A model generated the notes under the pieces. It had not been told where the DNA came from and ran no database searches. It was given only the letters and a program-made list of their open reading frames with translations. A program made the position numbers and the translations under genes. Positions 1 through 64,000 of a stretch of DNA of 64,000 nt are shown piece after piece (positions within the stretch are counted from its first letter, which is position 1; each line of letters begins with the position of its first letter). The stretch comes from Anaerolineae bacterium (lineage in GTDB: Bacteria; Chloroflexota; Anaerolineae; Aggregatilineales; Phototrophicaceae). The DNA is taken from assembly GCA_023382675.1 (NCBI GenBank), contig JAHDWN010000008.1:1-64000 (forward strand), written 5' to 3'.

Positions 1-1086
1 GACTTAGATCCAGATACCGTTGTTTCACTAGATCCTGTAGTTTTGCCCCCTGGTGAAATTGCCGAAGCAATAACTGTTGGAGCGCTTGACGCCACAGGTA
101 TTAGTCCAGCATGGTATTCAGGCAGATTAAACAGCCTGCAATACTATGCCATGAATACGAGGCCGATCGACTACTCTCCTGACGAAGTATTGAAGCCTGA
201 CGTGTTGGCTCCAGGATCGTTGCTTCTCGGAAGCGGACGGCAATTCCATGGCACTTCTGCGGCAACCCCACTCGCGGCGGGGACTGCGATTCTCGCGCTA
301 AGTGCGGGGCAAAGCGACATCCCCGCATCAATCTCTACAACCGATAATTGTGCTGCAGGTTCAATGGGGCGTGAAATTCCGACCGTCAGTCTGGCTCCAA
401 GCCAAACCAGTAACAGTTGCGGCAATTATGAGTGGGAAGATGATATTTCCAGTCAATATGTTGCTGACTTCTTGAGCCCAACACTGGCACTGGCTGAAAG
501 AGATGCAAGCGAGAGCGCAGGCGCAGCAGCGTCTGCAGACATCGAACGTTTAGTCACACTTTCCGCTCAGCAACTTAACGACGGGAATCCGCATTCTGCC
601 GTTTCTCTAGCGCTGCAATGCCTGGACATGCCGCAACTAACACCAAATAAAATGCCAGCGGAATGCCTCGAGGCCCTCTTACTCAGCCTTGATTCTCCTA
701 CTCAGGAAGTATTTCGTATGACGGGTCTCGAGTACCCGTACCCCGCATTGAGTGATCCTGCATTGAGTGAAGATGGTACGCACCTTGTATGGTTGGACGA
801 AAGCGCCGTTCATATCACACGCGTCTCAGATGGTATTGAACAGTATCGACTGGTTTTCGATGAGCCCAGGCATGCGCAATGGTTTCAAGATCAAAACACA
901 GTTGTCGCATTCTCGAGTTATCGAGTTGCAAGGTGGGATCTTACTACCCAGGACACTTTCTTATGGGAGACATCAGAATCCATATCTGATGTCAAGTTCA
1001 ATTCAGATGGTACTCATGCTGCGATAATCTACAGTGTTGGGGGGGGGATGTTATCGACCTGCAGGACAAGATGTTGTTTTCCCTAA
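1..1086 (+). CDS. Subtilase (S8)-WD40 exported protein, N-terminal part; cut by window start, frameshifted at its 3' end
   Basis: The frame is open from base 1, so the true start lies outside the window. The fragment opens in the late part of an S8 peptidase domain: the catalytic-serine motif GTSAATP is at about bases 250-270, and the flanking text closely matches the paralogue at 4510-7431. A helical segment (about 520-700) of the kind that precedes WD40 repeats in these proteins follows, then the first WD40-like blades. The frame runs into nine G (1039-1047) and stops 13 codons later. The WD40 text continues without a gap in the frame of the next entry, so both are one gene with one missing G (or two extra). 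The intact product would be an exported serine protease with a beta-propeller. Domain calls are by eye. Confidence 0.8.
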   Translation, partial: DLDPDTVVSLDPVVLPPGEIAEAITVGALDATGISPAWYSGRLNSLQYYAMNTRPIDYSPDEVLKPDVLAPGSLLLGSGRQFHGTSAATPLAAGTAILALSAGQSDIPASISTTDNCAAGSMGREIPTVSLAPSQTSNSCGNYEWEDDISSQYVADFLSPTLALAERDASESAGAAASADIERLVTLSAQQLNDGNPHSAVSLALQCLDMPQLTPNKMPAECLEALLLSLDSPTQEVFRMTGLEYPYPALSDPALSEDGTHLVWLDESAVHITRVSDGIEQYRLVFDEPRHAQWFQDQNTVVAFSSYRVARWDLTTQDTFLWETSESISDVKFNSDGTHAAIIYSVGGGMLSTCRTRCCFP

Positions 1087-3833
1087 ATAGCTCAGATATG
1101 GGACATGTGGAATGGAGCCATAGCGGGCAGAAACTACTTACGTCATCCAATGGTTCAATCTGTGTTTGGCAGGTGGATGAAAGTTCTTTAACGAAACAAG
1201 TATGTATGCGCCCATCTATTTCGGATTTCATAGGTGCACGCTGGAGCGCCAATGAGGAGACTTTCCTTACATGGAGTGGGAGGGCAGATCTCGGACACGT
1301 TTTGTACCATTGGGATTCTCAAAACGGCAATCTGCTTGCCGAGATGCGACATGATGCCTGGATCCGCGATGCAACTTGGAATGACGATGAATCTCTGATC
1401 GTTTCCTACCAGCCCTTTAACGTCCGCATATGGGATAGCCAAACACATCGTCAAATCGCGGCATTTGATCACGGGAATGTCGAGGTAACTGGAGCCAGAT
1501 TGATGATTGAGGATGCATACCTCCTCTCATGGACAGCAGCTTTTCCCCTGTGTTCGACCGAGTGTCGATCGGCAGTCTGGCTCTGGAATCTCGAGGACCA
1601 AACTCTAGTTTCCAGTTGGGTTCTCGGAAATGGAATTGATCTTCCCGTCGCAGTCAATCCGAGTCGAAATGCATTTGCTGCGCCCGATGAACAAACTGGG
1701 ATCATGCGTAGTTGGTACATAGATCGGCGATTTGTCTGGCTACCACCAAACCGGGGATCTCGGCCCGGATATGATACTGAGATTATTGAGCAACCCGTAC
1801 GTGACATTGAGTTTGATCATATCGAGTGGGCAGCAAACTCTGACCATCGATTCCTGACCGTTTCAGACGATGCAGTCGTTTGGGATACGACCCAATCTGC
1901 CGGGATGCCTCTGTCGCAGCCAGGAGCAACCAGTTTTCAGTTCGATGATGTATCTGAACGTATGCTAATTTATTATCGAGGTAGACCAACAATTATCAAT
2001 GATGGTGCATGGTACACCAATCTGAACAGCAGCGCAGTCGTATTGGATGCTCAAACTGGTCAAGAGATTCTCTCATTACCGTCGGGTTCTTACATTGCAA
2101 GCATGAACAGTGACGCATCCAGAATCGCAACATGGGGTGAAGGCCTCCTATCCGTCTGGGAGATCGATCCATCCACAGACCAGAGCACAAGCGATCCAAA
2201 CCAATCAATTGCCCAGCTAACCACTAAGGTCACGTTTGAGACTGACGTGACACAGTTGATATGGAATCCCCAGAGTTCGCATTTCTTGACTTTGCATAAC
2301 ACCACGAATCCTCGAGAGATCAATGATTTTAAAGATGACCTCTACGTCTGGGATGCATCGACCGGTGAGAATACATTACACATTGAGTCTATGTATGAAA
2401 TCAGAGAAGCGCTGTGGAACCATGATGGTTCACAGATACTAACGGTGCACTCGCAGTGGGAAACAGACGACAACGTGAGAATTTGGAACGCAAGTACCGG
2501 ACAATTAGTCTCCACGTTACGCGGCTTGGATGGTAGCAGTGGCGTAGCATGGAGTCCTGATGATAATCGCATTGCGGCATGTTGTACTGCGGACGACAAA
2601 ATCGCAGTGTGGGATGTTAACAATTCTACGCTCTTATCAAGCATAGATTATGCTCGCTCTCTTTCAAAGGTATTGTGGTGGGATGACAGCCGTCAGCTCG
2701 TATTGTATGGAGACCGTACAGTCGTTTTCTGGGACATCATTGCGGGTGAGACTACCCTTCAACTCACGCATCGAGATGCGGTCAACCATGTTGAATGGTC
2801 AGGCGACGACACCAAGGTATTCACAACGACCAACAACCATGCTTACATCTGGGATGTCACATCTGGCGAATTGATATGGGATTTACCCATTGTAAGGCCT
2901 TTCAGCAACGTTGCTTGGTCGAGTAATGGAGACTACCTTATTACAAACAGCAGCGATCGCAACACGATTATTCGCTGGCCTACAGATATCGACTATTATA
3001 TCGAAGCTGCCAGGGAACGAATTGGGTTCCCACAGGTAGCGTTCGAGTCTGCTTCGGACACGAACCTCGACGAGTTAACAACAGAACCTACTGTAGTCGG
3101 TCCTTTGTCCGCGACGAATCTGCCCGAATTCGACACTGCTGCGACCACTCCGACCACTCCAAGAGCTACCTCTGTTGGTACTGCTACTGTTGACGCAGGT
3201 GGTCCCGTCAACCTCCGTAGCGGTCCAGGCACTGAGTATCCGCGGGTTGGCACAGTTGAACCTGATACAGAGGTTGGCGTTGTAGCGTCGCAAGCGAATT
3301 GGTTCTACCTGATTGTCGATGACACGACATATGCATGGATCAGATCGGACTTTCTTAACAACGTTTCGACATCTTCAACAATTCCGAGCGCTAGCGACTT
3401 GGGCATTACAATATGCAGTCCGCTGGAACTGGAGTTCCCTGAAGTTTGGGCAACTCGTTACTGGGAATTGGGTTGTGCATCGTCTCCGACGTCCTATGTG
3501 CCAGGAACCTCACAGGCTTTTGAAAACGGTCTCATGATCTGGCGCGGTGATACACGACAAATCTACGCAATCTCTGACGATGGTAGGTGGACTCACGTAC
3601 CAGATAGATGGAGTGAAGGGGACGCACTAGATTGTAACGGTCCCTTCATACAACGCGGTTTCGGCAAAGCCTATTGTGATCATCCACCAATACAAGAAGT
3701 CCTAGGCAGTGCACTTGAAACTGAAGCCCCCGGCTCAACACTGTCGTATCAGCGTTATGAGAATGGCTTGATCATTTACACCCAGAGTACCGGACCACTG
3801 ATTCTGTTGGACGAGAACCGCTTTGAACCTTAA
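1071..3833 (+). CDS. WD40 propeller-SH3b C-terminal part of the same subtilase-WD40 protein
   Basis: This is the continuation of the preceding frame after the G9 slip. Reading back across the junction gives a natural WD40 strand (DVIDLQDKMLFSLN), so the listed ATG is probably not a real start. It carries many WD40-like repeats with IWD, VWD or LWN strand ends (about 1090-2980), a low-complexity Thr/Pro linker (about 3100-3180) and a bacterial SH3 domain (about 3175-3360, motif NLRSGPGTEYPRVGTV). A C-terminal module of about 140 residues with an ENGLMIWRGD-type strand repeated near the end (ENGLIIYT) completes it. SH3b domains usually bind cell wall or peptides, which fits an envelope location. 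No signal peptide is present in this half, as expected for a 3' half. Function of the fusion is unknown. Confidence 0.8.
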   Translation: MLFSLNSSDMGHVEWSHSGQKLLTSSNGSICVWQVDESSLTKQVCMRPSISDFIGARWSANEETFLTWSGRADLGHVLYHWDSQNGNLLAEMRHDAWIRDATWNDDESLIVSYQPFNVRIWDSQTHRQIAAFDHGNVEVTGARLMIEDAYLLSWTAAFPLCSTECRSAVWLWNLEDQTLVSSWVLGNGIDLPVAVNPSRNAFAAPDEQTGIMRSWYIDRRFVWLPPNRGSRPGYDTEIIEQPVRDIEFDHIEWAANSDHRFLTVSDDAVVWDTTQSAGMPLSQPGATSFQFDDVSERMLIYYRGRPTIINDGAWYTNLNSSAVVLDAQTGQEILSLPSGSYIASMNSDASRIATWGEGLLSVWEIDPSTDQSTSDPNQSIAQLTTKVTFETDVTQLIWNPQSSHFLTLHNTTNPREINDFKDDLYVWDASTGENTLHIESMYEIREALWNHDGSQILTVHSQWETDDNVRIWNASTGQLVSTLRGLDGSSGVAWSPDDNRIAACCTADDKIAVWDVNNSTLLSSIDYARSLSKVLWWDDSRQLVLYGDRTVVFWDIIAGETTLQLTHRDAVNHVEWSGDDTKVFTTTNNHAYIWDVTSGELIWDLPIVRPFSNVAWSSNGDYLITNSSDRNTIIRWPTDIDYYIEAARERIGFPQVAFESASDTNLDELTTEPTVVGPLSATNLPEFDTAATTPTTPRATSVGTATVDAGGPVNLRSGPGTEYPRVGTVEPDTEVGVVASQANWFYLIVDDTTYAWIRSDFLNNVSTSSTIPSASDLGITICSPLELEFPEVWATRYWELGCASSPTSYVPGTSQAFENGLMIWRGDTRQIYAISDDGRWTHVPDRWSEGDALDCNGPFIQRGFGKAYCDHPPIQEVLGSALETEAPGSTLSYQRYENGLIIYTQSTGPLILLDENRFEP

Positions 3834-3862
3834 TAGCACCTGAACATGTAGCCATACCTGAG

Positions 3863-4013
3863 TTATGGATAAGCTGTTCAAAAGTCTTGTTCTGCCCAGT
3901 TGCTCATATCCAGTGGCTCAGAACAGGTCCCAAAGTTCCATCGCGCTTGGCAAGATGACTGAAACGAAACCAAGGTTCACAAGAGCGCGGAATGGTCTAT
4001 CTCTTATCCATAA
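3863..4013. repeat. 11-bp perfect inverted repeat pair flanking a transposase remnant's downstream side
   Basis: TTATGGATAAG at 3863-3873 is repeated as CTTATCCATAA at 4003-4013. The pair lies between the WD40 gene and a decayed IS3-type orfA. It could be the trace of an IS end or chance; no target duplication was seen. Confidence 0.25.
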
Positions 4014-4025
4014 ATGATGTTAGTC

Positions 4026-4378
4026 TTAGTTGTCCCACTCGCTGGCCTCTTCACCTAGCTCCGCCTCTTCCAGTAAAAGTTCGGCTACTACTTGCTTGAG
4101 TTGTTCATTCTCGTGTCGCAGGTCAGTCACATCCTCGCCGGTTGCTTGCCGTTTCGTGTTCTCAGCGGCGCTTTGCCTCCTTCAAGAGACTCCATGCTTC
4201 GCTTGTAGCATCTGTTCGGATTGATGTTTTCACGGCGGCACAACTCTGCCCCGTTCGCTTCGCCCCGTAGCCTCTCAAGCACAATCCGGATCTTCTCTTC
4301 TGCGCTGTGCTTTCCCCGCGCCTGCCGACGAATATCGCGAACCGCAGCTTCTGCCGAAACTCTCTCATCATTTGCCAT
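4026..4378 (-). pseudogene. IS3-family transposase OrfA remnant (frameshifted)
   Basis: The minus strand from 4378 encodes the helix-turn-helix text typical of IS3-group OrfA (RRQARGKHSAEEKIRIVLE and AELCRRENINPNRCY). The frame then shifts near 4150, and the usual coiled-coil end (DVTDLRHENEQLKQVVAELL) is read in another frame down to a stop at 4026. OrfB, which would carry the DDE integrase domain, is absent, so this is a dead fragment. It sits between two paralogous subtilase-WD40 genes and may mark the duplication or insertion history of the locus. Confidence 0.75.
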
Positions 4379-4509
4379 CTGAACCTACCTCACGTTCTTG
4401 ATTCTAGACGAGGAAAGCATTCGTCAGCGCGAACCACTCTCGGTGCCTCATGACCTCTTAACCGTTGCACCTATTCACGCTATACTATTATTTGCTTATT
4501 CTGAGAACA

Positions 4510-7431
4510 ATGACTATTCCAATGAACAGGTTCTACCCTTCAATTACCCCTTGGGTTCTGATAATCATACCCCTATTCGTCATAACGATTACCTCCCATG
4601 CTCAAGATTTGTCCCCCTGTGAGTCGATACTTCAGGAACCTATTTCGATTGACTACAGCGTGGCTTACGGAGCGAGCAAGAATGACTCGGCGACCATTCC
4701 CGCTGGTGGTCTTGTAGAATTCATTGGGCGGACACCAGACCAAAATCACTTGATACTGCGCTATGACAATCAGTATGCGCTTTACGGTGCATTTGATCCA
4801 GACATCAAACCCCCTGATTGCGAGGTATCGCTCTGGGGAGTGCCGTCACCAACTTACCTCAGTTTGACTGAGGTGATATCTAGAACGGGGATTACTGCCT
4901 GGCATGAAGCAGGATATCTAGGTGACGGCGTGCGCGTCGGCGTCATCGACACCCGCTTCGATGAGTTGGATGTCCTCATTGAGCAGCTGTCAATACCAAT
5001 GGAGCAATTCACTTTCGTGGACCCCCTCGAGACAATGATCGATCTCCATCCTGCGGCAGAGCGTACGGACTCGCATCATGGCACCAATGTCGTTGAGGTG
5101 CTTGCTACCATTGCACCCAGGGCACACTTTGTCGTTGCACGTTCCACAGATGCCGCCAGTTTCCAGCAAACAGTCGATGCTCTCATTGCCCAGAACGTAC
5201 AGATCATTGTGCACGCAGGCAATGTGATCACGCCCCACCCAACACCATATCATGAGGCAATTCAGCGAGCCACTGAAGAACATGACATACTCTGGGTGAA
5301 CTCTGCCGGGAACATGGGGGTTGGCTACTATCCAGGGCGCTACTCCGGTGGTGGCGGTCTGCTGCCAATTCATCAGTTTGCGGATCCCAACCGGACAGGC
5401 TTGCAACAGTCATTGATGGTGCCAGTAGATCGTAGCCGGGATGTGACGGTAACGGCAATCTGGAATGCAGGGCTGGATGATGCCTATGAATTCGAGTTGA
5501 TTGTTTCTGGGAACTGCCGACTGGACGCAACAGAGACCTTTGCGCCTGTGACATCGCAGAGAACAGAAGACACGCCGCCAGGCATGGCACGTGTGACGAT
5601 TTCGACGGGACAATTGACTCAGATTGGCGATTACAATACGGTTCCCGCAAGCGGCGAGCAGTTTGCCTGCACGAATACAGCAAATCCTGATGGGGTCGCA
5701 GACCACCACATCTTCATCTCATTGCGAGATGCAAATCAGAACATCCCGGTAGACACACGTTTTGACCTGTATGTTCAAGGGGCTATATCTGCCACGTTCG
5801 ACCCGTACACCATGGTATCACTCGATCCGGTGGTACAAACACCTGCAGACATCATCTCATCGTTCACAGTTGGGTCACAGAGCACAAGTGAAGCGACATT
5901 GGCGTGGTATTCAGGGCGCTCCAACAGTCTGCAATACTACGAATTGAACAGCTTCGATGTGGACTACTCGGAAGATGAGCATGTTCAACCCAACCTTGTG
6001 ACCTATGGCGAGATCATTCTCCCAAGTGGGCGTGAGTTTCTGGGTACATCAGCTTCCGCACCTGTTGTAGGCGGTATTGCGGCTTTAGTGCTGACAGAAA
6101 TAGGAAAAGGAAATGTTGATAGAACCTATATTCAGCAGTTACGTACAGTCGTTTCGAATTCGGCTACCTGTTTGGAAAACAGTGGAACTGTAACCCGAAT
6201 ACTAAAAAATCTAGTGTTACCAAGTCCAGACCAAGTAAACAATCAAAATGTCTTGACTTGCTCAAACTTCACTTGGCAATCTGACATTGCGAGCAGCCTG
6301 AATCCAGATTATCTGTTGCCTGAAATTCTAATTGCTGAGGGTGATGCTGAGGCGAGTAATGCTCGGACAGAGTCAATTCGACTCGCGTCATTAGCGGATC
6401 AGGAGCTGCAGTTTTCAAAACACAATACTGCTGCTCTTCTTGCTATCCAAGCCCTCGAAATTGCGTATACCCCAGAAGCGGACGGGATTCTCATGAGGGC
6501 AATAGATGGTTTCCGCGGAATCGCATCATTTGAAACACCTGGGATAACCAATACTTTGTTGGCTGTCAGCCCGGACAGTACACAATTTCTCTCTGGTGGA
6601 GAAGATGGCATTGTTTTCTTGTGGAATTTAGAAACCGAGACGATAACTGATGTCATTCGCCCAAACAATGCTACGATCACGAGTGCCACTTTCTCTGGGG
6701 ATGGCACGTTGTTGGTACTTGGTAGTGTCGATGGAACAGCATGTATTTTGCGGTTGTCGACATCAGTCTGTGAACAATTACTAATTGGTCACTATGCAAG
6801 CATCGAGGATGTGGAGTTTGACTCCACCGGACTTATAGCTCTTACCGCCAGTGCCGATGGCGTAATCAAGATATGGGATACCGGCAGTGGTGATCTCTTG
6901 GCGAATCTTGGGTCTAGAACTGAAGCAGTCCAACGGGAAATCCAATTGGATATCTCACTCGATGGACAGGTAATAATGACGAATAATGTTGGTGCCGGAG
7001 GAGTAAATATTTGGAGTCGTCGGACAGGAGAAATTATACATTCAGCCGATGTAGATGCAGAGATTGCGAGACTGTCACCAGATGGGCAAAGCGTAATTGT
7101 TTTACACGACACGGTTATTTCACGATGGGATCTCAACTCTGAGGAAATCACGGTTCTTGGAGAAATTTCACAGATGCGGGTGGTCACCGACTTGGACTTG
7201 TCATCAGATGGATCTCAGATAGCGATAACCGGGACACGCAACGTACCAACGGGTACATTCGGATACGTAATGATTCTCGACGGTCAGACAGGTGAGGAAT
7301 TACTTGTGTCTGCTGGTCACGATTCAACAATTCTAGGTGTAAGATTTTTGCCGGAAGGGAACAAATACCTATCATTTGATAGTACTTTCGTCTGGCTCTG
7401 GAGTAGTCATGGTAGTCTAGTTCAAAAATAG
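4510..7431 (+). CDS. Exported subtilase (S8)-WD40 protein, N-terminal part before an in-frame TAG
   Basis: From ATG 4510 the product has a signal peptide (hydrophobic WVLIIIPLFVITITSHA followed by QDL). The S8 domain has an intact triad: Asp in VGVIDTRFD (about residue 147), His in DSHHGTNVVE (about 190), oxyanion Asn in NSAGN and Ser in GTSASAP (about 514). A helical linker rich in Ala/Leu (about 600-660) and WD40 repeats (about 665 onward) follow. A TTG at 4465 is an alternative start but would spoil the signal peptide. The frame ends at TAG 7429-7431, and the next reading frame resumes in phase with WD40 text. Predicted to be a secreted, active serine protease with a propeller; its substrate is unknown. 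It is a paralogue of the gene at 1-3833. Confidence 0.85.
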   Translation: MTIPMNRFYPSITPWVLIIIPLFVITITSHAQDLSPCESILQEPISIDYSVAYGASKNDSATIPAGGLVEFIGRTPDQNHLILRYDNQYALYGAFDPDIKPPDCEVSLWGVPSPTYLSLTEVISRTGITAWHEAGYLGDGVRVGVIDTRFDELDVLIEQLSIPMEQFTFVDPLETMIDLHPAAERTDSHHGTNVVEVLATIAPRAHFVVARSTDAASFQQTVDALIAQNVQIIVHAGNVITPHPTPYHEAIQRATEEHDILWVNSAGNMGVGYYPGRYSGGGGLLPIHQFADPNRTGLQQSLMVPVDRSRDVTVTAIWNAGLDDAYEFELIVSGNCRLDATETFAPVTSQRTEDTPPGMARVTISTGQLTQIGDYNTVPASGEQFACTNTANPDGVADHHIFISLRDANQNIPVDTRFDLYVQGAISATFDPYTMVSLDPVVQTPADIISSFTVGSQSTSEATLAWYSGRSNSLQYYELNSFDVDYSEDEHVQPNLVTYGEIILPSGREFLGTSASAPVVGGIAALVLTEIGKGNVDRTYIQQLRTVVSNSATCLENSGTVTRILKNLVLPSPDQVNNQNVLTCSNFTWQSDIASSLNPDYLLPEILIAEGDAEASNARTESIRLASLADQELQFSKHNTAALLAIQALEIAYTPEADGILMRAIDGFRGIASFETPGITNTLLAVSPDSTQFLSGGEDGIVFLWNLETETITDVIRPNNATITSATFSGDGTLLVLGSVDGTACILRLSTSVCEQLLIGHYASIEDVEFDSTGLIALTASADGVIKIWDTGSGDLLANLGSRTEAVQREIQLDISLDGQVIMTNNVGAGGVNIWSRRTGEIIHSADVDAEIARLSPDGQSVIVLHDTVISRWDLNSEEITVLGEISQMRVVTDLDLSSDGSQIAITGTRNVPTGTFGYVMILDGQTGEELLVSAGHDSTILGVRFLPEGNKYLSFDSTFVWLWSSHGSLVQK

Positions 7432-7449
7432 TTACACGACTCTCACGTT

Positions 7450-10179
7450 GTGCGTGTCAATGCATTGGCCGTCTCACCGGATGAGTCAAAACTAGCGATG
7501 GGAGTTGAACTAATTCAGACTACTGATGTGGGTTCAACTCATTTAATCAACCAACTGTGGGTTTGGAACCAAGACGAGCAAGAAATCTCTTTTAAAGCGC
7601 CTACAGAATCGCTTGTCACCGCAATTGAGTTTTACGATAACAACACATTGATTACCAATGGCGGCGGATTTGACTTATTGATTTGGGAGATCCAAATCGG
7701 ACAGATCACAAGGCGGTTGACTGGCAATTTATCTGGCATTAGCGGGATCGATTTGTCGCCAGATGGAAAATACATCATCACGAGCAGTTGGGGAGGTGAC
7801 ATTACAAATAGCTATGTTCGTTATCAACCGGGTGACGTTCGAATCTGGGACTATGCAAGTGGCACACACGAAATTGTTTTCAGAGAAGAACGCCTCATTA
7901 GCTTTACTGATGTTTCGTTTACAAGTGACGGTGAATATATCCTTGCCAATGCAGGTACAGAGGTATATGTATGGCAAACCAATACGCGCACAGCAATGCC
8001 TACGATACCCCAATTACCAATGAATGTAGTCAAGGACATCGATATCTCTCCAATTAGTAATACGTTTGTGCTAGCTGGAGACCAAGCTTTCATCTATGAT
8101 ATCGAATCAAATCAATCTGTGGGAAGTTTTATTGGGCACCCCGCTGAAGTCACAAATGCTGAATTTTCACTGGATGGTACTAACCTTATAACCGCTAGTG
8201 GTAATCCTTCACCCCAGTTTGCCGAAGAATTAGACGATTCCTCCATACGTATTTGGGAGATTTCTTCTGGGCGTTTAATACGTGAATATCGAGGGCATCA
8301 AAGAGGGATCAGAGCAATTACCTTAATGAATAATTCCGAGCAGATTATATCAAGTGACTATGATGGTGTCATTAAAATTTGGCATCTTCGTTTGTCTGAC
8401 TCTATTCACAGTATTTGCTCCCATCTATTTATTCAGGGTTTCACTGAAGATGAGCAGAATTGGTATGGGGTTGATCCTTTAGATAATGTATGTCCACCAT
8501 CAAACCGTGAGGCTGCTACTTCAAATCTAATTCCAGCCCCCCTTGACATTCCAGAAGCTCAATATGATGGACTTGCTGAACGCCGAAAAGTTCAGAATCA
8601 CACATCCGCTATAACCAGTGTTGCGATATCTTCGGACGGTAAGTTAATTCTCTCCATTTCAGATGACCACGGTATTCTTTGGGATCGTGAGACTGGTGAC
8701 AGATTGCAGGATTTTAATTTCGACGAGGGCGGAACGCGTCATCTTGATTTTTCTCCCGATGGGAGCAAATTCGTTCGGCAGACATTTAGTGGAGAACTCC
8801 AGTTATTTTCTACGCAGACTCAAGAACTAGAGTTTACGTATGATGTCACAGCAACTGCTCCATATCCCACTTCGACGGGTTTTATTTTTGCTTCAGATGG
8901 TCAGGAACTCGTGGTAGCAAATTCAAATGGGGTCACCATTTTCGAAACATCGACAGGAGCAGTTAGGGATTCTTTCGAAAGTCGTGGAAGTATCGACACA
9001 ATTGCTCTGAGTCCCAACGGTGAATTGATTGCAGGCGGAGGATGCGCTGAGGAGACGCGATTAGGCTGTACCGCTGGACAAATTATGGTCTGGAAGATGG
9101 AAACCGGAGAAATTGTCTTTAGCCAGCAAATGGAATCCGCTGTACAGGGAATATCGACCAACATCACAAATCTTGGTTTCATAAACAATGATCAACTTGT
9201 ATCTATTTCGTTTTATGGTGCGATGCGGACATGGCAGATCACCGAAAATATGTTGTTGAGAACATCTGCTAGGGTATTCGGGGTTAACACAACATTCACT
9301 AGTGATGTGACGTTGTTACTCATATACGGTGATGGTTTAACAATTTGGAACATGCAAACAGAGCAAGATATTGCGACCTTGATTCCTTATGACACTATAA
9401 CAAGTGTGGAGGCCAGCAAAGATGGCACATTTGCGGTTGCCGGGGGTCAGAGTTCTTCATTGTATTTAATTGATTTATCAACAAGAACAGTGACTGAGTC
9501 TGCCTTAGATGCGAATCCAGACATGTTAAGGCAAGAATCAGCTGTACTCAGTCCGTCGGCGGCCACGAACATTGATGAGGGAGATACACAGGCCGAACCA
9601 GAGTTTCAGGAAGTTACACCTATTCTGGAAAGTGGACAATTGGTACTTCTAAGCAACGTTGACGCACCAGAAGTCTGGGTACGTGAATTACCCGGCATCC
9701 ATGAAACGAGTTGGACGGTTATACCGTCAGATTCTGTGGGACTAATCCTGAGCACAGAGACTCGCAACATAGACGACCGCATCTGGTATCAAATTGAAGT
9801 AGTTCCCAGTGGCATCACTGGTTGGGTCGAAGACGAGCTGATATTTGATGCGAATTCCAACAGAGATTTAGCTGAAATATACGAGGCTTCGTGTCCGGGG
9901 GCAGGAGGATTTCATTTTGAGATCGGCCAGCGGTTCATCGTGCCTTACGGAGATGGTCCCGCCAATGTATACACTGAGCCTAATTCTCAACCACAAGTTG
10001 GGACTATTTATGAAGGTGAGGGAGGCACAATTGAGGAAGGTCCAATATGCGTTGAAGGTCGGCGTGGTAATCTTCTTTCATGGTATGTCCGCACCGATAG
10101 TGGCATACAAGGCTGGGTATCCGAAGGTTATTCTGATGACATTTTCCCATGGATTATTCCGTCAGCTATGAGTCCATAG
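7450..10179 (+). CDS. WD40-SH3b C-terminal part of the same protein, downstream of the in-frame TAG
   Basis: This frame is in phase with 4510-7431 and separated from it only by TAG and six sense codons. The text across the stop (WSSHGSLVQK, stop, LHDSHVVRVNALAVSPD) reads as one WD40 blade boundary, so the two frames were one gene of about 1,890 codons. The listed start is GTG with no good ribosome site. It contains about ten further WD40-like blades (to about 9500) and two SH3b-like modules at the end (about 9640-9850 and 9890-10160, ending IIPSAMSP). Without readthrough this half would have no signal peptide and could not be exported. Either the gene is newly broken or the amber codon is suppressed. 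Confidence 0.8.
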   Translation: MRVNALAVSPDESKLAMGVELIQTTDVGSTHLINQLWVWNQDEQEISFKAPTESLVTAIEFYDNNTLITNGGGFDLLIWEIQIGQITRRLTGNLSGISGIDLSPDGKYIITSSWGGDITNSYVRYQPGDVRIWDYASGTHEIVFREERLISFTDVSFTSDGEYILANAGTEVYVWQTNTRTAMPTIPQLPMNVVKDIDISPISNTFVLAGDQAFIYDIESNQSVGSFIGHPAEVTNAEFSLDGTNLITASGNPSPQFAEELDDSSIRIWEISSGRLIREYRGHQRGIRAITLMNNSEQIISSDYDGVIKIWHLRLSDSIHSICSHLFIQGFTEDEQNWYGVDPLDNVCPPSNREAATSNLIPAPLDIPEAQYDGLAERRKVQNHTSAITSVAISSDGKLILSISDDHGILWDRETGDRLQDFNFDEGGTRHLDFSPDGSKFVRQTFSGELQLFSTQTQELEFTYDVTATAPYPTSTGFIFASDGQELVVANSNGVTIFETSTGAVRDSFESRGSIDTIALSPNGELIAGGGCAEETRLGCTAGQIMVWKMETGEIVFSQQMESAVQGISTNITNLGFINNDQLVSISFYGAMRTWQITENMLLRTSARVFGVNTTFTSDVTLLLIYGDGLTIWNMQTEQDIATLIPYDTITSVEASKDGTFAVAGGQSSSLYLIDLSTRTVTESALDANPDMLRQESAVLSPSAATNIDEGDTQAEPEFQEVTPILESGQLVLLSNVDAPEVWVRELPGIHETSWTVIPSDSVGLILSTETRNIDDRIWYQIEVVPSGITGWVEDELIFDANSNRDLAEIYEASCPGAGGFHFEIGQRFIVPYGDGPANVYTEPNSQPQVGTIYEGEGGTIEEGPICVEGRRGNLLSWYVRTDSGIQGWVSEGYSDDIFPWIIPSAMSP

Positions 10180-10232
10180 TTCAACAGAATATGCGAAAAT
10201 ATCGATACAAACACGAATTAGGAAAAATACAC

Positions 10233-11390
10233 ATGGAAAAGGTGATGTTCAAGCGTGTGCAATCGATCCTCAAAATGCTTGCTGGATTGGTGGTTACTGC
10301 TCTTCTTATTGTTACAGCAGTTGTATTGATGGGGGATTTTGGACAAGTCTATGCTCAAAGCAACGAAATCAAAATATGTGAGCAGAACTTCTACTACGGC
10401 GACCAAGCTGTCCGGTCCGCTCAGGTCTGGCAATATCAAAGTCCGTCGTCGGATGTGACCGAAACCTACATCGTTGAAGATTTTCGGGGTACGTCAGTTT
10501 GTAGCTATTCTCTAGTTGATTTAGAGCGAGATGTTGTCTTTTCTCACGAAGGCAGCGTTCGTCAGTACCAACGCGCTAGCAATACCCCACCCGAATTTCC
10601 GTGTGCCGAACCGTTGGCAGGTGGTGATATCAGTGGTTCAGCAATCGATGAAGAGTATCGGGTAACGTACAACATACGCACCATTGCGTCTAGCACTCTG
10701 ATTGAAATTGACTATCCAACAAACTTGCTTCTAGCGCCAACATTTGTAGGCGAGTTCCCCTTGCTGGCTCCGGCAGAACTGCGCCCGTATGATGGTCGTG
10801 GCTTTGCGGTGGACATGTCACTAGATCAGATCAGAACCGAATCCGGCATTACTATTGAAGGCTCCATTGACGCCGATGCACTTAATGCAATTGTTGAGTA
10901 TCTGCTTACAGAGATACCTGGCTGGGAACTCGCCCCTCAAGATCGCACAGGTTTTCCTGCAAACCCATATGTGGTTATTGGCAATCGTGATGTTTACCTG
11001 TCATTTGTAAACCCAGAGTCAGAAGACATCCTTCGCGTAGAGTTCCACCTGAATGCACGAAATCAAGTCCTGCAGATGTTGGTGACGACACCACCTGTGC
11101 CTCAAATCTCGGAAGTTGTAGGAATCGAGGCAATAGAAGGTTCTTCGGGAAATCTTGCAGCGAAAAGCAGTTTGTTTGAGGGATGGAATGGCGCAGAGGA
11201 TGGTCCCGATGGTGTTTACCTCGATGGAAGAATAGAGTCCTATACACTCTTCGATGGTGATCAAACCTGGTTTTTGGATCTTGAGGTAGAGGGTGATGAT
11301 TACGAGGTTATCTACAGTCGCGTGGTAACGGAGGCATCATGTGATCCTGACTTATTCCTTCCAGCATGGGCAACGGAGAATGATGACTAG
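10233..11390 (+). CDS. Secreted protein of unknown function in the subtilase locus
   Basis: I do not recognise the family. The most sensible start is ATG 10233 (AGGA about nine bases upstream); upstream codons in the same frame overlap the previous gene. The N-terminus (MEKVMFKRVQS, then a long hydrophobic run ending GQVYAQS) is a signal peptide with an AxA-like site. The roughly 350-residue mature part is rich in beta-prone and acidic residues, with paired Cys (KICEQNFYY, SVCSYS, FPCAE, EASCDPD) that could form disulphides outside the cell. It follows the SH3b-ending gene by about 50 bases and overlaps the start of the next gene by a few bases, so it is probably cotranscribed with the TIR receptor gene and may work with it. 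Confidence 0.7.
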   Translation: MEKVMFKRVQSILKMLAGLVVTALLIVTAVVLMGDFGQVYAQSNEIKICEQNFYYGDQAVRSAQVWQYQSPSSDVTETYIVEDFRGTSVCSYSLVDLERDVVFSHEGSVRQYQRASNTPPEFPCAEPLAGGDISGSAIDEEYRVTYNIRTIASSTLIEIDYPTNLLLAPTFVGEFPLLAPAELRPYDGRGFAVDMSLDQIRTESGITIEGSIDADALNAIVEYLLTEIPGWELAPQDRTGFPANPYVVIGNRDVYLSFVNPESEDILRVEFHLNARNQVLQMLVTTPPVPQISEVVGIEAIEGSSGNLAAKSSLFEGWNGAEDGPDGVYLDGRIESYTLFDGDQTWFLDLEVEGDDYEVIYSRVVTEASCDPDLFLPAWATENDD

Positions 11391-13665
11391 AAGATTGATC
11401 AAGATTTCTTTTGTTTTCGTATTGCTGTGCTTCGTTTTGCCGTCCAATGCTTCGGCACAAGAAGAATGTGATGTGCTGTTCTCTCACATCGATCCGGCAT
11501 CGATCTCAACACAAATTGAAGAGTGGCATCACCGTAATGTTTGCGGTCAAGGGATTCGAGTAGCGATTTTAAGCAACGCATATCCAGTACAAGAAGCCGT
11601 AAGTGGCCTGGTGGACGTGGGTCTACTTAACGTTCCTCCGATTGCCGAGTCAAACTGGACACGTGAGAATAGCAGTGAACGTGACAGTGAAGTTATACAG
11701 ACATTTCATGCTGTTGCTCCGGGCGCAGAAATATACTTCTATCGAATCGCCCGATTATCCGATTTTGATGAAGCATTAGGTTGGTCCCGAAGCAACAATG
11801 TAAAAATTGTCGCGAATCTTGTTACGTTGATTGGAACACCTGAAGAGGATGTTCAAGAGCTTGTAAATGCCATGAACAGCGCCAGCGAAGACGGCATACT
11901 ATGGCTCAACACTGCTGGTAATTACGGGAACAGCTTTATCGAGGCTTCATTCGACTCCACAGGATGGGATCTAGAAAGCTGGCACTACTTCAGTGAGGAT
12001 GGTCAAGGGTATTTGCCAATTCAGCGCATTGATCCGAATAGAAATGTGATTGTCTACGTTAGCTGGAAAGATCCAGATACAGACTATCTTCCGGTGATCT
12101 TTAACGGCATCGAACCCTTGGTTGAAGCAGATATACCGCCAGAAGCGTACACAACAGACATGGATAGACGTTTAACTCGACTGTCCTTTACCCCATCACA
12201 AGATGATCTCTTCGTTGGATTGCTAGATCGCAATGCACAACGTCAGGACGCAGTAGACCATCAGTTTCGCATGTTTCTGGTCAATGCTGCGATTACAGCC
12301 AATATCAATATCAGCGGCAACTCTATTCCGTATCCAAATGACAATCCCAACACACTCACTATTGGTTCCATAGCATCAGACACGAAATTGTTGAGAAGTT
12401 CTGAGGCATCAGCACTCGGCAAACCAGAGATTAGGACAATGGGGCAGTCTCCTATTCCGGGTAGTCACGAGGATGGCACTGCCTTTGCGACAGTCATTGT
12501 GGCTGGATCTGCGGCAATTTATTGGAGTCACAATGCCAACGCGACTGTACCGACGATAACCGACGAACTTATTGCAAGTTCCCCTAACACGGTATTCTCG
12601 CTTCGCAATCCACCTGTTAGCCCTTTACCAGTTGTTGGAGGAATATCATTTCTTGTTGTCATGGTCGCCAGTGTCTTTGCATATCGCGTTTATGATCGCC
12701 AGCGTGTACTAAGGGAGACACAATCGCTCCAGTATAAGGCTGTCCCACTTGATGGCAAACGTAAATTCAGAATCAGCTTTGACTTGCCAATTCGCTCAAA
12801 CGGTTATCCTAAACTGGGACGTTACTTCCAGCATCTCATTGTAAAGATAAACGTTGTGCCGCCACCTAAACAAATCGAGAGCGTTGACACATCTTTACCC
12901 AATTGGAACGTTGGACGCTCAGTCGGTGTGGAATACTCATTGCGCGGTTTCACGATTACAAAGGATGGCAACTATGAACGTCCTGTGGTTTCCGTTATGC
13001 GGACTTCATCTGAAACTGTCGAACTGGACATATTTCTCAAAGTCAAATACGGCTTGAGACCACAAATCAACGTAACATTAAATAATGTTGTATGGGATGA
13101 CATCCCAGAGAACATCCAATTCAGGATAGAGATGTCTATCCGTAGGCAAGTCTTGGTATTGAGTGAAGTTCCTCTTAACACCTCATCAGAAGCTAAAGCC
13201 CCTTCCGGATCACATATGGAAGAACCACCTGTACCAAAAGACGTCGACGCGAGGAAGAAAAGAAGGACTATCTTTGTGAGCTACAGCAGCCACGACAGAA
13301 CTTTCGTCATCGAAATGCTGGACCAACTCAGATCAGTTTCTCCATGTGATTTCTGGATCGACATTGAACAAATAGAACCGGGATCCGCATTTTGGCATCG
13401 TGAAATACAGGCTGGACTGGATAAAGCTGAGGCCATGATGCTGATCGTTTCTCCAAGATCGATGCGATCAGATGAGGTTGAACGCGAGTGGACCTACTTT
13501 CTTTCAAAAGAACGGTTGATATTGCCAATCGTATATGAGAAAGCTGAATTAAACTATCGGTTGCGTCCAGCGCAGTATATCGTAGTAAACTCTGGAAATC
13601 TCGACGAAAAGGTCTTAGGGCAGATTAGTAAAGTGCTGAACTGCGCGAATGATGTTGAGGATTAG
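11383..13665 (+). CDS. Single-pass membrane protein: degenerate extracellular subtilisin domain fused to a cytoplasmic TIR domain
   Basis: Start ATG 11383 follows GGAG (11375-11378) and overlaps the previous stop. A signal peptide (MTRRLIKIS, hydrophobic core, ASAQ) leads into an S8-like domain (about residues 20-400) related to the neighbours. All three catalytic residues look replaced: Asp to Ser in VAILSNAY, His lost before VAPGAE, Ser to Ala in GTAFA; the oxyanion Asn (NTAGN) remains. One transmembrane helix (about 410-435, then basic RVYDRQRVLR) is followed by a beta-rich segment (about 440-600). A TIR domain (about 625-755) starts RTIFVSYSSHDR and has FWIDIEQIEPG and LIVSPRSMRSDEVEREW, where an acidic residue could serve as catalytic Glu. 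I infer a receptor with an external pseudo-protease sensor and a cytosolic NADase or scaffold output. Confidence 0.85.
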   Translation: MTRRLIKISFVFVLLCFVLPSNASAQEECDVLFSHIDPASISTQIEEWHHRNVCGQGIRVAILSNAYPVQEAVSGLVDVGLLNVPPIAESNWTRENSSERDSEVIQTFHAVAPGAEIYFYRIARLSDFDEALGWSRSNNVKIVANLVTLIGTPEEDVQELVNAMNSASEDGILWLNTAGNYGNSFIEASFDSTGWDLESWHYFSEDGQGYLPIQRIDPNRNVIVYVSWKDPDTDYLPVIFNGIEPLVEADIPPEAYTTDMDRRLTRLSFTPSQDDLFVGLLDRNAQRQDAVDHQFRMFLVNAAITANINISGNSIPYPNDNPNTLTIGSIASDTKLLRSSEASALGKPEIRTMGQSPIPGSHEDGTAFATVIVAGSAAIYWSHNANATVPTITDELIASSPNTVFSLRNPPVSPLPVVGGISFLVVMVASVFAYRVYDRQRVLRETQSLQYKAVPLDGKRKFRISFDLPIRSNGYPKLGRYFQHLIVKINVVPPPKQIESVDTSLPNWNVGRSVGVEYSLRGFTITKDGNYERPVVSVMRTSSETVELDIFLKVKYGLRPQINVTLNNVVWDDIPENIQFRIEMSIRRQVLVLSEVPLNTSSEAKAPSGSHMEEPPVPKDVDARKKRRTIFVSYSSHDRTFVIEMLDQLRSVSPCDFWIDIEQIEPGSAFWHREIQAGLDKAEAMMLIVSPRSMRSDEVEREWTYFLSKERLILPIVYEKAELNYRLRPAQYIVVNSGNLDEKVLGQISKVLNCANDVED

Positions 13666-13719
13666 ACGTTATGCGATTGATACATATTCTGGGGTTCACG
13701 CCAGTGAACACTTAGCCTT

Positions 13720-13890
13720 CTAAGCTGACAGTTTGCGGGTGAAGCTGAAAACAGTTTCAATCGGACAGCGCCCCATGTTGCGATAGCCAAGGGGTGGGCG
13801 CTCGCTGTTGTAGTCGTGCAGCCAAGTGTCAAAAGCGGCTTGCAGGTCGCCGAAGTTGGTGTTGATCATGCGGATGAACGCCAACTTGAT
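13720..13890 (-). pseudogene. Transposase 3' fragment (IS481/IS3-like integrase core end)
   Basis: The minus strand encodes about 57 codons ending FSFTRKLSA-stop. They include the C-terminal catalytic-core signature of rve transposases (DTWLHDYNSERPPLGY and RNMGRCPIETVF). Nothing upstream in the frame continues the domain, so only the last part of the transposase survives. It lies just downstream of the TIR gene and marks the edge of the locus. Confidence 0.7.
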
Positions 13891-13961
13891 CTAGATCCTT
13901 TGGGCAGGTCAACTCTGCTGTCAATTTGTGCGGGATTCTTAACTCTTGAAGGGGACTCAAA

Positions 13962-14276
13962 ATGTTTTTGGCAAGAAGGAACGACCTGCGTTTATTTCTT
14001 CTGGTTCTTGTTTCAGTCTTACTGTTCACTTCCTCGATTAGACTATTGGCCCAAACCCATGAGCCGGTTGGCACATCACCTGACGTAACCGTGGAACCTT
14101 CGGAAGACGCGTTAGCTGCTACAAGCGACGGCGTGATAACGTTCAGCGACTTCCCAACCGGTACTGTAGTAGCAAAGAACCTTATCTGCGACGTTCTTCC
14201 TTGCTCAAGCGGTACGATAGTAGTCGTGGAGGACACCACCGAGGAGATCGCGTCGCTTGACCAGCCCGCCAGTTGA
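13962..14276 (+). pseudogene. 5' part of an exported-protein gene, interrupted by a transposase insertion
   Basis: ATG 13962 follows GAAGGGGACTC. The product begins with basic residues and a hydrophobic signal sequence (MFLARRNDLRLFLLVLVS, ending LLAQ), then a Thr/Ser/Asp-rich mature segment. From about 14205 the frame runs into the 3' end of the transposase on the other strand, so the last 25 or so codons are probably not native. The start resembles those of the exported proteins upstream, so this may be a further member of the cluster that an insertion truncated. The rest of the gene is not found beyond the element. Confidence 0.5.
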
Positions 14277-15296
14277 CACAGTCACTGGCGGATCAGGGAT
14301 CTTCTGGGCAATTCCCTGATGCGGTCGCATGGTGTTGAAGTAGTGTGCATAATCACGGAGCACATACTTCAGATGAGCTTGGTTAAGGATGATGACTCGG
14401 TCGAGGCACTCTTCGCGCACAGAGCGAACCCAGCGTTCGGCGTAGGCGTTGGCACGAGGCGCACGAAACGGTGTGCGCACAACCTCGATGCCTTCTGACG
14501 CAAAGACGGCATCGAAGGCAGCTCCGTACTTGCCATCGTTGTCACGAATCAAATGGGTGAAACTACATTTCTGTGTTTGCAGTTTCCAGGCGAACTGACG
14601 CGCTTGCTGGGTCACCCAGGCTTGCGTAGGATGCGCGGTGACGTCGGCAATGTGAACACTGCGCGTCCCAACTTCGATGAAAAAGAAGACATAGACTGTT
14701 TGCAGGCGAATCGTTTCCACGGTGAAGAAATCACACGCCAACAAGGTCTCCTTGTAGTGATTGAGGAATGCGCGCCATGTCGAGGACAATTTCTGCTCGG
14801 GTACGGGCAGCAGGCTGTGACGGCGCAGAATCTGGCGTACGCTCTCGTGGCTGATCCGGTAGCCGAGCTTTTTCAGTTCTCCGGTGATGCGGTCATCGCC
14901 CCAGCGATTCTCACGGGCAAGTTGAAGCACGAGCTGGATGACCTGGGGCTCGATGGGTGGTCGCCCGACATTCTTCGCCTGATTGTAGAACGTCCACTTG
15001 CGTTTGACCAACTCGCGATGCCATCGCAGTAGGGTATCCGGTTTGAAGATCGGGATGAGTTGTTCCAGTTGTGCCTTCCGTAGATCAGTGCAACGTTGGA
15101 GTTGCTCGACCAAGGTCAAGAGCAGGAACTTTTCACTGCGGGTGATGGTCGGCCCGCGTTTCTGATGCCTCCCCAACATCAGAACCTGCTGACGAAGCAG
15201 CAGCAATTCGAGTGTTTTGTCATCGGGTGATATACGACTGAAGCGAAGACTATCCCAAAACAGACTCACGAGCAAATGGATGAGATGCCAAATCAT
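14205..15296 (-). CDS. DDE transposase with integrase core (rve superfamily)
   Basis: A 363-residue, apparently intact transposase. The N-terminal third has helical DNA-binding text (LLLLRQQVLMLGRHQKRGP and LLRWHRELVKRKWTF). The middle is a helix-turn-helix of the kind before rve domains (WGDDRITGELKKLGY). The core has DDE-type acidic residues: Asp in LLACDFFTVET, Asp in HLIRDNDGKYG and Glu in ANAYAERWVRSVREE. The end (MRPHQGIAQKIP, then LLGGVLHDYYRTA) is typical of this group. I could not find terminal inverted repeats or a target duplication, so the element's ends are not fixed. It is the only transposase in the window that looks complete. Confidence 0.85.
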   Translation of the reverse strand: MIWHLIHLLVSLFWDSLRFSRISPDDKTLELLLLRQQVLMLGRHQKRGPTITRSEKFLLLTLVEQLQRCTDLRKAQLEQLIPIFKPDTLLRWHRELVKRKWTFYNQAKNVGRPPIEPQVIQLVLQLARENRWGDDRITGELKKLGYRISHESVRQILRRHSLLPVPEQKLSSTWRAFLNHYKETLLACDFFTVETIRLQTVYVFFFIEVGTRSVHIADVTAHPTQAWVTQQARQFAWKLQTQKCSFTHLIRDNDGKYGAAFDAVFASEGIEVVRTPFRAPRANAYAERWVRSVREECLDRVIILNQAHLKYVLRDYAHYFNTMRPHQGIAQKIPDPPVTVSTGGLVKRRDLLGGVLHDYYRTA

Positions 15297-15335
15297 CGAT
15301 GTATGGTTTGATTGAAACGGTTAGGTCGCGCGATT

Positions 15336-15545
15336 CTATCAGACCCCAACTGGATCAGCCTGAGTTTGATTAATTGCTACTACAAGCTACTCGAACCGCA
15401 TCTATCCAACGCGAGATCCGGTGGCAGGCCCCGTAACGTGGACTTACGTGAGATTGTGAATGGGATCTTTTATCGAGAGCTCACCGGATTGCCTGGGAGA
15501 TGCTGCTGCATGACTTGCCGCCAGCCAAAGCAGTCTGCGATTTCG
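15336..15545 (+). pseudogene. IS5/IS4-type transposase N-terminal remnant
   Basis: The text SNARSGGRPRNVDLREIVNG followed by IFY corresponds to the N-terminal domain of IS5-group transposases. After a frameshift the next stretch is AWEMLLHDLPPAKAVCDF, also from that family. The homology then stops abruptly at about 15545, exactly where dispersed-repeat copy 1 begins. The catalytic domain is missing, so this is a dead remnant. Confidence 0.65.
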
Positions 15546-15929
15546 AGGTGAACGAGGGCATGCTCTGGATGGACGACGCGGAAAGGGAAAAGCCAAACAA
15601 TGTCGTTGATGGCCTTGTGCCAGAGCTTGTGACGGGTCGCGAAGAGATGATGTGACTGATGAACGGGTGGCAAACACCTTTACAGCGGCTTCCGAAATGA
15701 AAGGGCGGTGTTACCCGCCCGAATTTTGAAGACACATGTCGTAGCCTTAGGCAGAAGCACCACCTTTCCACCATTGGCGTAGAGGAGGGACCAAAGCCAC
15801 ATTGTACACACGAGCGTTCGCCCCCCGTCGGCCCCGAGTAAACATTGTACTCAATATAACAAGCCCGGTGCATTGCTTCGGGCTTTTTGATTCTTTCCGA
15901 TTCGAGAGAATCGGAACGCGGGTTCGCCC
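15543..15929 (+). repeat. Dispersed repeat copy 1 (decayed small gene plus hairpin-rich core)
   Basis: Bases 15543-15700 are a decayed copy of the small gene seen intact at 58193-58486 (EVNEGMLWMDD, VDGLVPELVTGREEMM, then a premature TGA). The core at 15695-15929 contains the same order of structures as the other copies: the GGGCGG hairpin right after the stop (15703-15720), the TTTCCACC block, the CCCCGTCGGCCCCGA block, and a terminator hairpin AAGCCCG/CGGGCTT plus T-run (15861-15887). It then has CCGATTC-GAGA-GAATCGG and the terminal CGCGGGTTCG. It is the most diverged of four copies. The stretch 15930-16063 shows nothing I can assign. Confidence 0.75.
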
Positions 15930-16063
15930 TTCGACGGATAGCACAGGATCGATAGATGGCTTCGTGAAGACAAAGGTCTCGTCTTTGCCACCATTGTGCG
16001 TTGTCATAGTTGGTGAACATATGCTGAGCGTTCGAAACTCACTTTCGATCCATTACGGTCTCT

Positions 16064-16975
16064 CTAAACCTCACCCACAGGGCACATCTCACGCACGACC
16101 TTGAGGAATGAACGAAGCACAGTCGACTTGTTCCCCTGCCGCCACACCGCTGCCATCTCCGCCGTGACTGAAGTGCCGAATACCTGCCGGTACACGACCC
16201 CATGTCGTGGGAAGCTCAGAGCCGAGCTTGGAACTAAAGCGACGCCGATTCCTCCAGCGACCAGCCCAACGATTGTCTGTATCAGCCATACATCCTTTTG
16301 CACCGCACGCGGCGCGAAGCCCGCCGCGCGACAGGTCTCGATCACTTTCATGTGGAGTCCGGGCATCGTGTAACGCATCGGCAGGATGAATGGTTCGTCT
16401 GCAAGGCTCTGTAGGTCGATGGTCTCCTGCGCTGCAAGCCTATGACCTTCCGGCAGCGCGACGACAAGGGTCTCGCGCGATACAACCTGGAACGCCAGCG
16501 CATTCTCCTCAAATGGGAGGTAGAAGAAGCCGACGTCGACCGTGGTGTTCAGCAGTCGCTGCACCACATCATCGGGCTTCATCTCTTGTAGAAATACCTC
16601 CACGCCCTGAAAAAGCTTGCCGAAGTGGTGCAGTAGCGGCGGCAGCACAGCATTGGATGCTGAAGGCACAAAACCGATGCTCAGTCGCCCCACTTCGCCA
16701 GCGCCGACGCGCTCGACCATGCGCGCGGTCTGTTCCAACTGGATCAGAATGCGTCGAGCTTCGTCAAAGAGCAGCTGCCCGGCGTCGGTCAACCGCACGC
16801 CGCGTCGCGTTCGTTCAAAGAGCTGTACGCCCAATGCCTCTTCCAGCATCTTGATATGGTAACTCAAGGGTGGCTGCGCCATGTGCAGCCGCTCGGCGGC
16901 GCGGCTGAAATTCAACTCCTCAGCTACCACAAGGAAATAGCGCAGTCGTCGTGTGTCAAGTTTCAAGTCGTCCAT
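16064..16975 (-). CDS. LysR-family transcriptional regulator of the divergent aromatic operon
   Basis: About 303 residues, full length for the family. The N-terminal winged helix-turn-helix (about residues 5-65) has the classic text RLRYFLVVAEELNFSRAAE and LHMAQPPLSYHIKMLEEALG. The rest is the two-lobed effector-binding domain (VGRLSIGFVPSAS). ATG 16975 is preferred over the TTG at 16984. It is divergently placed from the P450-pca operon, the standard layout for CatR/BenM-type regulators that sense aromatic acids or muconates, and a matching operator lies 15 bases upstream. Expected to bind DNA as a tetramer and activate the operon when an intermediate accumulates; the inducer is not known. 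Confidence 0.9.
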   Translation of the reverse strand: MDDLKLDTRRLRYFLVVAEELNFSRAAERLHMAQPPLSYHIKMLEEALGVQLFERTRRGVRLTDAGQLLFDEARRILIQLEQTARMVERVGAGEVGRLSIGFVPSASNAVLPPLLHHFGKLFQGVEVFLQEMKPDDVVQRLLNTTVDVGFFYLPFEENALAFQVVSRETLVVALPEGHRLAAQETIDLQSLADEPFILPMRYTMPGLHMKVIETCRAAGFAPRAVQKDVWLIQTIVGLVAGGIGVALVPSSALSFPRHGVVYRQVFGTSVTAEMAAVWRQGNKSTVLRSFLKVVREMCPVGEV

Positions 16976-16989
16976 ATCGTCCAACTTCC

Positions 16990-17004
16990 ATACAAATTTT
17001 GTAT
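16990..17004. promoter_or_regulatory. LysR recognition site ATAC-N7-GTAT
   Basis: The palindrome ATACAAA-T-TTTGTAT matches the BenM/CatM-type consensus ATAC-N7-GTAT and the general T-N11-A rule. It lies just upstream of the LysR gene. If the promoter proposed at 17025-17054 is right, it is centred about 64 bases before the operon's transcription start, the usual place for a LysR activator's main site. The same position would allow autorepression. Confidence 0.7.
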
Positions 17005-17024
17005 ATTACATCATGAAACTTATA

Positions 17025-17054
17025 TTAGACATTCTTTCTAGCGCGGGTCATAAT
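17025..17054 (+). promoter_or_regulatory. Candidate promoter of the P450-pca operon
   Basis: A weak -35 (TTAGAC, 17025-17030), 18-base spacer and good -10 (CATAAT, 17049-17054) lie at the expected distance downstream of the LysR site. A poor -35 is normal for LysR-activated promoters. The remaining 17055-17358 leader has no gene I can support and no clear attenuator. Confidence 0.4.
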
Positions 17055-17358
17055 GCCGACACTGTACGCGCGCCAGGAAAATTGAGCGTTTTGCAGAACT
17101 TACTAGCATCGGCCTCCTTCTATATCTCACGTGCCACTTGCTCGAGTGGCAGAAAACTCTTTTCAGAGCCACAGCCCATACCCCCTCATCGATGCACGGC
17201 TGTTTAAGCAACAGCAGCAGAATTATGCGTTTGACCCTTGAGATATTTACGAGGTGCTTACAGATGTTATTGGCAGTCAAGAGAGTTTCGAGAAACTTCG
17301 GCGGGCTGCTCCTCCAACTGGCTGGAGAGTAAGTGAAAAAAACGGGCGAGCGATTGTT

Positions 17359-18525
17359 ATGAGCATCACCTACCAACTGTCGATCATTGCCGAAGACGAT
17401 CCATATCCCAAGTACAAATGGCTGCGCGACAACGACCCGGCGCATTACTCCGAACGTGAGAATGTCTGGGTGCTGACCCGCTATGAAGACGTGTCGAACG
17501 CATTTCGCGATTGGAAGACGTGGTCATCTAACCGGCGCGGCAACCTGCTTAACGACATGCCGGAGCGCGTCGGCAAGACACTGGGCACGATGGACCCGCC
17601 GGATCATGCGTTCGCGCGTGGATTGGTGAACAAGGCCTTCACGCCGAAAACGGTCGCAGACTTGCACACGAAAGTAAAGTCACTGGCAGCTTCGCTGAGC
17701 AGCGCGGCACGTGCTAAGGGCACAATTGAATTCGTTGCCGACATTTCTGCGCCCTTCAACGCGGCGATTCTGGGCGCGATGTTCGGCGTGCCGGACGAGG
17801 ATTTCATCCGGCTTCGACACTGGCTGGATGACTTCTTTCTACGTGAGGAGGCACAGCCCGGCGAGGAGACCAAGCAGCAGATCGCGATGCGCCATCTGCG
17901 CAACTATCTGGACGAGCTGGTCGAGAAACGGCTCGCGCAGGGCGAAGATGATCTGCTCACGGCGATGATCCGGGCGGAGGAAGACGGCAGGCATCTGAGT
18001 CGCGAGCAGGTGGTGGTGACGACGATGACCTTTCTGGTCGCGGGGTTCGAATCGACCAATAACCTGTTCACTAATCTGACGCACGCGCTGGCGCGGCATC
18101 CCAATCTGTATCGCCAGGTAAAGGCAAACACTGACTTGATCGGTGCGTTTGTGGAAGAGGGGATGCGCTGGGATGCGGCGGCACAGGGTTTCGTGCGCAC
18201 GCCGTCACACGACGTAACTCTGCATGGCAAGGTGATCCCAGAAGATTCACAGGTGCTGCTGCACATCGGCTCGGCCAACCGTGATGAGCGCCAGTTCGAA
18301 AATGCCGACGTTTTCGACATCCGCCGCGACACCAAGCGACACCTGGGCATGGGGCAAGGCATCCATTTCTGCGTTGGTGCGCCACTGGGGCGGAACATGG
18401 CATATACGTTATTCGAGGAATTATTGGGCGTGAGCGAGAACTGGCAGATCGATCTGGCACAAGCGACGCGCGTGACAACGCCGAATTTCCGCGGTTTCTC
18501 ACGGCTGCCGCTGAGGCTGGCGTGA
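17359..18525 (+). CDS. Cytochrome P450 monooxygenase heading the protocatechuate operon
   Basis: About 388 residues, normal for soluble bacterial class I P450s. ATG 17359 starts a typical N-terminus (DPYPKYKWLRDNDPAHY). The I-helix oxygen-binding segment is LVAGFESTNN (about residue 228), an E-x-x-R-like pair sits in EEGMRWD, and the haem-ligand Cys is in GQGIHFCVGAPLGR (about residue 338). It is the first gene of a pca operon with 11 bases to pcaD, so its product should feed protocatechuate. A 4-methoxybenzoate or vanillate O-demethylase, or a ring hydroxylase, would fit; this is inference from context. No ferredoxin or reductase gene lies nearby, so electron partners must come from elsewhere. 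Confidence 0.9.
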   Translation: MSITYQLSIIAEDDPYPKYKWLRDNDPAHYSERENVWVLTRYEDVSNAFRDWKTWSSNRRGNLLNDMPERVGKTLGTMDPPDHAFARGLVNKAFTPKTVADLHTKVKSLAASLSSAARAKGTIEFVADISAPFNAAILGAMFGVPDEDFIRLRHWLDDFFLREEAQPGEETKQQIAMRHLRNYLDELVEKRLAQGEDDLLTAMIRAEEDGRHLSREQVVVTTMTFLVAGFESTNNLFTNLTHALARHPNLYRQVKANTDLIGAFVEEGMRWDAAAQGFVRTPSHDVTLHGKVIPEDSQVLLHIGSANRDERQFENADVFDIRRDTKRHLGMGQGIHFCVGAPLGRNMAYTLFEELLGVSENWQIDLAQATRVTTPNFRGFSRLPLRLA

Positions 18526-18536
18526 GGTGATCGGGC

Positions 18537-19328
18537 ATGGAGTTTGCGCGCGCGAACGGTATCACTCTGCATTTCAGGCAGGACGGCGCGGGGGATGGAA
18601 TGCCGCTGGTATTCCTGCATTCGTTGGGCTGCGATCTGCGCATCTGGGATGGCGTAGCGGCTCGGCTTACGCCGCACTATCGGATCGTGCGCATCGACAG
18701 CCGTGGGCATGGCTTGTCCGATTGTCCTCGTGCGCCGTACACAGTGGAGGATTTCGCCGAAGATGTGAACGCACTGCTGGATCGACTTAGCACCGAGCGC
18801 GTAGTATTGATTGGCATCTCTATTGGTGGGCAGGCGGCGATGCAAACCGCGCTGATGTTTCCAGAGCGCGTGGGAGCACTCGTCTTGTGCGACACGGCAG
18901 CGAAAATCGCGACGGCGGAGTACTGGGACGAGCGCATCAGCAATCTGCGCATGCGCGGCATGGCAGCGATGGCTGAGACGATCATGAGTCGCTGGTTCGC
19001 ACCCTCGTTTGCGGAGCGGCATCCGGCAGCGGTGCGCGGCTACTACAACCTGCTGACGCGAACGCCGCTGGAAGGCTACATCGGATCCTGTGCGGCTCTG
19101 GGCAGTGCGGATCTGGGTGCAGCCGTCGGTGAGATAGCCGTGCCAACGCTAGTTTTGTGCGGCGCAGAGGATGCAGCCACGCCACCGGATCTCGGGCGTG
19201 AACTAGCGAACAGCCTGCCGAACGCACACTTCGACACGATCGCGGACGCGGGGCATACGATCTGCGTTGAGCAGCCAGAAGCGACGGCAGCGGCGATTGC
19301 AGAGTTCATGAAGGCACAGACCTTATGA
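18537..19328 (+). CDS. pcaD: 3-oxoadipate enol-lactonase
   Basis: An alpha/beta hydrolase of 263 residues that hydrolyses 3-oxoadipate enol-lactone to 3-oxoadipate. Nucleophile Ser is in GISIGGQAA (about residue 97), the oxyanion region in FLHSLGCDLRIWD, the acid in LCGAEDAATPP and the His in DAGHTICVEQP. Start ATG 18537 has GAGGTGA upstream. It is second in the operon, and its stop overlaps a downstream ATG (ATGA at 19325), which bears on where pcaC begins. Alpha/beta hydrolases are hard to tell apart by motif, but the operon context makes PcaD likely. Confidence 0.9.
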   Translation: MEFARANGITLHFRQDGAGDGMPLVFLHSLGCDLRIWDGVAARLTPHYRIVRIDSRGHGLSDCPRAPYTVEDFAEDVNALLDRLSTERVVLIGISIGGQAAMQTALMFPERVGALVLCDTAAKIATAEYWDERISNLRMRGMAAMAETIMSRWFAPSFAERHPAAVRGYYNLLTRTPLEGYIGSCAALGSADLGAAVGEIAVPTLVLCGAEDAATPPDLGRELANSLPNAHFDTIADAGHTICVEQPEATAAAIAEFMKAQTL

Positions 19329-19350
19329 CGGAGACAGGTACGAGACGGGG

Positions 19351-19722
19351 ATGCGGGTGCGGCGCGAAGTATTGGGCGATGCGCATGTCGATCGCGCCGA
19401 ATCCAACAAGACGGCGTTTGACACTGACTTCCAACGGTTGATCACAGAGATGGCCTGGGGCAGTGTCTGGTCGCGACCAGGGCTGGATCGTGCCACCCGT
19501 CACCTGTTGACCATCGCGATTCTGGCAGCGCTGGGCAAAGAACGCGAACTAGCGATGCACATCCGCGCCACGCAGAATACCGGCGTAACACCCGATCAGA
19601 TCAAGGAAGCCTTGCACCAGGTCGCGCTCTACGCCGGAATTCCCGCCGCCAATTCGGCTTTTGACGTAACAAAAAGGACTTTTGCGCAAATGGCGAGTGA
19701 TGTTCACGAGGAGACGGACTGA
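19351..19722 (+). CDS. pcaC: 4-carboxymuconolactone decarboxylase (5' end possibly frameshifted)
   Basis: Small all-helical CMD protein that decarboxylates 4-carboxymuconolactone to 3-oxoadipate enol-lactone. Family text is clear: VRREVLGDAHVDRAE, LDRATRHLLTIAIL and TQNTGVTPDQIKEALHQ with VALYAGIPAA. The first usable ATG is 19351, but homologues carry about nine further residues (an RYETGM-like stretch). That text is present just upstream (DRYETG, 19333-19350) without a start codon. An ATG overlapping the pcaD stop (19325) would supply it if one base were restored around 19331, so the 5' end looks frameshifted, by a real or a sequencing deletion. Stop and the next ATG overlap (TGATG at 19720-19724). 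Confidence 0.88.
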   Translation: MRVRREVLGDAHVDRAESNKTAFDTDFQRLITEMAWGSVWSRPGLDRATRHLLTIAILAALGKERELAMHIRATQNTGVTPDQIKEALHQVALYAGIPAANSAFDVTKRTFAQMASDVHEETD

Positions 19723-20444
19723 TGCAGGAGCTACCAAGAGTATTGACATCATTGGACTGGAACGTGCAACCGCCTTACCTGCACGCCCCATACAAATCGA
19801 CCGTGCTGCGCTCACCACAGAAGCCGCTGATCCCGCTGCCGCAGACCCTGTCGGAATTGACCGGTCCGGTCTACGGGCACGAAAACATCCGGCCACTCGA
19901 CAACGACCTGACCAAAAATGCAGTCGTCAACGGTGAACCGGTTGGCGAGCGCATTATCGTCGTCGGGCGAGTGATCGATGAAGACGGCAGACCAGTTCCA
20001 AATGCGTTGATTGAAGTCTGGCAGGCGAATGCGTGCGGACGATATATTCACAAGAATGACCAGCACCCCGCGCCGCTCGACCCGAATTTCACCGGCGCAG
20101 GACGCGTCCTCACGGACGCCAATGGTGAGTATCGATTCACAACGATCAAGCCGGGCGCGTACCCGTGGCGCAATCACGAGAATGCCTGGCGACCGGCGCA
20201 CATCCACTTCTCGATCTTCGGCACAGCATTCATCTCGCGGCTGGTGACACAGATGTTTTTCCCCGGCGATCCGCTGATGCCACTCGACCCAATCTACAAC
20301 GGCATCCCGGATGAGAATGGGCGCAAACGCCTGATCTCGGAATATGCGCATGATATCACCGAGCCGGAATGGGCGCTCGGCTACCGCTTCAATATCGTGC
20401 TCAACGGCAGCCGGATGACCCCGTTCGAGACAAAGGATGCGTAA
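19722..20444 (+). CDS. pcaH: Protocatechuate 3,4-dioxygenase beta subunit
   Basis: Intradiol ring-cleavage subunit holding the Fe(III). About 240 residues. Ligands are visible: Tyr in NACGRYIHKND (about residue 107), Tyr in PGAYPWRNHENAW (about 146) and the His pair in RPAHIHFSIFG (about 160 and 162). The core beta-sandwich text RVIDEDGRPVPNALIEVWQ is typical. It pairs with PcaG encoded next, one base after its stop. It converts protocatechuate to 3-carboxy-cis,cis-muconate. The start is coupled to the pcaC stop. Confidence 0.95.
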   Translation: MQELPRVLTSLDWNVQPPYLHAPYKSTVLRSPQKPLIPLPQTLSELTGPVYGHENIRPLDNDLTKNAVVNGEPVGERIIVVGRVIDEDGRPVPNALIEVWQANACGRYIHKNDQHPAPLDPNFTGAGRVLTDANGEYRFTTIKPGAYPWRNHENAWRPAHIHFSIFGTAFISRLVTQMFFPGDPLMPLDPIYNGIPDENGRKRLISEYAHDITEPEWALGYRFNIVLNGSRMTPFETKDA

Positions 20445-21023
20445 ATGAAACACATGCAAACCCCCAGCCAGACGGTCGGCCCATTCTTTCATTACGGATT
20501 GATGGTTGAGCAGGATCAGAACGTGCTCTATGACGAGATGACGCGTGGCCAGCGCATCCACATCAAAGGGCAGGTGATCGACGGCAAGAGTCAGCCCGTA
20601 ACCGACGCGATGATCGAGATCTGGCAGGCAGACGCGGGCGGACATCACAATCATCCCAGCGATCCGAATCAGGCCCAGGCTGACCCACACTTCAAAGGCT
20701 TTGGCCGCGTGGACACCGTGCATAACGGCCAGTTCCTATTCAGGACGATCAAGCCGGGCCGTGTCGCCTATGATGCGGAGGCGGATCAAGCGCCGCACAT
20801 CAACGTACGTGTGTTCTCGCGCGGGATGCTGATACACGCCTACACTCGGCTCTATTTTTCGGACGAAGAAGAGGCCAACAAAACCGACCCAGTGCTCAAC
20901 CTCGTACCCGCCGACAGGCGCTATACCCTGGTGGCCTCGCGCGAAGATACCGGCGAGCTGCCGACCTATTGTTTTAATGTCGTGCTGCAAGGCGAAATGG
21001 AAACCGTCTTCTTCAACCCATGA
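20445..21023 (+). CDS. pcaG: Protocatechuate 3,4-dioxygenase alpha subunit
   Basis: 192-residue paralogue of PcaH lacking the iron ligands. It starts with the characteristic TPSQTVGPFFHYGL, has DAMIEIWQADAGG and a degenerate active-site stretch (APHINVRVFSRGM). It forms the (alpha-beta) protomer with PcaH and shapes the substrate pocket. It begins directly after the pcaH stop, and its own stop overlaps the pcaB start (ATGA at 21020). Confidence 0.94.
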   Translation: MKHMQTPSQTVGPFFHYGLMVEQDQNVLYDEMTRGQRIHIKGQVIDGKSQPVTDAMIEIWQADAGGHHNHPSDPNQAQADPHFKGFGRVDTVHNGQFLFRTIKPGRVAYDAEADQAPHINVRVFSRGMLIHAYTRLYFSDEEEANKTDPVLNLVPADRRYTLVASREDTGELPTYCFNVVLQGEMETVFFNP

Positions 21024-22366
21024 TAGGCACCATGATCGAACCGACACTCCTGACCCGTACCTTCAGCGACGACACCGTTGCCACACTGTTCTCCGACGCG
21101 GAGTTCATCGCTCAGATGCTGGCGGTCGAAGCAGCGCTGGCGAAAACGCAGGCGGCACTCAGCGTCATCCCGCACGAAGCGGGAGAGCGCATCAATGCGG
21201 CGCTGGCGAACCTCGCGGTTGATATGGACGCACTGCGTGCCGGAGTGGATACCGATGGGGTGCCGACGATTGCGCTTGTCAAACAACTTCGGGCACAGGT
21301 GAGCGGCGAAGCGGCAACATATGTCCACTGGGGCGCGACGACACAGGATGTGATGGATACGGCGCTGGTACTGCAAGTTCGTGCGGCGCTAGCAGAGATC
21401 GATACGCGGCTGCGTTCGGTCATCGGCCATCTGGCGCGGCTGGCGGACACGCATCGTCACAGCCTGATGGCCGGTCGAACGCACTCTCAGCAAGCAGTGC
21501 CGATCACATTTGGGCTCAAGGTCGCGGGCTGGCTTGTGCCGCTATTGCATCACCGTGAGCGACTCGAGCAGATCAAGCCGCGTGCCCTGGTCGTGCAATT
21601 TGGCGGCGCGGCGGGCACGCTGGCGGCTCTGGGTGATGATGGCCTGCGAGTGCAGTCAGCGCTGGCAGCGGAACTCAATCTCGGCGTGCCACTGACGCCA
21701 TGGCATACACAGCGGGACGCGCTGGCCGAGGTCGCGGGCTGGCTGTCATTGGTGACAGGCAGCCTGGCAAAGATGGCGCAGGACATCATCTTGCTGGCGC
21801 AGAGCGAGATCGGCGAGCTGCGCGAGACGGACGACGCAGCGCGCGGCGGGTCGAGCACAATGCCGCAGAAGCACAACCCGGTAATGAGTGAGGCCATCGT
21901 CGCGGCGGCAAAGGTGAATTCGACCCTGGTTGGCGCGATGCACCAGGCGCTGATTCAGGAGCAGGAGCGCGCGACCGGCGGCTGGCAGATCGAATGGCTG
22001 GCCCTGCCGCAGATGTTCGCGCTGACGGCGAGCGCGCTTTCAAGGGCGGCCTATCTGAGCGAGCATCTGGTCGTGGATACGGCACGGATGCGCGCCAGCC
22101 TAGACGCCTCGAACGGCCTGATGATGGCCGAGGCGCTCAACCAGGCGCTCGCACCGCACATGGGAAGAGTCGAGGCGAAGCAGCTTATCCAGGCGGCGTG
22201 CGCGGATGCTGTGAAGCAGGATCGCCATCTGACCGATGTCGTGCGCGAGCGGACAGACGCTGCGGTCGATTGGGCCGCGCTTCGCGACGAATCAACCTAT
22301 CTGGGCACGGCACAGACAATGATTGACCGCGTATTAGATGCAGCAAACAGACAAGGTGAAACATGA
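21020..22366 (+). CDS. pcaB: 3-carboxy-cis,cis-muconate cycloisomerase
   Basis: Fumarase/aspartase superfamily enzyme, 448 residues, that lactonises 3-carboxymuconate to 4-carboxymuconolactone. The family signature [11 protein letters not shown] lies at about residues 278-288, with a conserved [13 protein letters not shown] and [10 protein letters not shown] earlier. ATG 21020 overlaps the pcaG stop; ATG 21032 is an alternative. Its stop overlaps the pcaF start, so the operon is translationally coupled here. Confidence 0.94.
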
Positions 22367-23634
22367 GCGAAGTCGTCGTTGTCAGCGCGGTTCGCACACC
22401 CATCGGGCGCATCCGCGGCGCACTCTCTGACGTGCGCCCGGATGATCTGGCCGCCCTCGTGATCAAAGCAGCGGTACAGCGTGCGGGCATCGACCCGGCG
22501 CTGATCGAAGAGGTCTACATGGGCTGCGCCAATCAAGCGGGCGAAGATAACCGCAATGTGGCACGCATGGGCGCACTGCTGGCCGGGCTGCCGCACCACG
22601 TGGCAGCGGTGACGTTCAATCGCCTGTGCGCCAGCAGCCTCAACGCTGTCAACCAGGCCGCACGTGCGATCAAATGCGGCGAGGGCGACGTGTTCGTCGC
22701 GGGCGGCGTCGAGAGCATGACGCGCGCACCCTACTCGCTGCCTAAGAACCCGGCCGGCTTCGGCCCGTCCGGCAACATCACCGGTTGGGATACGACACTC
22801 GGCTGGCGCTACCCCAACCCGGCCCTGGAAGCGCTGTTTCCGTTAGAGGCAATGGGCGAAACGGCCGAGAATATCTATGCAATGAGCCGCGCCGGGCAGA
22901 TCGCGGGGGGTGAGATCAGCCGCGCGGAGCAGGATCGCTTCGCGTTGCAAAGCCAGCAGCGCGCCGTTGACGCCATCAACAACGGAAGCTTCCAACGCGA
23001 GATCGTGCCCGTCGTCGTTCCGCAGCGTAAAGGCGATCCGGTCTTCGTCGATACCGACGAGCACCCGTTCTACCGCAAGACCGAAACAGGCTATGAAGTT
23101 GCGACCAACCTGGAAAAACTCGGCAAGCTCGCACCCGCCTTCCGTACGGGCGGAACGGTGACAGCGGGCAATTCGAGCGGCCTGAACGATGGCGCGTGCG
23201 CGCTGGTGCTCATGTCGCGCGAGAAAGCGGACGCCCTGGGGATCAAGCCGCTGGCGCGCTGGCTGGCATCGGCAGCGACGGGCGTCGATCCGCGCGTGAT
23301 GGGCCTGGGGCCGGTCGAAGCGACACGCAAGGCGCTGGCACGGGCCGGGCTGACACTGGATCAAATCGACCTGGCGGAACTCAACGAAGCCTTCGCCGTG
23401 CAGTCCATCGCCGTCATGCGCGAGCTTGGCCTGCGTGAAGACATCACCAACGTGAATGGTGGCGCGATTGCACTCGGCCATCCACTCGGCTGCTCCGGTG
23501 CGCGCATCCTGACCACACTGATCCATGCGCTGCACGCGCGCGCTGAGCAAGGCCAGCCGCTGCGCTACGGACTGGCGACACTCTGCGTCGGCGTTGGCCA
23601 GGGCGAAGCGACGATCATCGAACTCATGCGCTAA
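22363..23634 (+). CDS. pcaF: 3-oxoadipyl-CoA thiolase
   Basis: Thiolase of 423 residues that splits 3-oxoadipyl-CoA into succinyl-CoA and acetyl-CoA, the last step of the pathway. Acyl-accepting Cys is in [11 protein letters not shown] (about residue 90), the active-site His in [11 protein letters not shown] (about 374) and the second Cys in CVGVGQGEA (about 408). Start ATG overlaps the pcaB stop. The operon position favours a PcaF role over a general acetyl-CoA acetyltransferase. Confidence 0.92.
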
Positions 23635-23644
23635 AGGGCAGCAG

Positions 23645-24991
23645 ATGATGAAACACGTTCCCCAGATCACCGCCGAGGCAGCCGCCACGTTGGTCAAGGA
23701 TGGCGACGTCTTGATGGTCGGCGGCTTTGGCATGACCGGCAATCCGGTGCATCTGCTGCACGCGCTCGCCGACACGCAAACGCGCGATCTGGTCTACATC
23801 GCCAACAACGTCGGTGAGCCGGGTCTGGGCGGCGGGCGGCTGCTGCGCAACGGGCAGATCAAGAAAGCCATTGGCTCATTCTTCACCAGCAACCCGGAGG
23901 CGGTCAAGGCGGCACAGTCCGGCTCGATGGCGTTCCAGCTGCTGCCCCAGGGGTCGCTGGCCGAGGCCATCCGCGCCGGCGGCGCGGGCATCGGCGGCTT
24001 CTTTACCCCGGCAGGTGCGGGCACAGTCATCGCCGCGGACAGCGAGACGCGCAGCATCGACGGCCGTCCGCACGTATTCGTCCCGGCGCTGCGCGCGAAC
24101 GTGGCCTTCATCCGCGCCTGGCTCGCAGATACGGCGGGCAACCTCGTCTACCGCATGACGGAACAGAACTTCAACAAAGCCATGGCGACCGCCGCCGATC
24201 TCGTCATCGCCGAGGTCGAGCAGATCGTACCCGTCGGCCAGATCGACCCCAATCAGGTGCATACGCCGGGCAGCTACGTTGATTATCTGGTACAGGCGCG
24301 CACGACGCTGGAAGACCTGGGCACATCCGCTGGGGTCGAGCAGTCACGCAAGAAGGTGGACGCGGCGCGTATGAACATGGCACAGCGGGCACTGGCGGAA
24401 CTCAAACGCGGCGACGTGGTCAACCTCGGCGTCGGCATCCCGACTCTGGTCGCCGATCTGATCAGTGCCGAGCACGGAATCATCCTGCACACCGAGAACG
24501 GGATGCTCGGCGTCGGGCCCGCGCCGGAAGCCGGTGGCGCGCTGGATTACCCCGTCAACGCGGGCAAAGTACCGGTGACGGCTCTGCCCGGCAGCAGCTA
24601 TTTCGACAGTGCGGATTCCTTCGCCATGATCCGCGGCGGCCACATCGACGTGGCGATCATGGGCGGCTTGCAGGTTGACGAGCGGGCGAACCTCGCTAAC
24701 TGGGCCGTGCCGGGCAAGCCGCTGCTCGGCGTCGGCGGCGCGATGGATCTGGCATCCGGCGCGCGGCGCTTAATCATCACCATGACGCACACGAATAACG
24801 ACGGTTCGCCCAAGATCGTGCCTGAATGCGATCTGCCGCTCACAGCGACCGGCGCGGTCGATATGATCATCACTGAGCTGGCGGTCTTCACATTCGAGGA
24901 CCGAACACTCACACTGATCGAACTCATGCCCGGCGCGACACTGGACGAGGTGTGCGCGAAAACGAGCGCTGCGTTTGCCGAGCAGCTTTAG
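23645..24991 (+). CDS. pcaIJ: 3-oxoadipate CoA-transferase, alpha and beta subunits fused
   Basis: ATG 23645 with a GGCAG region upstream, ten bases after the pcaF stop. Residues about 1-225 match the A subunit of class I CoA-transferases ([20 protein letters not shown]), and residues about 240-448 match the B subunit ([18 protein letters not shown]). The covalent-CoA Glu lies in [11 protein letters not shown] (about residue 287). Most bacteria have two genes; here a short linker joins them in one chain, as in mitochondrial SCOT. It activates 3-oxoadipate with succinyl-CoA. It ends the operon; 24992-25243 downstream holds nothing I can assign. Confidence 0.93.
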
Positions 24992-25243
24992 GCCTAGCCT
25001 GTAGTAGCAGTAAATCTTATCCGCAGTGACTGCTTACCGCTGCTAGCCAGAATATCAAGCGGTTGCTCAAGCAGAAATCCTGCCCTGAACTGCCTGAAAA
25101 CACACCATGGGCTGCCTTCAGACGGCATGTACCCATCTCCAGCGAGGCTAGATCCAGCCATGCGCTGCGACTTTGTCGTCTTCGATCAGGCCTTTTGAAA
25201 CACGCTGGTCTGACCACATAGAGCGTGACTGCTTGCCATCGCA

Positions 25244-26206
25244 CTATTCATCGATTGGTGGCGTTCCATAGGTGTGGAAACTCTTGACTGTTTGTAATCC
25301 CCATGCCTGCCCCTTCTTGCGCTCCTCTTCATTCCATGTACATGTTTTCCAATCAGGGGCAAAGATTAGCCGGGCACCTGCGTTGGCAATTTCAAAGCGA
25401 TTGCCGCCCGGTTCAAAGACGTACAGGAAAAACGTCTGATTAATGGCGTGTTTGTGCGGACCGGTTTCGATCGGAACGTTGTTGTCCAAGCAAATGTCAG
25501 CTGTCTTTAATACGTCTTCGCGACAATCAACGGCAAAAGTCACATGATGAAGGCGACCCGAATGTCCGGTATGGTCGGCAACAATGGCGATTTCATACGA
25601 TTTATTGGTCACGGAAAACCACACTGCCTGAACCCTACCATCGTCAAATACGATCTGTTCGGTAAGCTTGGCACCCAGCACACTAGAAAAGAACTCACGT
25701 TCTTTTGCCGGATCAGCAACCATGATATTGACATGATCCAGACGGCGCAAGTTTGCACCGCGTGCTGGGAACTTCATCGCCTGATTCTTCAGCGCGGGCT
25801 TGAGTTCGTCGGGTGGGGCGTACCAGTCGGTTTCGTAATAAATCTCCATCAAGTGACCGTCGGGGTTGTTAAACTGATACGTTCGCCCATGCCCAAGGTC
25901 ACCATCTGTCCATTGCAGGCCATAACCTGCCGCTTCGATTGCCTGAGCGCGCCGCTCTAGCGCCTGCGGACTGGTCGTGCGCCACCCCATATGTCCGATA
26001 CCAGGCTGGTCGTTTGCCGTGAGTTTGAGCGTGTGGTGTTCGTAGTCATCCCAGCCGCGAAGGTATACCGAGTCTCCGTGCCGGGTTGTTTCCGTTAATC
26101 CCATGATATTGACGAAAAAATCCACGCTTTCATCAAGTTTGGGTGTGTACATTTCAACATGCCCCAGATGGGCAAGATCAAAAATGGGTTCACTCGCTTG
26201 GATCAT
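25244..26206 (-). CDS. Extradiol ring-cleavage dioxygenase, VOC (catechol 2,3-dioxygenase) superfamily
   Basis: 320 residues with two VOC modules (about 13-130 and 155-275), the size of two-domain type I extradiol dioxygenases. Probable Fe(II) ligands are His in DLAHLGHVEMYT-type text or the second-module His in LDHVNIM, His in RLHHVTFAVD and Glu in GNRFEIANAG. Upstream neighbours encode a 4-oxalomesaconate hydratase-like protein and a CHA-type aldolase, so the substrate is probably a dihydroxylated or trihydroxylated benzoate rather than catechol. It is the last gene of the operon, 17 bases after the PIG-L gene. The protocatechuate 4,5-dioxygenases I know are of the unrelated LigAB type. Confidence 0.85.
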   Translation of the reverse strand: MIQASEPIFDLAHLGHVEMYTPKLDESVDFFVNIMGLTETTRHGDSVYLRGWDDYEHHTLKLTANDQPGIGHMGWRTTSPQALERRAQAIEAAGYGLQWTDGDLGHGRTYQFNNPDGHLMEIYYETDWYAPPDELKPALKNQAMKFPARGANLRRLDHVNIMVADPAKEREFFSSVLGAKLTEQIVFDDGRVQAVWFSVTNKSYEIAIVADHTGHSGRLHHVTFAVDCREDVLKTADICLDNNVPIETGPHKHAINQTFFLYVFEPGGNRFEIANAGARLIFAPDWKTCTWNEEERKKGQAWGLQTVKSFHTYGTPPIDE

Positions 26207-26223
26207 TTTGGTTCCTCAATTCA

Positions 26224-26937
26224 CTATAATTCAGAAATAACCAGCGGAACCATACGTTGCAGTGCCTCCGCATATCTAACCTCCTGCCTGCCGGAAATCC
26301 TACGAGCATGATTTCCACGGCGGGATGCTAGTTCCGTATAGTAGTCCTTGAGATAGCTTTGCGCTCCCATGACCGACATGGCCTCAACTTTTTGTTGGAA
26401 GACTGGCGTTATGTCAATGAACGTGTCCGGGTAAAACTCTGATAGTTCGGGCTGATGCGGCTCAAATAGATACCAGTCAGGCGGATTGATGCGTGCAAAT
26501 GCGCTGGCGACACCTGCACCGGAAACCAGCAGCCGCGCCTGCTGCACCGCCTGATAGGCGACTGGATGATCCGGATTAAAAGGATCGACTGCGGTATGGG
26601 TGAGAATGACGTCTGGCACTTCACGTCGCATTACTTCGATCAGTTTGTCCATCGCGCCATCATCCATGCGCAGGGGATAGTCGCCGAGATCAAGGCACTC
26701 GAACCGCGCACCAACGATGGATGCGGCTTGTTCTGCCTGTACATGCCGTATGCGTTTGACATTCTCGATTGTCTGGTCGGATTGCTTCCACAATTCGCCA
26801 GATTCGCCACGTTCTCCGTAGGACAGGGCCAGAACAAGGGCATCGCCGCCGCGCGATGTCGTGACGGCAATTGTCCCAGCAGAACGCCACAGAAAATCGG
26901 CTGAATGCGCGCCAACGACCAAAAGTTTCTTAGACAT
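26224..26937 (-). CDS. galB: PIG-L/LmbE-fold protein, 4-oxalomesaconate hydratase (GalB-like)
   Basis: 237 residues of the LmbE fold. The usual AHPDDE metal motif is replaced by GAHSADFLWR, and SYGERGESGELWK and FEPHQPE follow. From memory, this combination is characteristic of GalB, which hydrates 4-oxalomesaconate to 4-carboxy-4-hydroxy-2-oxoadipate (CHA) in gallate breakdown, rather than of sugar deacetylases. Metal ligands probably include the His of GAHSAD and the His of DPFNPDHPVAYQ. It overlaps the next upstream gene by 8 bases. The aldolase needed for the next step is encoded in the same operon. Confidence 0.8.
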   Translation of the reverse strand: MSKKLLVVGAHSADFLWRSAGTIAVTTSRGGDALVLALSYGERGESGELWKQSDQTIENVKRIRHVQAEQAASIVGARFECLDLGDYPLRMDDGAMDKLIEVMRREVPDVILTHTAVDPFNPDHPVAYQAVQQARLLVSGAGVASAFARINPPDWYLFEPHQPELSEFYPDTFIDITPVFQQKVEAMSVMGAQSYLKDYYTELASRRGNHARRISGRQEVRYAEALQRMVPLVISEL

Positions 26938-27862
26938 ATTTCCCTGCTCCCTCTGCTAGGCGCGCCGGATTCACAACGCAAAGTTGATGCACTTCGTCAT
27001 CGGTAAAACCCCCTTCAAAGGCTTTGTCTGCCATCAAAGCAAGCCCGTCTTCTACAGGGGGGTTCTTCGGCTGACCGAGGTCTGTGCTGAAGAAAGAATT
27101 CTCGATGCCCGTCTCACGAACGTTCTCGAACATCTGCTGCCATGGGTATTTACCACTGTGATAGGTGACGAAACAGCGTTCGAGCATGGCCCCGCGCTCC
27201 GCCAGCAGCCTCTGATCATCGAGGGAGATGTCCTGGGTTGGAAACTCCGGATGAGTAATGACGATGCGCTTCACCCCTTGGGCGACAGCTTCGTCGACCA
27301 CGGCGAATATCTCATCGCGTCCCAGATGTCCGGTGGCGAGAATGAGGTCATTCTTCGCAATGTTCTTGATCACTTCGACCGTGTCGGGCAGCAGCCGCCC
27401 ATCGGCATCTACTACCGAGATTGTTCCCTTAAGCAATCCCTCTTCCTTCAGTTCATTTTGGAGACGTACCCACTGCGGTGGTGGCACACCCGGCGCATAT
27501 TCATGAAGTTGTTTCGCCTCGTTTTCAGCATCGACCGTTGGAAACCAAACAACGCTGATGCCATCGCGTGAAGCCATTTCAACGGCGAGGGCGTTCATGC
27601 CTCCAACTGCCGCATTGAGGGTGATCGACCCCATTGTCTTGACAGCGGGAACAGCTTCGCGCGCAAGGGCAGCCCGCCCGCCCGTCTCAGAGTAATGATG
27701 CTTGATGACGTATCCCCCTAGACCTTGCGCCTCAAAGGCGCGGGCAATCTGGAGATCGCTGCCGATCCGCTTCATGACATCGGGTCCGCTGTGGACATGC
27801 AAGTCAAAACCGCCTTTGACAACGTCGCGTGCCCGTTGCGAGATTGGCAGGCTGTTGCTCAT
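26930..27862 (-). CDS. Amidohydrolase-like protein (DUF6282-type), candidate pyrone/lactone hydrolase
   Basis: 310 residues. It opens with a metal-site motif close to those of amidohydrolases (GGFDLHVHSGPDVMKR). It continues with ATGHLGRDE, VITHPEFPTQ and FSTDLGQPKNP, where His and Asp residues typical of a TIM-barrel hydrolase recur. I recall this type as DUF6282, with no assigned reaction. In LigI pathways an amidohydrolase opens 2-pyrone-4,6-dicarboxylate to 4-oxalomesaconate; the gene lies next to the putative 4-oxalomesaconate hydratase, so I infer the same step. Both ends overlap neighbours (8 and 4 bases), which indicates tight coupling. Confidence 0.7.
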   Translation of the reverse strand: MSNSLPISQRARDVVKGGFDLHVHSGPDVMKRIGSDLQIARAFEAQGLGGYVIKHHYSETGGRAALAREAVPAVKTMGSITLNAAVGGMNALAVEMASRDGISVVWFPTVDAENEAKQLHEYAPGVPPPQWVRLQNELKEEGLLKGTISVVDADGRLLPDTVEVIKNIAKNDLILATGHLGRDEIFAVVDEAVAQGVKRIVITHPEFPTQDISLDDQRLLAERGAMLERCFVTYHSGKYPWQQMFENVRETGIENSFFSTDLGQPKNPPVEDGLALMADKAFEGGFTDDEVHQLCVVNPARLAEGAGKYV

Positions 27863-28629
27863 TCGAATGCTTCCCCTTCCAGTAATTCAGACAAGCGTTG
27901 GCGCGCTGCCAAACTGCAATGCGCTTTAACGTCAATCGAGTCCAGTAGTTCAATAACCGCATCCATCTCGTGAATCCGGCGACGTGCATGTTTGCGGCTA
28001 CCGTTGACAAATCGGTCGATCATCGGCTCGTTCTGCAAGATGGTCAACATCTGCTCACGTGCATAAGCGGTGAGCCCGACCTTTTGGGCAGCTTCGAGCG
28101 TTTCCATGACAACGGCCGCGAGACCTTTATAGAAGATGCTGCGGACGAGTTTGAGCGTGGCAGCATGACCAGCCGGTTCATCGAACACCTTGATCGGCGC
28201 GCCAAACGGTTCGTACACTTCAGCAAATTGGGCAGCGCCCGGACCACTCGCCAATAATGGCGTCCGAATACCCTCCAACGCGATGGGTGCCAGAATGGCA
28301 ACGTCGGTGAAGACAAACTCACCGCCTTCGAACAGCAGCGCAACATTCTGCTTGACCGTCGGCCCGCTGGTGTTCATATCAGCGTAGATTTGCTTCGCTT
28401 TCAAGACTGGCAAGATTTCTCGAGCGACGTCGACCGCGACGGCCGCCAGATTAACGCTCAGAATCAGATCTGCTTGTTTGGCGGCGTCGGGGTTGCTGTC
28501 AGCAAAGTGTAGTCCGTCAGGCAAATTACGCGGGTTCGGATCCCAGCCTGTAACCGTGACACCCTGCGCAAGCAGGTCACGGGCCAGGGTTGACCCCACT
28601 TCGCCGATACCCAGTATCGCGACATGCAT
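27859..28629 (-). CDS. NAD(P)-dependent dehydrogenase, 3-hydroxyacid/6-phosphogluconate dehydrogenase-like with DUF1932-type C-terminus
   Basis: 256 residues. The N-terminal Rossmann fold starts MHVAILGIGEVGSTLARDL and has YADMNTSGPTVK and LASGPGAA. The C-terminal helical half (VRSIFYKGLAAVVMETLEAA) matches the DUF1932-type partner domain. In a protocatechuate 4,5-cleavage route a dehydrogenase must oxidise 4-carboxy-2-hydroxymuconate semialdehyde hemiacetal to 2-pyrone-4,6-dicarboxylate (LigC does this with a different fold). This gene is the only oxidoreductase available in the operon. The role is inference; the family call is firm. Confidence 0.75.
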   Translation of the reverse strand: MHVAILGIGEVGSTLARDLLAQGVTVTGWDPNPRNLPDGLHFADSNPDAAKQADLILSVNLAAVAVDVAREILPVLKAKQIYADMNTSGPTVKQNVALLFEGGEFVFTDVAILAPIALEGIRTPLLASGPGAAQFAEVYEPFGAPIKVFDEPAGHAATLKLVRSIFYKGLAAVVMETLEAAQKVGLTAYAREQMLTILQNEPMIDRFVNGSRKHARRRIHEMDAVIELLDSIDVKAHCSLAARQRLSELLEGEAFE

Positions 28630-28635
28630 AGTCGC

Positions 28636-29250
28636 CTACTTCCACCCGTATATCTCTAGGGTTGTCTTTCCCGAACGAAGCTGTGCGAAGGTGCTGTTTT
28701 CTTTTCCCACTCGCGCTTCAGACTTTTCGGCAGCTTCGGCAACTCTGGCGGCAGGGACCACGACGATACCATCGCGGTCGCCCAGCACAAAGTCACCCGG
28801 CGCAATCGTGACCTCATTGATGGTGATGGGGCAGTTCAGTGAGCCGTCGCCGTGCTTCGTCGTCCCGCGAATGCACAGCCCACGACAAAACACGGGGAAC
28901 CCGAGACGTTCGATAGCGTCGGCATCGCGGACGCAGCCGTCGATGACCAGACCCGCTATGCCACGCTCCATCGCCGCAACTGACAGTATTTCGCCCCAAT
29001 AGCCCGCTTCAAAGTAACCTGACATCCGGGCGACCAGGACATCGCCGGGTTCTGCATTCGCGACCGCGCGGTGCAGCAGGTAGTTGTCGCCAGGCATTGA
29101 GTCGATTGTGTAGGCTCGACCTGCCAGCTTCATTGCCGGGCTAATGGGCTTCAGAGCGGAGGGCAGCGCGCCCTGCTTTCCAATCGCCTCGTGGATCGTC
29201 GCGGCGGAATGTTCGGCAAGCCGCTTGAAGGCGTCTGTTTGGTCCGTCAT
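28636..29250 (-). CDS. RraA-fold aldolase, CHA/HMG aldolase type
   Basis: About 204 residues from ATG 29250. Upstream in-frame codons give an unlikely N-terminus. RraA-like fold with the metal and substrate motif VIDGCVRDADAI (G-x-x-R-D), preceded by GEILSVAAMERG, and VLGDRDGIVVVP near the end. Members with this motif cleave 4-carboxy-4-hydroxy-2-oxoadipate to pyruvate and oxaloacetate (LigK/GalC/ProA) or 4-hydroxy-4-methyl-2-oxoglutarate. The adjacent GalB-like gene makes the CHA reaction the natural choice. It is the first catabolic gene after the transporter, 76 bases below livK. Confidence 0.8.
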   Translation of the reverse strand: MTDQTDAFKRLAEHSAATIHEAIGKQGALPSALKPISPAMKLAGRAYTIDSMPGDNYLLHRAVANAEPGDVLVARMSGYFEAGYWGEILSVAAMERGIAGLVIDGCVRDADAIERLGFPVFCRGLCIRGTTKHGDGSLNCPITINEVTIAPGDFVLGDRDGIVVVPAARVAEAAEKSEARVGKENSTFAQLRSGKTTLEIYGWK

Positions 29251-29326
29251 GCTGTCCCGCTTTCTAGACAATTTCTTTGAGGGGATGAAGACACAATGCT
29301 CCATCCCCATTCGCCACTTTGGAATC

Positions 29327-30553
29327 TCAGTCGCCTATCGCCTCACGTTCCTCAAAGGGAGGGGCGGGATAAACCAGATCGGCGGTCGCGAATTCGAGTG
29401 GGTAGACCAGCTCGGCACGACCATGCTGATATTGCAGGATGGCGGTCGGGACATTGCCCGTACCATCTTCATTGAAGGTCACATGACCGATGACCGTATC
29501 CATATCGGTTGCAGCCATCGCGTCGCGGATAGCGTCACGGTCGAGAGTCCCGGCAGCTTCGACAGCTGCCGCCGTGATCTGGACAGTCGCATACGCCGGA
29601 CCGACGAGTGGGTCTGCGGGACGTCCCATCATCTCGATGTGCTGTTCGTTCAGCGCATCGACGCCTTCAAACGCCATTGCGTTGTGCCAACCGGGCATGA
29701 ACGCAACGTAGTCGCCATTCGAACCGAGCGCTTGAATCCATGTGGGCGCATCTGGCGCGCGGATGATGTTGGAGAAAGGCGGCACCCAACCAAGCTCCGC
29801 CATCTGCGTCACGATGGCAATGCCATCGGGCGGGCTGGGCAGCGCCAGCAAGATTTGTACGTCTGCGTCGCGCATCGCCAGAATCAGATCGCTGAAGTCC
29901 TGTGTTCCCGGCGTATATTCTTCGTGAGCGACGATTTCGTAGCCATTTGCTTCGGCGTCTTCAGTCCAGAATGATGCAAACTCGATGCCCCAGTCGGTGG
30001 ATTCCTGCAAAATGCCGACCCGCGTCGGGCGAATGTCCTCGTCCAGAGTATTGAGCAGTTCAAAAGTCACGCGGCTCATGTCTGGCGACTTGGGAAACGG
30101 CGAGAACAGATAGTGGTAGCCCTGCTGGTGGATATCCCACAGCGCAAAAGCGACGCCGATATAGGGCGTTGCGTTCACTTCACCGACGGCGGCGGCAGCG
30201 GCGTGCATGTCACTGCCAAAACCGCCGAGGTAGACGACCACGTCGTTATTACTGTACAGATCTTCCAGGTTGCTGACCGCCTTCACGGGGTCTGATTCGT
30301 CGTCCAAGATGGTCAGGTTGATGGGAATCTGCCGTCCGTACTCCTCCACGTAGATGCCGCCATCGGCGTTGATGTTGTCAACCGCCATCCGGTAGCCCCG
30401 CTCAACCTGCGCTGCGGGTCCCGCATAGCGCCCGGAAAGGGGAATAGATGCCCCCCACTCGATGAACTCAGGACCATTGTCCTGAGCGACCGCGCTGATA
30501 CTTGACAGCAAGAACAGCACGATCAACGCAATTGCAAATAACAAACGTTTCAT
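29327..30553 (-). CDS. livK: Liv-type ABC transporter substrate-binding protein
   Basis: About 408 residues. ATG 30553 has a strong site (GGAGGAG) and starts a signal peptide (MKRLLFAIALIVLFLLSS, ending AVAQD); the longer frame from 30613 is unlikely. The periplasmic-binding fold type I text GASIPLSGRYAGPAAQVERG and INLTILDDESDPVKA is diagnostic of HAAT binding proteins, which serve amino acids but also aromatic acids. Context with ring-cleavage genes suggests an aromatic acid ligand. It lies between the permeases and the enzyme genes of the operon. Confidence 0.88.
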   Translation of the reverse strand: MKRLLFAIALIVLFLLSSISAVAQDNGPEFIEWGASIPLSGRYAGPAAQVERGYRMAVDNINADGGIYVEEYGRQIPINLTILDDESDPVKAVSNLEDLYSNNDVVVYLGGFGSDMHAAAAAVGEVNATPYIGVAFALWDIHQQGYHYLFSPFPKSPDMSRVTFELLNTLDEDIRPTRVGILQESTDWGIEFASFWTEDAEANGYEIVAHEEYTPGTQDFSDLILAMRDADVQILLALPSPPDGIAIVTQMAELGWVPPFSNIIRAPDAPTWIQALGSNGDYVAFMPGWHNAMAFEGVDALNEQHIEMMGRPADPLVGPAYATVQITAAAVEAAGTLDRDAIRDAMAATDMDTVIGHVTFNEDGTGNVPTAILQYQHGRAELVYPLEFATADLVYPAPPFEEREAIGD

Positions 30554-30645
30554 GTCAACTCCTCCTCTATTCTCAGTTCTATTCCGAAGCGAAACACGCT
30601 CCGTCACCACCAATTATTAAGGGCTGCCAGACCAACCAGCACCGT

Positions 30646-31587
30646 CTAGTGCTCGGTCGACGCGCCAGCCGGAATCAAGCGTTGTCCTCGTCGCTTGAGT
30701 AGTTCCACGAACCCGCCCGGCAGCAGCAAAACGATTGCAATGAACAGGATGCCAAAGATGATCAGATGTATATTGACCAGATTGGCTGCCAGCACGTCCC
30801 GGATCAGCACAAAGAAGATTGCGCCAAGCAAAGGGCCCGCCACCGTGCCCACACCGCCGACATAGGTGACAATGACCGCATCGAATGTCCAGACGGGACC
30901 AAACGTGTAGTTTGGGTAGTAGCCAACATGGAAGAAGGCGAACGCGCCGCCCGCCAGCCCTGCGAAGAAAGCGCTCAAGACAAATGCCAACATTGAGTGC
31001 AGAAATACATTGACGCCAAGCGACCGTGCCGCTTCCTCGTCTTCGCGTACAGCCATCATGCCAAGTCCGATTCTCGACCGGCTCAACCACACGGAGACCC
31101 CGACGATCAGCGCCAGCACGACTAGCGCCAAGTAGTAGCGCGGCTCGATGTCGTAGACGCGCAGTTCCGGCCCCGGCAACCGTGAGACGCGCGGCAGGAC
31201 ATTGCCCACGGTCAGGCGCATCGCTTCTGCCAGTGCCAGCGTACCTATAGCGAAATATGTCCCTCGCAGCCTCAGGGCGGGCGCGCCCACAATCAACGCC
31301 ACAATGGCGGCGACGACTCCGCCGACGGCGAGGGCAGCGAGGATATGCCAACCCTGATCCAGCCACAGGCTGCGCGTCACCAGCGAGCCGATCCCGAAAA
31401 ACGCGCCATGCCCCAGATTGATGTGCCCGACAAAGCCCCCGAGGATGTTCCAACTTGACGACAACGCCGCCAGGATGAACAAGGAGATTAGCAAGGTAAG
31501 CAGGTCTTTTTCACCGAAGGGTAGCTGGGGCAGCGCGATTAGGGCGACAACCAGCAGCAGGATTGCTCCGGTTCTCCAGTTAAGCAT
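30646..31587 (-). CDS. livM: Liv-type ABC transporter permease LivM
   Basis: About 313 residues from ATG 31587 (GGAGG seven bases upstream; the Ser-rich extension from 31674 is an artefact of overlap with livH). About nine hydrophobic segments and the LivM signature text WNILGGFVGHINLGHGAFFG and VGGVGTVAGPLLGA. It overlaps livH by 8 bases. Forms the membrane channel with LivH. Confidence 0.88.
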   Translation of the reverse strand: MLNWRTGAILLLVVALIALPQLPFGEKDLLTLLISLFILAALSSSWNILGGFVGHINLGHGAFFGIGSLVTRSLWLDQGWHILAALAVGGVVAAIVALIVGAPALRLRGTYFAIGTLALAEAMRLTVGNVLPRVSRLPGPELRVYDIEPRYYLALVVLALIVGVSVWLSRSRIGLGMMAVREDEEAARSLGVNVFLHSMLAFVLSAFFAGLAGGAFAFFHVGYYPNYTFGPVWTFDAVIVTYVGGVGTVAGPLLGAIFFVLIRDVLAANLVNIHLIIFGILFIAIVLLLPGGFVELLKRRGQRLIPAGASTEH

Positions 31588-32464
31588 GGGAACCTCCGAA
31601 CAATCCTTGCGGGCGGATGCTGAGGATGATGAGGAAGATGACGATCCCGACGAGTTCGCGATACGCACCGCCAAAGGCGAGGGCGCTGGCAGATTCCGCC
31701 ACGCCTAGCAGGACGCCCGCCAGAAACGTCCCCGGCACGCTGCCTAGTCCGGCGAGGACGACCACGATCAGGGCTTTGAGTGTCCACTGCAAGCCGATGT
31801 TCGGGCTCACACTACCCTGCAGGGTCACAAGCATGCCGGCCAGCCCTGCCAAGGCTGCGCCCAGCGCGAACGTGACGAGGTAGGTACGGCGAATGTCGAT
31901 GCCTGCGAGCGCGGCAGTCCGCCAATCTTCGGCGGTGGCGCGGATGGCTTTGCCCCAATAGGTACGACGCAAAAACCACCGCAGAGCGACCACCACGATG
32001 ATGCCGATGATCAGCCCGGAAAAGCGAACCAGCGGCAGGCGTATGCCGAGTATTTCCCACGCAGCGGTGGAATAGGAAGTCGTGATGCTGCGCTCGTCAG
32101 CGGTGAAGAGGTGCGTCGCGAGCGTTTGCAGGATCAGGGTCAAGCCGAAGCCGATGAGCAGCGAGTTCTTGATGCGGTCTTCTTCGTCGAAGCGCACCAC
32201 ACGCGCGAACAACCCAAAATGCAGTGCAAGCCCAATCAGGAACAGCCCCGGTACGACGATCAGGAGCGAGAGATAGGGGTCGAGTCCGAGCAGGTTGAAC
32301 GCCCAGAACGACCCATAGCCCCCAAGCATGATCAATTCGCCATGTGCTACGTTGAGGATTTTCAGCACGCCAAAAACGATTGACAGCCCTAGCGCTGCCA
32401 GCCCGTAAAGCGAGCCGATCAAAGCGCCAAATAAGAGGGTTTGAACAATTGTCTCAATCGACAT
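31580..32464 (-). CDS. livH: Liv-type ABC transporter permease LivH
   Basis: About 294 residues from ATG 32464 (a TTG at 32479 is possible). LivH text includes YGLAALGLSIVFGVLKILN then VAHGELIMLGGYGSF near the N-terminus and VVLAGLGSVPGTFLAGVLLG in the C-terminal half. Multi-spanning membrane protein. It starts 11 bases after livF ends and overlaps livM. Confidence 0.88.
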   Translation of the reverse strand: MSIETIVQTLLFGALIGSLYGLAALGLSIVFGVLKILNVAHGELIMLGGYGSFWAFNLLGLDPYLSLLIVVPGLFLIGLALHFGLFARVVRFDEEDRIKNSLLIGFGLTLILQTLATHLFTADERSITTSYSTAAWEILGIRLPLVRFSGLIIGIIVVVALRWFLRRTYWGKAIRATAEDWRTAALAGIDIRRTYLVTFALGAALAGLAGMLVTLQGSVSPNIGLQWTLKALIVVVLAGLGSVPGTFLAGVLLGVAESASALAFGGAYRELVGIVIFLIILSIRPQGLFGGSHA

Positions 32465-32475
32465 AACAGTCCCGC

Positions 32476-33183
32476 TCAAATTCCAAGATAAGCTTCTTGT
32501 ATGCGCTGATCGGCTAGCAGATTGTCAGTGGTTCCTTCGCCGACGATCGCGCCATTCTCCAAAATGTAGCCGTAATCTGCGATGCCCAGGGCGATGTTGA
32601 CATTCTGCTCAACCACCAGCACGGTCAATCCTTCTTCACGACAAAGGCGCTCGATCAGTTTGAAGGTGTTCTGGACGATCAGGGGAGCAAGTCCGAGCGA
32701 CGGTTCATCGAGCATGAGCATGTCCGGTTTCGCCATGAGCGCCCGACCGATAGCAACCATCTGGCGTTCACCGCCGCTCAATGTCCCGGCTCGTTGGGAT
32801 TGGCGCTCGTGCAAGCGCGGGAACAGCTCGAAAACGTGTTCCAGCGTCTTGTCTTTGAAGGGGCGCGCACGTAATGGAAACGCACCGAGTTCAAGGTTCT
32901 CCAGTACGGATAGCGTGGCAAAAGTTCCACGCCACTCAGGCACGAGAAACAAGCCCGAATTAACGATCTTATGGGTTGGTATTAGGGTGAGGTCCTGGTC
33001 GCGAAAACTGATGCGACCTTGTGTCGGCTTCATCATCCCCATGGCAGTCTTGAGGGTTGTCGTCTTGCCTGCGCCGTTCGAGCCGAGCAAGGCGACGATT
33101 GACCCTTGTGGCACTTTGAGGGAGACGCCCCACAGCACCTGTAGCTCGCCGTAACTGACGTGCAGATTTTCAATGATGAACAT
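32476..33183 (-). CDS. livF: Liv-type ABC transporter ATPase LivF
   Basis: 235-residue ATPase with Walker A GSNGAGKTT, signature LSGGERQMVAIGRAL, Walker B MLMLDEPSLGL and the H/Q-loop text VLVVEQNVNIAL typical of LivF. Its start lies 14 bases inside the end of livG, so translation is coupled. Drives import together with LivG. Confidence 0.9.
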   Translation of the reverse strand: MFIIENLHVSYGELQVLWGVSLKVPQGSIVALLGSNGAGKTTTLKTAMGMMKPTQGRISFRDQDLTLIPTHKIVNSGLFLVPEWRGTFATLSVLENLELGAFPLRARPFKDKTLEHVFELFPRLHERQSQRAGTLSGGERQMVAIGRALMAKPDMLMLDEPSLGLAPLIVQNTFKLIERLCREEGLTVLVVEQNVNIALGIADYGYILENGAIVGEGTTDNLLADQRIQEAYLGI

Positions 33184-33907
33184 GCGAGTCTCCCAGATAC
33201 GCGCTAATGACCTCTGGATTACTCACCACATCTGCCGGTAAGCCTTCGGCGATCTTCGTCCCTGCGTTCAAGACGATGATCCGTTCACTGCAACTCATGA
33301 TGGCCTTCATGATGTGCTCGACGACGATCACCGTGATATTGCGGTCTTTGAGGCGCTTGATGAATTCGACGGCTTCGGAAACTTCGGTCGGATTCAGTCC
33401 CGCCATGAATTCATCCAGCAGGATCAATTGGGGATCGGTCGCTAGGGAACGGGCGATTTCCAGCCACTTGCGTTCCATTACCGTGAGGTGCTGCGCTTCT
33501 CGCTCTGCCTTGTGTGCCAGATTGACCGTTTTTAGGGCGGCATAGGCCTGTTCTCGAAGTTGATCACGCCCGTGCGTCGTCCGTGATCCATACATACTGC
33601 CGATCAGGACATTTTGCAGTGCCGTCAGGTGCATGAATGGGCGTACCGCCTGAAAAGTTCGGGCGATGCCCTGTTTGGCGATTTGATGCGCGGGCAGCCC
33701 TGATATAGTCTCACCGTTGAAACGGATAGTTCCCTCTGTTGCGCGGAACGTCCCGGTGATGATGTTGAACAATGTCGACTTTCCAGAACCGTTGGGACCG
33801 ATCAGCCCGACCGTTTCACCGCGTTCGACGCTGAACGATACGTTCGAGAGCGCTCGTAAGCCGCCAAAATCCTTGACGATCTTTTCTACTTGCAATAGCG
33901 CTGGCAT
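33170..33907 (-). CDS. livG: Liv-type ABC transporter ATPase LivG
   Basis: 245 residues. Walker A is GPNGSGKST and Walker B is QLILLDEFMAGLNPTE. The ABC signature is degenerate: HLTVMERKWLEIARSLA where LSYGQQR-like text is usual. The Walker B segment ends DEF rather than DEP, followed by the LivG-type GLNP. The partner LivF has a normal signature, so an asymmetric ATPase pair is possible. First gene of the transporter-enzyme operon; 33908-34084 upstream shows no clear promoter. Confidence 0.88.
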   Translation of the reverse strand: MPALLQVEKIVKDFGGLRALSNVSFSVERGETVGLIGPNGSGKSTLFNIITGTFRATEGTIRFNGETISGLPAHQIAKQGIARTFQAVRPFMHLTALQNVLIGSMYGSRTTHGRDQLREQAYAALKTVNLAHKAEREAQHLTVMERKWLEIARSLATDPQLILLDEFMAGLNPTEVSEAVEFIKRLKDRNITVIVVEHIMKAIMSCSERIIVLNAGTKIAEGLPADVVSNPEVISAYLGDSHVHH

Positions 33908-34084
33908 AAGGGCAAAGCTTTCTCAGAAATCTATCTCGAACAACGAAGCTCTAGTGCGTTTTTGACAGCACGTTAGTCACTCACAAACGTCAGATAAGTT
34001 AGCGCAGAGCAACGCTTCCACTTTGGACGTAGCATTCAGACTGGTCGGTTCCTAAACCGCGCAAGTTGTGCGAGACTGCTCTAT

Positions 34085-34729
34085 TTAGGGTCTGATAATA
34101 TCCCAATACTGCTCAATATCTGCTTTGAGATTCGCCATGTGTCTGCGAAAGGCCGTATCAATACCTCCCAGGTTGTTTCCCTTGAGCGCATTCAGCAGCG
34201 CCTCATGCTCAGCTAAAGAACTTTTCCCACGCAATGGGATCATAACCTTCCGCAGGACGACCCGCCCCGTGATCAGCAACAGGCTGTCGGCAAGCTGCCT
34301 GAGATGCGGACTATCAGAAATATCGAGAATCAGGACGCGAAAATTAATGGCAGAAGATGAATAGAGATCAAAATCATTTTCATCGATTGCCGTCCGCATT
34401 TTTTCAATCAGTTCTTCGAGCTTCGCGAGATTACCCTTTGTCATTCGTGAAAACGCCCGGCGGTATGCTTCCAGTTCCAGGGCCTCGCGCGCGACGAAGA
34501 CATCTAGAATCGACTCCAGGGTGACATCGGTGACCGCTGCGCCCTGGTTGGGCTGCAAATCAATCAAGCCGTCGGCGACAAGACGTTGAAAAGCCATACG
34601 CACATGATTTCGGCTGACCCCTAGTTCTTCAACAACCTTGGCTTCAGTCAATCTTTGGGCTGGCCGAAATTCCCCAGACAAAATCTTGTCTCTTAGGATC
34701 TTGTACGTGTCAACCGTCCGCTTCGCCAC
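34085..34729 (-). CDS. GntR-family (FadR/FCD-type) regulator of the meta-cleavage operon
   Basis: About 214 residues. GTG 34729 has AAGGA six bases upstream and is preferred to the TTG at 34795, which would put the promoter inside the gene. N-terminal winged helix (TYKILRDKILSGEFRPAQ, then VEELGVSRNHVRMAFQRL) and an all-helical FCD ligand domain (SILDVFVAREALELEAYRR, then FRRHMANLKADIE). Encoded on the same strand, 177 bases upstream of livG. It likely represses or gates this operon in response to an aromatic intermediate. Confidence 0.88.
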   Translation of the reverse strand: MAKRTVDTYKILRDKILSGEFRPAQRLTEAKVVEELGVSRNHVRMAFQRLVADGLIDLQPNQGAAVTDVTLESILDVFVAREALELEAYRRAFSRMTKGNLAKLEELIEKMRTAIDENDFDLYSSSAINFRVLILDISDSPHLRQLADSLLLITGRVVLRKVMIPLRGKSSLAEHEALLNALKGNNLGGIDTAFRRHMANLKADIEQYWDIIRP

Positions 34730-34754
34730 ACTCGCGTCCTTTCTTGATGGATAG

Positions 34755-34795
34755 AAAGTAACATCAATCGGAAATGTTGTCAATATATTTGACAA
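34755..34795 (-). promoter_or_regulatory. Promoter with overlapping 19-bp palindrome upstream of the GntR gene
   Basis: Palindrome TTGTCAA-TATAT-TTGACAA at 34777-34795. On the minus strand its inner end supplies an exact -35 TTGACA (34778-34783), followed 17 bases later by a weak -10 TACTTT (34755-34760). The overlap fits autorepression by the GntR protein. The predicted start of translation is 26 bases beyond the -10. Confidence 0.5.
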
Positions 34796-35151
34796 TATTG
34801 TTCACAATTTTGCCAACCAAGACAGATCACCACGAGTGAATTCAATCAGCCCATAGAAGTCAAACGAGCATAATCGAAGATGAGCAGGCTCCCAATCAGA
34901 ACAATTGTGGTTCCAGCGGCGGACTGACGCAGGGTGTTCGCGATCTCCAGACTCAGCGAAAGCTGATTTGGGCGGCAATCAAGAGCGATACACTGAGCTT
35001 TGACTTCGTCATCATCGTCACTGCGACCACAGCCCGGTTGCGCGGGCATGTTGCAGATAGAACGCAACTCCGATTCTGATCTCGGTGTGGACTTCAACAA
35101 GTTTTCCACGAATTCAGCCAGATTTGATTAGGCGCGGGACTTACACTGCTG
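34796..35151. other. Intergenic stretch with no supported gene
   Basis: An 87-codon frame exists on the minus strand (34846-35109), but it has no family text, no good ribosome site and a composition unlike its neighbours. I see no RNA gene or repeat. It lies between the GntR promoter and repeat copy 2. Confidence 0.4.
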
Positions 35152-35851
35152 ATGCTCCGTCCAAAAGTGATGAGTCTTGCCAACGACCATCACAATGTTC
35201 TTGATCTCACCTTCAAGGCGAAAATTGGGACCAGCCGGGAAGAACAGCGTTCGGTTTTCCCGCCTGAAGCCGACGTTCTCGACCACTTGAAGTTTGCCTC
35301 GAGCACAAACATGCCAGATTCGCGTCCGTTGTTCACGGTTTTGAACTATGACATCAAGTCCTGCGGGAAGCCTCCACACATTGACGGCGACATTCGCAAG
35401 CGCTACCACGGATACTACGAGAACGAATACTGCGAGCACGCGATCTTCGTCTACGATTACGAAGTGAACAAGGGCACACTCTGGATGGGGGATTCTGGAT
35501 GGGAAAGGCGTACAAAGTCGTGAACGGCACCGTGCCCGAACTCGTGATGAGTCGCGAAGAGACGATCTGGCTGATGAACTGCTGGCAAAATGCTATGCAG
35601 CGACATCCGAAATGAAAAGGGCGGTGTGAACCGCCCGGAGGATGTAGACGTAAGTCGTAGTTTCAGGCAGTAGCACCACCTTTCCACCATTTGCGTATAG
35701 GCGGAACCAAAGCCACTTTGTACACACAAGCGTCCGACCCCCGTCGGCCCCGAATATGTATAACGAAATTGCTCAATATGACAAGTCCGCTGCATCACAG
35801 CGGGCTTTTTGATTCTTGCACATTCGAGAGAATTGGATCGCGGGTTCGACC
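35152..35851 (+). repeat. Dispersed repeat copy 2 (frameshifted small gene plus hairpin-rich core)
   Basis: Bases about 35152-35615 carry a longer but frameshifted version of the small gene: PLFTVLNYDIKSCGKPPHID and ENEYCEHAIFVYDYEVNKG in one frame, then a slip near 35500. KAYKVVNGTVPELVMSREET then continues in another frame to TGA 35613-35615. The core 35613-35851 has the GGGCGGT-GTGA-ACCGCCC hairpin (35619-35636), the TTTCCACC block, CCGACCCCCGTCGG, a nine-pair terminator stem with T-run (35784-35810) and the terminal ATCGCGGGTTCGACC. It is near-identical to copy 3 over the last 130 bases, which suggests recent spread or conversion. Confidence 0.8.
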
Positions 35852-36069
35852 GTTCATCAACAGCGAATCCACGATGAATTGCTTCGATTAGACGAACGAC
35901 GACTTATGGTAACCCGACTTCTCGCAACTTCCTCCACTCACTCGCGAAGCACATCTGATTCTGTGCATACCTGTTAAAAGTTTGCTGTCTGTCTTGTGCA
36001 CAATGAAGCCTGCAGGTAGCGTGATCCGTGTTATACTCTCGGCCACAATTAACCACACGGGAGGGAATC

Positions 36070-37128
36070 GTGAGAACCAGACAAATAACGATCCTATCGA
36101 TCCTCGTGTTGCTGCTGGCGCTGATGATCTCGACACCGCTGGCCGCACAGGATGACATGCGGACCCTGGTCGTTTCGACCTTTGGTTTCAACCAGGATCT
36201 GATCGACAAGAACGTTACCGCACCCTTCGAAGAAATGTACAACGTCGATGTGATCTACGAATCAGGCAACAACTCCGAACGGTTGGCTCGGCTGGAAGCG
36301 ATGGGCGAAAACACCGAAGTCGATGTCGTTCATTTCGCGGGCGCCTTTGCCGTGCGGGCCAAGACCCTGGGCCTGCTTGAGCCGATTGATCCGGAGATGC
36401 TGCAAAATTACAATGACCTCTACGAATTCGCCAAGGACCCGCTGGGCGATAACATGGGTATTGGTTATGCCATCAATAGTCATGCCCTGGCCTATCGCTC
36501 GGACATGGTTGAGGAGCCGATTACGTCCTGGGGGGACCTGCTGCGCGAAGACCTGACAGGCTACGTCACCGTACCAGAGATGTCCACCACCTTTGGCCCG
36601 GCCAACATCATCATGATGGCGGCGGCGATGGGCGGCGACCCGACCAATCCTGACGACTGGGAACTCGGATGGGAAGTCATGCCGGACTTGGCGAAGCAGT
36701 TGGTGACGACCTACACGCGCAGTGCCGATCTGGTTGCCCTGTACCAGCAGGAAGAGGTCTGGGCCTCACCTTATTCGAGCTTCGCACGCGGCAACCTCAT
36801 GGAGACCGGTGTGGAGATTGAATTCGTCATACCTGAGGAAGGCGTAGTCGGCGACCCGATTGTCGTGAGCATTGTCAAAGGCACCGAAAACGCAGATCTG
36901 GCCCATGCCTATATCGATTTCCTGATTTCGGCTGATGTGCAGGAAGCTGAGGCGCTGGATCTGGTCGATTCGCCCACCAACATGACAGTGGAAGTGCCGG
37001 ACGACATCGCACCGCTGCTAACCTACGGCAAAGATCTGATCGACAACCTTGTCTTCATGGATCAGGGCGCGATCAACGAAGTACTCGACGAATGGCTGGA
37101 GCGCTGGAACGAGATCATGCTGCAGTAA
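36070..37128 (+). CDS. Pot/Fe-type ABC transporter substrate-binding protein in a purine-salvage operon
   Basis: About 352 residues. GTG 36070 has GGGAGGG upstream and starts a signal peptide (MRTRQITILSILVLLLALM, ending LAAQDD). The mature part resembles PotD-type type II binding proteins (LEPIDPEMLQNYNDLYEFA, IGYAINSHALAYRSDMVEE). Cotranscribed genes encode two permeases, an ATPase, a nucleoside phosphorylase and adenine deaminase, so the ligand is more likely a purine or purine nucleoside than a polyamine; this is inference. A TATACT box at 36032-36037 and the palindrome TTGTGCACAA at 35994-36003 lie upstream. Confidence 0.85.
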   Translation: MRTRQITILSILVLLLALMISTPLAAQDDMRTLVVSTFGFNQDLIDKNVTAPFEEMYNVDVIYESGNNSERLARLEAMGENTEVDVVHFAGAFAVRAKTLGLLEPIDPEMLQNYNDLYEFAKDPLGDNMGIGYAINSHALAYRSDMVEEPITSWGDLLREDLTGYVTVPEMSTTFGPANIIMMAAAMGGDPTNPDDWELGWEVMPDLAKQLVTTYTRSADLVALYQQEEVWASPYSSFARGNLMETGVEIEFVIPEEGVVGDPIVVSIVKGTENADLAHAYIDFLISADVQEAEALDLVDSPTNMTVEVPDDIAPLLTYGKDLIDNLVFMDQGAINEVLDEWLERWNEIMLQ

Positions 37129-37143
37129 GCGAAAGGGATTTTG

Positions 37144-37178
37144 ATGCTGGTGGGAGCGATGGTTCCCATCAGCATTTT
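37144..37178 (+). terminator. Hairpin between binding-protein and permease genes (partial terminator)
   Basis: ATGCTG-g-TGGGA pairs with TCCCA-t-CAGCAT, followed by a short T-run (37175-37178). Such hairpins after binding-protein genes usually raise the amount of that message relative to the permeases. Confidence 0.6.
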
Positions 37179-37186
37179 ATAACCTT

Positions 37187-38014
37187 ATGCGCCGGACAAT
37201 CACGATACTGGTTCTGCCAGCCCTATTGTTCATCTTCATATTCTTTGTGCTACCGCTGCTCTTTCTCCTGGCCCAGAGCGTGCAAGACCCAGAGACAGGC
37301 CGTCTCACGCTGGCCGGTTATGGCGATTTCTTCCAGCGGGAAACTTCGCAGATTATCTACGTGCGGACACTGCGGCTAGGCCTAACGATCACGATCATCG
37401 ACATCGTGCTGGCCTACCCGGCATCCTACTTCCTGGCGCGGATGCCAGCCCGCCGCCGGACGCTGGCGATGTCACTCGTGATCCTGCCGCTGATGACCAA
37501 CCCGGTCGCGCGCACCTATGCCTGGCTTATCATCCTGGGACGCACTGGCCTGATTAACAACGTCTTGCTCGGCCTGGGCCTGATCGACCAGCCTGCCCGA
37601 CTCATCTTCACCGAAGGCGCGATTATCCTCGGTCTGGCGCAGTTGTTTCTGCCGCTGATGATTCTCTCGCTGGTCAGCGCAATGGAAAATATCCCGGAGG
37701 ACATCGAGCAGGCGGCACGTAGCCTGGGCGCGAACAGCCTGACGACCTTTCTGCGGGTGATCGTGCCGCTCTCAGCGGATGGTCTGGTCCTGGGGGCGAC
37801 GCTGGTTTTCACCGGTTCGATCACGGCCTATGTCACGCCGGTTATTCTGGGGGGCAACCGCATGCTTATGCTTTCGACCCTGCTGCGGCAGCGCGCGCTG
37901 ATGGCTTTCGACGAACAGGGCGCTACTGTCGTCGCCGTTGTCATGATCGCAACTGCGCTGGCCGTCAATCTGATCGTTCGCCTCTTCCGGCCCAAACCAG
38001 CAGCGCAACGGTGA
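37187..38014 (+). CDS. Pot-type ABC transporter permease (PotB-like)
   Basis: 275 residues, about six membrane helices, beginning MRRTITILVLPALLFIFIFF. The EAA-type coupling loop is visible (EDIEQAARSLGANSLTTFLR followed by VIVPLSADG). Pairs with the next gene, four bases downstream. Substrate unknown; see the binding protein. Confidence 0.87.
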   Translation: MRRTITILVLPALLFIFIFFVLPLLFLLAQSVQDPETGRLTLAGYGDFFQRETSQIIYVRTLRLGLTITIIDIVLAYPASYFLARMPARRRTLAMSLVILPLMTNPVARTYAWLIILGRTGLINNVLLGLGLIDQPARLIFTEGAIILGLAQLFLPLMILSLVSAMENIPEDIEQAARSLGANSLTTFLRVIVPLSADGLVLGATLVFTGSITAYVTPVILGGNRMLMLSTLLRQRALMAFDEQGATVVAVVMIATALAVNLIVRLFRPKPAAQR

Positions 38015-38018
38015 GCAT

Positions 38019-38798
38019 ATGAAACGATCACGCTGGTATTATGTCAGTCTGGGCATTGTCTATTTTTTCCTGCTCGGCCCTTTTCTGATTATCTTTGCAG
38101 CGGCTTTCGGTGAAGAATCGACGCTCTCGTTTCCGCCACAGGGTTTTTCATTGAACTGGTTTGCCAACGTCTTCGCCACGGAGCAGTTCATCTACAGCTT
38201 CTGGACCAGCCTACAGCTCGGCTTGCTGGCGACGGCGATCGCGCTGATCCTGGGTACGCCGGTCGCCTATGCGCTGACGCATTTTCACTTTCCAGGCGAA
38301 GGACTGGTCGAAACAGTGTTTTCGCTGCCGATCCTGGTACCGGGGCTGGTGATCGGCCTGTCGATGCTGCAATTCTTCGTCTTGTTCGGTAAGTTCAACA
38401 TCGTCAGCGGCTTGCTGATCGGCCACATTGCCATTCTGTTTCCCTATGCCGTGCGCGTCGTCTCGGTAAGTCTGCGCAACCTGGACCCCTCGGTCGAGGA
38501 AGCCGCCATCAACTTGGGCGCGAACCGGCTGCGCACCTTCTTCCTGATCGTGCTGCCCAATATCCGCGCGGGGATCGCCGCTGCCTTCATCCTGGGCTTC
38601 ATCACCTCTTTCAACAACGTGCCAGTCTCAGTCTTCCTGAGCGGGCCGGGCATCCAGACCCTACCGATTGCCATGCTCAGCTATATGGAATACTATTTTG
38701 ACCCGACCATCGCGGCGCTGTCGACCCTACTGATAATCTTCTCGATTGTGCTGGTGCAGGCCGCCGAGCGTGTGCTCGGCCTGTCGCAGTTTGTGTGA
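38019..38798 (+). CDS. Pot-type ABC transporter permease (PotC-like)
   Basis: 259 residues, about six helices. Coupling loop VEEAAINLGANRLRTFFLIV followed by LPNIRAGIAAAF; SLPILVPGLVIGLSML is PotC-like. ATG 38019 lies four bases after the previous stop, and three bases separate its stop from the ATPase gene. Confidence 0.87.
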   Translation: MKRSRWYYVSLGIVYFFLLGPFLIIFAAAFGEESTLSFPPQGFSLNWFANVFATEQFIYSFWTSLQLGLLATAIALILGTPVAYALTHFHFPGEGLVETVFSLPILVPGLVIGLSMLQFFVLFGKFNIVSGLLIGHIAILFPYAVRVVSVSLRNLDPSVEEAAINLGANRLRTFFLIVLPNIRAGIAAAFILGFITSFNNVPVSVFLSGPGIQTLPIAMLSYMEYYFDPTIAALSTLLIIFSIVLVQAAERVLGLSQFV

Positions 38799-38801
38799 GC
38801 T

Positions 38802-39857
38802 ATGCTGGAAATTACCGATCTGCGCGTTGAGTATGAAAAGGGCGTCCCGACGCTCGATCACTACGATCTGACCGTTCACAGCGGCGAACTCGTGTCGCTG
38901 CTGGGGCCAAGTGGCTGCGGCAAGACCACTACCCTGCGCGCGGTGGCGGGTTTTGTTGTACCGGCCAGCGGGCAGATCACCGTCGCCGGGCGCGATGTCA
39001 CCCGAATCCCGCCCAACCAGCGCGATATTGGTCTCGTCTTCCAGAGCTATGCCCTCTTCCCGCACCTGACCGTCGCACAGAACATCGCTTTTGGCCTGCG
39101 CATGCGCGGTGTGCGGGGGTCTGAACGTGACCGCCGGGTCGCCGAAGCGCTCAAACTGGTAGACCTCGAAGGCCTGGGCGGCAGACGACCGGCCCAGCTT
39201 TCTGGTGGCCAACAGCAGCGCGTAGCGCTGGCCCGTGCCGTCGTGATCGAGCCGCAGCTGCTCCTGCTGGACGAACCGCTGAGCAACCTGGATGCCAAGC
39301 TGCGCGTCACCATGCGCACGGAGATCCGCCGCTTGCAGCAGCGGCTGGGTGTGACCACACTCTACGTCACCCATGACCAGATCGAAGCGCTGGCGATCTC
39401 CGACCGGGTGGTCGTCATGAATCAGGGCCGCATCGAGCAGAGCGGCAGCCCGGAAGAAATCTATAAGCAGCCAGCGACGCCCTTTGTGGCTGATTTTCTT
39501 GGCTTCGAGAATCACTTCGCCGGGACTGTCACTGCCGTGCAAAACGGTGAAACACAGCTTCAGGCCGCAGGTCGCTCGTTTACGGCCATCCATGCTGATC
39601 ACGATCTGAATCCCGGCAACGACGTGTGGGTCTACTTCCGCTCTGAGGCCGCACAACTTGCCGCGGCTCCTGCCGCAAACAGCCTCCCGGTCGAGGTGCT
39701 GCTGCGCACCTTCCAGGGCAGCGCAGTGGAATACGTCGTGCAGAGCGCTCAGGGCGAGTTCAAGGTGCGTATGCCAGAGGATCAGTTGCGTTTCGACCCC
39801 GGCCCGGCGCATCTGCTGCTCAACCCGCAGCAGCTCATTGTCATGCCCAAGACCTAA
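38802..39857 (+). CDS. Pot-type ABC transporter ATPase (PotA-like)
   Basis: 351 residues. Walker [10 protein letters not shown], signature [15 protein letters not shown], Walker [13 protein letters not shown] and the H-loop in [10 protein letters not shown]. The C-terminal part (about 240-351) is a TOBE/OB-type regulatory domain ([20 protein letters not shown]). Energises the transporter encoded upstream. Confidence 0.9.
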
Positions 39858-39866
39858 GGAAAACCT

Positions 39867-40613
39867 GTGTCTGAGAAACCAGAAGTTCAGAAGCATATTC
39901 GCTGTGTACCGGGCGATGTGGCCCGCTACGTCCTGCTGCCCGGCGACCCGGCCCGTGCCGGACGGATCGCCGAACAGATGGAGGGTGCGCGACTTGTCGC
40001 GCAGAACCGCGAATACACCATCTATACCGGCGAATCGGCGGGGGTCGGCGTCAGCGTCTGCTCGACCGGCATCGGCGGGCCATCTTCGGCCATCGCTATT
40101 GAAGAACTCGCCAACATCGGCGCAGAGGTCTTCATCCGTGTCGGGTCGTCCGGCGGACGGCAGCCGGATATTCCTATCGGCACGCCGGTTGTCGTGACCG
40201 CAGCCTTTCGTGGCGAAGGCACGTCGAATGCCTACTTACCGCCGGAGTTTCCGGCAGTGGCTGACCTGGAAGTCACTAACGCCTTGATCCAGGCGGCACA
40301 GGATAGTGGTGAGAATTGCCGCTGGGGTATCGGTTTCTCCCGCGATGCCTTCTACCGGCGCGATGCCGACCTCAATGAGCAATTGAAGGACGCCGGGATC
40401 GTGGCTGCCGAGATGGAAGCTTCGACTATGTTCATCGTCGGGACCTGCCGCCACGTCCAGGTAGGGTGCGTCGTGGCGACCGATTCGAATATCTGGCTGC
40501 CGGAACAACCGACCCTGGCCGAAAAAGAGGCACTGTATTTCGAGGGCGAGCGCAAAGTGATCCGCATTGCGCTGCGCGCCGTGCAGATTTTGGAGGCAAG
40601 GCGAAGCTCATGA
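39867..40613 (+). CDS. Nucleoside phosphorylase (uridine/purine nucleoside phosphorylase type I)
   Basis: 248 residues; GTG 39867 with TAAGGA upstream. NP-I family motifs: VLLPGDPARAGRIAEQM, phosphate-binding STGIGGPSSAIAIEEL, FIRVGSSGG and the base/ribose segment AAEMEASTMFIVG. It splits nucleosides with phosphate into base and ribose-1-phosphate. Uridine phosphorylase is the nearest look, but the neighbouring adenine deaminase argues for purines. Its stop overlaps the ade start (ATGA). Confidence 0.88.
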   Translation: MSEKPEVQKHIRCVPGDVARYVLLPGDPARAGRIAEQMEGARLVAQNREYTIYTGESAGVGVSVCSTGIGGPSSAIAIEELANIGAEVFIRVGSSGGRQPDIPIGTPVVVTAAFRGEGTSNAYLPPEFPAVADLEVTNALIQAAQDSGENCRWGIGFSRDAFYRRDADLNEQLKDAGIVAAEMEASTMFIVGTCRHVQVGCVVATDSNIWLPEQPTLAEKEALYFEGERKVIRIALRAVQILEARRSS

Positions 40614-42334
40614 CCCTCGATCTGATTCTCTATAACGCGCAAATTGCCGACGTCTTCCGGCTGCGTTTTTTCGAAGGCTGGGTCGGCATTCGTGGGGGCC
40701 ATTTCGCTTACGTCGAGGAAGGTGTGCCACCGGACGACTTCACCACCACCGTGCGTCAGGATGTAAACGGTCTGTTCCTGGCTCCTGGCCTGGTTGAATC
40801 GCACATGCACATCGAGTCCAGCCTGATTACGCCGCGCCGCTTTGCCGAAACCGTGCTGCCTTACGGTACGACCACCATTCTGAGCGATCCGCACGAGGTC
40901 GGCAACGTCGCCGGAGAACAAGGCGTGCGCTGGATGTTCGCCGCCTCGCGCAATTTGCCGCTGAAAATCTACCACTCGATCCCGAGCTGCGTCCCGGCCA
41001 CGGATCCCGAGTATGAATGGACTGGGCAGGTCTTCAGCGCCGACGTGATTACCAGGCTGGCCGAGGATCCATCCGTGATCGCGCTGGGCGAGGTCATGGA
41101 CTACCGGGGCCTGATGGGCGACAACGAACGCCTTCAAGCTATCGTCCGGGCAGCCTGGCGGGCGGGTCTGATGGTGGAGGGGCATATCCCCACCCTGCGC
41201 GGGACAGAGCTTTCGGAGTATCTTGAATATGGCGTCGGCTCGGACCACACGCTGACCTACCCAGAGAAGATCGAGGAGCAGATATCTAAAGGGCTGGCCG
41301 TCATGCTGCAAACCAAGTCGATCACCCCGGAGAATATGGCGACGGTCATGAACTTGCCGGATCGTTCGCGCGTCTTCCTGGTGACCGACGATCTTGAACC
41401 GCCGCTATTGATCGAAGGGCATCTCTCGCGCATTCTGCAGCTTGCCATCCAGCACAATCTCCCGCCGCTGGAAGCCTGGGCTTCGTCCTCGATTCGCCCG
41501 GCGCGCTACATGGGCCTGCGGAATACCGGCGGCATCGCCCCCGGTTTCTGCGCTGATTTCGTGCTGATGCGTGATCTGGTTGCGTTCCCACCGGAAGCAG
41601 TCTATGTCGATGGTGAGCGCATCGCCCAACAGGGGAGCATCGCGCCGGTGCAGTGGCCCAACCTGCCACCCATGCCTGCGGAGTATGCTGTCCCCGGCCC
41701 GTTGGAACCGAAGGCCTTCCGCCTAACCCCGGCACAGCCCGGCACGACCCCGGTCATGGCCAACGCCGTCGTCATCCAGAACGCGCTGACCACCCTGACT
41801 CAACTGGAACAGATCAGCGTCACCGTCGATCACGATGGGAACCCGGTGTTTGAAGATGGCGATGCGCTGGCGTTGGCCTCGATCTTCGCGCGCGATGGGT
41901 CGTCACAGATGGTTGGCATTATCAAGAATACCGGGCTAGAGGCCGGGGCCTTCGCCAGTACAGTGGCGCATGACTGCCACAATCTGTTGGTGATCGGGCG
42001 CGACGCCGTTTCGATGAGCCGGGCAGCTCAGGAGGTTCATGCGCTGGGCGGCGGGGTGGCTGTGGCGCGGAACGATGACCTGTTGGCAAGCTTGCCCCTG
42101 CCATATTTTGGTCTGTTGAGCGATGCGCCGGTGCCGGAGGTTGCTCAAAAGCTTGAGGCGATAGAGATAGCGCTACGTGGGTTGGGCATGACCCATCAAC
42201 GTCCGTTCTTGCTGCTGTCGATCATGAGCCTGAGTGTCAGCCCATTTGTGAAGTTTACCGATCGCGGCGTGATTGATACCGAACTGCGCCAGCTTCTCCC
42301 CCCATGGGCCTATCCATACGCCAGCGAGGAGTAG
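40610..42334 (+). CDS. ade: Adenine deaminase
   Basis: 574 residues from ATG 40610, which overlaps the phosphorylase stop. Amidohydrolase-fold enzyme converting adenine to hypoxanthine. Metal motif GLVESHMHIESSLITPRRF, GTTTILSDPHEVGNV, GLMVEGHIP, FLVTDDLEPP and the C-terminal AHDCHNLLVIG are those of bacterial Ade. Together with the importer and phosphorylase it makes a complete route from adenosine to hypoxanthine. Last gene before repeat copy 3. Confidence 0.93.
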   Translation: MTLDLILYNAQIADVFRLRFFEGWVGIRGGHFAYVEEGVPPDDFTTTVRQDVNGLFLAPGLVESHMHIESSLITPRRFAETVLPYGTTTILSDPHEVGNVAGEQGVRWMFAASRNLPLKIYHSIPSCVPATDPEYEWTGQVFSADVITRLAEDPSVIALGEVMDYRGLMGDNERLQAIVRAAWRAGLMVEGHIPTLRGTELSEYLEYGVGSDHTLTYPEKIEEQISKGLAVMLQTKSITPENMATVMNLPDRSRVFLVTDDLEPPLLIEGHLSRILQLAIQHNLPPLEAWASSSIRPARYMGLRNTGGIAPGFCADFVLMRDLVAFPPEAVYVDGERIAQQGSIAPVQWPNLPPMPAEYAVPGPLEPKAFRLTPAQPGTTPVMANAVVIQNALTTLTQLEQISVTVDHDGNPVFEDGDALALASIFARDGSSQMVGIIKNTGLEAGAFASTVAHDCHNLLVIGRDAVSMSRAAQEVHALGGGVAVARNDDLLASLPLPYFGLLSDAPVPEVAQKLEAIEIALRGLGMTHQRPFLLLSIMSLSVSPFVKFTDRGVIDTELRQLLPPWAYPYASEE

Positions 42335-42417
42335 TCAGTCGCGCGAAGGCTAGTGAAAAGCTGCCCACGCAACCATCCGAAGGCCCAAAGCGCCAGGTGG
42401 TCTTTAAAGGCTCAGAA

Positions 42418-42736
42418 GTCGTGAGACACCAAGGGGGTGGGATGAGATGATCTGGCTGATGAACTGCTTGCAGACCGCCATCAAGCGGCTTCCAAAATGA
42501 AAAGGGCGGTGTCAACCGCCCGGAGAATGTAGACAGATGTGGTAAATTCAGGCAGGAGCACCACCCTTCCACCATTGGCGTAGAGGTGGAACCAGAGCCA
42601 CTTTGTACACACAAGCGTCCGACCCCCGTCGGCCCCGAATATGTATAACGAAATTGCTCAATATGACAAGTCCGCTGCATCACAGCGGGCTTTTTGATTC
42701 TTGCACATTCGAGAGAATTGGATCGCGGGTTCGACC
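42418..42736 (+). repeat. Dispersed repeat copy 3 (core plus last codons of the small gene)
   Basis: Only the tail of the small gene remains (DEMIWLMNCLQTAIKRLPK then TGA 42498-42500). The core 42498-42736 is complete: GGGCGGT/ACCGCCC hairpin, CTTCCACC...GGTGGAA hairpin, CCGACCCCCGTCGG, terminator hairpin 42669-42695 and the terminal ATCGCGGGTTCGACC. Confidence 0.8.
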
Positions 42737-43174
42737 TTAGGCCGCGGGCCAATACTTCTATATGGCTTCAACTGTAATACGCGATTGCCGTCTCTAATTG
42801 CGCCGTAACTGTCGGAGCATCAACAAATGACTTGGACAACCGGTTTGGGAATCGCCAAGATTGGAGAGGGCTTCACTTTCGTGCGCGCCAGTTTGAGATT
42901 TGAACTCGGACTTCGTGTCTTTCCTGCGTGAACGCACTGATTCGAAGTGCATCATAGGAGAGCGAGCGAAACTGCCCACAGAAGGCATTACACGACCTCA
43001 CAGGAGCATCTTTGTAAGGTCAGGGATGGTGGCGGTGAAACTGTCATCCTCGCCTTTAAGTTTGCGCCAGTGATGCGCTTCAAACACAGTCTCCAGGTCA
43101 CATCCAATCCAGACTAGACGTGACTTGAGTAGCAACGTTCGTTCCTCCTTGTTCCATCCAAACGTGCTGACGAT
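42737..43174. other. Intergenic stretch; possible decayed reading frame only
   Basis: No supported gene. On the minus strand about 56 codons without a start (roughly 43010-43165) read LLLKSRLVWIGCDLETVFEA and end TIPDLTKMLL-stop, which looks like decayed coding sequence, but I recognise no family. A tRNA-like stem near 42890-42960 was considered and rejected. Confidence 0.3.
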
Positions 43175-44884
43175 TTACATATAACTCGATGGGCTGTCAT
43201 CATTCGCAAAGGCACGGGCTCCAACTTGGCGTGCGAGTTCGCTTTGCGGGGGGAACTCACTCGAAATGATTTCGACGATAGTGCCCTCATCTGCCCAATC
43301 ATAAAGCTGCCGTGCCTGCTCATCTTGTGACATCACACAGCCCAATGTGTACGGCGTGCCTACAGTGTTGCCGCCGAGATAGCCGCCATTCGGCAGCAAT
43401 ACCGCTCCGTGAAACCCATTGACCAATCCCGGTACGGCTTCATAAATACCCATGAACCAGTTCATTTCCCACTGCCCGCAACCAGCATCACCGCACAAAG
43501 TGTAGCTGCTGCCATACGCAACAGGCTCATGGTTCAGAATCTGATAGACGCCCGGTGAGGTGGGAGCCTCGTCAATCCCGGACGAAATCTGCCAACTGAA
43601 AACCGCCTGACCATCCTCAAAAGCAACCAATGATTGGGTTTCCAGATCGACCACGATGCGTTTATTGGCTACGACAGGCAATGGCAGCGTGACATCGCGC
43701 GACGGCAGATTGATCACATCGCCGGGCGATATTACACCTAAGTCCCGATCAGGATTGGCTTCTTCGATCAGGAAAAAGGGGATGCCCGTTTTGCGGGCGA
43801 TTCGATAGCCCGTGTCGCCGGCAACGACCTCATAAGTCGTGGGATCAAAACGCATCTGCACCTGCGCCTGTGTGGAACCCGTGGCGAGCGAAAGATTGAT
43901 GGCGCCAATCACGTCTTCGGAGTCCAGGAAGCTACCTTCCGACAATCCGGATGCAGACGTGCTGTTCAGGGTATTGACGTAATCTGATACAGGGACATTT
44001 CGCGCAACCAGGTTGCTTTCTCCTGCCTCAATCCAGGTGCTTAACGTCTCAGGAGAAGCCGTAAAACTCACATGCCGATCTCCGAAGGGATCATAGGCTG
44101 TGAGTTCGAACGGGGCAGTCACAAACCGCTCTGCCATTTCCAGCAAACTATCAGGGCTTCCTATCGCGGGCCGCAATGGAGTAGTGACAAGCGCGACATC
44201 ATCGGTAAGCATGTCAAGTGGGGACGCGAGCACCCTGCTCAGGGTTGCACCAACATCGAGAGCGATGCCGTTCTGACCGGATATGCCTGCAACGGTGCCA
44301 TTTTGCCATTCATAGCGTGCGTTGATCGGCGCAACGTAAACGTCATCTGCTAGCGCTTCGAGATACTGGCGCATTGCCATCTGATCGACTGAAACCATCG
44401 GATCAACCCAATAACCGAACGGGATTCCCGCCAGACCGATGCCCTGTGTCGCTTGTAGGCTAGCCTGTGTATCCAGACGCAAACCAAGCCCGGATGGCGT
44501 CGTTTCCCACTCACGATTGTCAGCCGTGAGGCGAATGACAGTGCCCTGTGACCACATGGTTTCCAAAGCCTCTGCCGCATCCTCATACGTCAAGCCACCA
44601 AGCGCGACATCGAGTACGAATACGTTCGGCGGTGTACGCCCTCCCCAAAAGATGCTGACGAGAAATAGGGACACAAAGGCAATCGCCGGGAGCACAAAAA
44701 CTCTCAGACCTTGAGGACGTTTCTCCTTCAGAATCGACGCCCAATTCACATGCCATCGAGCGGACTTAGCCTGCTGCTCGTCGGTTATCGCTTTACGTAC
44801 TGCCATTGGCTGCCGGTTGGATCGCCTCTGACGCGCTTGTTGGCGCTGTCTGGCACGCCCTCGGGCCTGTCGCGTGTTATCCAT
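43175..44884 (-). CDS. Membrane-anchored L,D-transpeptidase with PG-binding and LysM-like domains
   Basis: About 569 residues from ATG 44884. A basic, Gln/Arg-rich cytoplasmic tail (RQARGRARQRQQARQRR) precedes one membrane helix (about 75-95) and two VanW-type peptidoglycan-binding repeats (about 105-200 and 235-320). A LysM-like segment (YEVVAGDTGYRIARKTGIP, then PGDVINLP) and a YkuD domain (about 415-545) follow. Catalytic His and Cys are in GFHGAVLLPNGG and YTLGCVMSQDE. It would cross-link peptidoglycan or attach proteins outside the membrane. One base separates it from the SHOCT gene. Confidence 0.85.
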   Translation of the reverse strand: MDNTRQARGRARQRQQARQRRSNRQPMAVRKAITDEQQAKSARWHVNWASILKEKRPQGLRVFVLPAIAFVSLFLVSIFWGGRTPPNVFVLDVALGGLTYEDAAEALETMWSQGTVIRLTADNREWETTPSGLGLRLDTQASLQATQGIGLAGIPFGYWVDPMVSVDQMAMRQYLEALADDVYVAPINARYEWQNGTVAGISGQNGIALDVGATLSRVLASPLDMLTDDVALVTTPLRPAIGSPDSLLEMAERFVTAPFELTAYDPFGDRHVSFTASPETLSTWIEAGESNLVARNVPVSDYVNTLNSTSASGLSEGSFLDSEDVIGAINLSLATGSTQAQVQMRFDPTTYEVVAGDTGYRIARKTGIPFFLIEEANPDRDLGVISPGDVINLPSRDVTLPLPVVANKRIVVDLETQSLVAFEDGQAVFSWQISSGIDEAPTSPGVYQILNHEPVAYGSSYTLCGDAGCGQWEMNWFMGIYEAVPGLVNGFHGAVLLPNGGYLGGNTVGTPYTLGCVMSQDEQARQLYDWADEGTIVEIISSEFPPQSELARQVGARAFANDDSPSSYM

Positions 44885-44885
44885 G

Positions 44886-45113
44886 TCAGCCCTGCCTGAA
44901 TTGCTTATCATCCTCAATATCCTCAAGGAGTGTCATGTATTCATCACGCGAGATTTCGCCTTTGGCAAAACGTATGTCAAGGATGTCTCTTGCCGCTTGC
45001 GGCACGCCTTTTCGCTTTTCCTTTTGTTCAGGCACAGCGTTCGCGTTGTTATTAATCATCTGCCAGACGACCGCTGCCAAAACGACGACGAGACCACCAA
45101 ACACCATCATCAT
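44886..45113 (-). CDS. Small membrane protein with SHOCT domain
   Basis: 75 residues: an N-terminal membrane helix (VFGGLVVVLAAVVWQMI), a charged linker and a C-terminal SHOCT motif (ILDIRFAKGEISRDEYMTLL). AAAGGTGA lies upstream of the first ATG. SHOCT domains are short oligomerisation modules at the ends of membrane proteins. The adjacent L,D-transpeptidase suggests an envelope role; the function is otherwise unknown. Confidence 0.75.
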   Translation of the reverse strand: MMMVFGGLVVVLAAVVWQMINNNANAVPEQKEKRKGVPQAARDILDIRFAKGEISRDEYMTLLEDIEDDKQFRQG

Positions 45114-45201
45114 TTGAAGTCACCTTTCTCTGATATCCCTATGCCGATAGCCCATGCGAAGGAGTGGGTTACACACGGCCAGGCCGTGCGAGCTAGTCGG
45201 A

Positions 45202-45915
45202 CTACGCAGGTGTCAACTCAGCTTTCGCTTGAAGCTGACCATCTTCCAACCACAGCACTCGATCTGCGATTTCTCTCAAGCGATGATCGTGGGTAACGAT
45301 TACAATCGAGCGCCCTTGAACACGTCCCAGTCCGCAGCACAATAGCTCCATGACTTCACGCCCGGTTTTGCTGTCCAAATTGCCGGTCGGCTCGTCGGCA
45401 AGTATGAGCGGTGGGTCATTTGCGAGGGCGCGAGCGATGGCGACTCGTTGTTTCTGTCCCCCGGATAAGTCGGCGGGAAGATGGTCTGCACGTTGTTCAA
45501 GCCCTAATAATGAGAGAAGCTCTAATGATCGTTGTGGTGCCTTTGCGCCGTTTGTCCCGGCCATATTCATAACAAGCTCAACATTCTCACGAGCGGATAG
45601 CGACGCGATCAGGTTATATGCCTGAAATACAAAGCCAATGGATCTTAAGCGTAGCTGTGCGAGTTGACGCTGATTTAGTGCGGAGGTCAGTACATCATTG
45701 ACGCTGACCACACCACTTGTTGGTTTCAGGAGTAACCCGGCCATGCTGAGCAGCGTTGTCTTTCCACTGCCCGATGGCCCCATGATCAAGACAATCTCTC
45801 CGGGTTTAATCTGCAAATCCACATTGTCTACGGCACGCACTTCCGTATTTCCACTGCCGTAAACCTTGCTTATTCCGCTCAACTCCAGGCTGATTTGTGT
45901 TCGCATTTTCGTCAC
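45202..45915 (-). CDS. ABC exporter ATPase (MacB/LolD type)
   Basis: 237 residues. Walker A GPSGSGKTTLL, Q-loop IGFVFQAYNLIASLSA, signature LSGGQKQRVAIARALAND, Walker B LILADEPTGNLDSKTG; the last segment is diagnostic of the MacB/LolD group. Begins two bases after the permease gene stop (GTG 45915, or ATG 45906). Works with the two FtsX-like permeases encoded upstream, probably as a mechanotransmitter or lipid/peptide exporter. Confidence 0.88.
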   Translation of the reverse strand: MTKMRTQISLELSGISKVYGSGNTEVRAVDNVDLQIKPGEIVLIMGPSGSGKTTLLSMAGLLLKPTSGVVSVNDVLTSALNQRQLAQLRLRSIGFVFQAYNLIASLSARENVELVMNMAGTNGAKAPQRSLELLSLLGLEQRADHLPADLSGGQKQRVAIARALANDPPLILADEPTGNLDSKTGREVMELLCCGLGRVQGRSIVIVTHDHRLREIADRVLWLEDGQLQAKAELTPA

Positions 45916-45917
45916 CG

Positions 45918-47042
45918 CTATGCTTCAAAAACGACCAGTGGATCGACATTGCTGATTCGTTGTAAAGGTAGCAATGACGCCACTGCCGTAACGAGTATCA
46001 AGATCGGAACATGAGATAGCCACTGATACGGCTCAACTAGGATCAGGATTTCTGGCGAGATTTGCACGACAAGCGCCGACACAAGATAGGCCAGCACGAC
46101 ACCCGTGAAAAATCCGACACCCGCGATTACAAACGACTGCACGAATACCGTGCTCATCAACTGAGCCATGCTTGCCCCAATGGCCTTCAAGACGCCGAAC
46201 TCGCGGACCCGCTCCAGCGTTGCGGTGTACACGGTGATGCCAATCACCAACACACCAATGATGTAGGCAATCACGTTCATCAGCTGAAGAATGTCAGCGC
46301 CCATTTGACGTATCATCTCCTGGTCACTGGCGACAAATTCTGCTTCAGTCAGGAAATTCGCTTCCGGGATCGCTTGATTCAGGTCGGCAGCCAGGCGAGC
46401 TATGTTGATTCCTACCTCCGGCTGAATAAGCACATAACTGGCAGCGCGGGGTGAGACATCCATCAAAAGCGCCATTGCGGTTTTGTTGACAAACACAACA
46501 TTCGTGGCGATCCCAAAGGCCCCTTCGCTCAGCCCGGTAATCCTTAGTGGAAATCCGAGTATGCTGACTGAATCTCCCAACCTCAGGCCATAGCGTTGAG
46601 TGAGGTTCCTATCGATCACGATTTCATTCAGACCTGGACTGTCGCTACCTTCGACAAGAGACCATGGGCCGCCAAAGGGGATATCTGAATCAATGCCGAA
46701 GACGTAGCTGTAGATAACCGTGACGCTAATCTCAACGCCAGCGCTTGCGTAAAGCACGCCCACCGCCTGGTCTACGCCGGGAAACGCTTGAATCTGTTCT
46801 ACTGTGTCGGCGGGCAACCTGGATGAACTCATGTGGAGATTGGCAACGCCATTTTGCATCGCCCAAAGCGCAACAGGCTGATTGCGAATATAGAGTACGG
46901 CATGTTCCTCCGAACCGGCGAACACGCCGCTCATGACGAGGATCAAGAGCACAGCCAGGGCTACCCCACACACACTGATCGCAAAGCGTAGCCGTTGCTG
47001 CAAAAGATTTCGCCAGGCTAACTTCGCCACGATTGCCCCCAC
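45918..47042 (-). CDS. FtsX-like ABC permease
   Basis: 374 residues starting at GTG 47042, immediately after the stop of the other permease. Topology is that of the MacB/FtsX group: one N-terminal helix (FAISVCGVALAVLLILVMSG), a large extracytoplasmic domain (about 50-240) and three C-terminal helices (IAYIIGVLVIGITVYTATL; FGVLKAIGASMAQLMSTVF). It ends NVDPLVVFEA like its partner (NVDPSVVFKA), so the two arose by duplication. Confidence 0.87.
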   Translation of the reverse strand: MGAIVAKLAWRNLLQQRLRFAISVCGVALAVLLILVMSGVFAGSEEHAVLYIRNQPVALWAMQNGVANLHMSSSRLPADTVEQIQAFPGVDQAVGVLYASAGVEISVTVIYSYVFGIDSDIPFGGPWSLVEGSDSPGLNEIVIDRNLTQRYGLRLGDSVSILGFPLRITGLSEGAFGIATNVVFVNKTAMALLMDVSPRAASYVLIQPEVGINIARLAADLNQAIPEANFLTEAEFVASDQEMIRQMGADILQLMNVIAYIIGVLVIGITVYTATLERVREFGVLKAIGASMAQLMSTVFVQSFVIAGVGFFTGVVLAYLVSALVVQISPEILILVEPYQWLSHVPILILVTAVASLLPLQRISNVDPLVVFEA

Positions 47043-48147
47043 TTACGCCTTGAAAACAACCGACGGATCGACGTTGGCAATCTGTTGAATGGGCCACAAA
47101 GCGGATACCAACGTCATAATGAGTGTTGCTAAACCGATCACCGGAATAATCTCAGGCCAGATAGTGACCGTAAACTGAGGCCACAGATACTCAATAAGTT
47201 CTGCCGCCAAATAAGACAGGGCCAAGCTGAGCACAAATCCTAACGAAGCGCGCGACAACGTCTCGCGAATGACAAGCCAACGCAACCAGTTGTTGCTGGA
47301 GCCGATTGCTTTCAATGTGCTGAATTCTGCCAATCGGTTGATGATGCTGGTGTAAATGATGAGACCTGTGACCGCAATGGCAATGACGGCGCTGATAATC
47401 AGCATGACGGCAATTGGGCGGTCAAGGATAGTCGCCATAAACTTGCGATCCGTTGCCGCCATTTCATCAGGGGTAAAGACCGCCGTTTCGGAAAACTCCG
47501 TCGTGATGGTCTCGGCAACCACATCACGGTTAGCCAAAGGGGATAAGCGCAGCAAGAAGAAGCTGGCATCACCTGACAGTTGCAGCACATCCTCCGCCGA
47601 AGCTAGCGGCATGAAGATGTACGGGCTCATCCATGACGCTGTTTCTCTGGTTAAGCCGACAACGGTAAACTTGCTACCTAAGACATTTATACGGTCGCCG
47701 ACAGCTACCCCACTGCGCCATGCTAACCAGGAGTCGAGCAGGATCTCGTCGTCAGCCTGCAATGTGCGTCCGCTTCCGATGTTCCACGGGCCGCCAAAAC
47801 CTGTTTCCGGATTGTAGCCAATCACGAGTACAGGCAATTTGATGCTTGCATGGGAGAATATCATGTCGCCTACGATGACGTGACCGATCTCTGTGGTGCC
47901 CGGCACAGTTTCGATGTCCTGGTGGAGAGTGGCGGGCAAACCAGAGTTCGCATAGAACAAGCCCCGGGAGCCAATCTGCGAAACGACAAGATCTGCCCCC
48001 GCGTGATCGATATAGGCAGTCAGTGTGGCCCTCTCGAAATCCTACTAGGAGAGTGATCAACATCAGCGCGGCGGCGATGCCGGTGACGTGGAGTGTGAGT
48101 TTGCCTCTGTCATGCCAGAGGTTGCGGCGCACTATTGGGACACTCAC
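47043..48147 (-). pseudogene. Second FtsX-like ABC permease, frameshifted near its N-terminus
   Basis: From GTG 48147 the frame gives a normal FtsX start (VPIVRRNLWHDRGKLTLHVT, LMLITLLVGFREG). It slips at about 48020-48030; the expected continuation (LTAYIDHAGADLVVSQIGS, then RGLFYANSGLPATL) is read in the frame that runs to 47043. The rest is intact: extracytoplasmic domain with GFGGPWNIGSGR and three C-terminal helices. One restored base would repair it, so a sequencing error is as likely as real loss. First gene of the exporter operon, with a regulon palindrome upstream. Confidence 0.8.
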
Positions 48148-48209
48148 GGCTTGTTCTTTCAGCAAAACCCTCTGATTTAAGGCTACTACGCGCGTCTGAA
48201 GAAGCCATG

Positions 48210-48221
48210 CGCTATTTGGCG
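48210..48221. promoter_or_regulatory. Regulon palindrome a: CGCTATTTGGCG
   Basis: One of seven related 12-bp palindromes at 48-58 kb. It lies about 62 bases upstream of the ABC permease start (minus strand), in the context TGCGCTATTTGGCGGG, shared exactly with site b. Confidence 0.6.
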
Positions 48222-48237
48222 GGTTCCGTCCAAACAA

Positions 48238-48258
48238 AAGACCGGCTCAGCCGGTCTT
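48238..48258 (-). terminator. Terminator of the multicopper oxidase gene
   Basis: AAGACCGGC-TCA-GCCGGTCTT, a nine-pair stem. On the minus strand it is followed by TTTTGTTT, and it sits 24 bases after the multicopper oxidase stop. Confidence 0.8.
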
Positions 48259-48281
48259 GAGTGGTTGCATCCAGGGACTGG

Positions 48282-49925
48282 TTACTCAATGCGATAGTTA
48301 CGCATCAAGCCCAGATCCTCGTGTTCGAGATTATGGCAGTGAAACACGTAGAGTCCCGTATCACCGCTAAACCGCATGAGCAGCCTGACCCGTTCTCCCG
48401 ACATGAGAAGTACAGTATCTTTCCACCCCACGTCGACGTAGCCCGCGCTAACGGTCTCCCATCCGTCACGGAAGGCATCATCTATTATGCGATCCAGAAT
48501 CTGGAACTGAACGCCATGGATGTGCATCGGATGCGCCATCTGATCCTCAGTCGTCGCATTGCTGCCACTCATGTTCCCCATATTGTGACCCGGCATATTG
48601 CCCATCCCACCCATGCCGTCACTGTTCACGACGTTAACGAACTCCCACACCTCAAGCGTATTCGCCCGGACAATTTCATCGTCCGCCACGGCTTCCATCT
48701 CGAAGCTGCGCCCGTTGAGCGTCCAACCTTCGTTGAGCATCGCAATGGCGAATGTGCGCGGCGTCCCCGAATTGACCGCGTCTTCCAGGCTGTAACGCTC
48801 GATTGTCGACAAACGCTCAGGGAGCAGCGAAGTCTCGGTCGATTCCTGAACGACGTTGACCTTTAGCACAGAGTATTCCTCTCCCTGGGGTAAGGTGGTG
48901 GATTCCGGCATTGCCATGCCACCCATCATCATCCCACCCATCTCAACGCCCCGAAAAGACAGGCTCTTCAAGAGCAGCTGCGCGCCAACGGGCCATTCGC
49001 CAAAATCGACCCACAATTCAATGCGCTCACCAGGACTGAGAGTCACGTAGGGGCGTTCTGTTGGGACTTCCAGTAGTCCACCGTCCGTTCCGATCACTGT
49101 CAGAGGCGTACCATCCTCCCAACCGAGCTTCAACATACGAAAGTTCGACCCATTGAGCAGACGCAAACGATAGGCGCGAGCTTCGACATCAAGCTCGAAT
49201 TCCGGCTTGCCGTTGACGAGAATATGGTCGCCGAGAAAACCCATCATCTGGGTCATCATCTGCGTCATCATGCCGCCGGTGATGTAAGCCAGTTGATTGT
49301 CGGCATCAAACGAACGATCCTGAAATACGAGTGGCAGATCATAAGCGCCATCAGGCAACCCGACAGCAGCCTCTTCATCATCACGCACGATAAACAGACC
49401 AGCCAGCCCCTTGTAGACCTGGGTCGCGGTTGCACCATGGGGATGCGGGTGATACCAGTAGGTTCCCGCACGATTGATGACCTCAAATTCATAGGCGTAG
49501 GTCTGGCCGGGGGCAATTGCATAACGTGGATGAGCATCCATTGCCTCAGGCAACACCAGTCCGTGCCAATGAATGATAGACGCTTCGGGAAGCTCATTGA
49601 CAAAATGGATGCGCACGCGCTGCCCCCGTCGGACGCGGAATATAGGGCCCAAATACGAATCGGGGATCGTCTGTAATGCCGCTGCATCACCCTGTAAGAC
49701 TTCCCCCTGATATGTCCATACCTTCGTTGGAGTGCCCGGTAGGATCGAGACTTCACGCTCAACTGCACGCAGCCGCACTTCAAGATCAGGGGAGGCATTC
49801 GATTGCGCCAAGGCTTTGCTGACGAATGACAAGCCGGGTGACATGTCACTTGTCGCAGCCCCCACTGCGCCAATGCCCGCAAACTTCAAGAAATCCCTAC
49901 GACTCAGCCAATGGGACTGTGCCAT
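48282..49925 (-). CDS. Tat-exported multicopper oxidase (CueO-like)
   Basis: About 547 residues from ATG 49925 (a GTG lies nine bases upstream). A Tat signal (SRRDFLKFAGIGAVG) precedes three cupredoxin domains. All four copper-binding motifs are present: HWHGLVLPE, YWYHPHPHGATA, HPMHIHGVQF and HCHNLEHEDLGLM. Met-rich stretches (GGMMTQMMTQMMG; GGMGNMPGHNMGNMSG) resemble those of cuprous oxidases. Probably oxidises Cu(I) in the periplasm or cell-wall space. It has its own terminator and a regulon palindrome about 124 bases upstream. Confidence 0.93.
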   Translation of the reverse strand: MAQSHWLSRRDFLKFAGIGAVGAATSDMSPGLSFVSKALAQSNASPDLEVRLRAVEREVSILPGTPTKVWTYQGEVLQGDAAALQTIPDSYLGPIFRVRRGQRVRIHFVNELPEASIIHWHGLVLPEAMDAHPRYAIAPGQTYAYEFEVINRAGTYWYHPHPHGATATQVYKGLAGLFIVRDDEEAAVGLPDGAYDLPLVFQDRSFDADNQLAYITGGMMTQMMTQMMGFLGDHILVNGKPEFELDVEARAYRLRLLNGSNFRMLKLGWEDGTPLTVIGTDGGLLEVPTERPYVTLSPGERIELWVDFGEWPVGAQLLLKSLSFRGVEMGGMMMGGMAMPESTTLPQGEEYSVLKVNVVQESTETSLLPERLSTIERYSLEDAVNSGTPRTFAIAMLNEGWTLNGRSFEMEAVADDEIVRANTLEVWEFVNVVNSDGMGGMGNMPGHNMGNMSGSNATTEDQMAHPMHIHGVQFQILDRIIDDAFRDGWETVSAGYVDVGWKDTVLLMSGERVRLLMRFSGDTGLYVFHCHNLEHEDLGLMRNYRIE

Positions 49926-50049
49926 GCTCTTCACGCTCCATAGTGGTAGATGAACGAATACGTCACATGGCCTTTGAATAGGATAAGGTCTGCTTATCTC
50001 TTCTGAGCCTGTTCCTCGTAGAGTAGCGGTTTTCTCAGATAGCGTGATG

Positions 50050-50061
50050 CGCTATTTGGCG
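50050..50061. promoter_or_regulatory. Regulon palindrome b: CGCTATTTGGCG
   Basis: Between the histidine kinase stop and the multicopper oxidase start, about 124 bases upstream of the latter. The surrounding 16 bases are identical to site a. Confidence 0.6.
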
Positions 50062-50090
50062 GGTATTGAACGCCGATTACTCGTGGTTAC

Positions 50091-51167
50091 TCAATCACTT
50101 ATTGGCGCTTTGGATTGTGTTGTGTTGAGGTACAAATCGGGGTCTTTCTGGGATGCGCCCTGGCAAACCGGACAGCAAAAGTAGTACGTTTCACCACGAT
50201 ACGAGATGCTGCTGTAGGCTTGCTGTGATTCAATCAGTGCGCTGCACACGGGATCACGCACGCGACCACTGGGTTGGTTTTCCGCGCTGGTAGGCAAATA
50301 GACCTTGAGAGACGTTCCCTTTCCAGTCTGACTTTCAATCGTGAGTGATCCACCCAGGCCTGTTATCCGCTCTTGAATGCCAAGCAGTCCATAATGCTTC
50401 TGAAATGCCAGATCGCCCAGATGCGACGGCGGGCGAAATCCACACCCATCATCCTGTACCTGGAGCGAAACTCCCTGGGGCTGATAGTCCGCATCAATAT
50501 GGATATGGGTTGCTTTACTGTGACGCACGATATTGCGGAGGGCCTCCTGCACGGCGCGAAACAGGGCTAACTCCTGCGCTTCATCCAGGCGACGCGGATC
50601 GCCTTTAGTGGTCAGTTTTATCTTCGCTTCCGGAATCATCGCGAACTGCATTTCCAGTGCGGGGATCAAGCCCAATTCCTCCAGCGCAGGTGGGCGCAAG
50701 CCACCAATTATGTTGCGTAAGCTGGCGACAATCTCCACTGCCTGTTCGCGGACAAGTTGAAGCGTTTGTATCGCTCGAACGGGGTTGGTTTCGATCCAGC
50801 TCTTTGCCATCTCGATGCCCTGCGTGACGGCAATCGTTGATTGCACCGCGTCATCGTGCAGTTCGCGGGCAATGCGTTTGCGCTCGTTTTCCTGTCCGTT
50901 GGCGAGCTGCTCCGCATATGCGCGGCTTTGTTCCTGAGCGCGCATGACGTGCCCAACCATACCAGACATTGCCCGGTGCAGTTGGCGAATTTCAGGGATG
51001 CCGCCACATTGACGATCAAACGAATCAAGCTCGCCCTGGCTCAACTGTGCCGCCTGGCGTGAGAGTTTCTGGATAGGCCGAAGCACACGCAGGTAAAACC
51101 AGACGTTGCTGGTCAGAAATAAGGCACCACCGACACAACACAGCTCGAGCAGACTGGCATGAATCAT
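50091..51167 (-). CDS. NarX-type sensor histidine kinase with a C-terminal YHS metal-binding domain
   Basis: 358 residues: one membrane helix (about 8-28), a HAMP-like segment (about 30-82), HisKA_3 with H-box ENERKRIARELHDDAVQ (about 95-165) and an HATPase (about 205-295, N-box EALRNIVRHSKA, G-box DDGCGF). A YHS domain (about 305-345) follows, with RVRDPVCSALIES and YYFCCPVCQ. YHS domains bind heavy metals through paired Cys; having one on a kinase suggests direct cytosolic metal sensing, since the chain has almost no extracellular loop. It overlaps the response-regulator gene by four bases (ATGA). I recall no characterised kinase of this layout. Confidence 0.9.
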   Translation of the reverse strand: MIHASLLELCCVGGALFLTSNVWFYLRVLRPIQKLSRQAAQLSQGELDSFDRQCGGIPEIRQLHRAMSGMVGHVMRAQEQSRAYAEQLANGQENERKRIARELHDDAVQSTIAVTQGIEMAKSWIETNPVRAIQTLQLVREQAVEIVASLRNIIGGLRPPALEELGLIPALEMQFAMIPEAKIKLTTKGDPRRLDEAQELALFRAVQEALRNIVRHSKATHIHIDADYQPQGVSLQVQDDGCGFRPPSHLGDLAFQKHYGLLGIQERITGLGGSLTIESQTGKGTSLKVYLPTSAENQPSGRVRDPVCSALIESQQAYSSISYRGETYYFCCPVCQGASQKDPDLYLNTTQSKAPISD

Positions 51168-51805
51168 TGCTCGCTGCTCCCTTCCAGAGTGATGAACCCG
51201 TGTTGCAAGCCAATGGCAACCGCTTCGGTGCGGGTCGTCACGCCGAACTTCTGATAGATATTCTTGAGGTGTCCCTGTACCGTGCGATCCGAGATAAAGA
51301 GCAGCTTGCCAATCTCCTTATTGGTTCTGCCTAGTCCAGCGTGAGCCAAGACTTCAAGCTCGCGGTCCGTTAGCCCCTCAATCTGTGCGGACATACCGGT
51401 GATATGTTTCTCAGCACGGGCCAAGGTATTGGCATCGAACGCCTTGCGCCCAATCGCCACCTCAGTCAATGCCTTGTAGAGTTCACTCAATTCCGCAGTC
51501 TTGAGGATGAAACCATCGGCACCAGCATCCAGTAGCGCATGTACATAGGCCGGCTCATCGTAAGCGGTCAAAACCAGGATGCGAATATCAGGGTACTCGT
51601 GCCGGATGCGCCGTGTTGCCTCTATGCCGGTCAGCTCGGGCAAGTGAATATCCATCACGACCACATCCGGTTGCAGCTTTCCGGTCAACTCTATTGCTTC
51701 TCGCCCGTTGGTTGCCTCGCCGATGACCTCGACGCCAACGCTTTCCAGGTAGAGACGTGTCCCCTGTCGCACAATTTTATGATCTTCTGCCAGCAAGACC
51801 TTCAT
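51164..51805 (-). CDS. NarL/FixJ-type response regulator
   Basis: 213 residues. Receiver domain with the acidic pair in LLAEDHKIVRQG, phospho-Asp in VVVMDIHLPELTG (about residue 53) and the Lys in GFILKTAELSE. LuxR-type helix-turn-helix at about 145-205 (LTDRELEVLAHAGLGRTNKE, then SDRTVQGHLKNIYQKFG). First gene of the two-component pair with the YHS kinase. A regulon palindrome lies 61 bases upstream of it, compatible with autoregulation. Confidence 0.92.
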   Translation of the reverse strand: MKVLLAEDHKIVRQGTRLYLESVGVEVIGEATNGREAIELTGKLQPDVVVMDIHLPELTGIEATRRIRHEYPDIRILVLTAYDEPAYVHALLDAGADGFILKTAELSELYKALTEVAIGRKAFDANTLARAEKHITGMSAQIEGLTDRELEVLAHAGLGRTNKEIGKLLFISDRTVQGHLKNIYQKFGVTTRTEAVAIGLQHGFITLEGSSEQ

Positions 51806-51866
51806 GATTACGCCCCCGCTTATCTGATTATGTTACATCATATCGCTTTGTCTTTATTCAAAGACC

Positions 51867-51878
51867 CGCCAGATGGCG
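51867..51878. promoter_or_regulatory. Regulon palindrome d: CGCCAGATGGCG
   Basis: Lies 61 bases upstream of the response-regulator start, in the divergent region shared with cytochrome c. The context CCCGCCAGATGGCG extends the match to the other sites. Confidence 0.55.
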
Positions 51879-51969
51879 TGAACATTTCTAATGCATCAGA
51901 ACATATCCCCGAATGCCAATTCTGATTGATCGGGAAATGGGCATACCGAAGAACTAGCACGCCAACATG

Positions 51970-51981
51970 CGCCAAATGGCG
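51970..51981. promoter_or_regulatory. Regulon palindrome c: CGCCAAATGGCG
   Basis: About 90 bases upstream of the cytochrome c start (GTG 52072). The flanks extend it to a near-perfect 18-base palindrome, ATGCGCCAAATGGCGTAT. Confidence 0.6.
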
Positions 51982-52071
51982 TATTGCCGTAGGCGAAGCT
52001 CCCAGATAGGCTTTTAGAAGAAGTTTTCATTGTATTTTAATGCGCTAAGTTTAACGGGATACTCGAAAACA

Positions 52072-52611
52072 GTGGACAACAAATGGAGACTGTCTTGCTG
52101 CGCCCTGCCCCTGTTTTTCATAATGTGTATTTGTTCGACTTTGTTCTTGCTCGCCACTACCAGATCTAACGCCGGGAGGCAAGAAAGTGCGGGAGCAGGC
52201 GACCAACAGACGACGCAAATTCAAATACTTGATAGACGGTTCACTGATTCGGAGCTGGAACAGGGGCAAACTATTTACACGCAGATTTGTGCTGCCTGCC
52301 ACGGCATAGATGGCCAGGGACAGTTCCCTGAAGCGCCGCTCGAACCCGACAGTACCGGGCGGTTCGGCGCGCCGCCTCACAACGAGACCGGGCATAGTTG
52401 GCATCACAGCGACGTTTCGCTCATCCGCTATGTCACTGAAGGGGGCTTCAGCGACTCAACGCGTTATTACACCATGCCGCCTTTTGGCGAGGCCCTGACT
52501 GATGAGCAAATTCAGGTGGTTCTCGCTTATATCAAAACCATGTGGACGGACGAGCAGAGGGCAATGCAACGGCAGTTGACCGAAGAAGAGGAAAGCATGT
52601 TCTCTAATTAG
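52072..52611 (+). CDS. Membrane-anchored mono-haem cytochrome c
   Basis: About 179 residues from GTG 52072 (TTG 52030 is possible). An N-terminal hydrophobic anchor (ALPLFFIMCICSTLFLLA) precedes a cytochrome c domain with haem motif YTQICAACHGIDGQG, a probable axial Met in YTMPPFGEAL and the end helix ALTDEQIQVVLAYIKTMW. It would be anchored on the outer face and carry electrons, plausibly from the copper-handling enzymes nearby. 53 bases upstream of the DUF1573-like gene. Confidence 0.88.
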   Translation: MDNKWRLSCCALPLFFIMCICSTLFLLATTRSNAGRQESAGAGDQQTTQIQILDRRFTDSELEQGQTIYTQICAACHGIDGQGQFPEAPLEPDSTGRFGAPPHNETGHSWHHSDVSLIRYVTEGGFSDSTRYYTMPPFGEALTDEQIQVVLAYIKTMWTDEQRAMQRQLTEEEESMFSN

Positions 52612-52664
52612 CGCTTGGGCGAACCGTAGTATGATCTCGTAACTGAGTGTCAGAGGAGGATACC

Positions 52665-53153
52665 TTGACCAGATCCAATAAGACGCAACGTGCAAAGGGG
52701 CAAGGGCGGCCCGCCTGGCTGATCCCGGCAATCATCGTGGGCATCGCGGTGGTCGTGGTTGCTGTCGTAGCAGCAATTACGGGCAATCGGCGCGAGCCGT
52801 TTGAACCAGAGATCGCCGGTGCGCCTCGGGCGGAATTCGATCAAACCAGCATCGATCACGGCTCAATGCGCTTTAACCAGCAAGCCGAGAGTGTGTTTCG
52901 CGTACGTAACGTCGGCGACCAACCTCTGACGATTCAGGGGGAACCCCGTGTCGAATTAGTGCAGGGCTGTTGACCGCCACGCGCCGTCGTCAGTTCGACG
53001 ACTATACAGCCCGGTGACGAAGCGACCATTACGCTGCGCTTCACCATGCACGAGGGGATGGATGGGCAACACGAGTTCAGGGTGCATGTCCCGACCAATG
53101 ATCCCACACAACCTGAAATCCCGCTGACCGTGTTCTCGCTATGGAGCGCATAG
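52665..53153 (+). CDS. Membrane-anchored DUF1573-like protein with an in-frame TGA (candidate selenocysteine)
   Basis: The start is TTG 52665, set by a strong AGGAGGA six bases upstream; GTG 52647 lies inside the ribosome site. One membrane helix (WLIPAIIVGIAVVVVAVVAA) leads to an Ig-like domain (AEFDQTSIDHGSMRFNQQAE; FRVRNVGDQPLTIQGEP). The frame meets TGA at 52971-52973 after VELVQGC. It then continues as clean family text (PPRAVVSSTTIQPGDEATIT; FTMHEGMDGQHEFRVHVPTN) to TAG 53151. From memory, homologues have Cys at the TGA position (GCCPP), and a hairpin follows it. Without readthrough the product is a 102-residue truncation. Confidence 0.75.
52986..53002 (+). promoter_or_regulatory. Possible bacterial SECIS hairpin after TGA 52971
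   Basis: GTCGTC-AGTTC-GACGAC, six pairs with a five-base loop starting 18 bases after the TGA, and G at the second loop position. These values fall inside the published bacterial SECIS rules (loop 16-37 bases from UGA, G among the first two loop bases). Short GC-rich hairpins are common, so this alone is weak. Confidence 0.35.
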
Positions 53154-53214
53154 GGATTGACCCAAACAGTGGCGAGACGCCTCTGTCACTAGATCGCTCC
53201 TCGTTTACGCAAAC

Positions 53215-53244
53215 ATGGCGCACCCTGCTCAGAAGGTGCGCCAT
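53215..53244. terminator. Bidirectional terminator between convergent genes
   Basis: ATGGCGCACC and GGTGCGCCAT form a ten-pair perfect stem with a ten-base loop, midway between the DUF1573-like stop (+) and the copB stop (-). The T-runs are poor. Confidence 0.65.
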
Positions 53245-53273
53245 GCTTCCCCGCGTGCTACCACTACCTGGTG

Positions 53274-55361
53274 TTAGCCAGGCTGCGCGGCAAGCTGTGT
53301 GCGTCGCAGCAGTTGCGCGTTGATCGCCACGATGATCGTGCTCAAGGACATGAAAACCGCGCCAATTGCCGGAGACAGGATGAAGCCAACCGGTGCCAGA
53401 ATCCCGGCGGCCAGCGGCAGCGCCACCACGTTGTAGCCGGTCGCCCAGAGCAGGTTCTGGATCATCTTGCGGTAAGTGGCACGGCTGAGTTCAAAGATCT
53501 TGACCACATCCAGCGGATTGCTTCTTACCAGGATGATCCCGGCAGACTCAATCGCCACATCTGTGCCGCTGCCGATGGCGATGCCGATATCAGCACGGGT
53601 AAGCGCTGGCGCGTCGTTTACGCCATCGCCGACCATTGCCACTTTCTTACCCTGCCGTTGCAGTTCCGACACCTTCTGATCTTTATGCTCCGGCAGCACC
53701 TCGGCGAAGACCGTGTCGATGCCTAGTTCACGGGCAACTGCGTCTGCAACCTGCTGGCTGTCCCCCGTGAGCATTGCGACTTCAACGCCCATCTCGTGCA
53801 ACCTCTGAACCGCCTGCTTGCTCTCCTCGCGCACCACATCCGCCAATGCGAATGCCGCCACGACCTCGTTTTCGACCACCATGTAGACGACGGTCTGGGC
53901 GTTGTCATTGGCCTCTTGCCGGAAACGGCTCGTGTCACCGGCAAGGTCGAGTTCAAGCAGTTCTAGCAAGCGCGGGCCTCCGACGTAGACCGTTTTGCCA
54001 TCATATGCTGCCTTGATCCCGCGCCCTTTGATGGCCTCGAAACTGCTGATCGTCGCAGGCTTCACGCCCGCCGCTTCTGCTTTCTCACGGATGCCGCGTG
54101 CAATCGGATGCTCCGAGTCACCCTCGACGGCCAGCGCCAGCGCCAGGACATCCTCTTCTTGCCACCCCTCGGCAGTGATCATGTTGACGACGCCAAAGCG
54201 CCCTTCGGTGAGCGTGCCGGTTTTGTCAAATACGATAGTGTCGATCTGACGGGCTTGCTCCAGCGCGAGGCGATTACGCACCAGGATGCCGTTCCGCGCA
54301 CCCATCGACGTACTGATGGCGACCACCAGCGGGATTGCCAAGCCCAACGCATGGGGGCAGGCGATCACCAGCACGGTGACAACGCGCTCTAGAACCTCAA
54401 GCTGTAATCCAACCGCTGCTATCCACAGCACAGCGGTCAGGGCGGCCACTGCCAGGGCGATATAGAACAGCCAGCCGGCTGCCTTGTCCGCCAGGATCTG
54501 CGTGTTTGATTTGCTCCTCTGCGCTTCCTCGACCAACCGCATGATACCGGCCAGCGCCGTTTCATCGCCCGTCGCGGACACGCGAATGCGCAAGCTGCCA
54601 TCCCCGTTGATCGTTCCGCCGATAACCTTGTCGCCCTCGCTTTTCTCCACAGGCTTCGATTCGCCTGTGATCATCGCCTCGTTGAGGTCCGAGTGCCCTT
54701 CGATGATCTCACCATCGGCAGGGACGCTTGCGCCAGGGCGGATCAGCAGCACATCGCCATTGCGCAACTCGGCGACGCTGACTTCCTCCGTGTTCCCGTT
54801 GTCGGTCACGCGCTCCGCCGTGTCCGGCATCAGCTTTGCCAGCTCGTTGAGCGCGCCCGACGCCTGGCGCACGCTGCGCATCTCCATCCAGTGCCCCAAC
54901 AGCATGATGTCGATCAGGGTCGCCATCTCCCAGAAGAACCCGCTGCCCGGTGAGGCGAACAGGGCGAACAGGCTGTAGACAAAGGCGACCGTGATCGCCA
55001 GCGAGATGAGCAGCATCATGCCGGGTTTGCGGTTCTGAACTTCCGGCACCGCCATTTGCAGGAAGGGCACACCGCCATAGAGAAAGATCACAATCGCGAA
55101 GCCGGGGCCGATCAGGGTGCTTCCGGGGAACTCTGGCATGGAGAAGCCGAACCACTCCTGTATCATGGGGCTGAACAGAAGTACCGGGATCGTGAGGATG
55201 AGACTCACCCAGAAGCGATTGCGGAACATGATCTCATGCCCGCTGTGATCCACGCCATGTCCCCCGTGTCCTTCGTGACCATGGTGGGTATGATCCATCG
55301 ACTGCTCATTATGGGCTTCATGCGTATGCGCATGTTGCGATGCCATTGCTTCATGTTCCAT
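53274..55361 (-). CDS. copB: Copper-exporting P1B-type ATPase, CopB class (CPH motif)
   Basis: 695 residues. The N-terminal 45 are His-rich ([20 protein letters not shown]) with no HMA domain, the pattern of P1B-3 ATPases. Membrane metal site [15 protein letters not shown], phosphorylation site [14 protein letters not shown], actuator [15 protein letters not shown] and hinge [15 protein letters not shown] are all intact. CPH ATPases export Cu(I)/Cu(II) or Ag(I). Twelve bases after the rhodanese gene on the same strand; they form an operon driven from the region with palindrome e. It complements the multicopper oxidase in copper tolerance. Confidence 0.94.
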
Positions 55362-55373
55362 TGTTCATCCTCC

Positions 55374-55805
55374 CTATTGATTATCGACTAGCGTTCGCCC
55401 GCTGGATTGCCATGCCCCCATGCCGCCGGGCACGTCGTAAACTTGCGTATACCGTAATTCGACCAGGTCGCGTGTCGCCTGCTCACTCATGTTGCCGGAA
55501 CGGCAGTAGAGGATGATCGGCGCGTTTTTGTCCGGTAGCGCGCTTGTGAGGGCATCGACGTTGTTATAGGCAATGTTGTAATCCGTCCCCTCAATTTCGC
55601 CCTCATATGGAATGTGAACGTTGACCACGGTATATGACCTGGTCGTGTCCGCCATCACGTCTGCCAGTTCGTCAATTGACATCGTTTGATAGGCGGCAGT
55701 CTGTGCGCTCTCGTCGGGAGTAGCGGTCGGACTGGGGGTGTTCGTTGACGAACACGCGCTGGCAAAAATCACGATCCCTACAACCAGAAGTGATAGAACT
55801 CGCAT
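55374..55805 (-). CDS. Rhodanese-domain lipoprotein
   Basis: 143 residues. Lipobox IVIFASACSS marks a lipoprotein, followed by a Thr/Pro/Ser linker. The rhodanese domain (about 45-140) has the active-site loop ILYCRSGNMS with catalytic Cys, and DVPGGMGAWQSSGR at the end. Anchored outside the membrane; could handle sulfane sulfur or act in thiol/copper chemistry. Heads the operon with copB, with palindrome e 67 bases upstream. Confidence 0.87.
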   Translation of the reverse strand: MRVLSLLVVGIVIFASACSSTNTPSPTATPDESAQTAAYQTMSIDELADVMADTTRSYTVVNVHIPYEGEIEGTDYNIAYNNVDALTSALPDKNAPIILYCRSGNMSEQATRDLVELRYTQVYDVPGGMGAWQSSGRTLVDNQ

Positions 55806-55872
55806 GACTGGCCTCCTTCAGAAACTTTATTGCCGCTGTATTACGATAACTGAGTGCTCAAGAGATAACACC

Positions 55873-55884
55873 AGCTATCTGGCG
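55873..55884. promoter_or_regulatory. Regulon palindrome e: AGCTATCTGGCG
   Basis: The most degenerate copy, 67 bases upstream of the rhodanese-copB operon, in the divergent region that also holds site f. Confidence 0.45.
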
Positions 55885-55933
55885 TGTTTCTACTTCTTGG
55901 AGGCTCTGTCACAGCCATTTCTTGCGACAAATA

Positions 55934-55945
55934 CGCCATTTGGCG
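55934..55945. promoter_or_regulatory. Regulon palindrome f: CGCCATTTGGCG
   Basis: Perfect 12-base palindrome, about 48 bases upstream of the DUF2085 gene. A second dyad (ATCGCTC-TG-GAGCGAT, 55954-55969) follows it, then an AT-rich stretch that could hold the -10. Confidence 0.6.
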
Positions 55946-55993
55946 GGGGATATATCGCTCTGGAGCGATTATCCTTTATATATGTAGGCACGG

Positions 55994-56785
55994 ATGAATG
56001 GCGTTCAAGTGATGGACAAACAGCGGAAAGTACGCCTTGTTAAAGCAGCCCACTGGACATTTCAACATTGGCTTGCATTGTTCATCATGTTCTTTGGATT
56101 GTTTAATTTACTCCCATTTCTTGCACCCGTCGCAGCAAAGGTCGGATTCACGCAAGCTGCAGATGCGATCTACACCATGTACGCGCCGCTCTGCCATCAG
56201 ATGGCGCAGCGCTCCTTCTTTTTGTTTGGCGATCAATTGATGTACAGCCCGGAGCAACTACCCATCGGTCTGACGACCAATTCGACGGCCAACATGCTGG
56301 CACTGAAGGGATTCGACGGGAATGCAATCATCGGGTGGAAAGTGGCATGGTCGGATCGCATGGTCTATATGTATGGCGCGACCTGGTTCGCTGCTGTGAT
56401 CTACGCTGTCGCGTCACGGCATCGTCGTGTGAAACGGCTTTCCATCGGCCTGTTCATCCTGCTCATGCTGCCGATGGCTGTAGATGGCATCACGCACCTG
56501 CTCAGCGACCTGAGCGCTGGCGGCCTCTTTGCGGGTTTTCGCTATACAAATGATTGGCTCGTAGACCTAACCGCGAATACCTTACCGACGTGGTTCTATG
56601 CTGGCGATGGATTGGGATCGTTTAACGCCTGGATGCGTCTGGTCTCCGGGCTTGGCTTCGGTATCGCCCTCGTCTGGACAATTTTCCCGCTGCTTGAGCA
56701 AGAGATGCACCGCAGTGGTCAAATACTCGCTGCGAAACTTCGACACCACAATGAAAATCAAGTGATTGTCTCACACCCATTGTGA
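55994..56785 (+). CDS. DUF2085 membrane protein
   Basis: 263 residues with about five hydrophobic segments. The family mark is PLCHQMAQRSFFLFGDQL near residue 60, and LLMLPMAVDGITHLL in the second half. ATG 55994 and ATG 56012 are both possible. The function of DUF2085 proteins is not established. Its place in the copper/redox region and its upstream palindrome suggest coregulation. 18 bases upstream of a small membrane-protein gene. Confidence 0.8.
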   Translation: MNGVQVMDKQRKVRLVKAAHWTFQHWLALFIMFFGLFNLLPFLAPVAAKVGFTQAADAIYTMYAPLCHQMAQRSFFLFGDQLMYSPEQLPIGLTTNSTANMLALKGFDGNAIIGWKVAWSDRMVYMYGATWFAAVIYAVASRHRRVKRLSIGLFILLMLPMAVDGITHLLSDLSAGGLFAGFRYTNDWLVDLTANTLPTWFYAGDGLGSFNAWMRLVSGLGFGIALVWTIFPLLEQEMHRSGQILAAKLRHHNENQVIVSHPL

Positions 56786-56803
56786 GTATGAAGAGGTAAT
56801 CCC

Positions 56804-57025
56804 ATGAAATTGCACAAACAACTTCACCGGCCCGAATTCGACACTATGGCGCTGATATTGGCCGTATGGATTTGCACGTTGCCATTCATTGCACTCGTAG
56901 TTGTTCCGATGTTCGGAACCCCGGTTGGGATAGGCGTCGCAGTCGCGCTGCTCATCCTGAGCATGGTCGTGTGCTGGGTTCTATGCATTCCGACGGTTGC
57001 ACGACTATTCAAGCCTAGAAGGTAG
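56804..57025 (+). CDS. Small two-helix membrane protein, unknown
   Basis: 73 residues: a short basic N-terminus, two hydrophobic helices (MALILAVWICTLPFIALVVV; VGIGVAVALLILSMVVCWVL) and a basic C-terminus (LFKPRR). AGAGG precedes the ATG by eight bases. Probably cotranscribed with the DUF2085 gene. I do not recognise the family. Confidence 0.65.
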   Translation: MKLHKQLHRPEFDTMALILAVWICTLPFIALVVVPMFGTPVGIGVAVALLILSMVVCWVLCIPTVARLFKPRR

Positions 57026-57119
57026 CGCCTCGTATAACCCTGTGTATGGAGTCGTCTGCGTTCGCCCTAAAGTGGCCGAAGATGAATCGCCGTACAAAAT
57101 CCTTGGTGAAGCTGCAAAC

Positions 57120-57653
57120 CTATCTATGCCACCTGTGGATAAAGTAGGGATATTCTAGAACCTTCAATTCGGAAATGATGTCGCCCGGCACAGTAGCGAT
57201 GACGAAGTAGGCATTCGCATGATCCGACTCCACCAACAGGAAAGACCAGTCTGCATCCCCAATCAGCCGGGTGCCAGGCTCTCCAATGCTGTCCAGCGTC
57301 GGAGGGGGCTGTAATTCACCTCGCAGATACTGCGCCACAGTTGCCACGCCCTCGACCGGCAGGCTGAAACGCACAACGCCATCACTCAGCCCGGCGTCGC
57401 CGGTGATTTCAATGCGATTCCCCGCCGGGTCATGCAGAGTCTGATCATGGCTGCCCTGTGACAGATTGAGCGTGAATCGGTAGGTCGGTTGAGCGTCGCC
57501 CTCTGCCGGAACAAAACACAGCTTGGTCTGGCCGACTCGAAGGTCAAGACGCTCCGGACTATGAAACAATAGTCTGAAGCCCAACCGATTCACATAGAAG
57601 TCCGCCAGCCCGTTCAGATCATTTGTTTCAAGTTGCAGACCAAGAAATGCCAT
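57120..57653 (-). CDS. VOC/glyoxalase-fold protein
   Basis: About 177 residues from ATG 57653, which has GGAGAGAGG upstream. N-terminal VOC module (GLQLETNDLNGLADFYVNRL, RIEITGDAGL) and a shorter second part (VRFSLPVEGVATVAQYL). Metal ligands are not all evident, so it may bind a ligand rather than catalyse. About 106 bases downstream of the YHS gene on the same strand; the role is unknown. Confidence 0.75.
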   Translation of the reverse strand: MAFLGLQLETNDLNGLADFYVNRLGFRLLFHSPERLDLRVGQTKLCFVPAEGDAQPTYRFTLNLSQGSHDQTLHDPAGNRIEITGDAGLSDGVVRFSLPVEGVATVAQYLRGELQPPPTLDSIGEPGTRLIGDADWSFLLVESDHANAYFVIATVPGDIISELKVLEYPYFIHRWHR

Positions 57654-57759
57654 GCCTCTCTCCTTTAACGAGGGTACAGGCCGCCCATCGGACATTCAAG
57701 CGAAGTTGGCGTTCTCACTGCCGAACGGCGGCGTGCGCCCCCAAATGTTGAACGCGAAA

Positions 57760-57951
57760 CTATCCGTCGTGATGATGGTGTTCGGAATGTGCAGTAGATC
57801 CACCGAGGTAGCGTTCGGGGTCTTCATCGAACGCCTTTTTGCAGCCCGGAGAGCAGAAGAGGTAGAGTTTCCCTTTGTACTCCGATTTACCCGCAGCCGA
57901 TTCTTCACTCACTTGCATTCCGCAAACGGGGTCTGTGGTGACGATTTCCAT
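57760..57951 (-). CDS. YHS-domain metal-binding protein
   Basis: 63 residues; AAGGGA lies upstream of ATG 57951. YHS motif TDPVCGMQVSEES with KLYLFCSPGCKKAFDEDPER and a His-rich tail (SEHHHHDG). Such small proteins bind Cu or other soft metals and may deliver them to P1B ATPases. The domain is the same as at the C-terminus of the kinase at 50091-51167. Palindrome g is 115 bases upstream. Confidence 0.88.
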   Translation of the reverse strand: MEIVTTDPVCGMQVSEESAAGKSEYKGKLYLFCSPGCKKAFDEDPERYLGGSTAHSEHHHHDG

Positions 57952-58066
57952 CGGACATCCCTTTCCTTAATTCAATTAACGGCCAGCGATTGAGAACCCG
58001 TGCCAGGTAACGTGCTGTGGCACGCCTTCTACCTCAACTATATGAATTCTTGGCTCTTTGCACCAC

Positions 58067-58078
58067 AGCCAAATGGCG
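58067..58078. promoter_or_regulatory. Regulon palindrome g: AGCCAAATGGCG
   Basis: About 115 bases upstream of the YHS gene, in the context CACAGCCAAATGGCGGG. Eleven of twelve bases fit the CGCCAAATGGCG form. Confidence 0.5.
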
Positions 58079-58192
58079 GGATTGTGGCAAGCAGAATGCT
58101 CCTGGCGCATCTAAGGACAGCCATTGAAACTGAGACGAGTTGGAGATGTTTTGGTATAGTAGGCTCTATTCCCGATGCTGGCGAGCGAATAT

Positions 58193-58486
58193 ATGGCCGA
58201 CCCGCAACCACTATTCACAGTCTCGAACCATCACGCTGAGTCGTGCGGGAAGCCGCCACACATTCACGGTGATGTCCGCAAACGCTACGAGAACGAGTAC
58301 GGCGAACAAGCAATATTCGTCTACGACTACGAAGTGAACGAAGGCACGCTCTGGATGGGAGATGCCGGGTGGGGAAAGCCGTACAAAGTCGTGAACGGCA
58401 CTGTGCCCGAACTCGTGATGGGGCGCGAAGAGATGATCTGGCTGATGAACTGCTGGCAGACCGCCGTTAAGCGGCTTCCGAAATGA
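58193..58486 (+). CDS. Conserved small protein of the dispersed repeat, intact copy
   Basis: 97 residues, family not recognised. Text includes NHHAESCGKPPHIHGDVRKR, EYGEQAIFVYDYEVNEGTLW, YKVVNGTVPELVMGREEMIW and MNCWQTAVKRLPK. The stop is followed within a few bases by a GGGCGGT/ACCGCCC hairpin, so gene and repeat core form one unit. Three other copies in the window are broken (15.5, 35.2 and 42.4 kb). Frame conservation despite base changes suggests it was under selection before decay. Not secreted; no metal or nucleotide motif seen. Confidence 0.6.
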   Translation: MADPQPLFTVSNHHAESCGKPPHIHGDVRKRYENEYGEQAIFVYDYEVNEGTLWMGDAGWGKPYKVVNGTVPELVMGREEMIWLMNCWQTAVKRLPK

Positions 58487-58720
58487 AAAGGGCGGTGTGA
58501 ACCGCCCGGAGAAAATTGACGTAAGTCGAAATCTCAGGCAGAAGCAGTACCTTTCCACCACTTGCGTAGCGGTGGAACCAGAGCCACTTTGTACACACAA
58601 GCGTCCGACCCCCGTCGGCCCCGAATGAGTACAAAAAGTGTTCAATGTGACAAGTCCGCTGCACTACAGCGGGCTTTTTGATTCTCATCAATCCGAGAGA
58701 ATCCGATCGCGGGTTCGACC
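58484..58720 (+). repeat. Dispersed repeat copy 4, core
   Basis: Same order as the other copies: GGGCGGT-GTGA-ACCGCCC hairpin right after the TGA, TTTCCACC...GGTGGAA hairpin, CCGACCCCCGTCGG, terminator hairpin with T-run (58653-58679), GAGAGAATC and the terminal ATCGCGGGTTCGACC. It follows the only intact copy of the small gene. 58721-58782 holds nothing assignable. Confidence 0.8.
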
Positions 58721-58782
58721 TTCGATCAGCATACTCCAGAAACTGCGACAGACGGGTGTGTATCTGCCACTCCGCTGAGCAA

Positions 58783-59667
58783 CTACTTTATACCTGTACC
58801 TAGAGCACCGAACCCTTCCATGAACTGCCGCCGCAAGAACAAGAACAGGATGATGATGGGCACTGTCGCCAGCGTCGAGCCAGCCATGACCAGGTCGTAA
58901 GACGGGTAATATTGTGTGACCAGCGTGCTCAGCCCCACCGCCAACGGCATTCGTTCGGGACTACGGAAGACGATCAGCGGCCAGAGAAGGTTGTTCCAAT
59001 ACTCTAGGGCAAATAGCACCAGCAGCGTCGCAATCGCCGGTCGGCTTATGGGAACCGCGATAGAGAAGAATAAGCGATACTCGCTCGCTCCGTCAACGCG
59101 TGCTGCGTCGAGCAGTTCATCCTCGATCGACAGCATATACTGACGCATGAAGAAGATGCCTATTGGGTGCGCTGCCAGCGGCAGAATCGCCCCCACAAGT
59201 GTGTCAACTAAACCCATTTTGACGATCATGACGAACAGCGGGATGATCAGCAGGTAAAACGGTATCATCTGCGACAGAAGGATTAAGATTAGCAGCGTGT
59301 TCCGGCCACGGAATCGGTATTTCGCCAGCGCAAATCCGCCCATCGCGCAAATTGTGACCGAAGCGATGGAAAAGCCGAGCGACTGAACGACTGAATTGGC
59401 GAACCAGTTCAGGTATGGAACGCTGCTGAATAGCCTTGAATAGTTGTCGAGCGTCGTCACAGTCGGAAGCATGTTCGTGCCGGAAGTAAAGATCAGGCCA
59501 AGCGGCCGCACTGAACTCAGCACCATCCAGTACAGCGGAATCAGGAACAGAAAAGCAAGGATCAAGAAGATCACAAGGATAGTGATCTTCGACACTGTGA
59601 ATTGTCTGCCACGACTTACCTGTACATCTGTCGGTGAAGCCGTCGAATACTGAGAGGCTGCGCTCAT
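58783..59667 (-). CDS. CUT1 sugar ABC transporter permease (MalG-like)
   Basis: 294 residues, six helices after a Ser/Thr-rich N-terminus. Coupling loop ELLDAARVDGASEYRLFFSI followed by AVPISRPAIATLLV is MalG-type. Last gene of the arabinose-oligosaccharide operon, five bases below the MalF-like gene. No ATPase gene in the operon, which is usual when a shared MsmK/UgpC-type ATPase is used. Confidence 0.88.
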   Translation of the reverse strand: MSAASQYSTASPTDVQVSRGRQFTVSKITILVIFLILAFLFLIPLYWMVLSSVRPLGLIFTSGTNMLPTVTTLDNYSRLFSSVPYLNWFANSVVQSLGFSIASVTICAMGGFALAKYRFRGRNTLLILILLSQMIPFYLLIIPLFVMIVKMGLVDTLVGAILPLAAHPIGIFFMRQYMLSIEDELLDAARVDGASEYRLFFSIAVPISRPAIATLLVLFALEYWNNLLWPLIVFRSPERMPLAVGLSTLVTQYYPSYDLVMAGSTLATVPIIILFLFLRRQFMEGFGALGTGIK

Positions 59668-59672
59668 CTTGG

Positions 59673-60566
59673 TTAACCCTCTCTCTGAAATGCGCCGAAG
59701 AACCGGAACTGGATGAGCGAAAGAATGAAGATGATCAGAGCCAGAACCACGCCCATCGCAGCCGCCGACCCCAGGTTAAACGAATTGAAGGCCGTGCGAT
59801 AAATCAGATAGGCCAGGCTCAATCCGCCATCACCAGGTGATTGTCCGCCAGGATAGAGGATATAAGGCTCGACGAACACCTGAAAGCCGCCGATAATCGT
59901 CAGAATTACCACAAATAAGGTCGTTGGCCGCAACAAAGGCAGGGTAATCCGCCAGAACATTTGAAAGGCATTCGCGCCATCAATCGCTGCAGCCTCATAG
60001 ATTTCTTTCGATATGTTCACAAGACCGGAACTGAAATAGATAATGTTGATGCCGGTCCAGCGCCAGGCCGCCAGCAGTATAAGCGATGGAATCGCCAACT
60101 CAGCCACTTCCAGCCAGCGCTGCGGCTGTGCGCCAACCTGTTCAATGGCACTATTTAGCAAGCCGGTCGGGTTCAAAACCGCCCGAAACACTGTGCCGAC
60201 TACCACCAGTGAGGTTAGCGCGGGTAGGAACAAAATGGTACGAAACACCGTCGCTTTAACCACACGACCTGAGTCGAGCAGGACAGCGATAATCAGGGGT
60301 ATCGGAATCAGAACTATCAGCGTGCCGACGGTATACAGGGTGGTATTGCGAAGCGCGACACCAAAGCGAACATTCGAAGCCAGCGCCTCGTAATTGGCTA
60401 CGCCGTTGAACTCACCTGTATTGATCCCCTGGATCTTCTGGAAGCTCATCAGCACGGCGAGAACAACGGGGAAGACTTTGAAGACGAGGAACAGTATCAG
60501 GAATGGCGCCAGAAAAACCCACGGAGCAGCTTTTCGGCTGTAAATGAAGGTTGTAAGCCTGTTCAT
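59673..60566 (-). CDS. CUT1 sugar ABC transporter permease (MalF-like)
   Basis: 297 residues, six helices. Coupling loop EIYEAAAIDGANAFQMFWRI followed by TLPLLRPTTLFVV; N-terminal WVFLAPFLILFLVFKVFPVV. Pairs with the MalG-like protein. Separated from the binding-protein gene by a strong hairpin. Confidence 0.88.
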   Translation of the reverse strand: MNRLTTFIYSRKAAPWVFLAPFLILFLVFKVFPVVLAVLMSFQKIQGINTGEFNGVANYEALASNVRFGVALRNTTLYTVGTLIVLIPIPLIIAVLLDSGRVVKATVFRTILFLPALTSLVVVGTVFRAVLNPTGLLNSAIEQVGAQPQRWLEVAELAIPSLILLAAWRWTGINIIYFSSGLVNISKEIYEAAAIDGANAFQMFWRITLPLLRPTTLFVVILTIIGGFQVFVEPYILYPGGQSPGDGGLSLAYLIYRTAFNSFNLGSAAAMGVVLALIIFILSLIQFRFFGAFQREG

Positions 60567-60629
60567 AGAACAATTCCCAGTCTACTTGATGAGGTGTTCA
60601 GGCTTCAAAAACAGTCTGGCACAATCATG

Positions 60630-60654
60630 CCGGGGTGGACGACGCCCACCCCGG
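60630..60654 (-). terminator. Hairpin between binding-protein and permease genes
   Basis: CCGGGGTGG and CCACCCCGG, nine pairs with a seven-base loop, 20 bases after the binding-protein stop. No T-run, so it more likely stabilises the upstream message or pauses transcription than stops it. Confidence 0.55.
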
Positions 60655-60673
60655 TATGACCATGAGCTATTGA

Positions 60674-61987
60674 TTATTGAGCGGCCTGCTCAACCTGGTC
60701 TGCCGCCGCTTGCAGAGCCGTTGCAACATCGGCGTTATTGGCGAAGATCTCGTAGTAGGTCTGTGATCGAAGCACATCGACCGCGTCTGCATACAGTGGG
60801 CCAAGGTATTCGACCGCGAGGTTCGACTGCAGTTCCTTGATGGTCGTGAAGACCGACTCGTTGCCGAAGTACTCAAGTGGCGCAGCAAGCGCCGGATCGT
60901 CGTAGATGTCCGTGCGGAGCGGGTCGAAGCCCAGGTCTGTCCAGATGCGAATGGTCGCGTCTCTCTCAAGCTTGGTGAAAGCCATGAAGTCCATGGCCAG
61001 CTGCAGTTTTTCCGGCGCGATCTGCAAGGTGATGGCCGTGCCCGTGCCGCCGCCCATCGTACTGGTGTAGCCGCCCTCTTCGAAGACAGGCATTGGCCGA
61101 ACCAGAATCTTGCCGTCGAGATCGGTCATAAGCTGAGAAAAGCGGATCATGTACCACTGCGGCATCCAGACGGAACCGAACATGCCCTGGACCATCGCAT
61201 CATAGAAAGCCTGATCGTGGTTGCCCGTTCCAGGTGTAAGCGAAGCGATCTGGGAGTCGTAAATCATGTCCTTGACGAACTGGACGGCATCGATGTTCTC
61301 CTGGCTCGTGAGAATGAAGTTGCCATCCGCGTCATAGATACCGCCGCCGTTCATCAGTTGCAGCGCCAGTGCGCTGAACCGATCTGCGGTTTCAATGTGG
61401 GTCATCCAGCGATCAATTTCGCCATCGCCATTGGTGTCCGCCGTGACTTGCTTGCCGGCTTCCACGTAGTCATCCCAGGTCCTGATGCTGTCGATGTCGA
61501 CGCCTGCCGCGTCCATGACATCCTTATTGTAGTACATAACGAACGTGCCGACGTGATAGTCGATACCGTACTGCGCCCCGTCCTTCTGATAGGGCGCGAG
61601 ACGAGTCTGCAAGAGCACGTCGCTATACGGTGCAACAACGTCGGTCAGATCGTAGAGCTGTATCTCACCCTTCATGAACGTCGGGAACTTGGCGATTTCG
61701 ATGTCAACCAGGTCAGGCGCGCCGACGCCGGATAGCAGGGCCGCCAGCAGGTTATCATGCATGGCCTGATATTCGGAAGTCGTTGCATTCAGCGTGATTT
61801 GACGATCCGGATTGGCTTCGTTCCAGCGCGCGGCTGAATCTTCCCAGAAGGTCTGGTGAGCGGGTACAAATGTCCAGAACGACAGTTCCGTGGCGTCCTG
61901 TGCACCGACGACCGGCGCCATCGCCAGAACGCCAAGCACGACTACGAGAAAAAGAGAAAGAGCTGCAGTACGTTTCAACATCTTCAT
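60674..61987 (-). CDS. CUT1 sugar ABC transporter substrate-binding protein
   Basis: 437 residues with a signal peptide (MKMLKRTAALSLFLVVVLGV, ending VVGAQDA). Family 1 binding-protein text: LSFWTFVPAHQTFWEDSAAR, IDYHVGTFVMYYNKDVMDAA and TSTMGGGTGTAITLQ. A neighbouring GH51 gene suggests arabino-oligosaccharides. Nineteen bases after the GH51 gene. Confidence 0.9.
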   Translation of the reverse strand: MKMLKRTAALSLFLVVVLGVLAMAPVVGAQDATELSFWTFVPAHQTFWEDSAARWNEANPDRQITLNATTSEYQAMHDNLLAALLSGVGAPDLVDIEIAKFPTFMKGEIQLYDLTDVVAPYSDVLLQTRLAPYQKDGAQYGIDYHVGTFVMYYNKDVMDAAGVDIDSIRTWDDYVEAGKQVTADTNGDGEIDRWMTHIETADRFSALALQLMNGGGIYDADGNFILTSQENIDAVQFVKDMIYDSQIASLTPGTGNHDQAFYDAMVQGMFGSVWMPQWYMIRFSQLMTDLDGKILVRPMPVFEEGGYTSTMGGGTGTAITLQIAPEKLQLAMDFMAFTKLERDATIRIWTDLGFDPLRTDIYDDPALAAPLEYFGNESVFTTIKELQSNLAVEYLGPLYADAVDVLRSQTYYEIFANNADVATALQAAADQVEQAAQ

Positions 61988-62006
61988 ATCTCCCTAACCA
62001 AGTATT

Positions 62007-63482
62007 TCAAGCGAGATCACTGACGAGAACCGTAACCGAATGCGGCGCAAATGTGTGAACGTATCCCTTCCTTTCTACTTTAAGGTCGGTTCTGGAAACA
62101 CCAACGGTGGTGGGATGATCAAATGAGTTCTCTGATTTAATATCCGGTCCATTTACTTCGAAAACTTGAACCGGGCCAGAGAATCCACCAGTATCGCCGA
62201 GAGTAATCGCCGTCTCCAACGCTTTGGTTTTGCTGCGATTGACGACGTAAAGCGCCAGTTGTTTCTTCTCTTCGTTGAGTGTGGCGGCAACATCGAGCGT
62301 GCGAACCCCGATGTGGTTACCCGTGCTAAAGGTGTCGCCTTTCCAGAACACGTCGAGCGCCGTCGTCCCACAGGTATTGCTGTAGAGCTCGAATGGATAA
62401 AAGATCGTTTGTAGGAACAAGCCGTTCGGGTTGGTAAAGATCGGCGCAATGACGTTGACGACCTGCGCAAGATTTGCCATGCGGACAGAGGCAGCGTGGC
62501 GAATGAACGCATTTAGTTGAATTGCAACCACCAGCGCATCTTCAAGGTTGTAGATTTCTTCAAGGGTGTTGGAGAAATCGCCAGCTTCTGAGCGTTTGCG
62601 ATACCAGACATTCCATTCATCGACGCCGATGGCAATCGGATTCTCTAGTTTGTGCTGCAAGCGCAGCATACGCATCAATCCTTCATAGGCGCTCAGCCGA
62701 TCCTCGAGCAGTTCTGATACAGCCATGTAAGCTTCGAAGTCGTTCGTCGGGTTGCCAACATACCAGTGAATGCCGAGGTAATCGATCAACTTGCCCGCCT
62801 GCTCGACCAGCAGTCCGGCTCGCGCGACAATATCACCATCCCAGTCGGACGTCACAGCAGCGGTTAGCTTGATGGTCGGGTCAACCCACTTCATCACTTT
62901 GGCAAATTCCAAATACGCGCGAGCATATTCCTCGGGCGTCTTCGCCCCAATCTGCCAGTGCCCATCCACCTCGTTGCCGATGCCCCAGTACTTCACGTTG
63001 TGCGGTGCATCGAAGCCATGCTGGCGCCGCAATTTGACCAGTGCCGTCTCTTGAGTGCCGTTACAATACTCGACCCAGTCGCGTGCCTCACGCATATCGC
63101 CATCGCCGCAGTTCACTACCAGGAACGGCTCAGTCTCCAATTTGCGACAAAACTGAACGAATTCATTGGTGCCAAATCGATTGGACTCGACTGAGTTCCA
63201 GGCAAGCTCCGCGCGCGCGGGACGCTCCTCAACCGGGCCGACACCGTCGCGCCAGCGATAGCCCGAAACAAAATTGCCACCAGGATAGCGTAGAATGGGC
63301 ATCCGAAGCCGACAGAGCGCTTCGAAGACGTCGGTGCGAATACCGTTTTCGTCGGACAGCGGCGAGTTTGGCTCGTAGATGCCTCCATAGATGCAGCGCC
63401 CAAGGTGCTCGGCAAAACCCCCGAAGATGTTGCGGTCAATCGACGCGAGAACCCGATCCAAATCAACGCGTATTTGATCCAT
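62007..63482 (-). CDS. Alpha-L-arabinofuranosidase, GH51
   Basis: 491 residues, typical for intracellular GH51. N-terminal IDRNIFGGFAEHLGRCIYGG and RYPGGNFVSGYRWRDGVGP, acid/base Glu in KYWGIGNEVDGHWQIG (about residue 172), nucleophile Glu in IAIGVDEWNVWYRKR (about 292). The C-terminal part is the usual beta-sandwich. No signal peptide, so it acts on imported oligosaccharides, releasing L-arabinose. First gene of the operon with the ABC importer; divergent from a LacI regulator. Confidence 0.93.
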   Translation of the reverse strand: MDQIRVDLDRVLASIDRNIFGGFAEHLGRCIYGGIYEPNSPLSDENGIRTDVFEALCRLRMPILRYPGGNFVSGYRWRDGVGPVEERPARAELAWNSVESNRFGTNEFVQFCRKLETEPFLVVNCGDGDMREARDWVEYCNGTQETALVKLRRQHGFDAPHNVKYWGIGNEVDGHWQIGAKTPEEYARAYLEFAKVMKWVDPTIKLTAAVTSDWDGDIVARAGLLVEQAGKLIDYLGIHWYVGNPTNDFEAYMAVSELLEDRLSAYEGLMRMLRLQHKLENPIAIGVDEWNVWYRKRSEAGDFSNTLEEIYNLEDALVVAIQLNAFIRHAASVRMANLAQVVNVIAPIFTNPNGLFLQTIFYPFELYSNTCGTTALDVFWKGDTFSTGNHIGVRTLDVAATLNEEKKQLALYVVNRSKTKALETAITLGDTGGFSGPVQVFEVNGPDIKSENSFDHPTTVGVSRTDLKVERKGYVHTFAPHSVTVLVSDLA

Positions 63483-63786
63483 GACAGAATCCTATGGGGA
63501 TGTGGGGTGAAGTGGTTAAGTTGATCGGCCCGCGTGGAATATTCACCCTGCCGCATCGACGTTCAGCAAGGGGACTCACGCTGAAGCCAATCGCTAACAA
63601 AGCAAAGAGTGAGAGTTGTAAACCGCTCACTTGACGCTTAATGAACAAACAGCCTATCATAAGTAATTATTGCAAGCTTCAAATAGCGCTATATTTTGAT
63701 TTTCAGCGCGAGAATGCTTGCGTATTTGAATTATATGAGGATTTTTTGAACAAGTCAAATGATTCGTTCAGGTTTGTTTATCGATT

Positions 63787-63799
63787 TGTTTAGTAAACA
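63787..63799. promoter_or_regulatory. Candidate LacI-family operator
   Basis: TGTTTA-G-TAAACA, a perfect 13-base dyad in the 338-base divergent region between the GH51 operon and the LacI gene, about 22 bases before the latter. The rest of 63483-63786 is AT-rich with no other clear site. Confidence 0.5.
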
Positions 63800-63820
63800 C
63801 CTGAGGATTCTGAAGCTGTG

Positions 63821-64000
63821 GTGAAAAAAAAACCTACGATGCGTGACGTGGCGAGAGAAGCCAATGTCTCCCCTGCTGCTGTCTGGATGGCGATTCATAA
63901 TAAGCCCGGGGTCGCCTCGGAGACATCCCAACGAATTTGGGAGACGATCTCGCGTCTGGGCTATACGGTCAAGAGTGTCTCAGACGACCCTGTTGCGCAC
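63821..64000 (+). CDS. LacI-family regulator, N-terminal part (cut by window end)
   Basis: GTG 63821 (or the adjacent GTG 63818) with GAGGA upstream. The first 60 residues hold the LacI helix-turn-helix: PTMRDVAREANVSPAAVWMA, then NKPGVASETSQRIWETISRL with GYTV following. In most LacI proteins the second position is VS-x-x-TVSR; here it is SPAAVWMA, so the recognition helix is unusual and its operator may differ. Probably represses the divergent GH51/ABC operon in the absence of arabinose oligosaccharides. The frame is open to base 64000. Confidence 0.88.
   Translation, partial: MKKKPTMRDVAREANVSPAAVWMAIHNKPGVASETSQRIWETISRLGYTVKSVSDDPVAH

What the first reader, a model, noticed from the sequence alone, without database searches (positions are those of the whole stretch)
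25244..29250. Five-gene candidate for a non-orthologous protocatechuate/gallate 4,5-cleavage pathway
Known Lig route: dioxygenase, semialdehyde dehydrogenase, pyrone-dicarboxylate lactonase, oxalomesaconate hydratase, CHA aldolase. Here each step has one candidate in one coupled operon: VOC dioxygenase (not LigAB), a 6PGDH-like dehydrogenase (not LigC), a DUF6282-type amidohydrolase (LigI role), a GalB-like hydratase and an RraA-type aldolase. GalB and aldolase calls are fairly firm; the first three are inferred from order and chemistry. It would give this genome both ortho and meta routes.
Basis: partly seen in the sequence, partly recalled or inferred. Interest (0 to 1): 0.8.

Follow-up and report, generated by a model that had tools for sequence, protein, structure and literature searches.

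The report
Alternative aromatic-acid ring-cleavage operon
A bacterium carries a five-gene set that probably breaks down plant-derived aromatic acids (protocatechuate or relatives) by a known chemical route but with unrelated enzymes in at least two steps, and similar sets recur in heat-loving and other bacteria.

Summary
The five genes exist, tightly packed on the - strand, behind a transporter and a GntR regulator. GalB (hydratase) and the RraA-type CHA aldolase are fairly firm. (1) The set recurs on a Thermus oshimai plasmid beside 4-hydroxybenzoate 3-monooxygenase, and in 14 of 80 named loci. (2) The VOC dioxygenase belongs to a clade whose members mostly sit with GalB/GalC/GalD, LigJ, a tannase or O-demethylases; several relatives outside it sit in catechol operons. 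(3) In three Acidobacteriota loci DUF6282 stands with LigC, LigJ, aldolase and a LigB-type dioxygenase; one such genome gave no LigI match while three other records in that search did. DUF6282 is thus the best candidate for a non-homologous PDC hydrolase; its predicted fold is an amidohydrolase barrel. The 6PGDH-like gene as LigC substitute is not established: it is missing from 11 of 26 VOC loci, and relatives occur with LigC or in a gallate operon. No activity was tested. I read it as a new variant of the 4,5-cleavage pathway, probably for protocatechuate; gallate or 3-O-methylgallate remain possible.

The parts
25244..26206 (-). VOC (type I) extradiol dioxygenase; Fe ligands H158, H221, E272; Tyr204 in place of the His of catechol/homoprotocatechuate dioxygenases
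26224..26937 (-). GalB-type 4-oxalomesaconate hydratase (PIG-L family)
26930..27862 (-). DUF6282 amidohydrolase-fold protein, candidate PDC hydrolase (LigI position)
27859..28629 (-). 6PGDH-like/DUF1932 NAD(P) dehydrogenase, clade II; role uncertain (candidate semialdehyde dehydrogenase)
28636..29250 (-). RraA-type 4-carboxy-4-hydroxy-2-oxoadipate aldolase
29327..30613 (-). Periplasmic binding protein of a Liv-type ABC transporter
   Evidence: PF13458 164 bits; a Liv-type transporter also stands in the Thermus cluster L038
30646..33907 (-). Four further genes of the Liv-type ABC transporter (permeases 30646-31674, 31580-32479; ATPases 32476-33183, 33170-33907)
   Evidence: ORFs; the names rest on my reading of the sequence and on position, not on a family scan
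34085..34795 (-). GntR/FCD regulator
   Evidence: PF07729 and PF00392; a GntR gene stands in the Thermus cluster; matches at E 1e-6 in 37 of 80 loci, some of them weak
34777..34816 (.). Perfect palindrome TTGTCAATATATTTGACAA with two overlapping weaker copies at the GntR start: candidate operator
   Evidence: 8 matches in the window with up to 3 mismatches, 2.34 expected
18537..24991 (+). Neighbouring ortho (3,4-cleavage) cluster PcaD, PcaC, PcaH, PcaG, PcaB, PcaF-like, fused PcaIJ

Best explanation
The operon is an importer plus a 4,5-cleavage (oxalomesaconate/CHA) pathway for a carboxylated catechol, most likely protocatechuate, assembled partly from enzymes unrelated to the Lig set. Proposed steps: a Liv-type ABC transporter imports the acid; the VOC dioxygenase opens the ring beside the diol to give the 4,5-fission product; an oxidation gives 2-pyrone-4,6-dicarboxylate (PDC), perhaps by the 6PGDH-like enzyme; DUF6282 hydrolyses PDC to 4-oxalomesaconate; GalB hydrates it to CHA; the RraA-type aldolase splits CHA into pyruvate and oxaloacetate. 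Supported by sequence: hydratase and aldolase. Supported by genomic context: the carboxylated-catechol class of the VOC enzyme and the PDC step of DUF6282. Inferred only: exact substrate, regiochemistry, transporter substrate, and the oxidation step.
For: GalB and aldolase. Same set on Thermus oshimai pTHEOS01 with PobA and a ring-hydroxylating oxygenase. Census of 80 loci: 25 of 26 VOC loci also have GalB and 25 of 26 an RraA aldolase; all five families in 14. VOC and LigB-type dioxygenase together in 0 of 80 loci (26 and 12 loci; Fisher 0.007, not corrected for kinship). VOC of the clade beside GalB-GalC-GalD-tannase on an Agrobacterium plasmid from walnut, beside GalB and GalD in L065 and L167, beside a LigI-like gene in Roseomonas, beside a DesA/LigM-type demethylase in 8 of 80 loci, all 8 of the DesA/LigM loci having VOC. 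Relatives outside the clade sit with DmpG (L173, L174, L176, and L162, L163) or HpaB (L168) and carry His at 204. DUF6282 with LigC and LigJ in L139, L140, L143, L145; no LigI match in any of 80+15 stretches nor in the genome of L143, with three matching records in the same search. Fold: pLDDT 93, amidohydrolase barrel, Z about 20, a lactonase (3pnz, Z 19.5) among the hits.
Against: TIGR03211 calls the VOC enzyme catechol 2,3-dioxygenase above its cut-off. 14 of 80 loci have DUF6282 with none of the partners sought, and 42 of 80 have neither VOC nor LigB-type dioxygenase in the DNA held (some contigs are short); 15 of these 42 have 6PGDH, DUF6282, aldolase and GalB or LigJ, and those read closely have ABC importer genes but no dioxygenase. 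Two His-type VOC genes outside the clade (L169, L170) lie near fragments resembling PobA with no Gal gene recognised, so PobA beside VOC is not specific. Chimaeribacter L161, inside the clade, shows none of the pathway genes sought within 6 kb. Nonomuraea L059 has VOC, GalB, aldolase and 6PGDH but no DUF6282; Alicyclobacillus dauci has DUF6282 and PIG-L at the end of its plasmid record and no VOC in the 9 kb before or 12 kb after. The LigI-like gene of Roseomonas is 46% identical to the Sphe3 one, but its best NCBIfam model is 4-sulfomuconolactone hydrolase, below cut-off, and the same cluster also has a LigB-type gene. The genome of L140 has a 39% LigI-like protein elsewhere. No PobA or DesA/LigM relative was found in the window's genome (without a control), so the supply is unknown. 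A fold shared by many hydrolases does not show PDC hydrolysis.
Confidence: 0.67

Rival explanations
1. The operon degrades gallate or 3-O-methylgallate, not protocatechuate; ring cleavage gives oxalomesaconate or PDC directly, no dehydrogenation is needed, and the 6PGDH-like enzyme does something else.
For: Members of the VOC clade stand beside GalD and a tannase and beside DesA/LigM-type demethylases; 11 of 26 VOC loci have no 6PGDH; a related dehydrogenase sits in a Klebsiella gallate operon.
Against: DUF6282 was not found in the VOC clusters with GalD or tannase (L065, L159, L167); the window's operon has no GalD and no DesA/LigM relative was found in the genome (no control); the four Thermaceae clusters with PobA (L038, L066, L071, L074) all have the 6PGDH-like gene.
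Confidence: 0.25
2. The VOC enzyme is an ordinary catechol 2,3-dioxygenase that happens to lie next to an unrelated set of genes.
For: Passes the TIGR03211 cut-off.
Against: None of the five genes is an aldolase, semialdehyde dehydrogenase or hydrolase of the catechol meta pathway; relatives of its clade keep company with GalB and aldolase (25 of 26 loci), several relatives outside it with DmpG; Tyr instead of His at 204.
Confidence: 0.08
3. The DUF6282-6PGDH-GalB-aldolase cassette acts on an imported non-aromatic or pyrone-type acid, and a dioxygenase is only sometimes added.
For: 15 of 80 loci have 6PGDH, DUF6282, aldolase and GalB or LigJ but no VOC or LigB-type gene nearby; those read closely carry importer genes.
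Against: The dioxygenase may lie elsewhere in those genomes (not searched); in the window, Thermus, Alicyclobacillus hesperidum and shizuokensis and Thermogemmatispora the VOC gene is in the cluster.
Confidence: 0.12

Closest known systems
Protocatechuate 4,5-cleavage (Lig/Pmd) pathway
   Same: Same proposed intermediates; CHA aldolase of the same family
   Different: VOC instead of LigB-fold dioxygenase, DUF6282 instead of LigI, PIG-L GalB instead of LigJ, no LigC in the operon
Gallate (gal) operon, as in Klebsiella L064
   Same: GalB and a CHA aldolase; a distant DUF1932 dehydrogenase is present in the Klebsiella operon
   Different: Dioxygenase of another fold; no GalD in the window's operon; DUF6282 added
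Type I extradiol catechol 2,3-dioxygenases (TIGR03211; PDB 3lm4, 9wgj)
   Same: Family, His-His-Glu iron ligands, above the model cut-off; 9wgj also has Tyr at the position of Tyr204
   Different: Against 3lm4 and catechol-type rows: Tyr at the acid-base His position; genomic company of the oxalomesaconate pathway
Vanillate/syringate O-demethylation route (DesA, LigM; named from the NCBIfam models)
   Same: Thermomicrobium-group relatives of the operon carry a DesA/LigM-type O-demethylase, and in L045 folate genes
   Different: No such gene found in the window's genome (no control)

Membership tests
Canonical Lig protocatechuate 4,5-cleavage pathway | LigB-fold (PF02900) dioxygenase | tested here: not met
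   No PF02900 match in the genome; control rang in 4 of 14
Canonical Lig protocatechuate 4,5-cleavage pathway | LigC (Gfo/Idh/MocA) dehydrogenase | tested here: inconclusive
   None in the operon; elsewhere 20 matches, best 29% over 225 residues
Canonical Lig protocatechuate 4,5-cleavage pathway | LigI PDC hydrolase | tested here: not met
   No match in G000; three other records matched in the same search; assembly 96% complete
GalB 4-oxalomesaconate hydratase | Sequence kinship to solved GalB rather than to other PIG-L proteins | tested here: met
   5cgz 1e-59, next 7e-5; 43-45% to records annotated galB
CHA aldolase (LigK/GalC) | Curated model cut-off | tested here: inconclusive
   Above NF006731 (194/179), below TIGR02798 (178/304.5); best PDB hit 3noj
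Catechol 2,3-dioxygenase (TIGR03211) | Model cut-off | tested here: met
   352 against 320 bits
Catechol 2,3-dioxygenase (TIGR03211) | Acid-base His (role and numbers recalled: XylE H199, HPCD H200) | tested here: not met
   Tyr204 in the window and 25 other rows of the tree; His in the 14 rows outside the clade and in 4 Solirubrobacterales inside it
Catechol 2,3-dioxygenase (TIGR03211) | Activity on catechol | not testable with these tools
   needs enzyme
Amidohydrolase superfamily (DUF6282) | TIM barrel with His/Asp metal-site residues | tested here: met
   Model pLDDT 93.3, Z about 20 to many members; H24, H179, H204, D261 invariant in 28 sequences and HxH in 12; that these bind metal is inference
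PDC hydrolase | Hydrolysis of PDC | not testable with these tools
   needs enzyme; context only
LigC-type semialdehyde dehydrogenase (function) | 6PGDH-like gene present where LigC is lacking and oxidation is needed | tested here: inconclusive
   LigC and 6PGDH together in 0 of 80 loci (5 and 31 loci, Fisher 0.15), but other-clade relatives occur with LigC in L147, L148

The most novel reading that the evidence does not exclude
A second, largely non-orthologous 4,5-cleavage pathway, spread over at least six bacterial phyla including aerobic thermophiles: a Tyr-type VOC protocatechuate/gallate 4,5-dioxygenase class, a new PDC hydrolase family (DUF6282) and a 6PGDH-fold semialdehyde dehydrogenase, with VOC swapping against LigB-type dioxygenases and DUF6282 against LigI.
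Probability: 0.3. Interest if true: 0.8.

Novelty: new variant of a known kind. Interest (0 to 1): 0.62.

Why it matters
It would give a function to DUF6282 (no paper in the held open-access library names it), correct an automatic label that calls these dioxygenases catechol 2,3-dioxygenases, and predict protocatechuate, vanillate or syringate use in Thermus, Meiothermus, Thermomicrobium, Thermogemmatispora and Alicyclobacillus. A 2020 paper stated that no aerobic thermotolerant pathway for S-lignin had been elucidated (PMC8027834, passages). Thermostable enzymes around PDC could be of use for PDC polymers (inference). The Tyr-for-His change makes a question about acid-base catalysis testable in natural enzymes.

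Tried and rejected
LigC elsewhere in the genome: only generic Gfo/Idh/MocA matches. Strict 'one gene per step' reading of the 6PGDH-like gene: weakened. Idea that DUF6282 replaces GalD: rejected as a rule, since both occur together in 6 of 80 loci. Idea that Tyr204 marks the whole carboxylated-catechol group: 4 Solirubrobacterales loci with GalB and aldolase keep His. Identity as a marker of function: L168-L170 are 53-56% identical to the window yet have His, with HpaB beside L168 and PobA-like fragments near L169 and L170. Of the ten stretches, L171, L172 and L175 (all His) showed no telling neighbour. Distant DUF6282 proteins (L040-L044, 30-37%) do not show the five-gene company; L042 even has two LigI-like genes. 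The first genome-contig scan with a single protein gave no relatives; the alignment scan did and kept the best 80 of 181. Literature: searches showed no paper on this cassette in the held open-access library, judged from listings and the passages named below; the paper on the protocatechuate 2,3-cleavage genes was not held, so I could not compare PraA. The P450 beside pca has no telling solved relative. Counts from the 80 loci are conditional on DUF6282 and include close kin (three Thermogemmatispora, several of the Thermomicrobium group); Fisher values ignore kinship. For the VOC tree I dropped L080 (truncated) and four near-duplicates (L070, L073, L133, L136); the tree adds ten rows to that set. 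Of the PobA matches in 5 of 80 loci, two (L106, L134; 28-30%) are too weak to count.
Full report
OBSERVATION. Family scans give VOC dioxygenase, PIG-L, DUF6282, a 6PGDH-like/DUF1932 protein and RraA. A 3,4-cleavage cluster lies next door on the + strand; its thiolase falls below the pcaF cut-off. So the genome does encode an ortho route beside this operon.

FIRM STEPS. The PIG-L protein is nearest to GalB among solved proteins (5cgz 1e-59; next 7e-5) and 43-45% identical to plasmid proteins annotated galB. The RraA protein is nearest to CHA aldolase 3noj and passes one of two CHA aldolase models. Both point to oxalomesaconate and CHA as intermediates.

CONSERVATION. The window's close relatives do not show the operon: among 61 genomes (own included) DUF6282 relatives occur in 5, the best other one by E-value at 36% identity, and VOC in 3, the others at 44% and 28%. 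Yet Thermus oshimai pTHEOS01 has VOC (62%), GntR, DUF6282 (52%), PIG-L (59%), RraA (35%) and 6PGDH (47%), next to a Liv transporter, an aldehyde dehydrogenase, PobA and a ring-hydroxylating oxygenase. A scan of species genomes with a DUF6282 alignment gave 181 relatives, of which the best 80 were kept. In these, at tblastn E 1e-6, RraA was found in 61, GalB in 51, GntR in 37, 6PGDH in 31, VOC in 26, a LigB-type dioxygenase in 12, DesA/LigM in 8, GalD in 6, PobA in 5 (two of them weak). All five families of the finding are together in 14 of 80, from six phyla (Deinococcota, Actinomycetota, Armatimonadota, Acidobacteriota, Chloroflexota, Bacillota; record titles, phyla); 14 of 80 have DUF6282 alone. 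Alicyclobacillus dauci has DUF6282 and PIG-L at the end of a plasmid record without VOC near by. Acquisition by horizontal transfer is the natural reading of this pattern; it is inference.

THE DIOXYGENASE. Of 26 VOC loci, 25 have GalB and 25 RraA. VOC and LigB-type genes share none of the 80 loci, as if one replaces the other, though Roseomonas L158, outside that set, has both. In other records the clade sits with GalB-GalC-GalD-tannase (Agrobacterium from walnut, L159), GalB-GalC-GalD (Roseibium L065), GalB-GalD (L167), LigJ (Methylobacterium L160) and a LigI-like gene (Roseomonas L158, 46% to that of Sphe3; NCBIfam's best model for it is 4-sulfomuconolactone hydrolase, below cut-off). Chimaeribacter L161 shows none of these genes within 6 kb. 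VOC relatives outside the clade sit with DmpG (L162, L163, L173, L174, L176) or HpaB (L168); L169 and L170 have PobA-like fragments near by, and L171, L172, L175 no telling neighbour. A tree of 44 proteins gives the oxalomesaconate-type clade 88/96 support (30 rows) and the Tyr204 group within it 88/73 (26 rows). Position 204 aligns with a His of the solved catechol 2,3-dioxygenases 7q2a and 3lm4 and, through the relative in L045, of homoprotocatechuate dioxygenase. It is Tyr in the window, and in 9wgj; it is His in all 14 rows outside the clade, but also in four Solirubrobacterales inside it. That this His is the acid-base catalyst is recalled, not from a call. In the phylum sample of 301 genomes, 14 VOC hits reach 380 bits; 10 lie within 5 kb of a DUF6282 hit; of the other four, G102 (L167) is Tyr-type with GalB and GalD, and G269 and G300 (twice) are His-type.

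DUF6282. In L143, L145, L140 and L139 (Acidobacteriota) DUF6282 is followed by a LigC relative (for L143, PmdC 9azo 1.7e-78, next 4e-17) and a LigJ relative (for L143, 2gwg 2e-156); in the first three an RraA aldolase and a LigB-type dioxygenase follow. L110 has LigC with GalB, aldolase and a LigB-type gene. These look like 4,5-cleavage operons without LigI. LigI sequences from Pseudarthrobacter Sphe3 (its pcaC; the gene list in PMC8431788 was seen in a figure-legend passage) and Azospirillum match none of the 80 loci nor 15 further stretches at 1e-8. A search of whole genomes and records found no LigI match in G000 or in the genome of L143, while three others in the same search rang: the Azospirillum and Roseomonas plasmids, and the genome of L140, at 39%. 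The structure model (pLDDT 93.3) is an amidohydrolase barrel with Z about 20 to dipeptidase, phosphotriesterase-like and dihydroorotase structures, a lactonase among the rows. This fits lactone hydrolysis but does not prove it. DUF6282 was not found in the VOC clusters with GalD or tannase (L065, L159, L167), where PDC should not be an obligatory intermediate (established pathway knowledge, recalled), and it is present with PobA or O-demethylases. Nonomuraea L059, with a 6PGDH-like gene but no DUF6282, and Propionibacteriales L098, with both GalD and DUF6282, do not follow this neat rule.

THE DEHYDROGENASE. A tree of 40 proteins splits two clades with 100/99 support. The window belongs to clade II (27 rows), none of whose 80-set loci has LigC near by; clade I includes proteins beside LigC (L147, L148) and in the Klebsiella gallate operon (L064). 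Within the 80 loci clade I does not meet LigC either, so the contrast rests on L147 and L148. The clade II enzyme may be a LigC substitute, but LigC and 6PGDH exclude each other only weakly (0 of 80; LigC in 5; Fisher 0.15), and 11 of 26 VOC loci lack it, five of them Thermomicrobium-group loci with a DesA/LigM-type demethylase (L069, L070, L072, L073, L076). Three DesA/LigM loci (L085, L092, L098) do have it. The demethylase scores higher on the DesA model but reaches only the LigM cut-off in L045 and neither in L076, so vanillate and syringate cannot be told apart. I put the LigC role at about 0.4.

VERDICT. Probabilities by step (my judgement): GalB 0.93, aldolase 0.9, VOC acting on a carboxylated catechol 0.78, DUF6282 as PDC hydrolase 0.7, 6PGDH-like as semialdehyde dehydrogenase 0.4. 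The VOC figure was lowered from 0.80 on re-checking, for L161, L169 and L170.

LITERATURE. Seen: search listings; abstract and outline of PMC8671467; passages of PMC8431788, PMC5209329, PMC8027834, PMC7814577, PMC12673573. In what I saw, none describes this cassette.

Noticed in passing
L081, L087, L088, L091, L096, L100, L101, L103, L105, L111, L128, L138, L142, L144: Actinomycete loci with 6PGDH, DUF6282, GalB or LigJ, and RraA but no VOC or LigB-type dioxygenase in the DNA held; those read closely also have ABC importer genes (NMT1-type binding protein in L111). What they import is unknown.
   Followed up: partly
L045, L069, L070, L072, L073, L076: Thermomicrobium-group clusters join VOC-RraA-GalB-DUF6282 with a DesA/LigM-type O-demethylase and, in L045, folate genes: a predicted aerobic thermophilic vanillate/syringate route.
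   Followed up: partly
25244-26206; PDB 9wgj: TIGR03211 labels the window and Thermus oshimai enzymes catechol 2,3-dioxygenase above its cut-off (the Agrobacterium one scores below it), and the closest solved protein, 9wgj, is deposited as 'Catechol 1,2-dioxygenase', which its VOC sequence does not fit.
   Followed up: no
34777-34816: Perfect TTGTCAA-N5-TTGACAA palindrome plus overlapping weaker copies at the GntR start; 8 matches in the window against 2.34 expected.
   Followed up: no
L175:6136-8640: In a genome of the same family (G036) a His-type VOC gene lies next to a binding protein 62% identical to the window's LivSBP.
   Followed up: no
23525-24991: PcaI and PcaJ (3-oxoacid CoA-transferase subunits) are fused in one ORF.
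   Followed up: no
14205-15296: IS481/IS3-like transposase gene near the pca cluster, below the curated cut-offs.
   Followed up: no
36028-42334: Polyamine/aminoethylphosphonate-like ABC transporter genes followed by an adenine deaminase-like amidohydrolase.
   Followed up: no
17254-18525: Cytochrome P450 directly upstream of PcaD; possible feeder of protocatechuate, no telling solved relative.
   Followed up: partly
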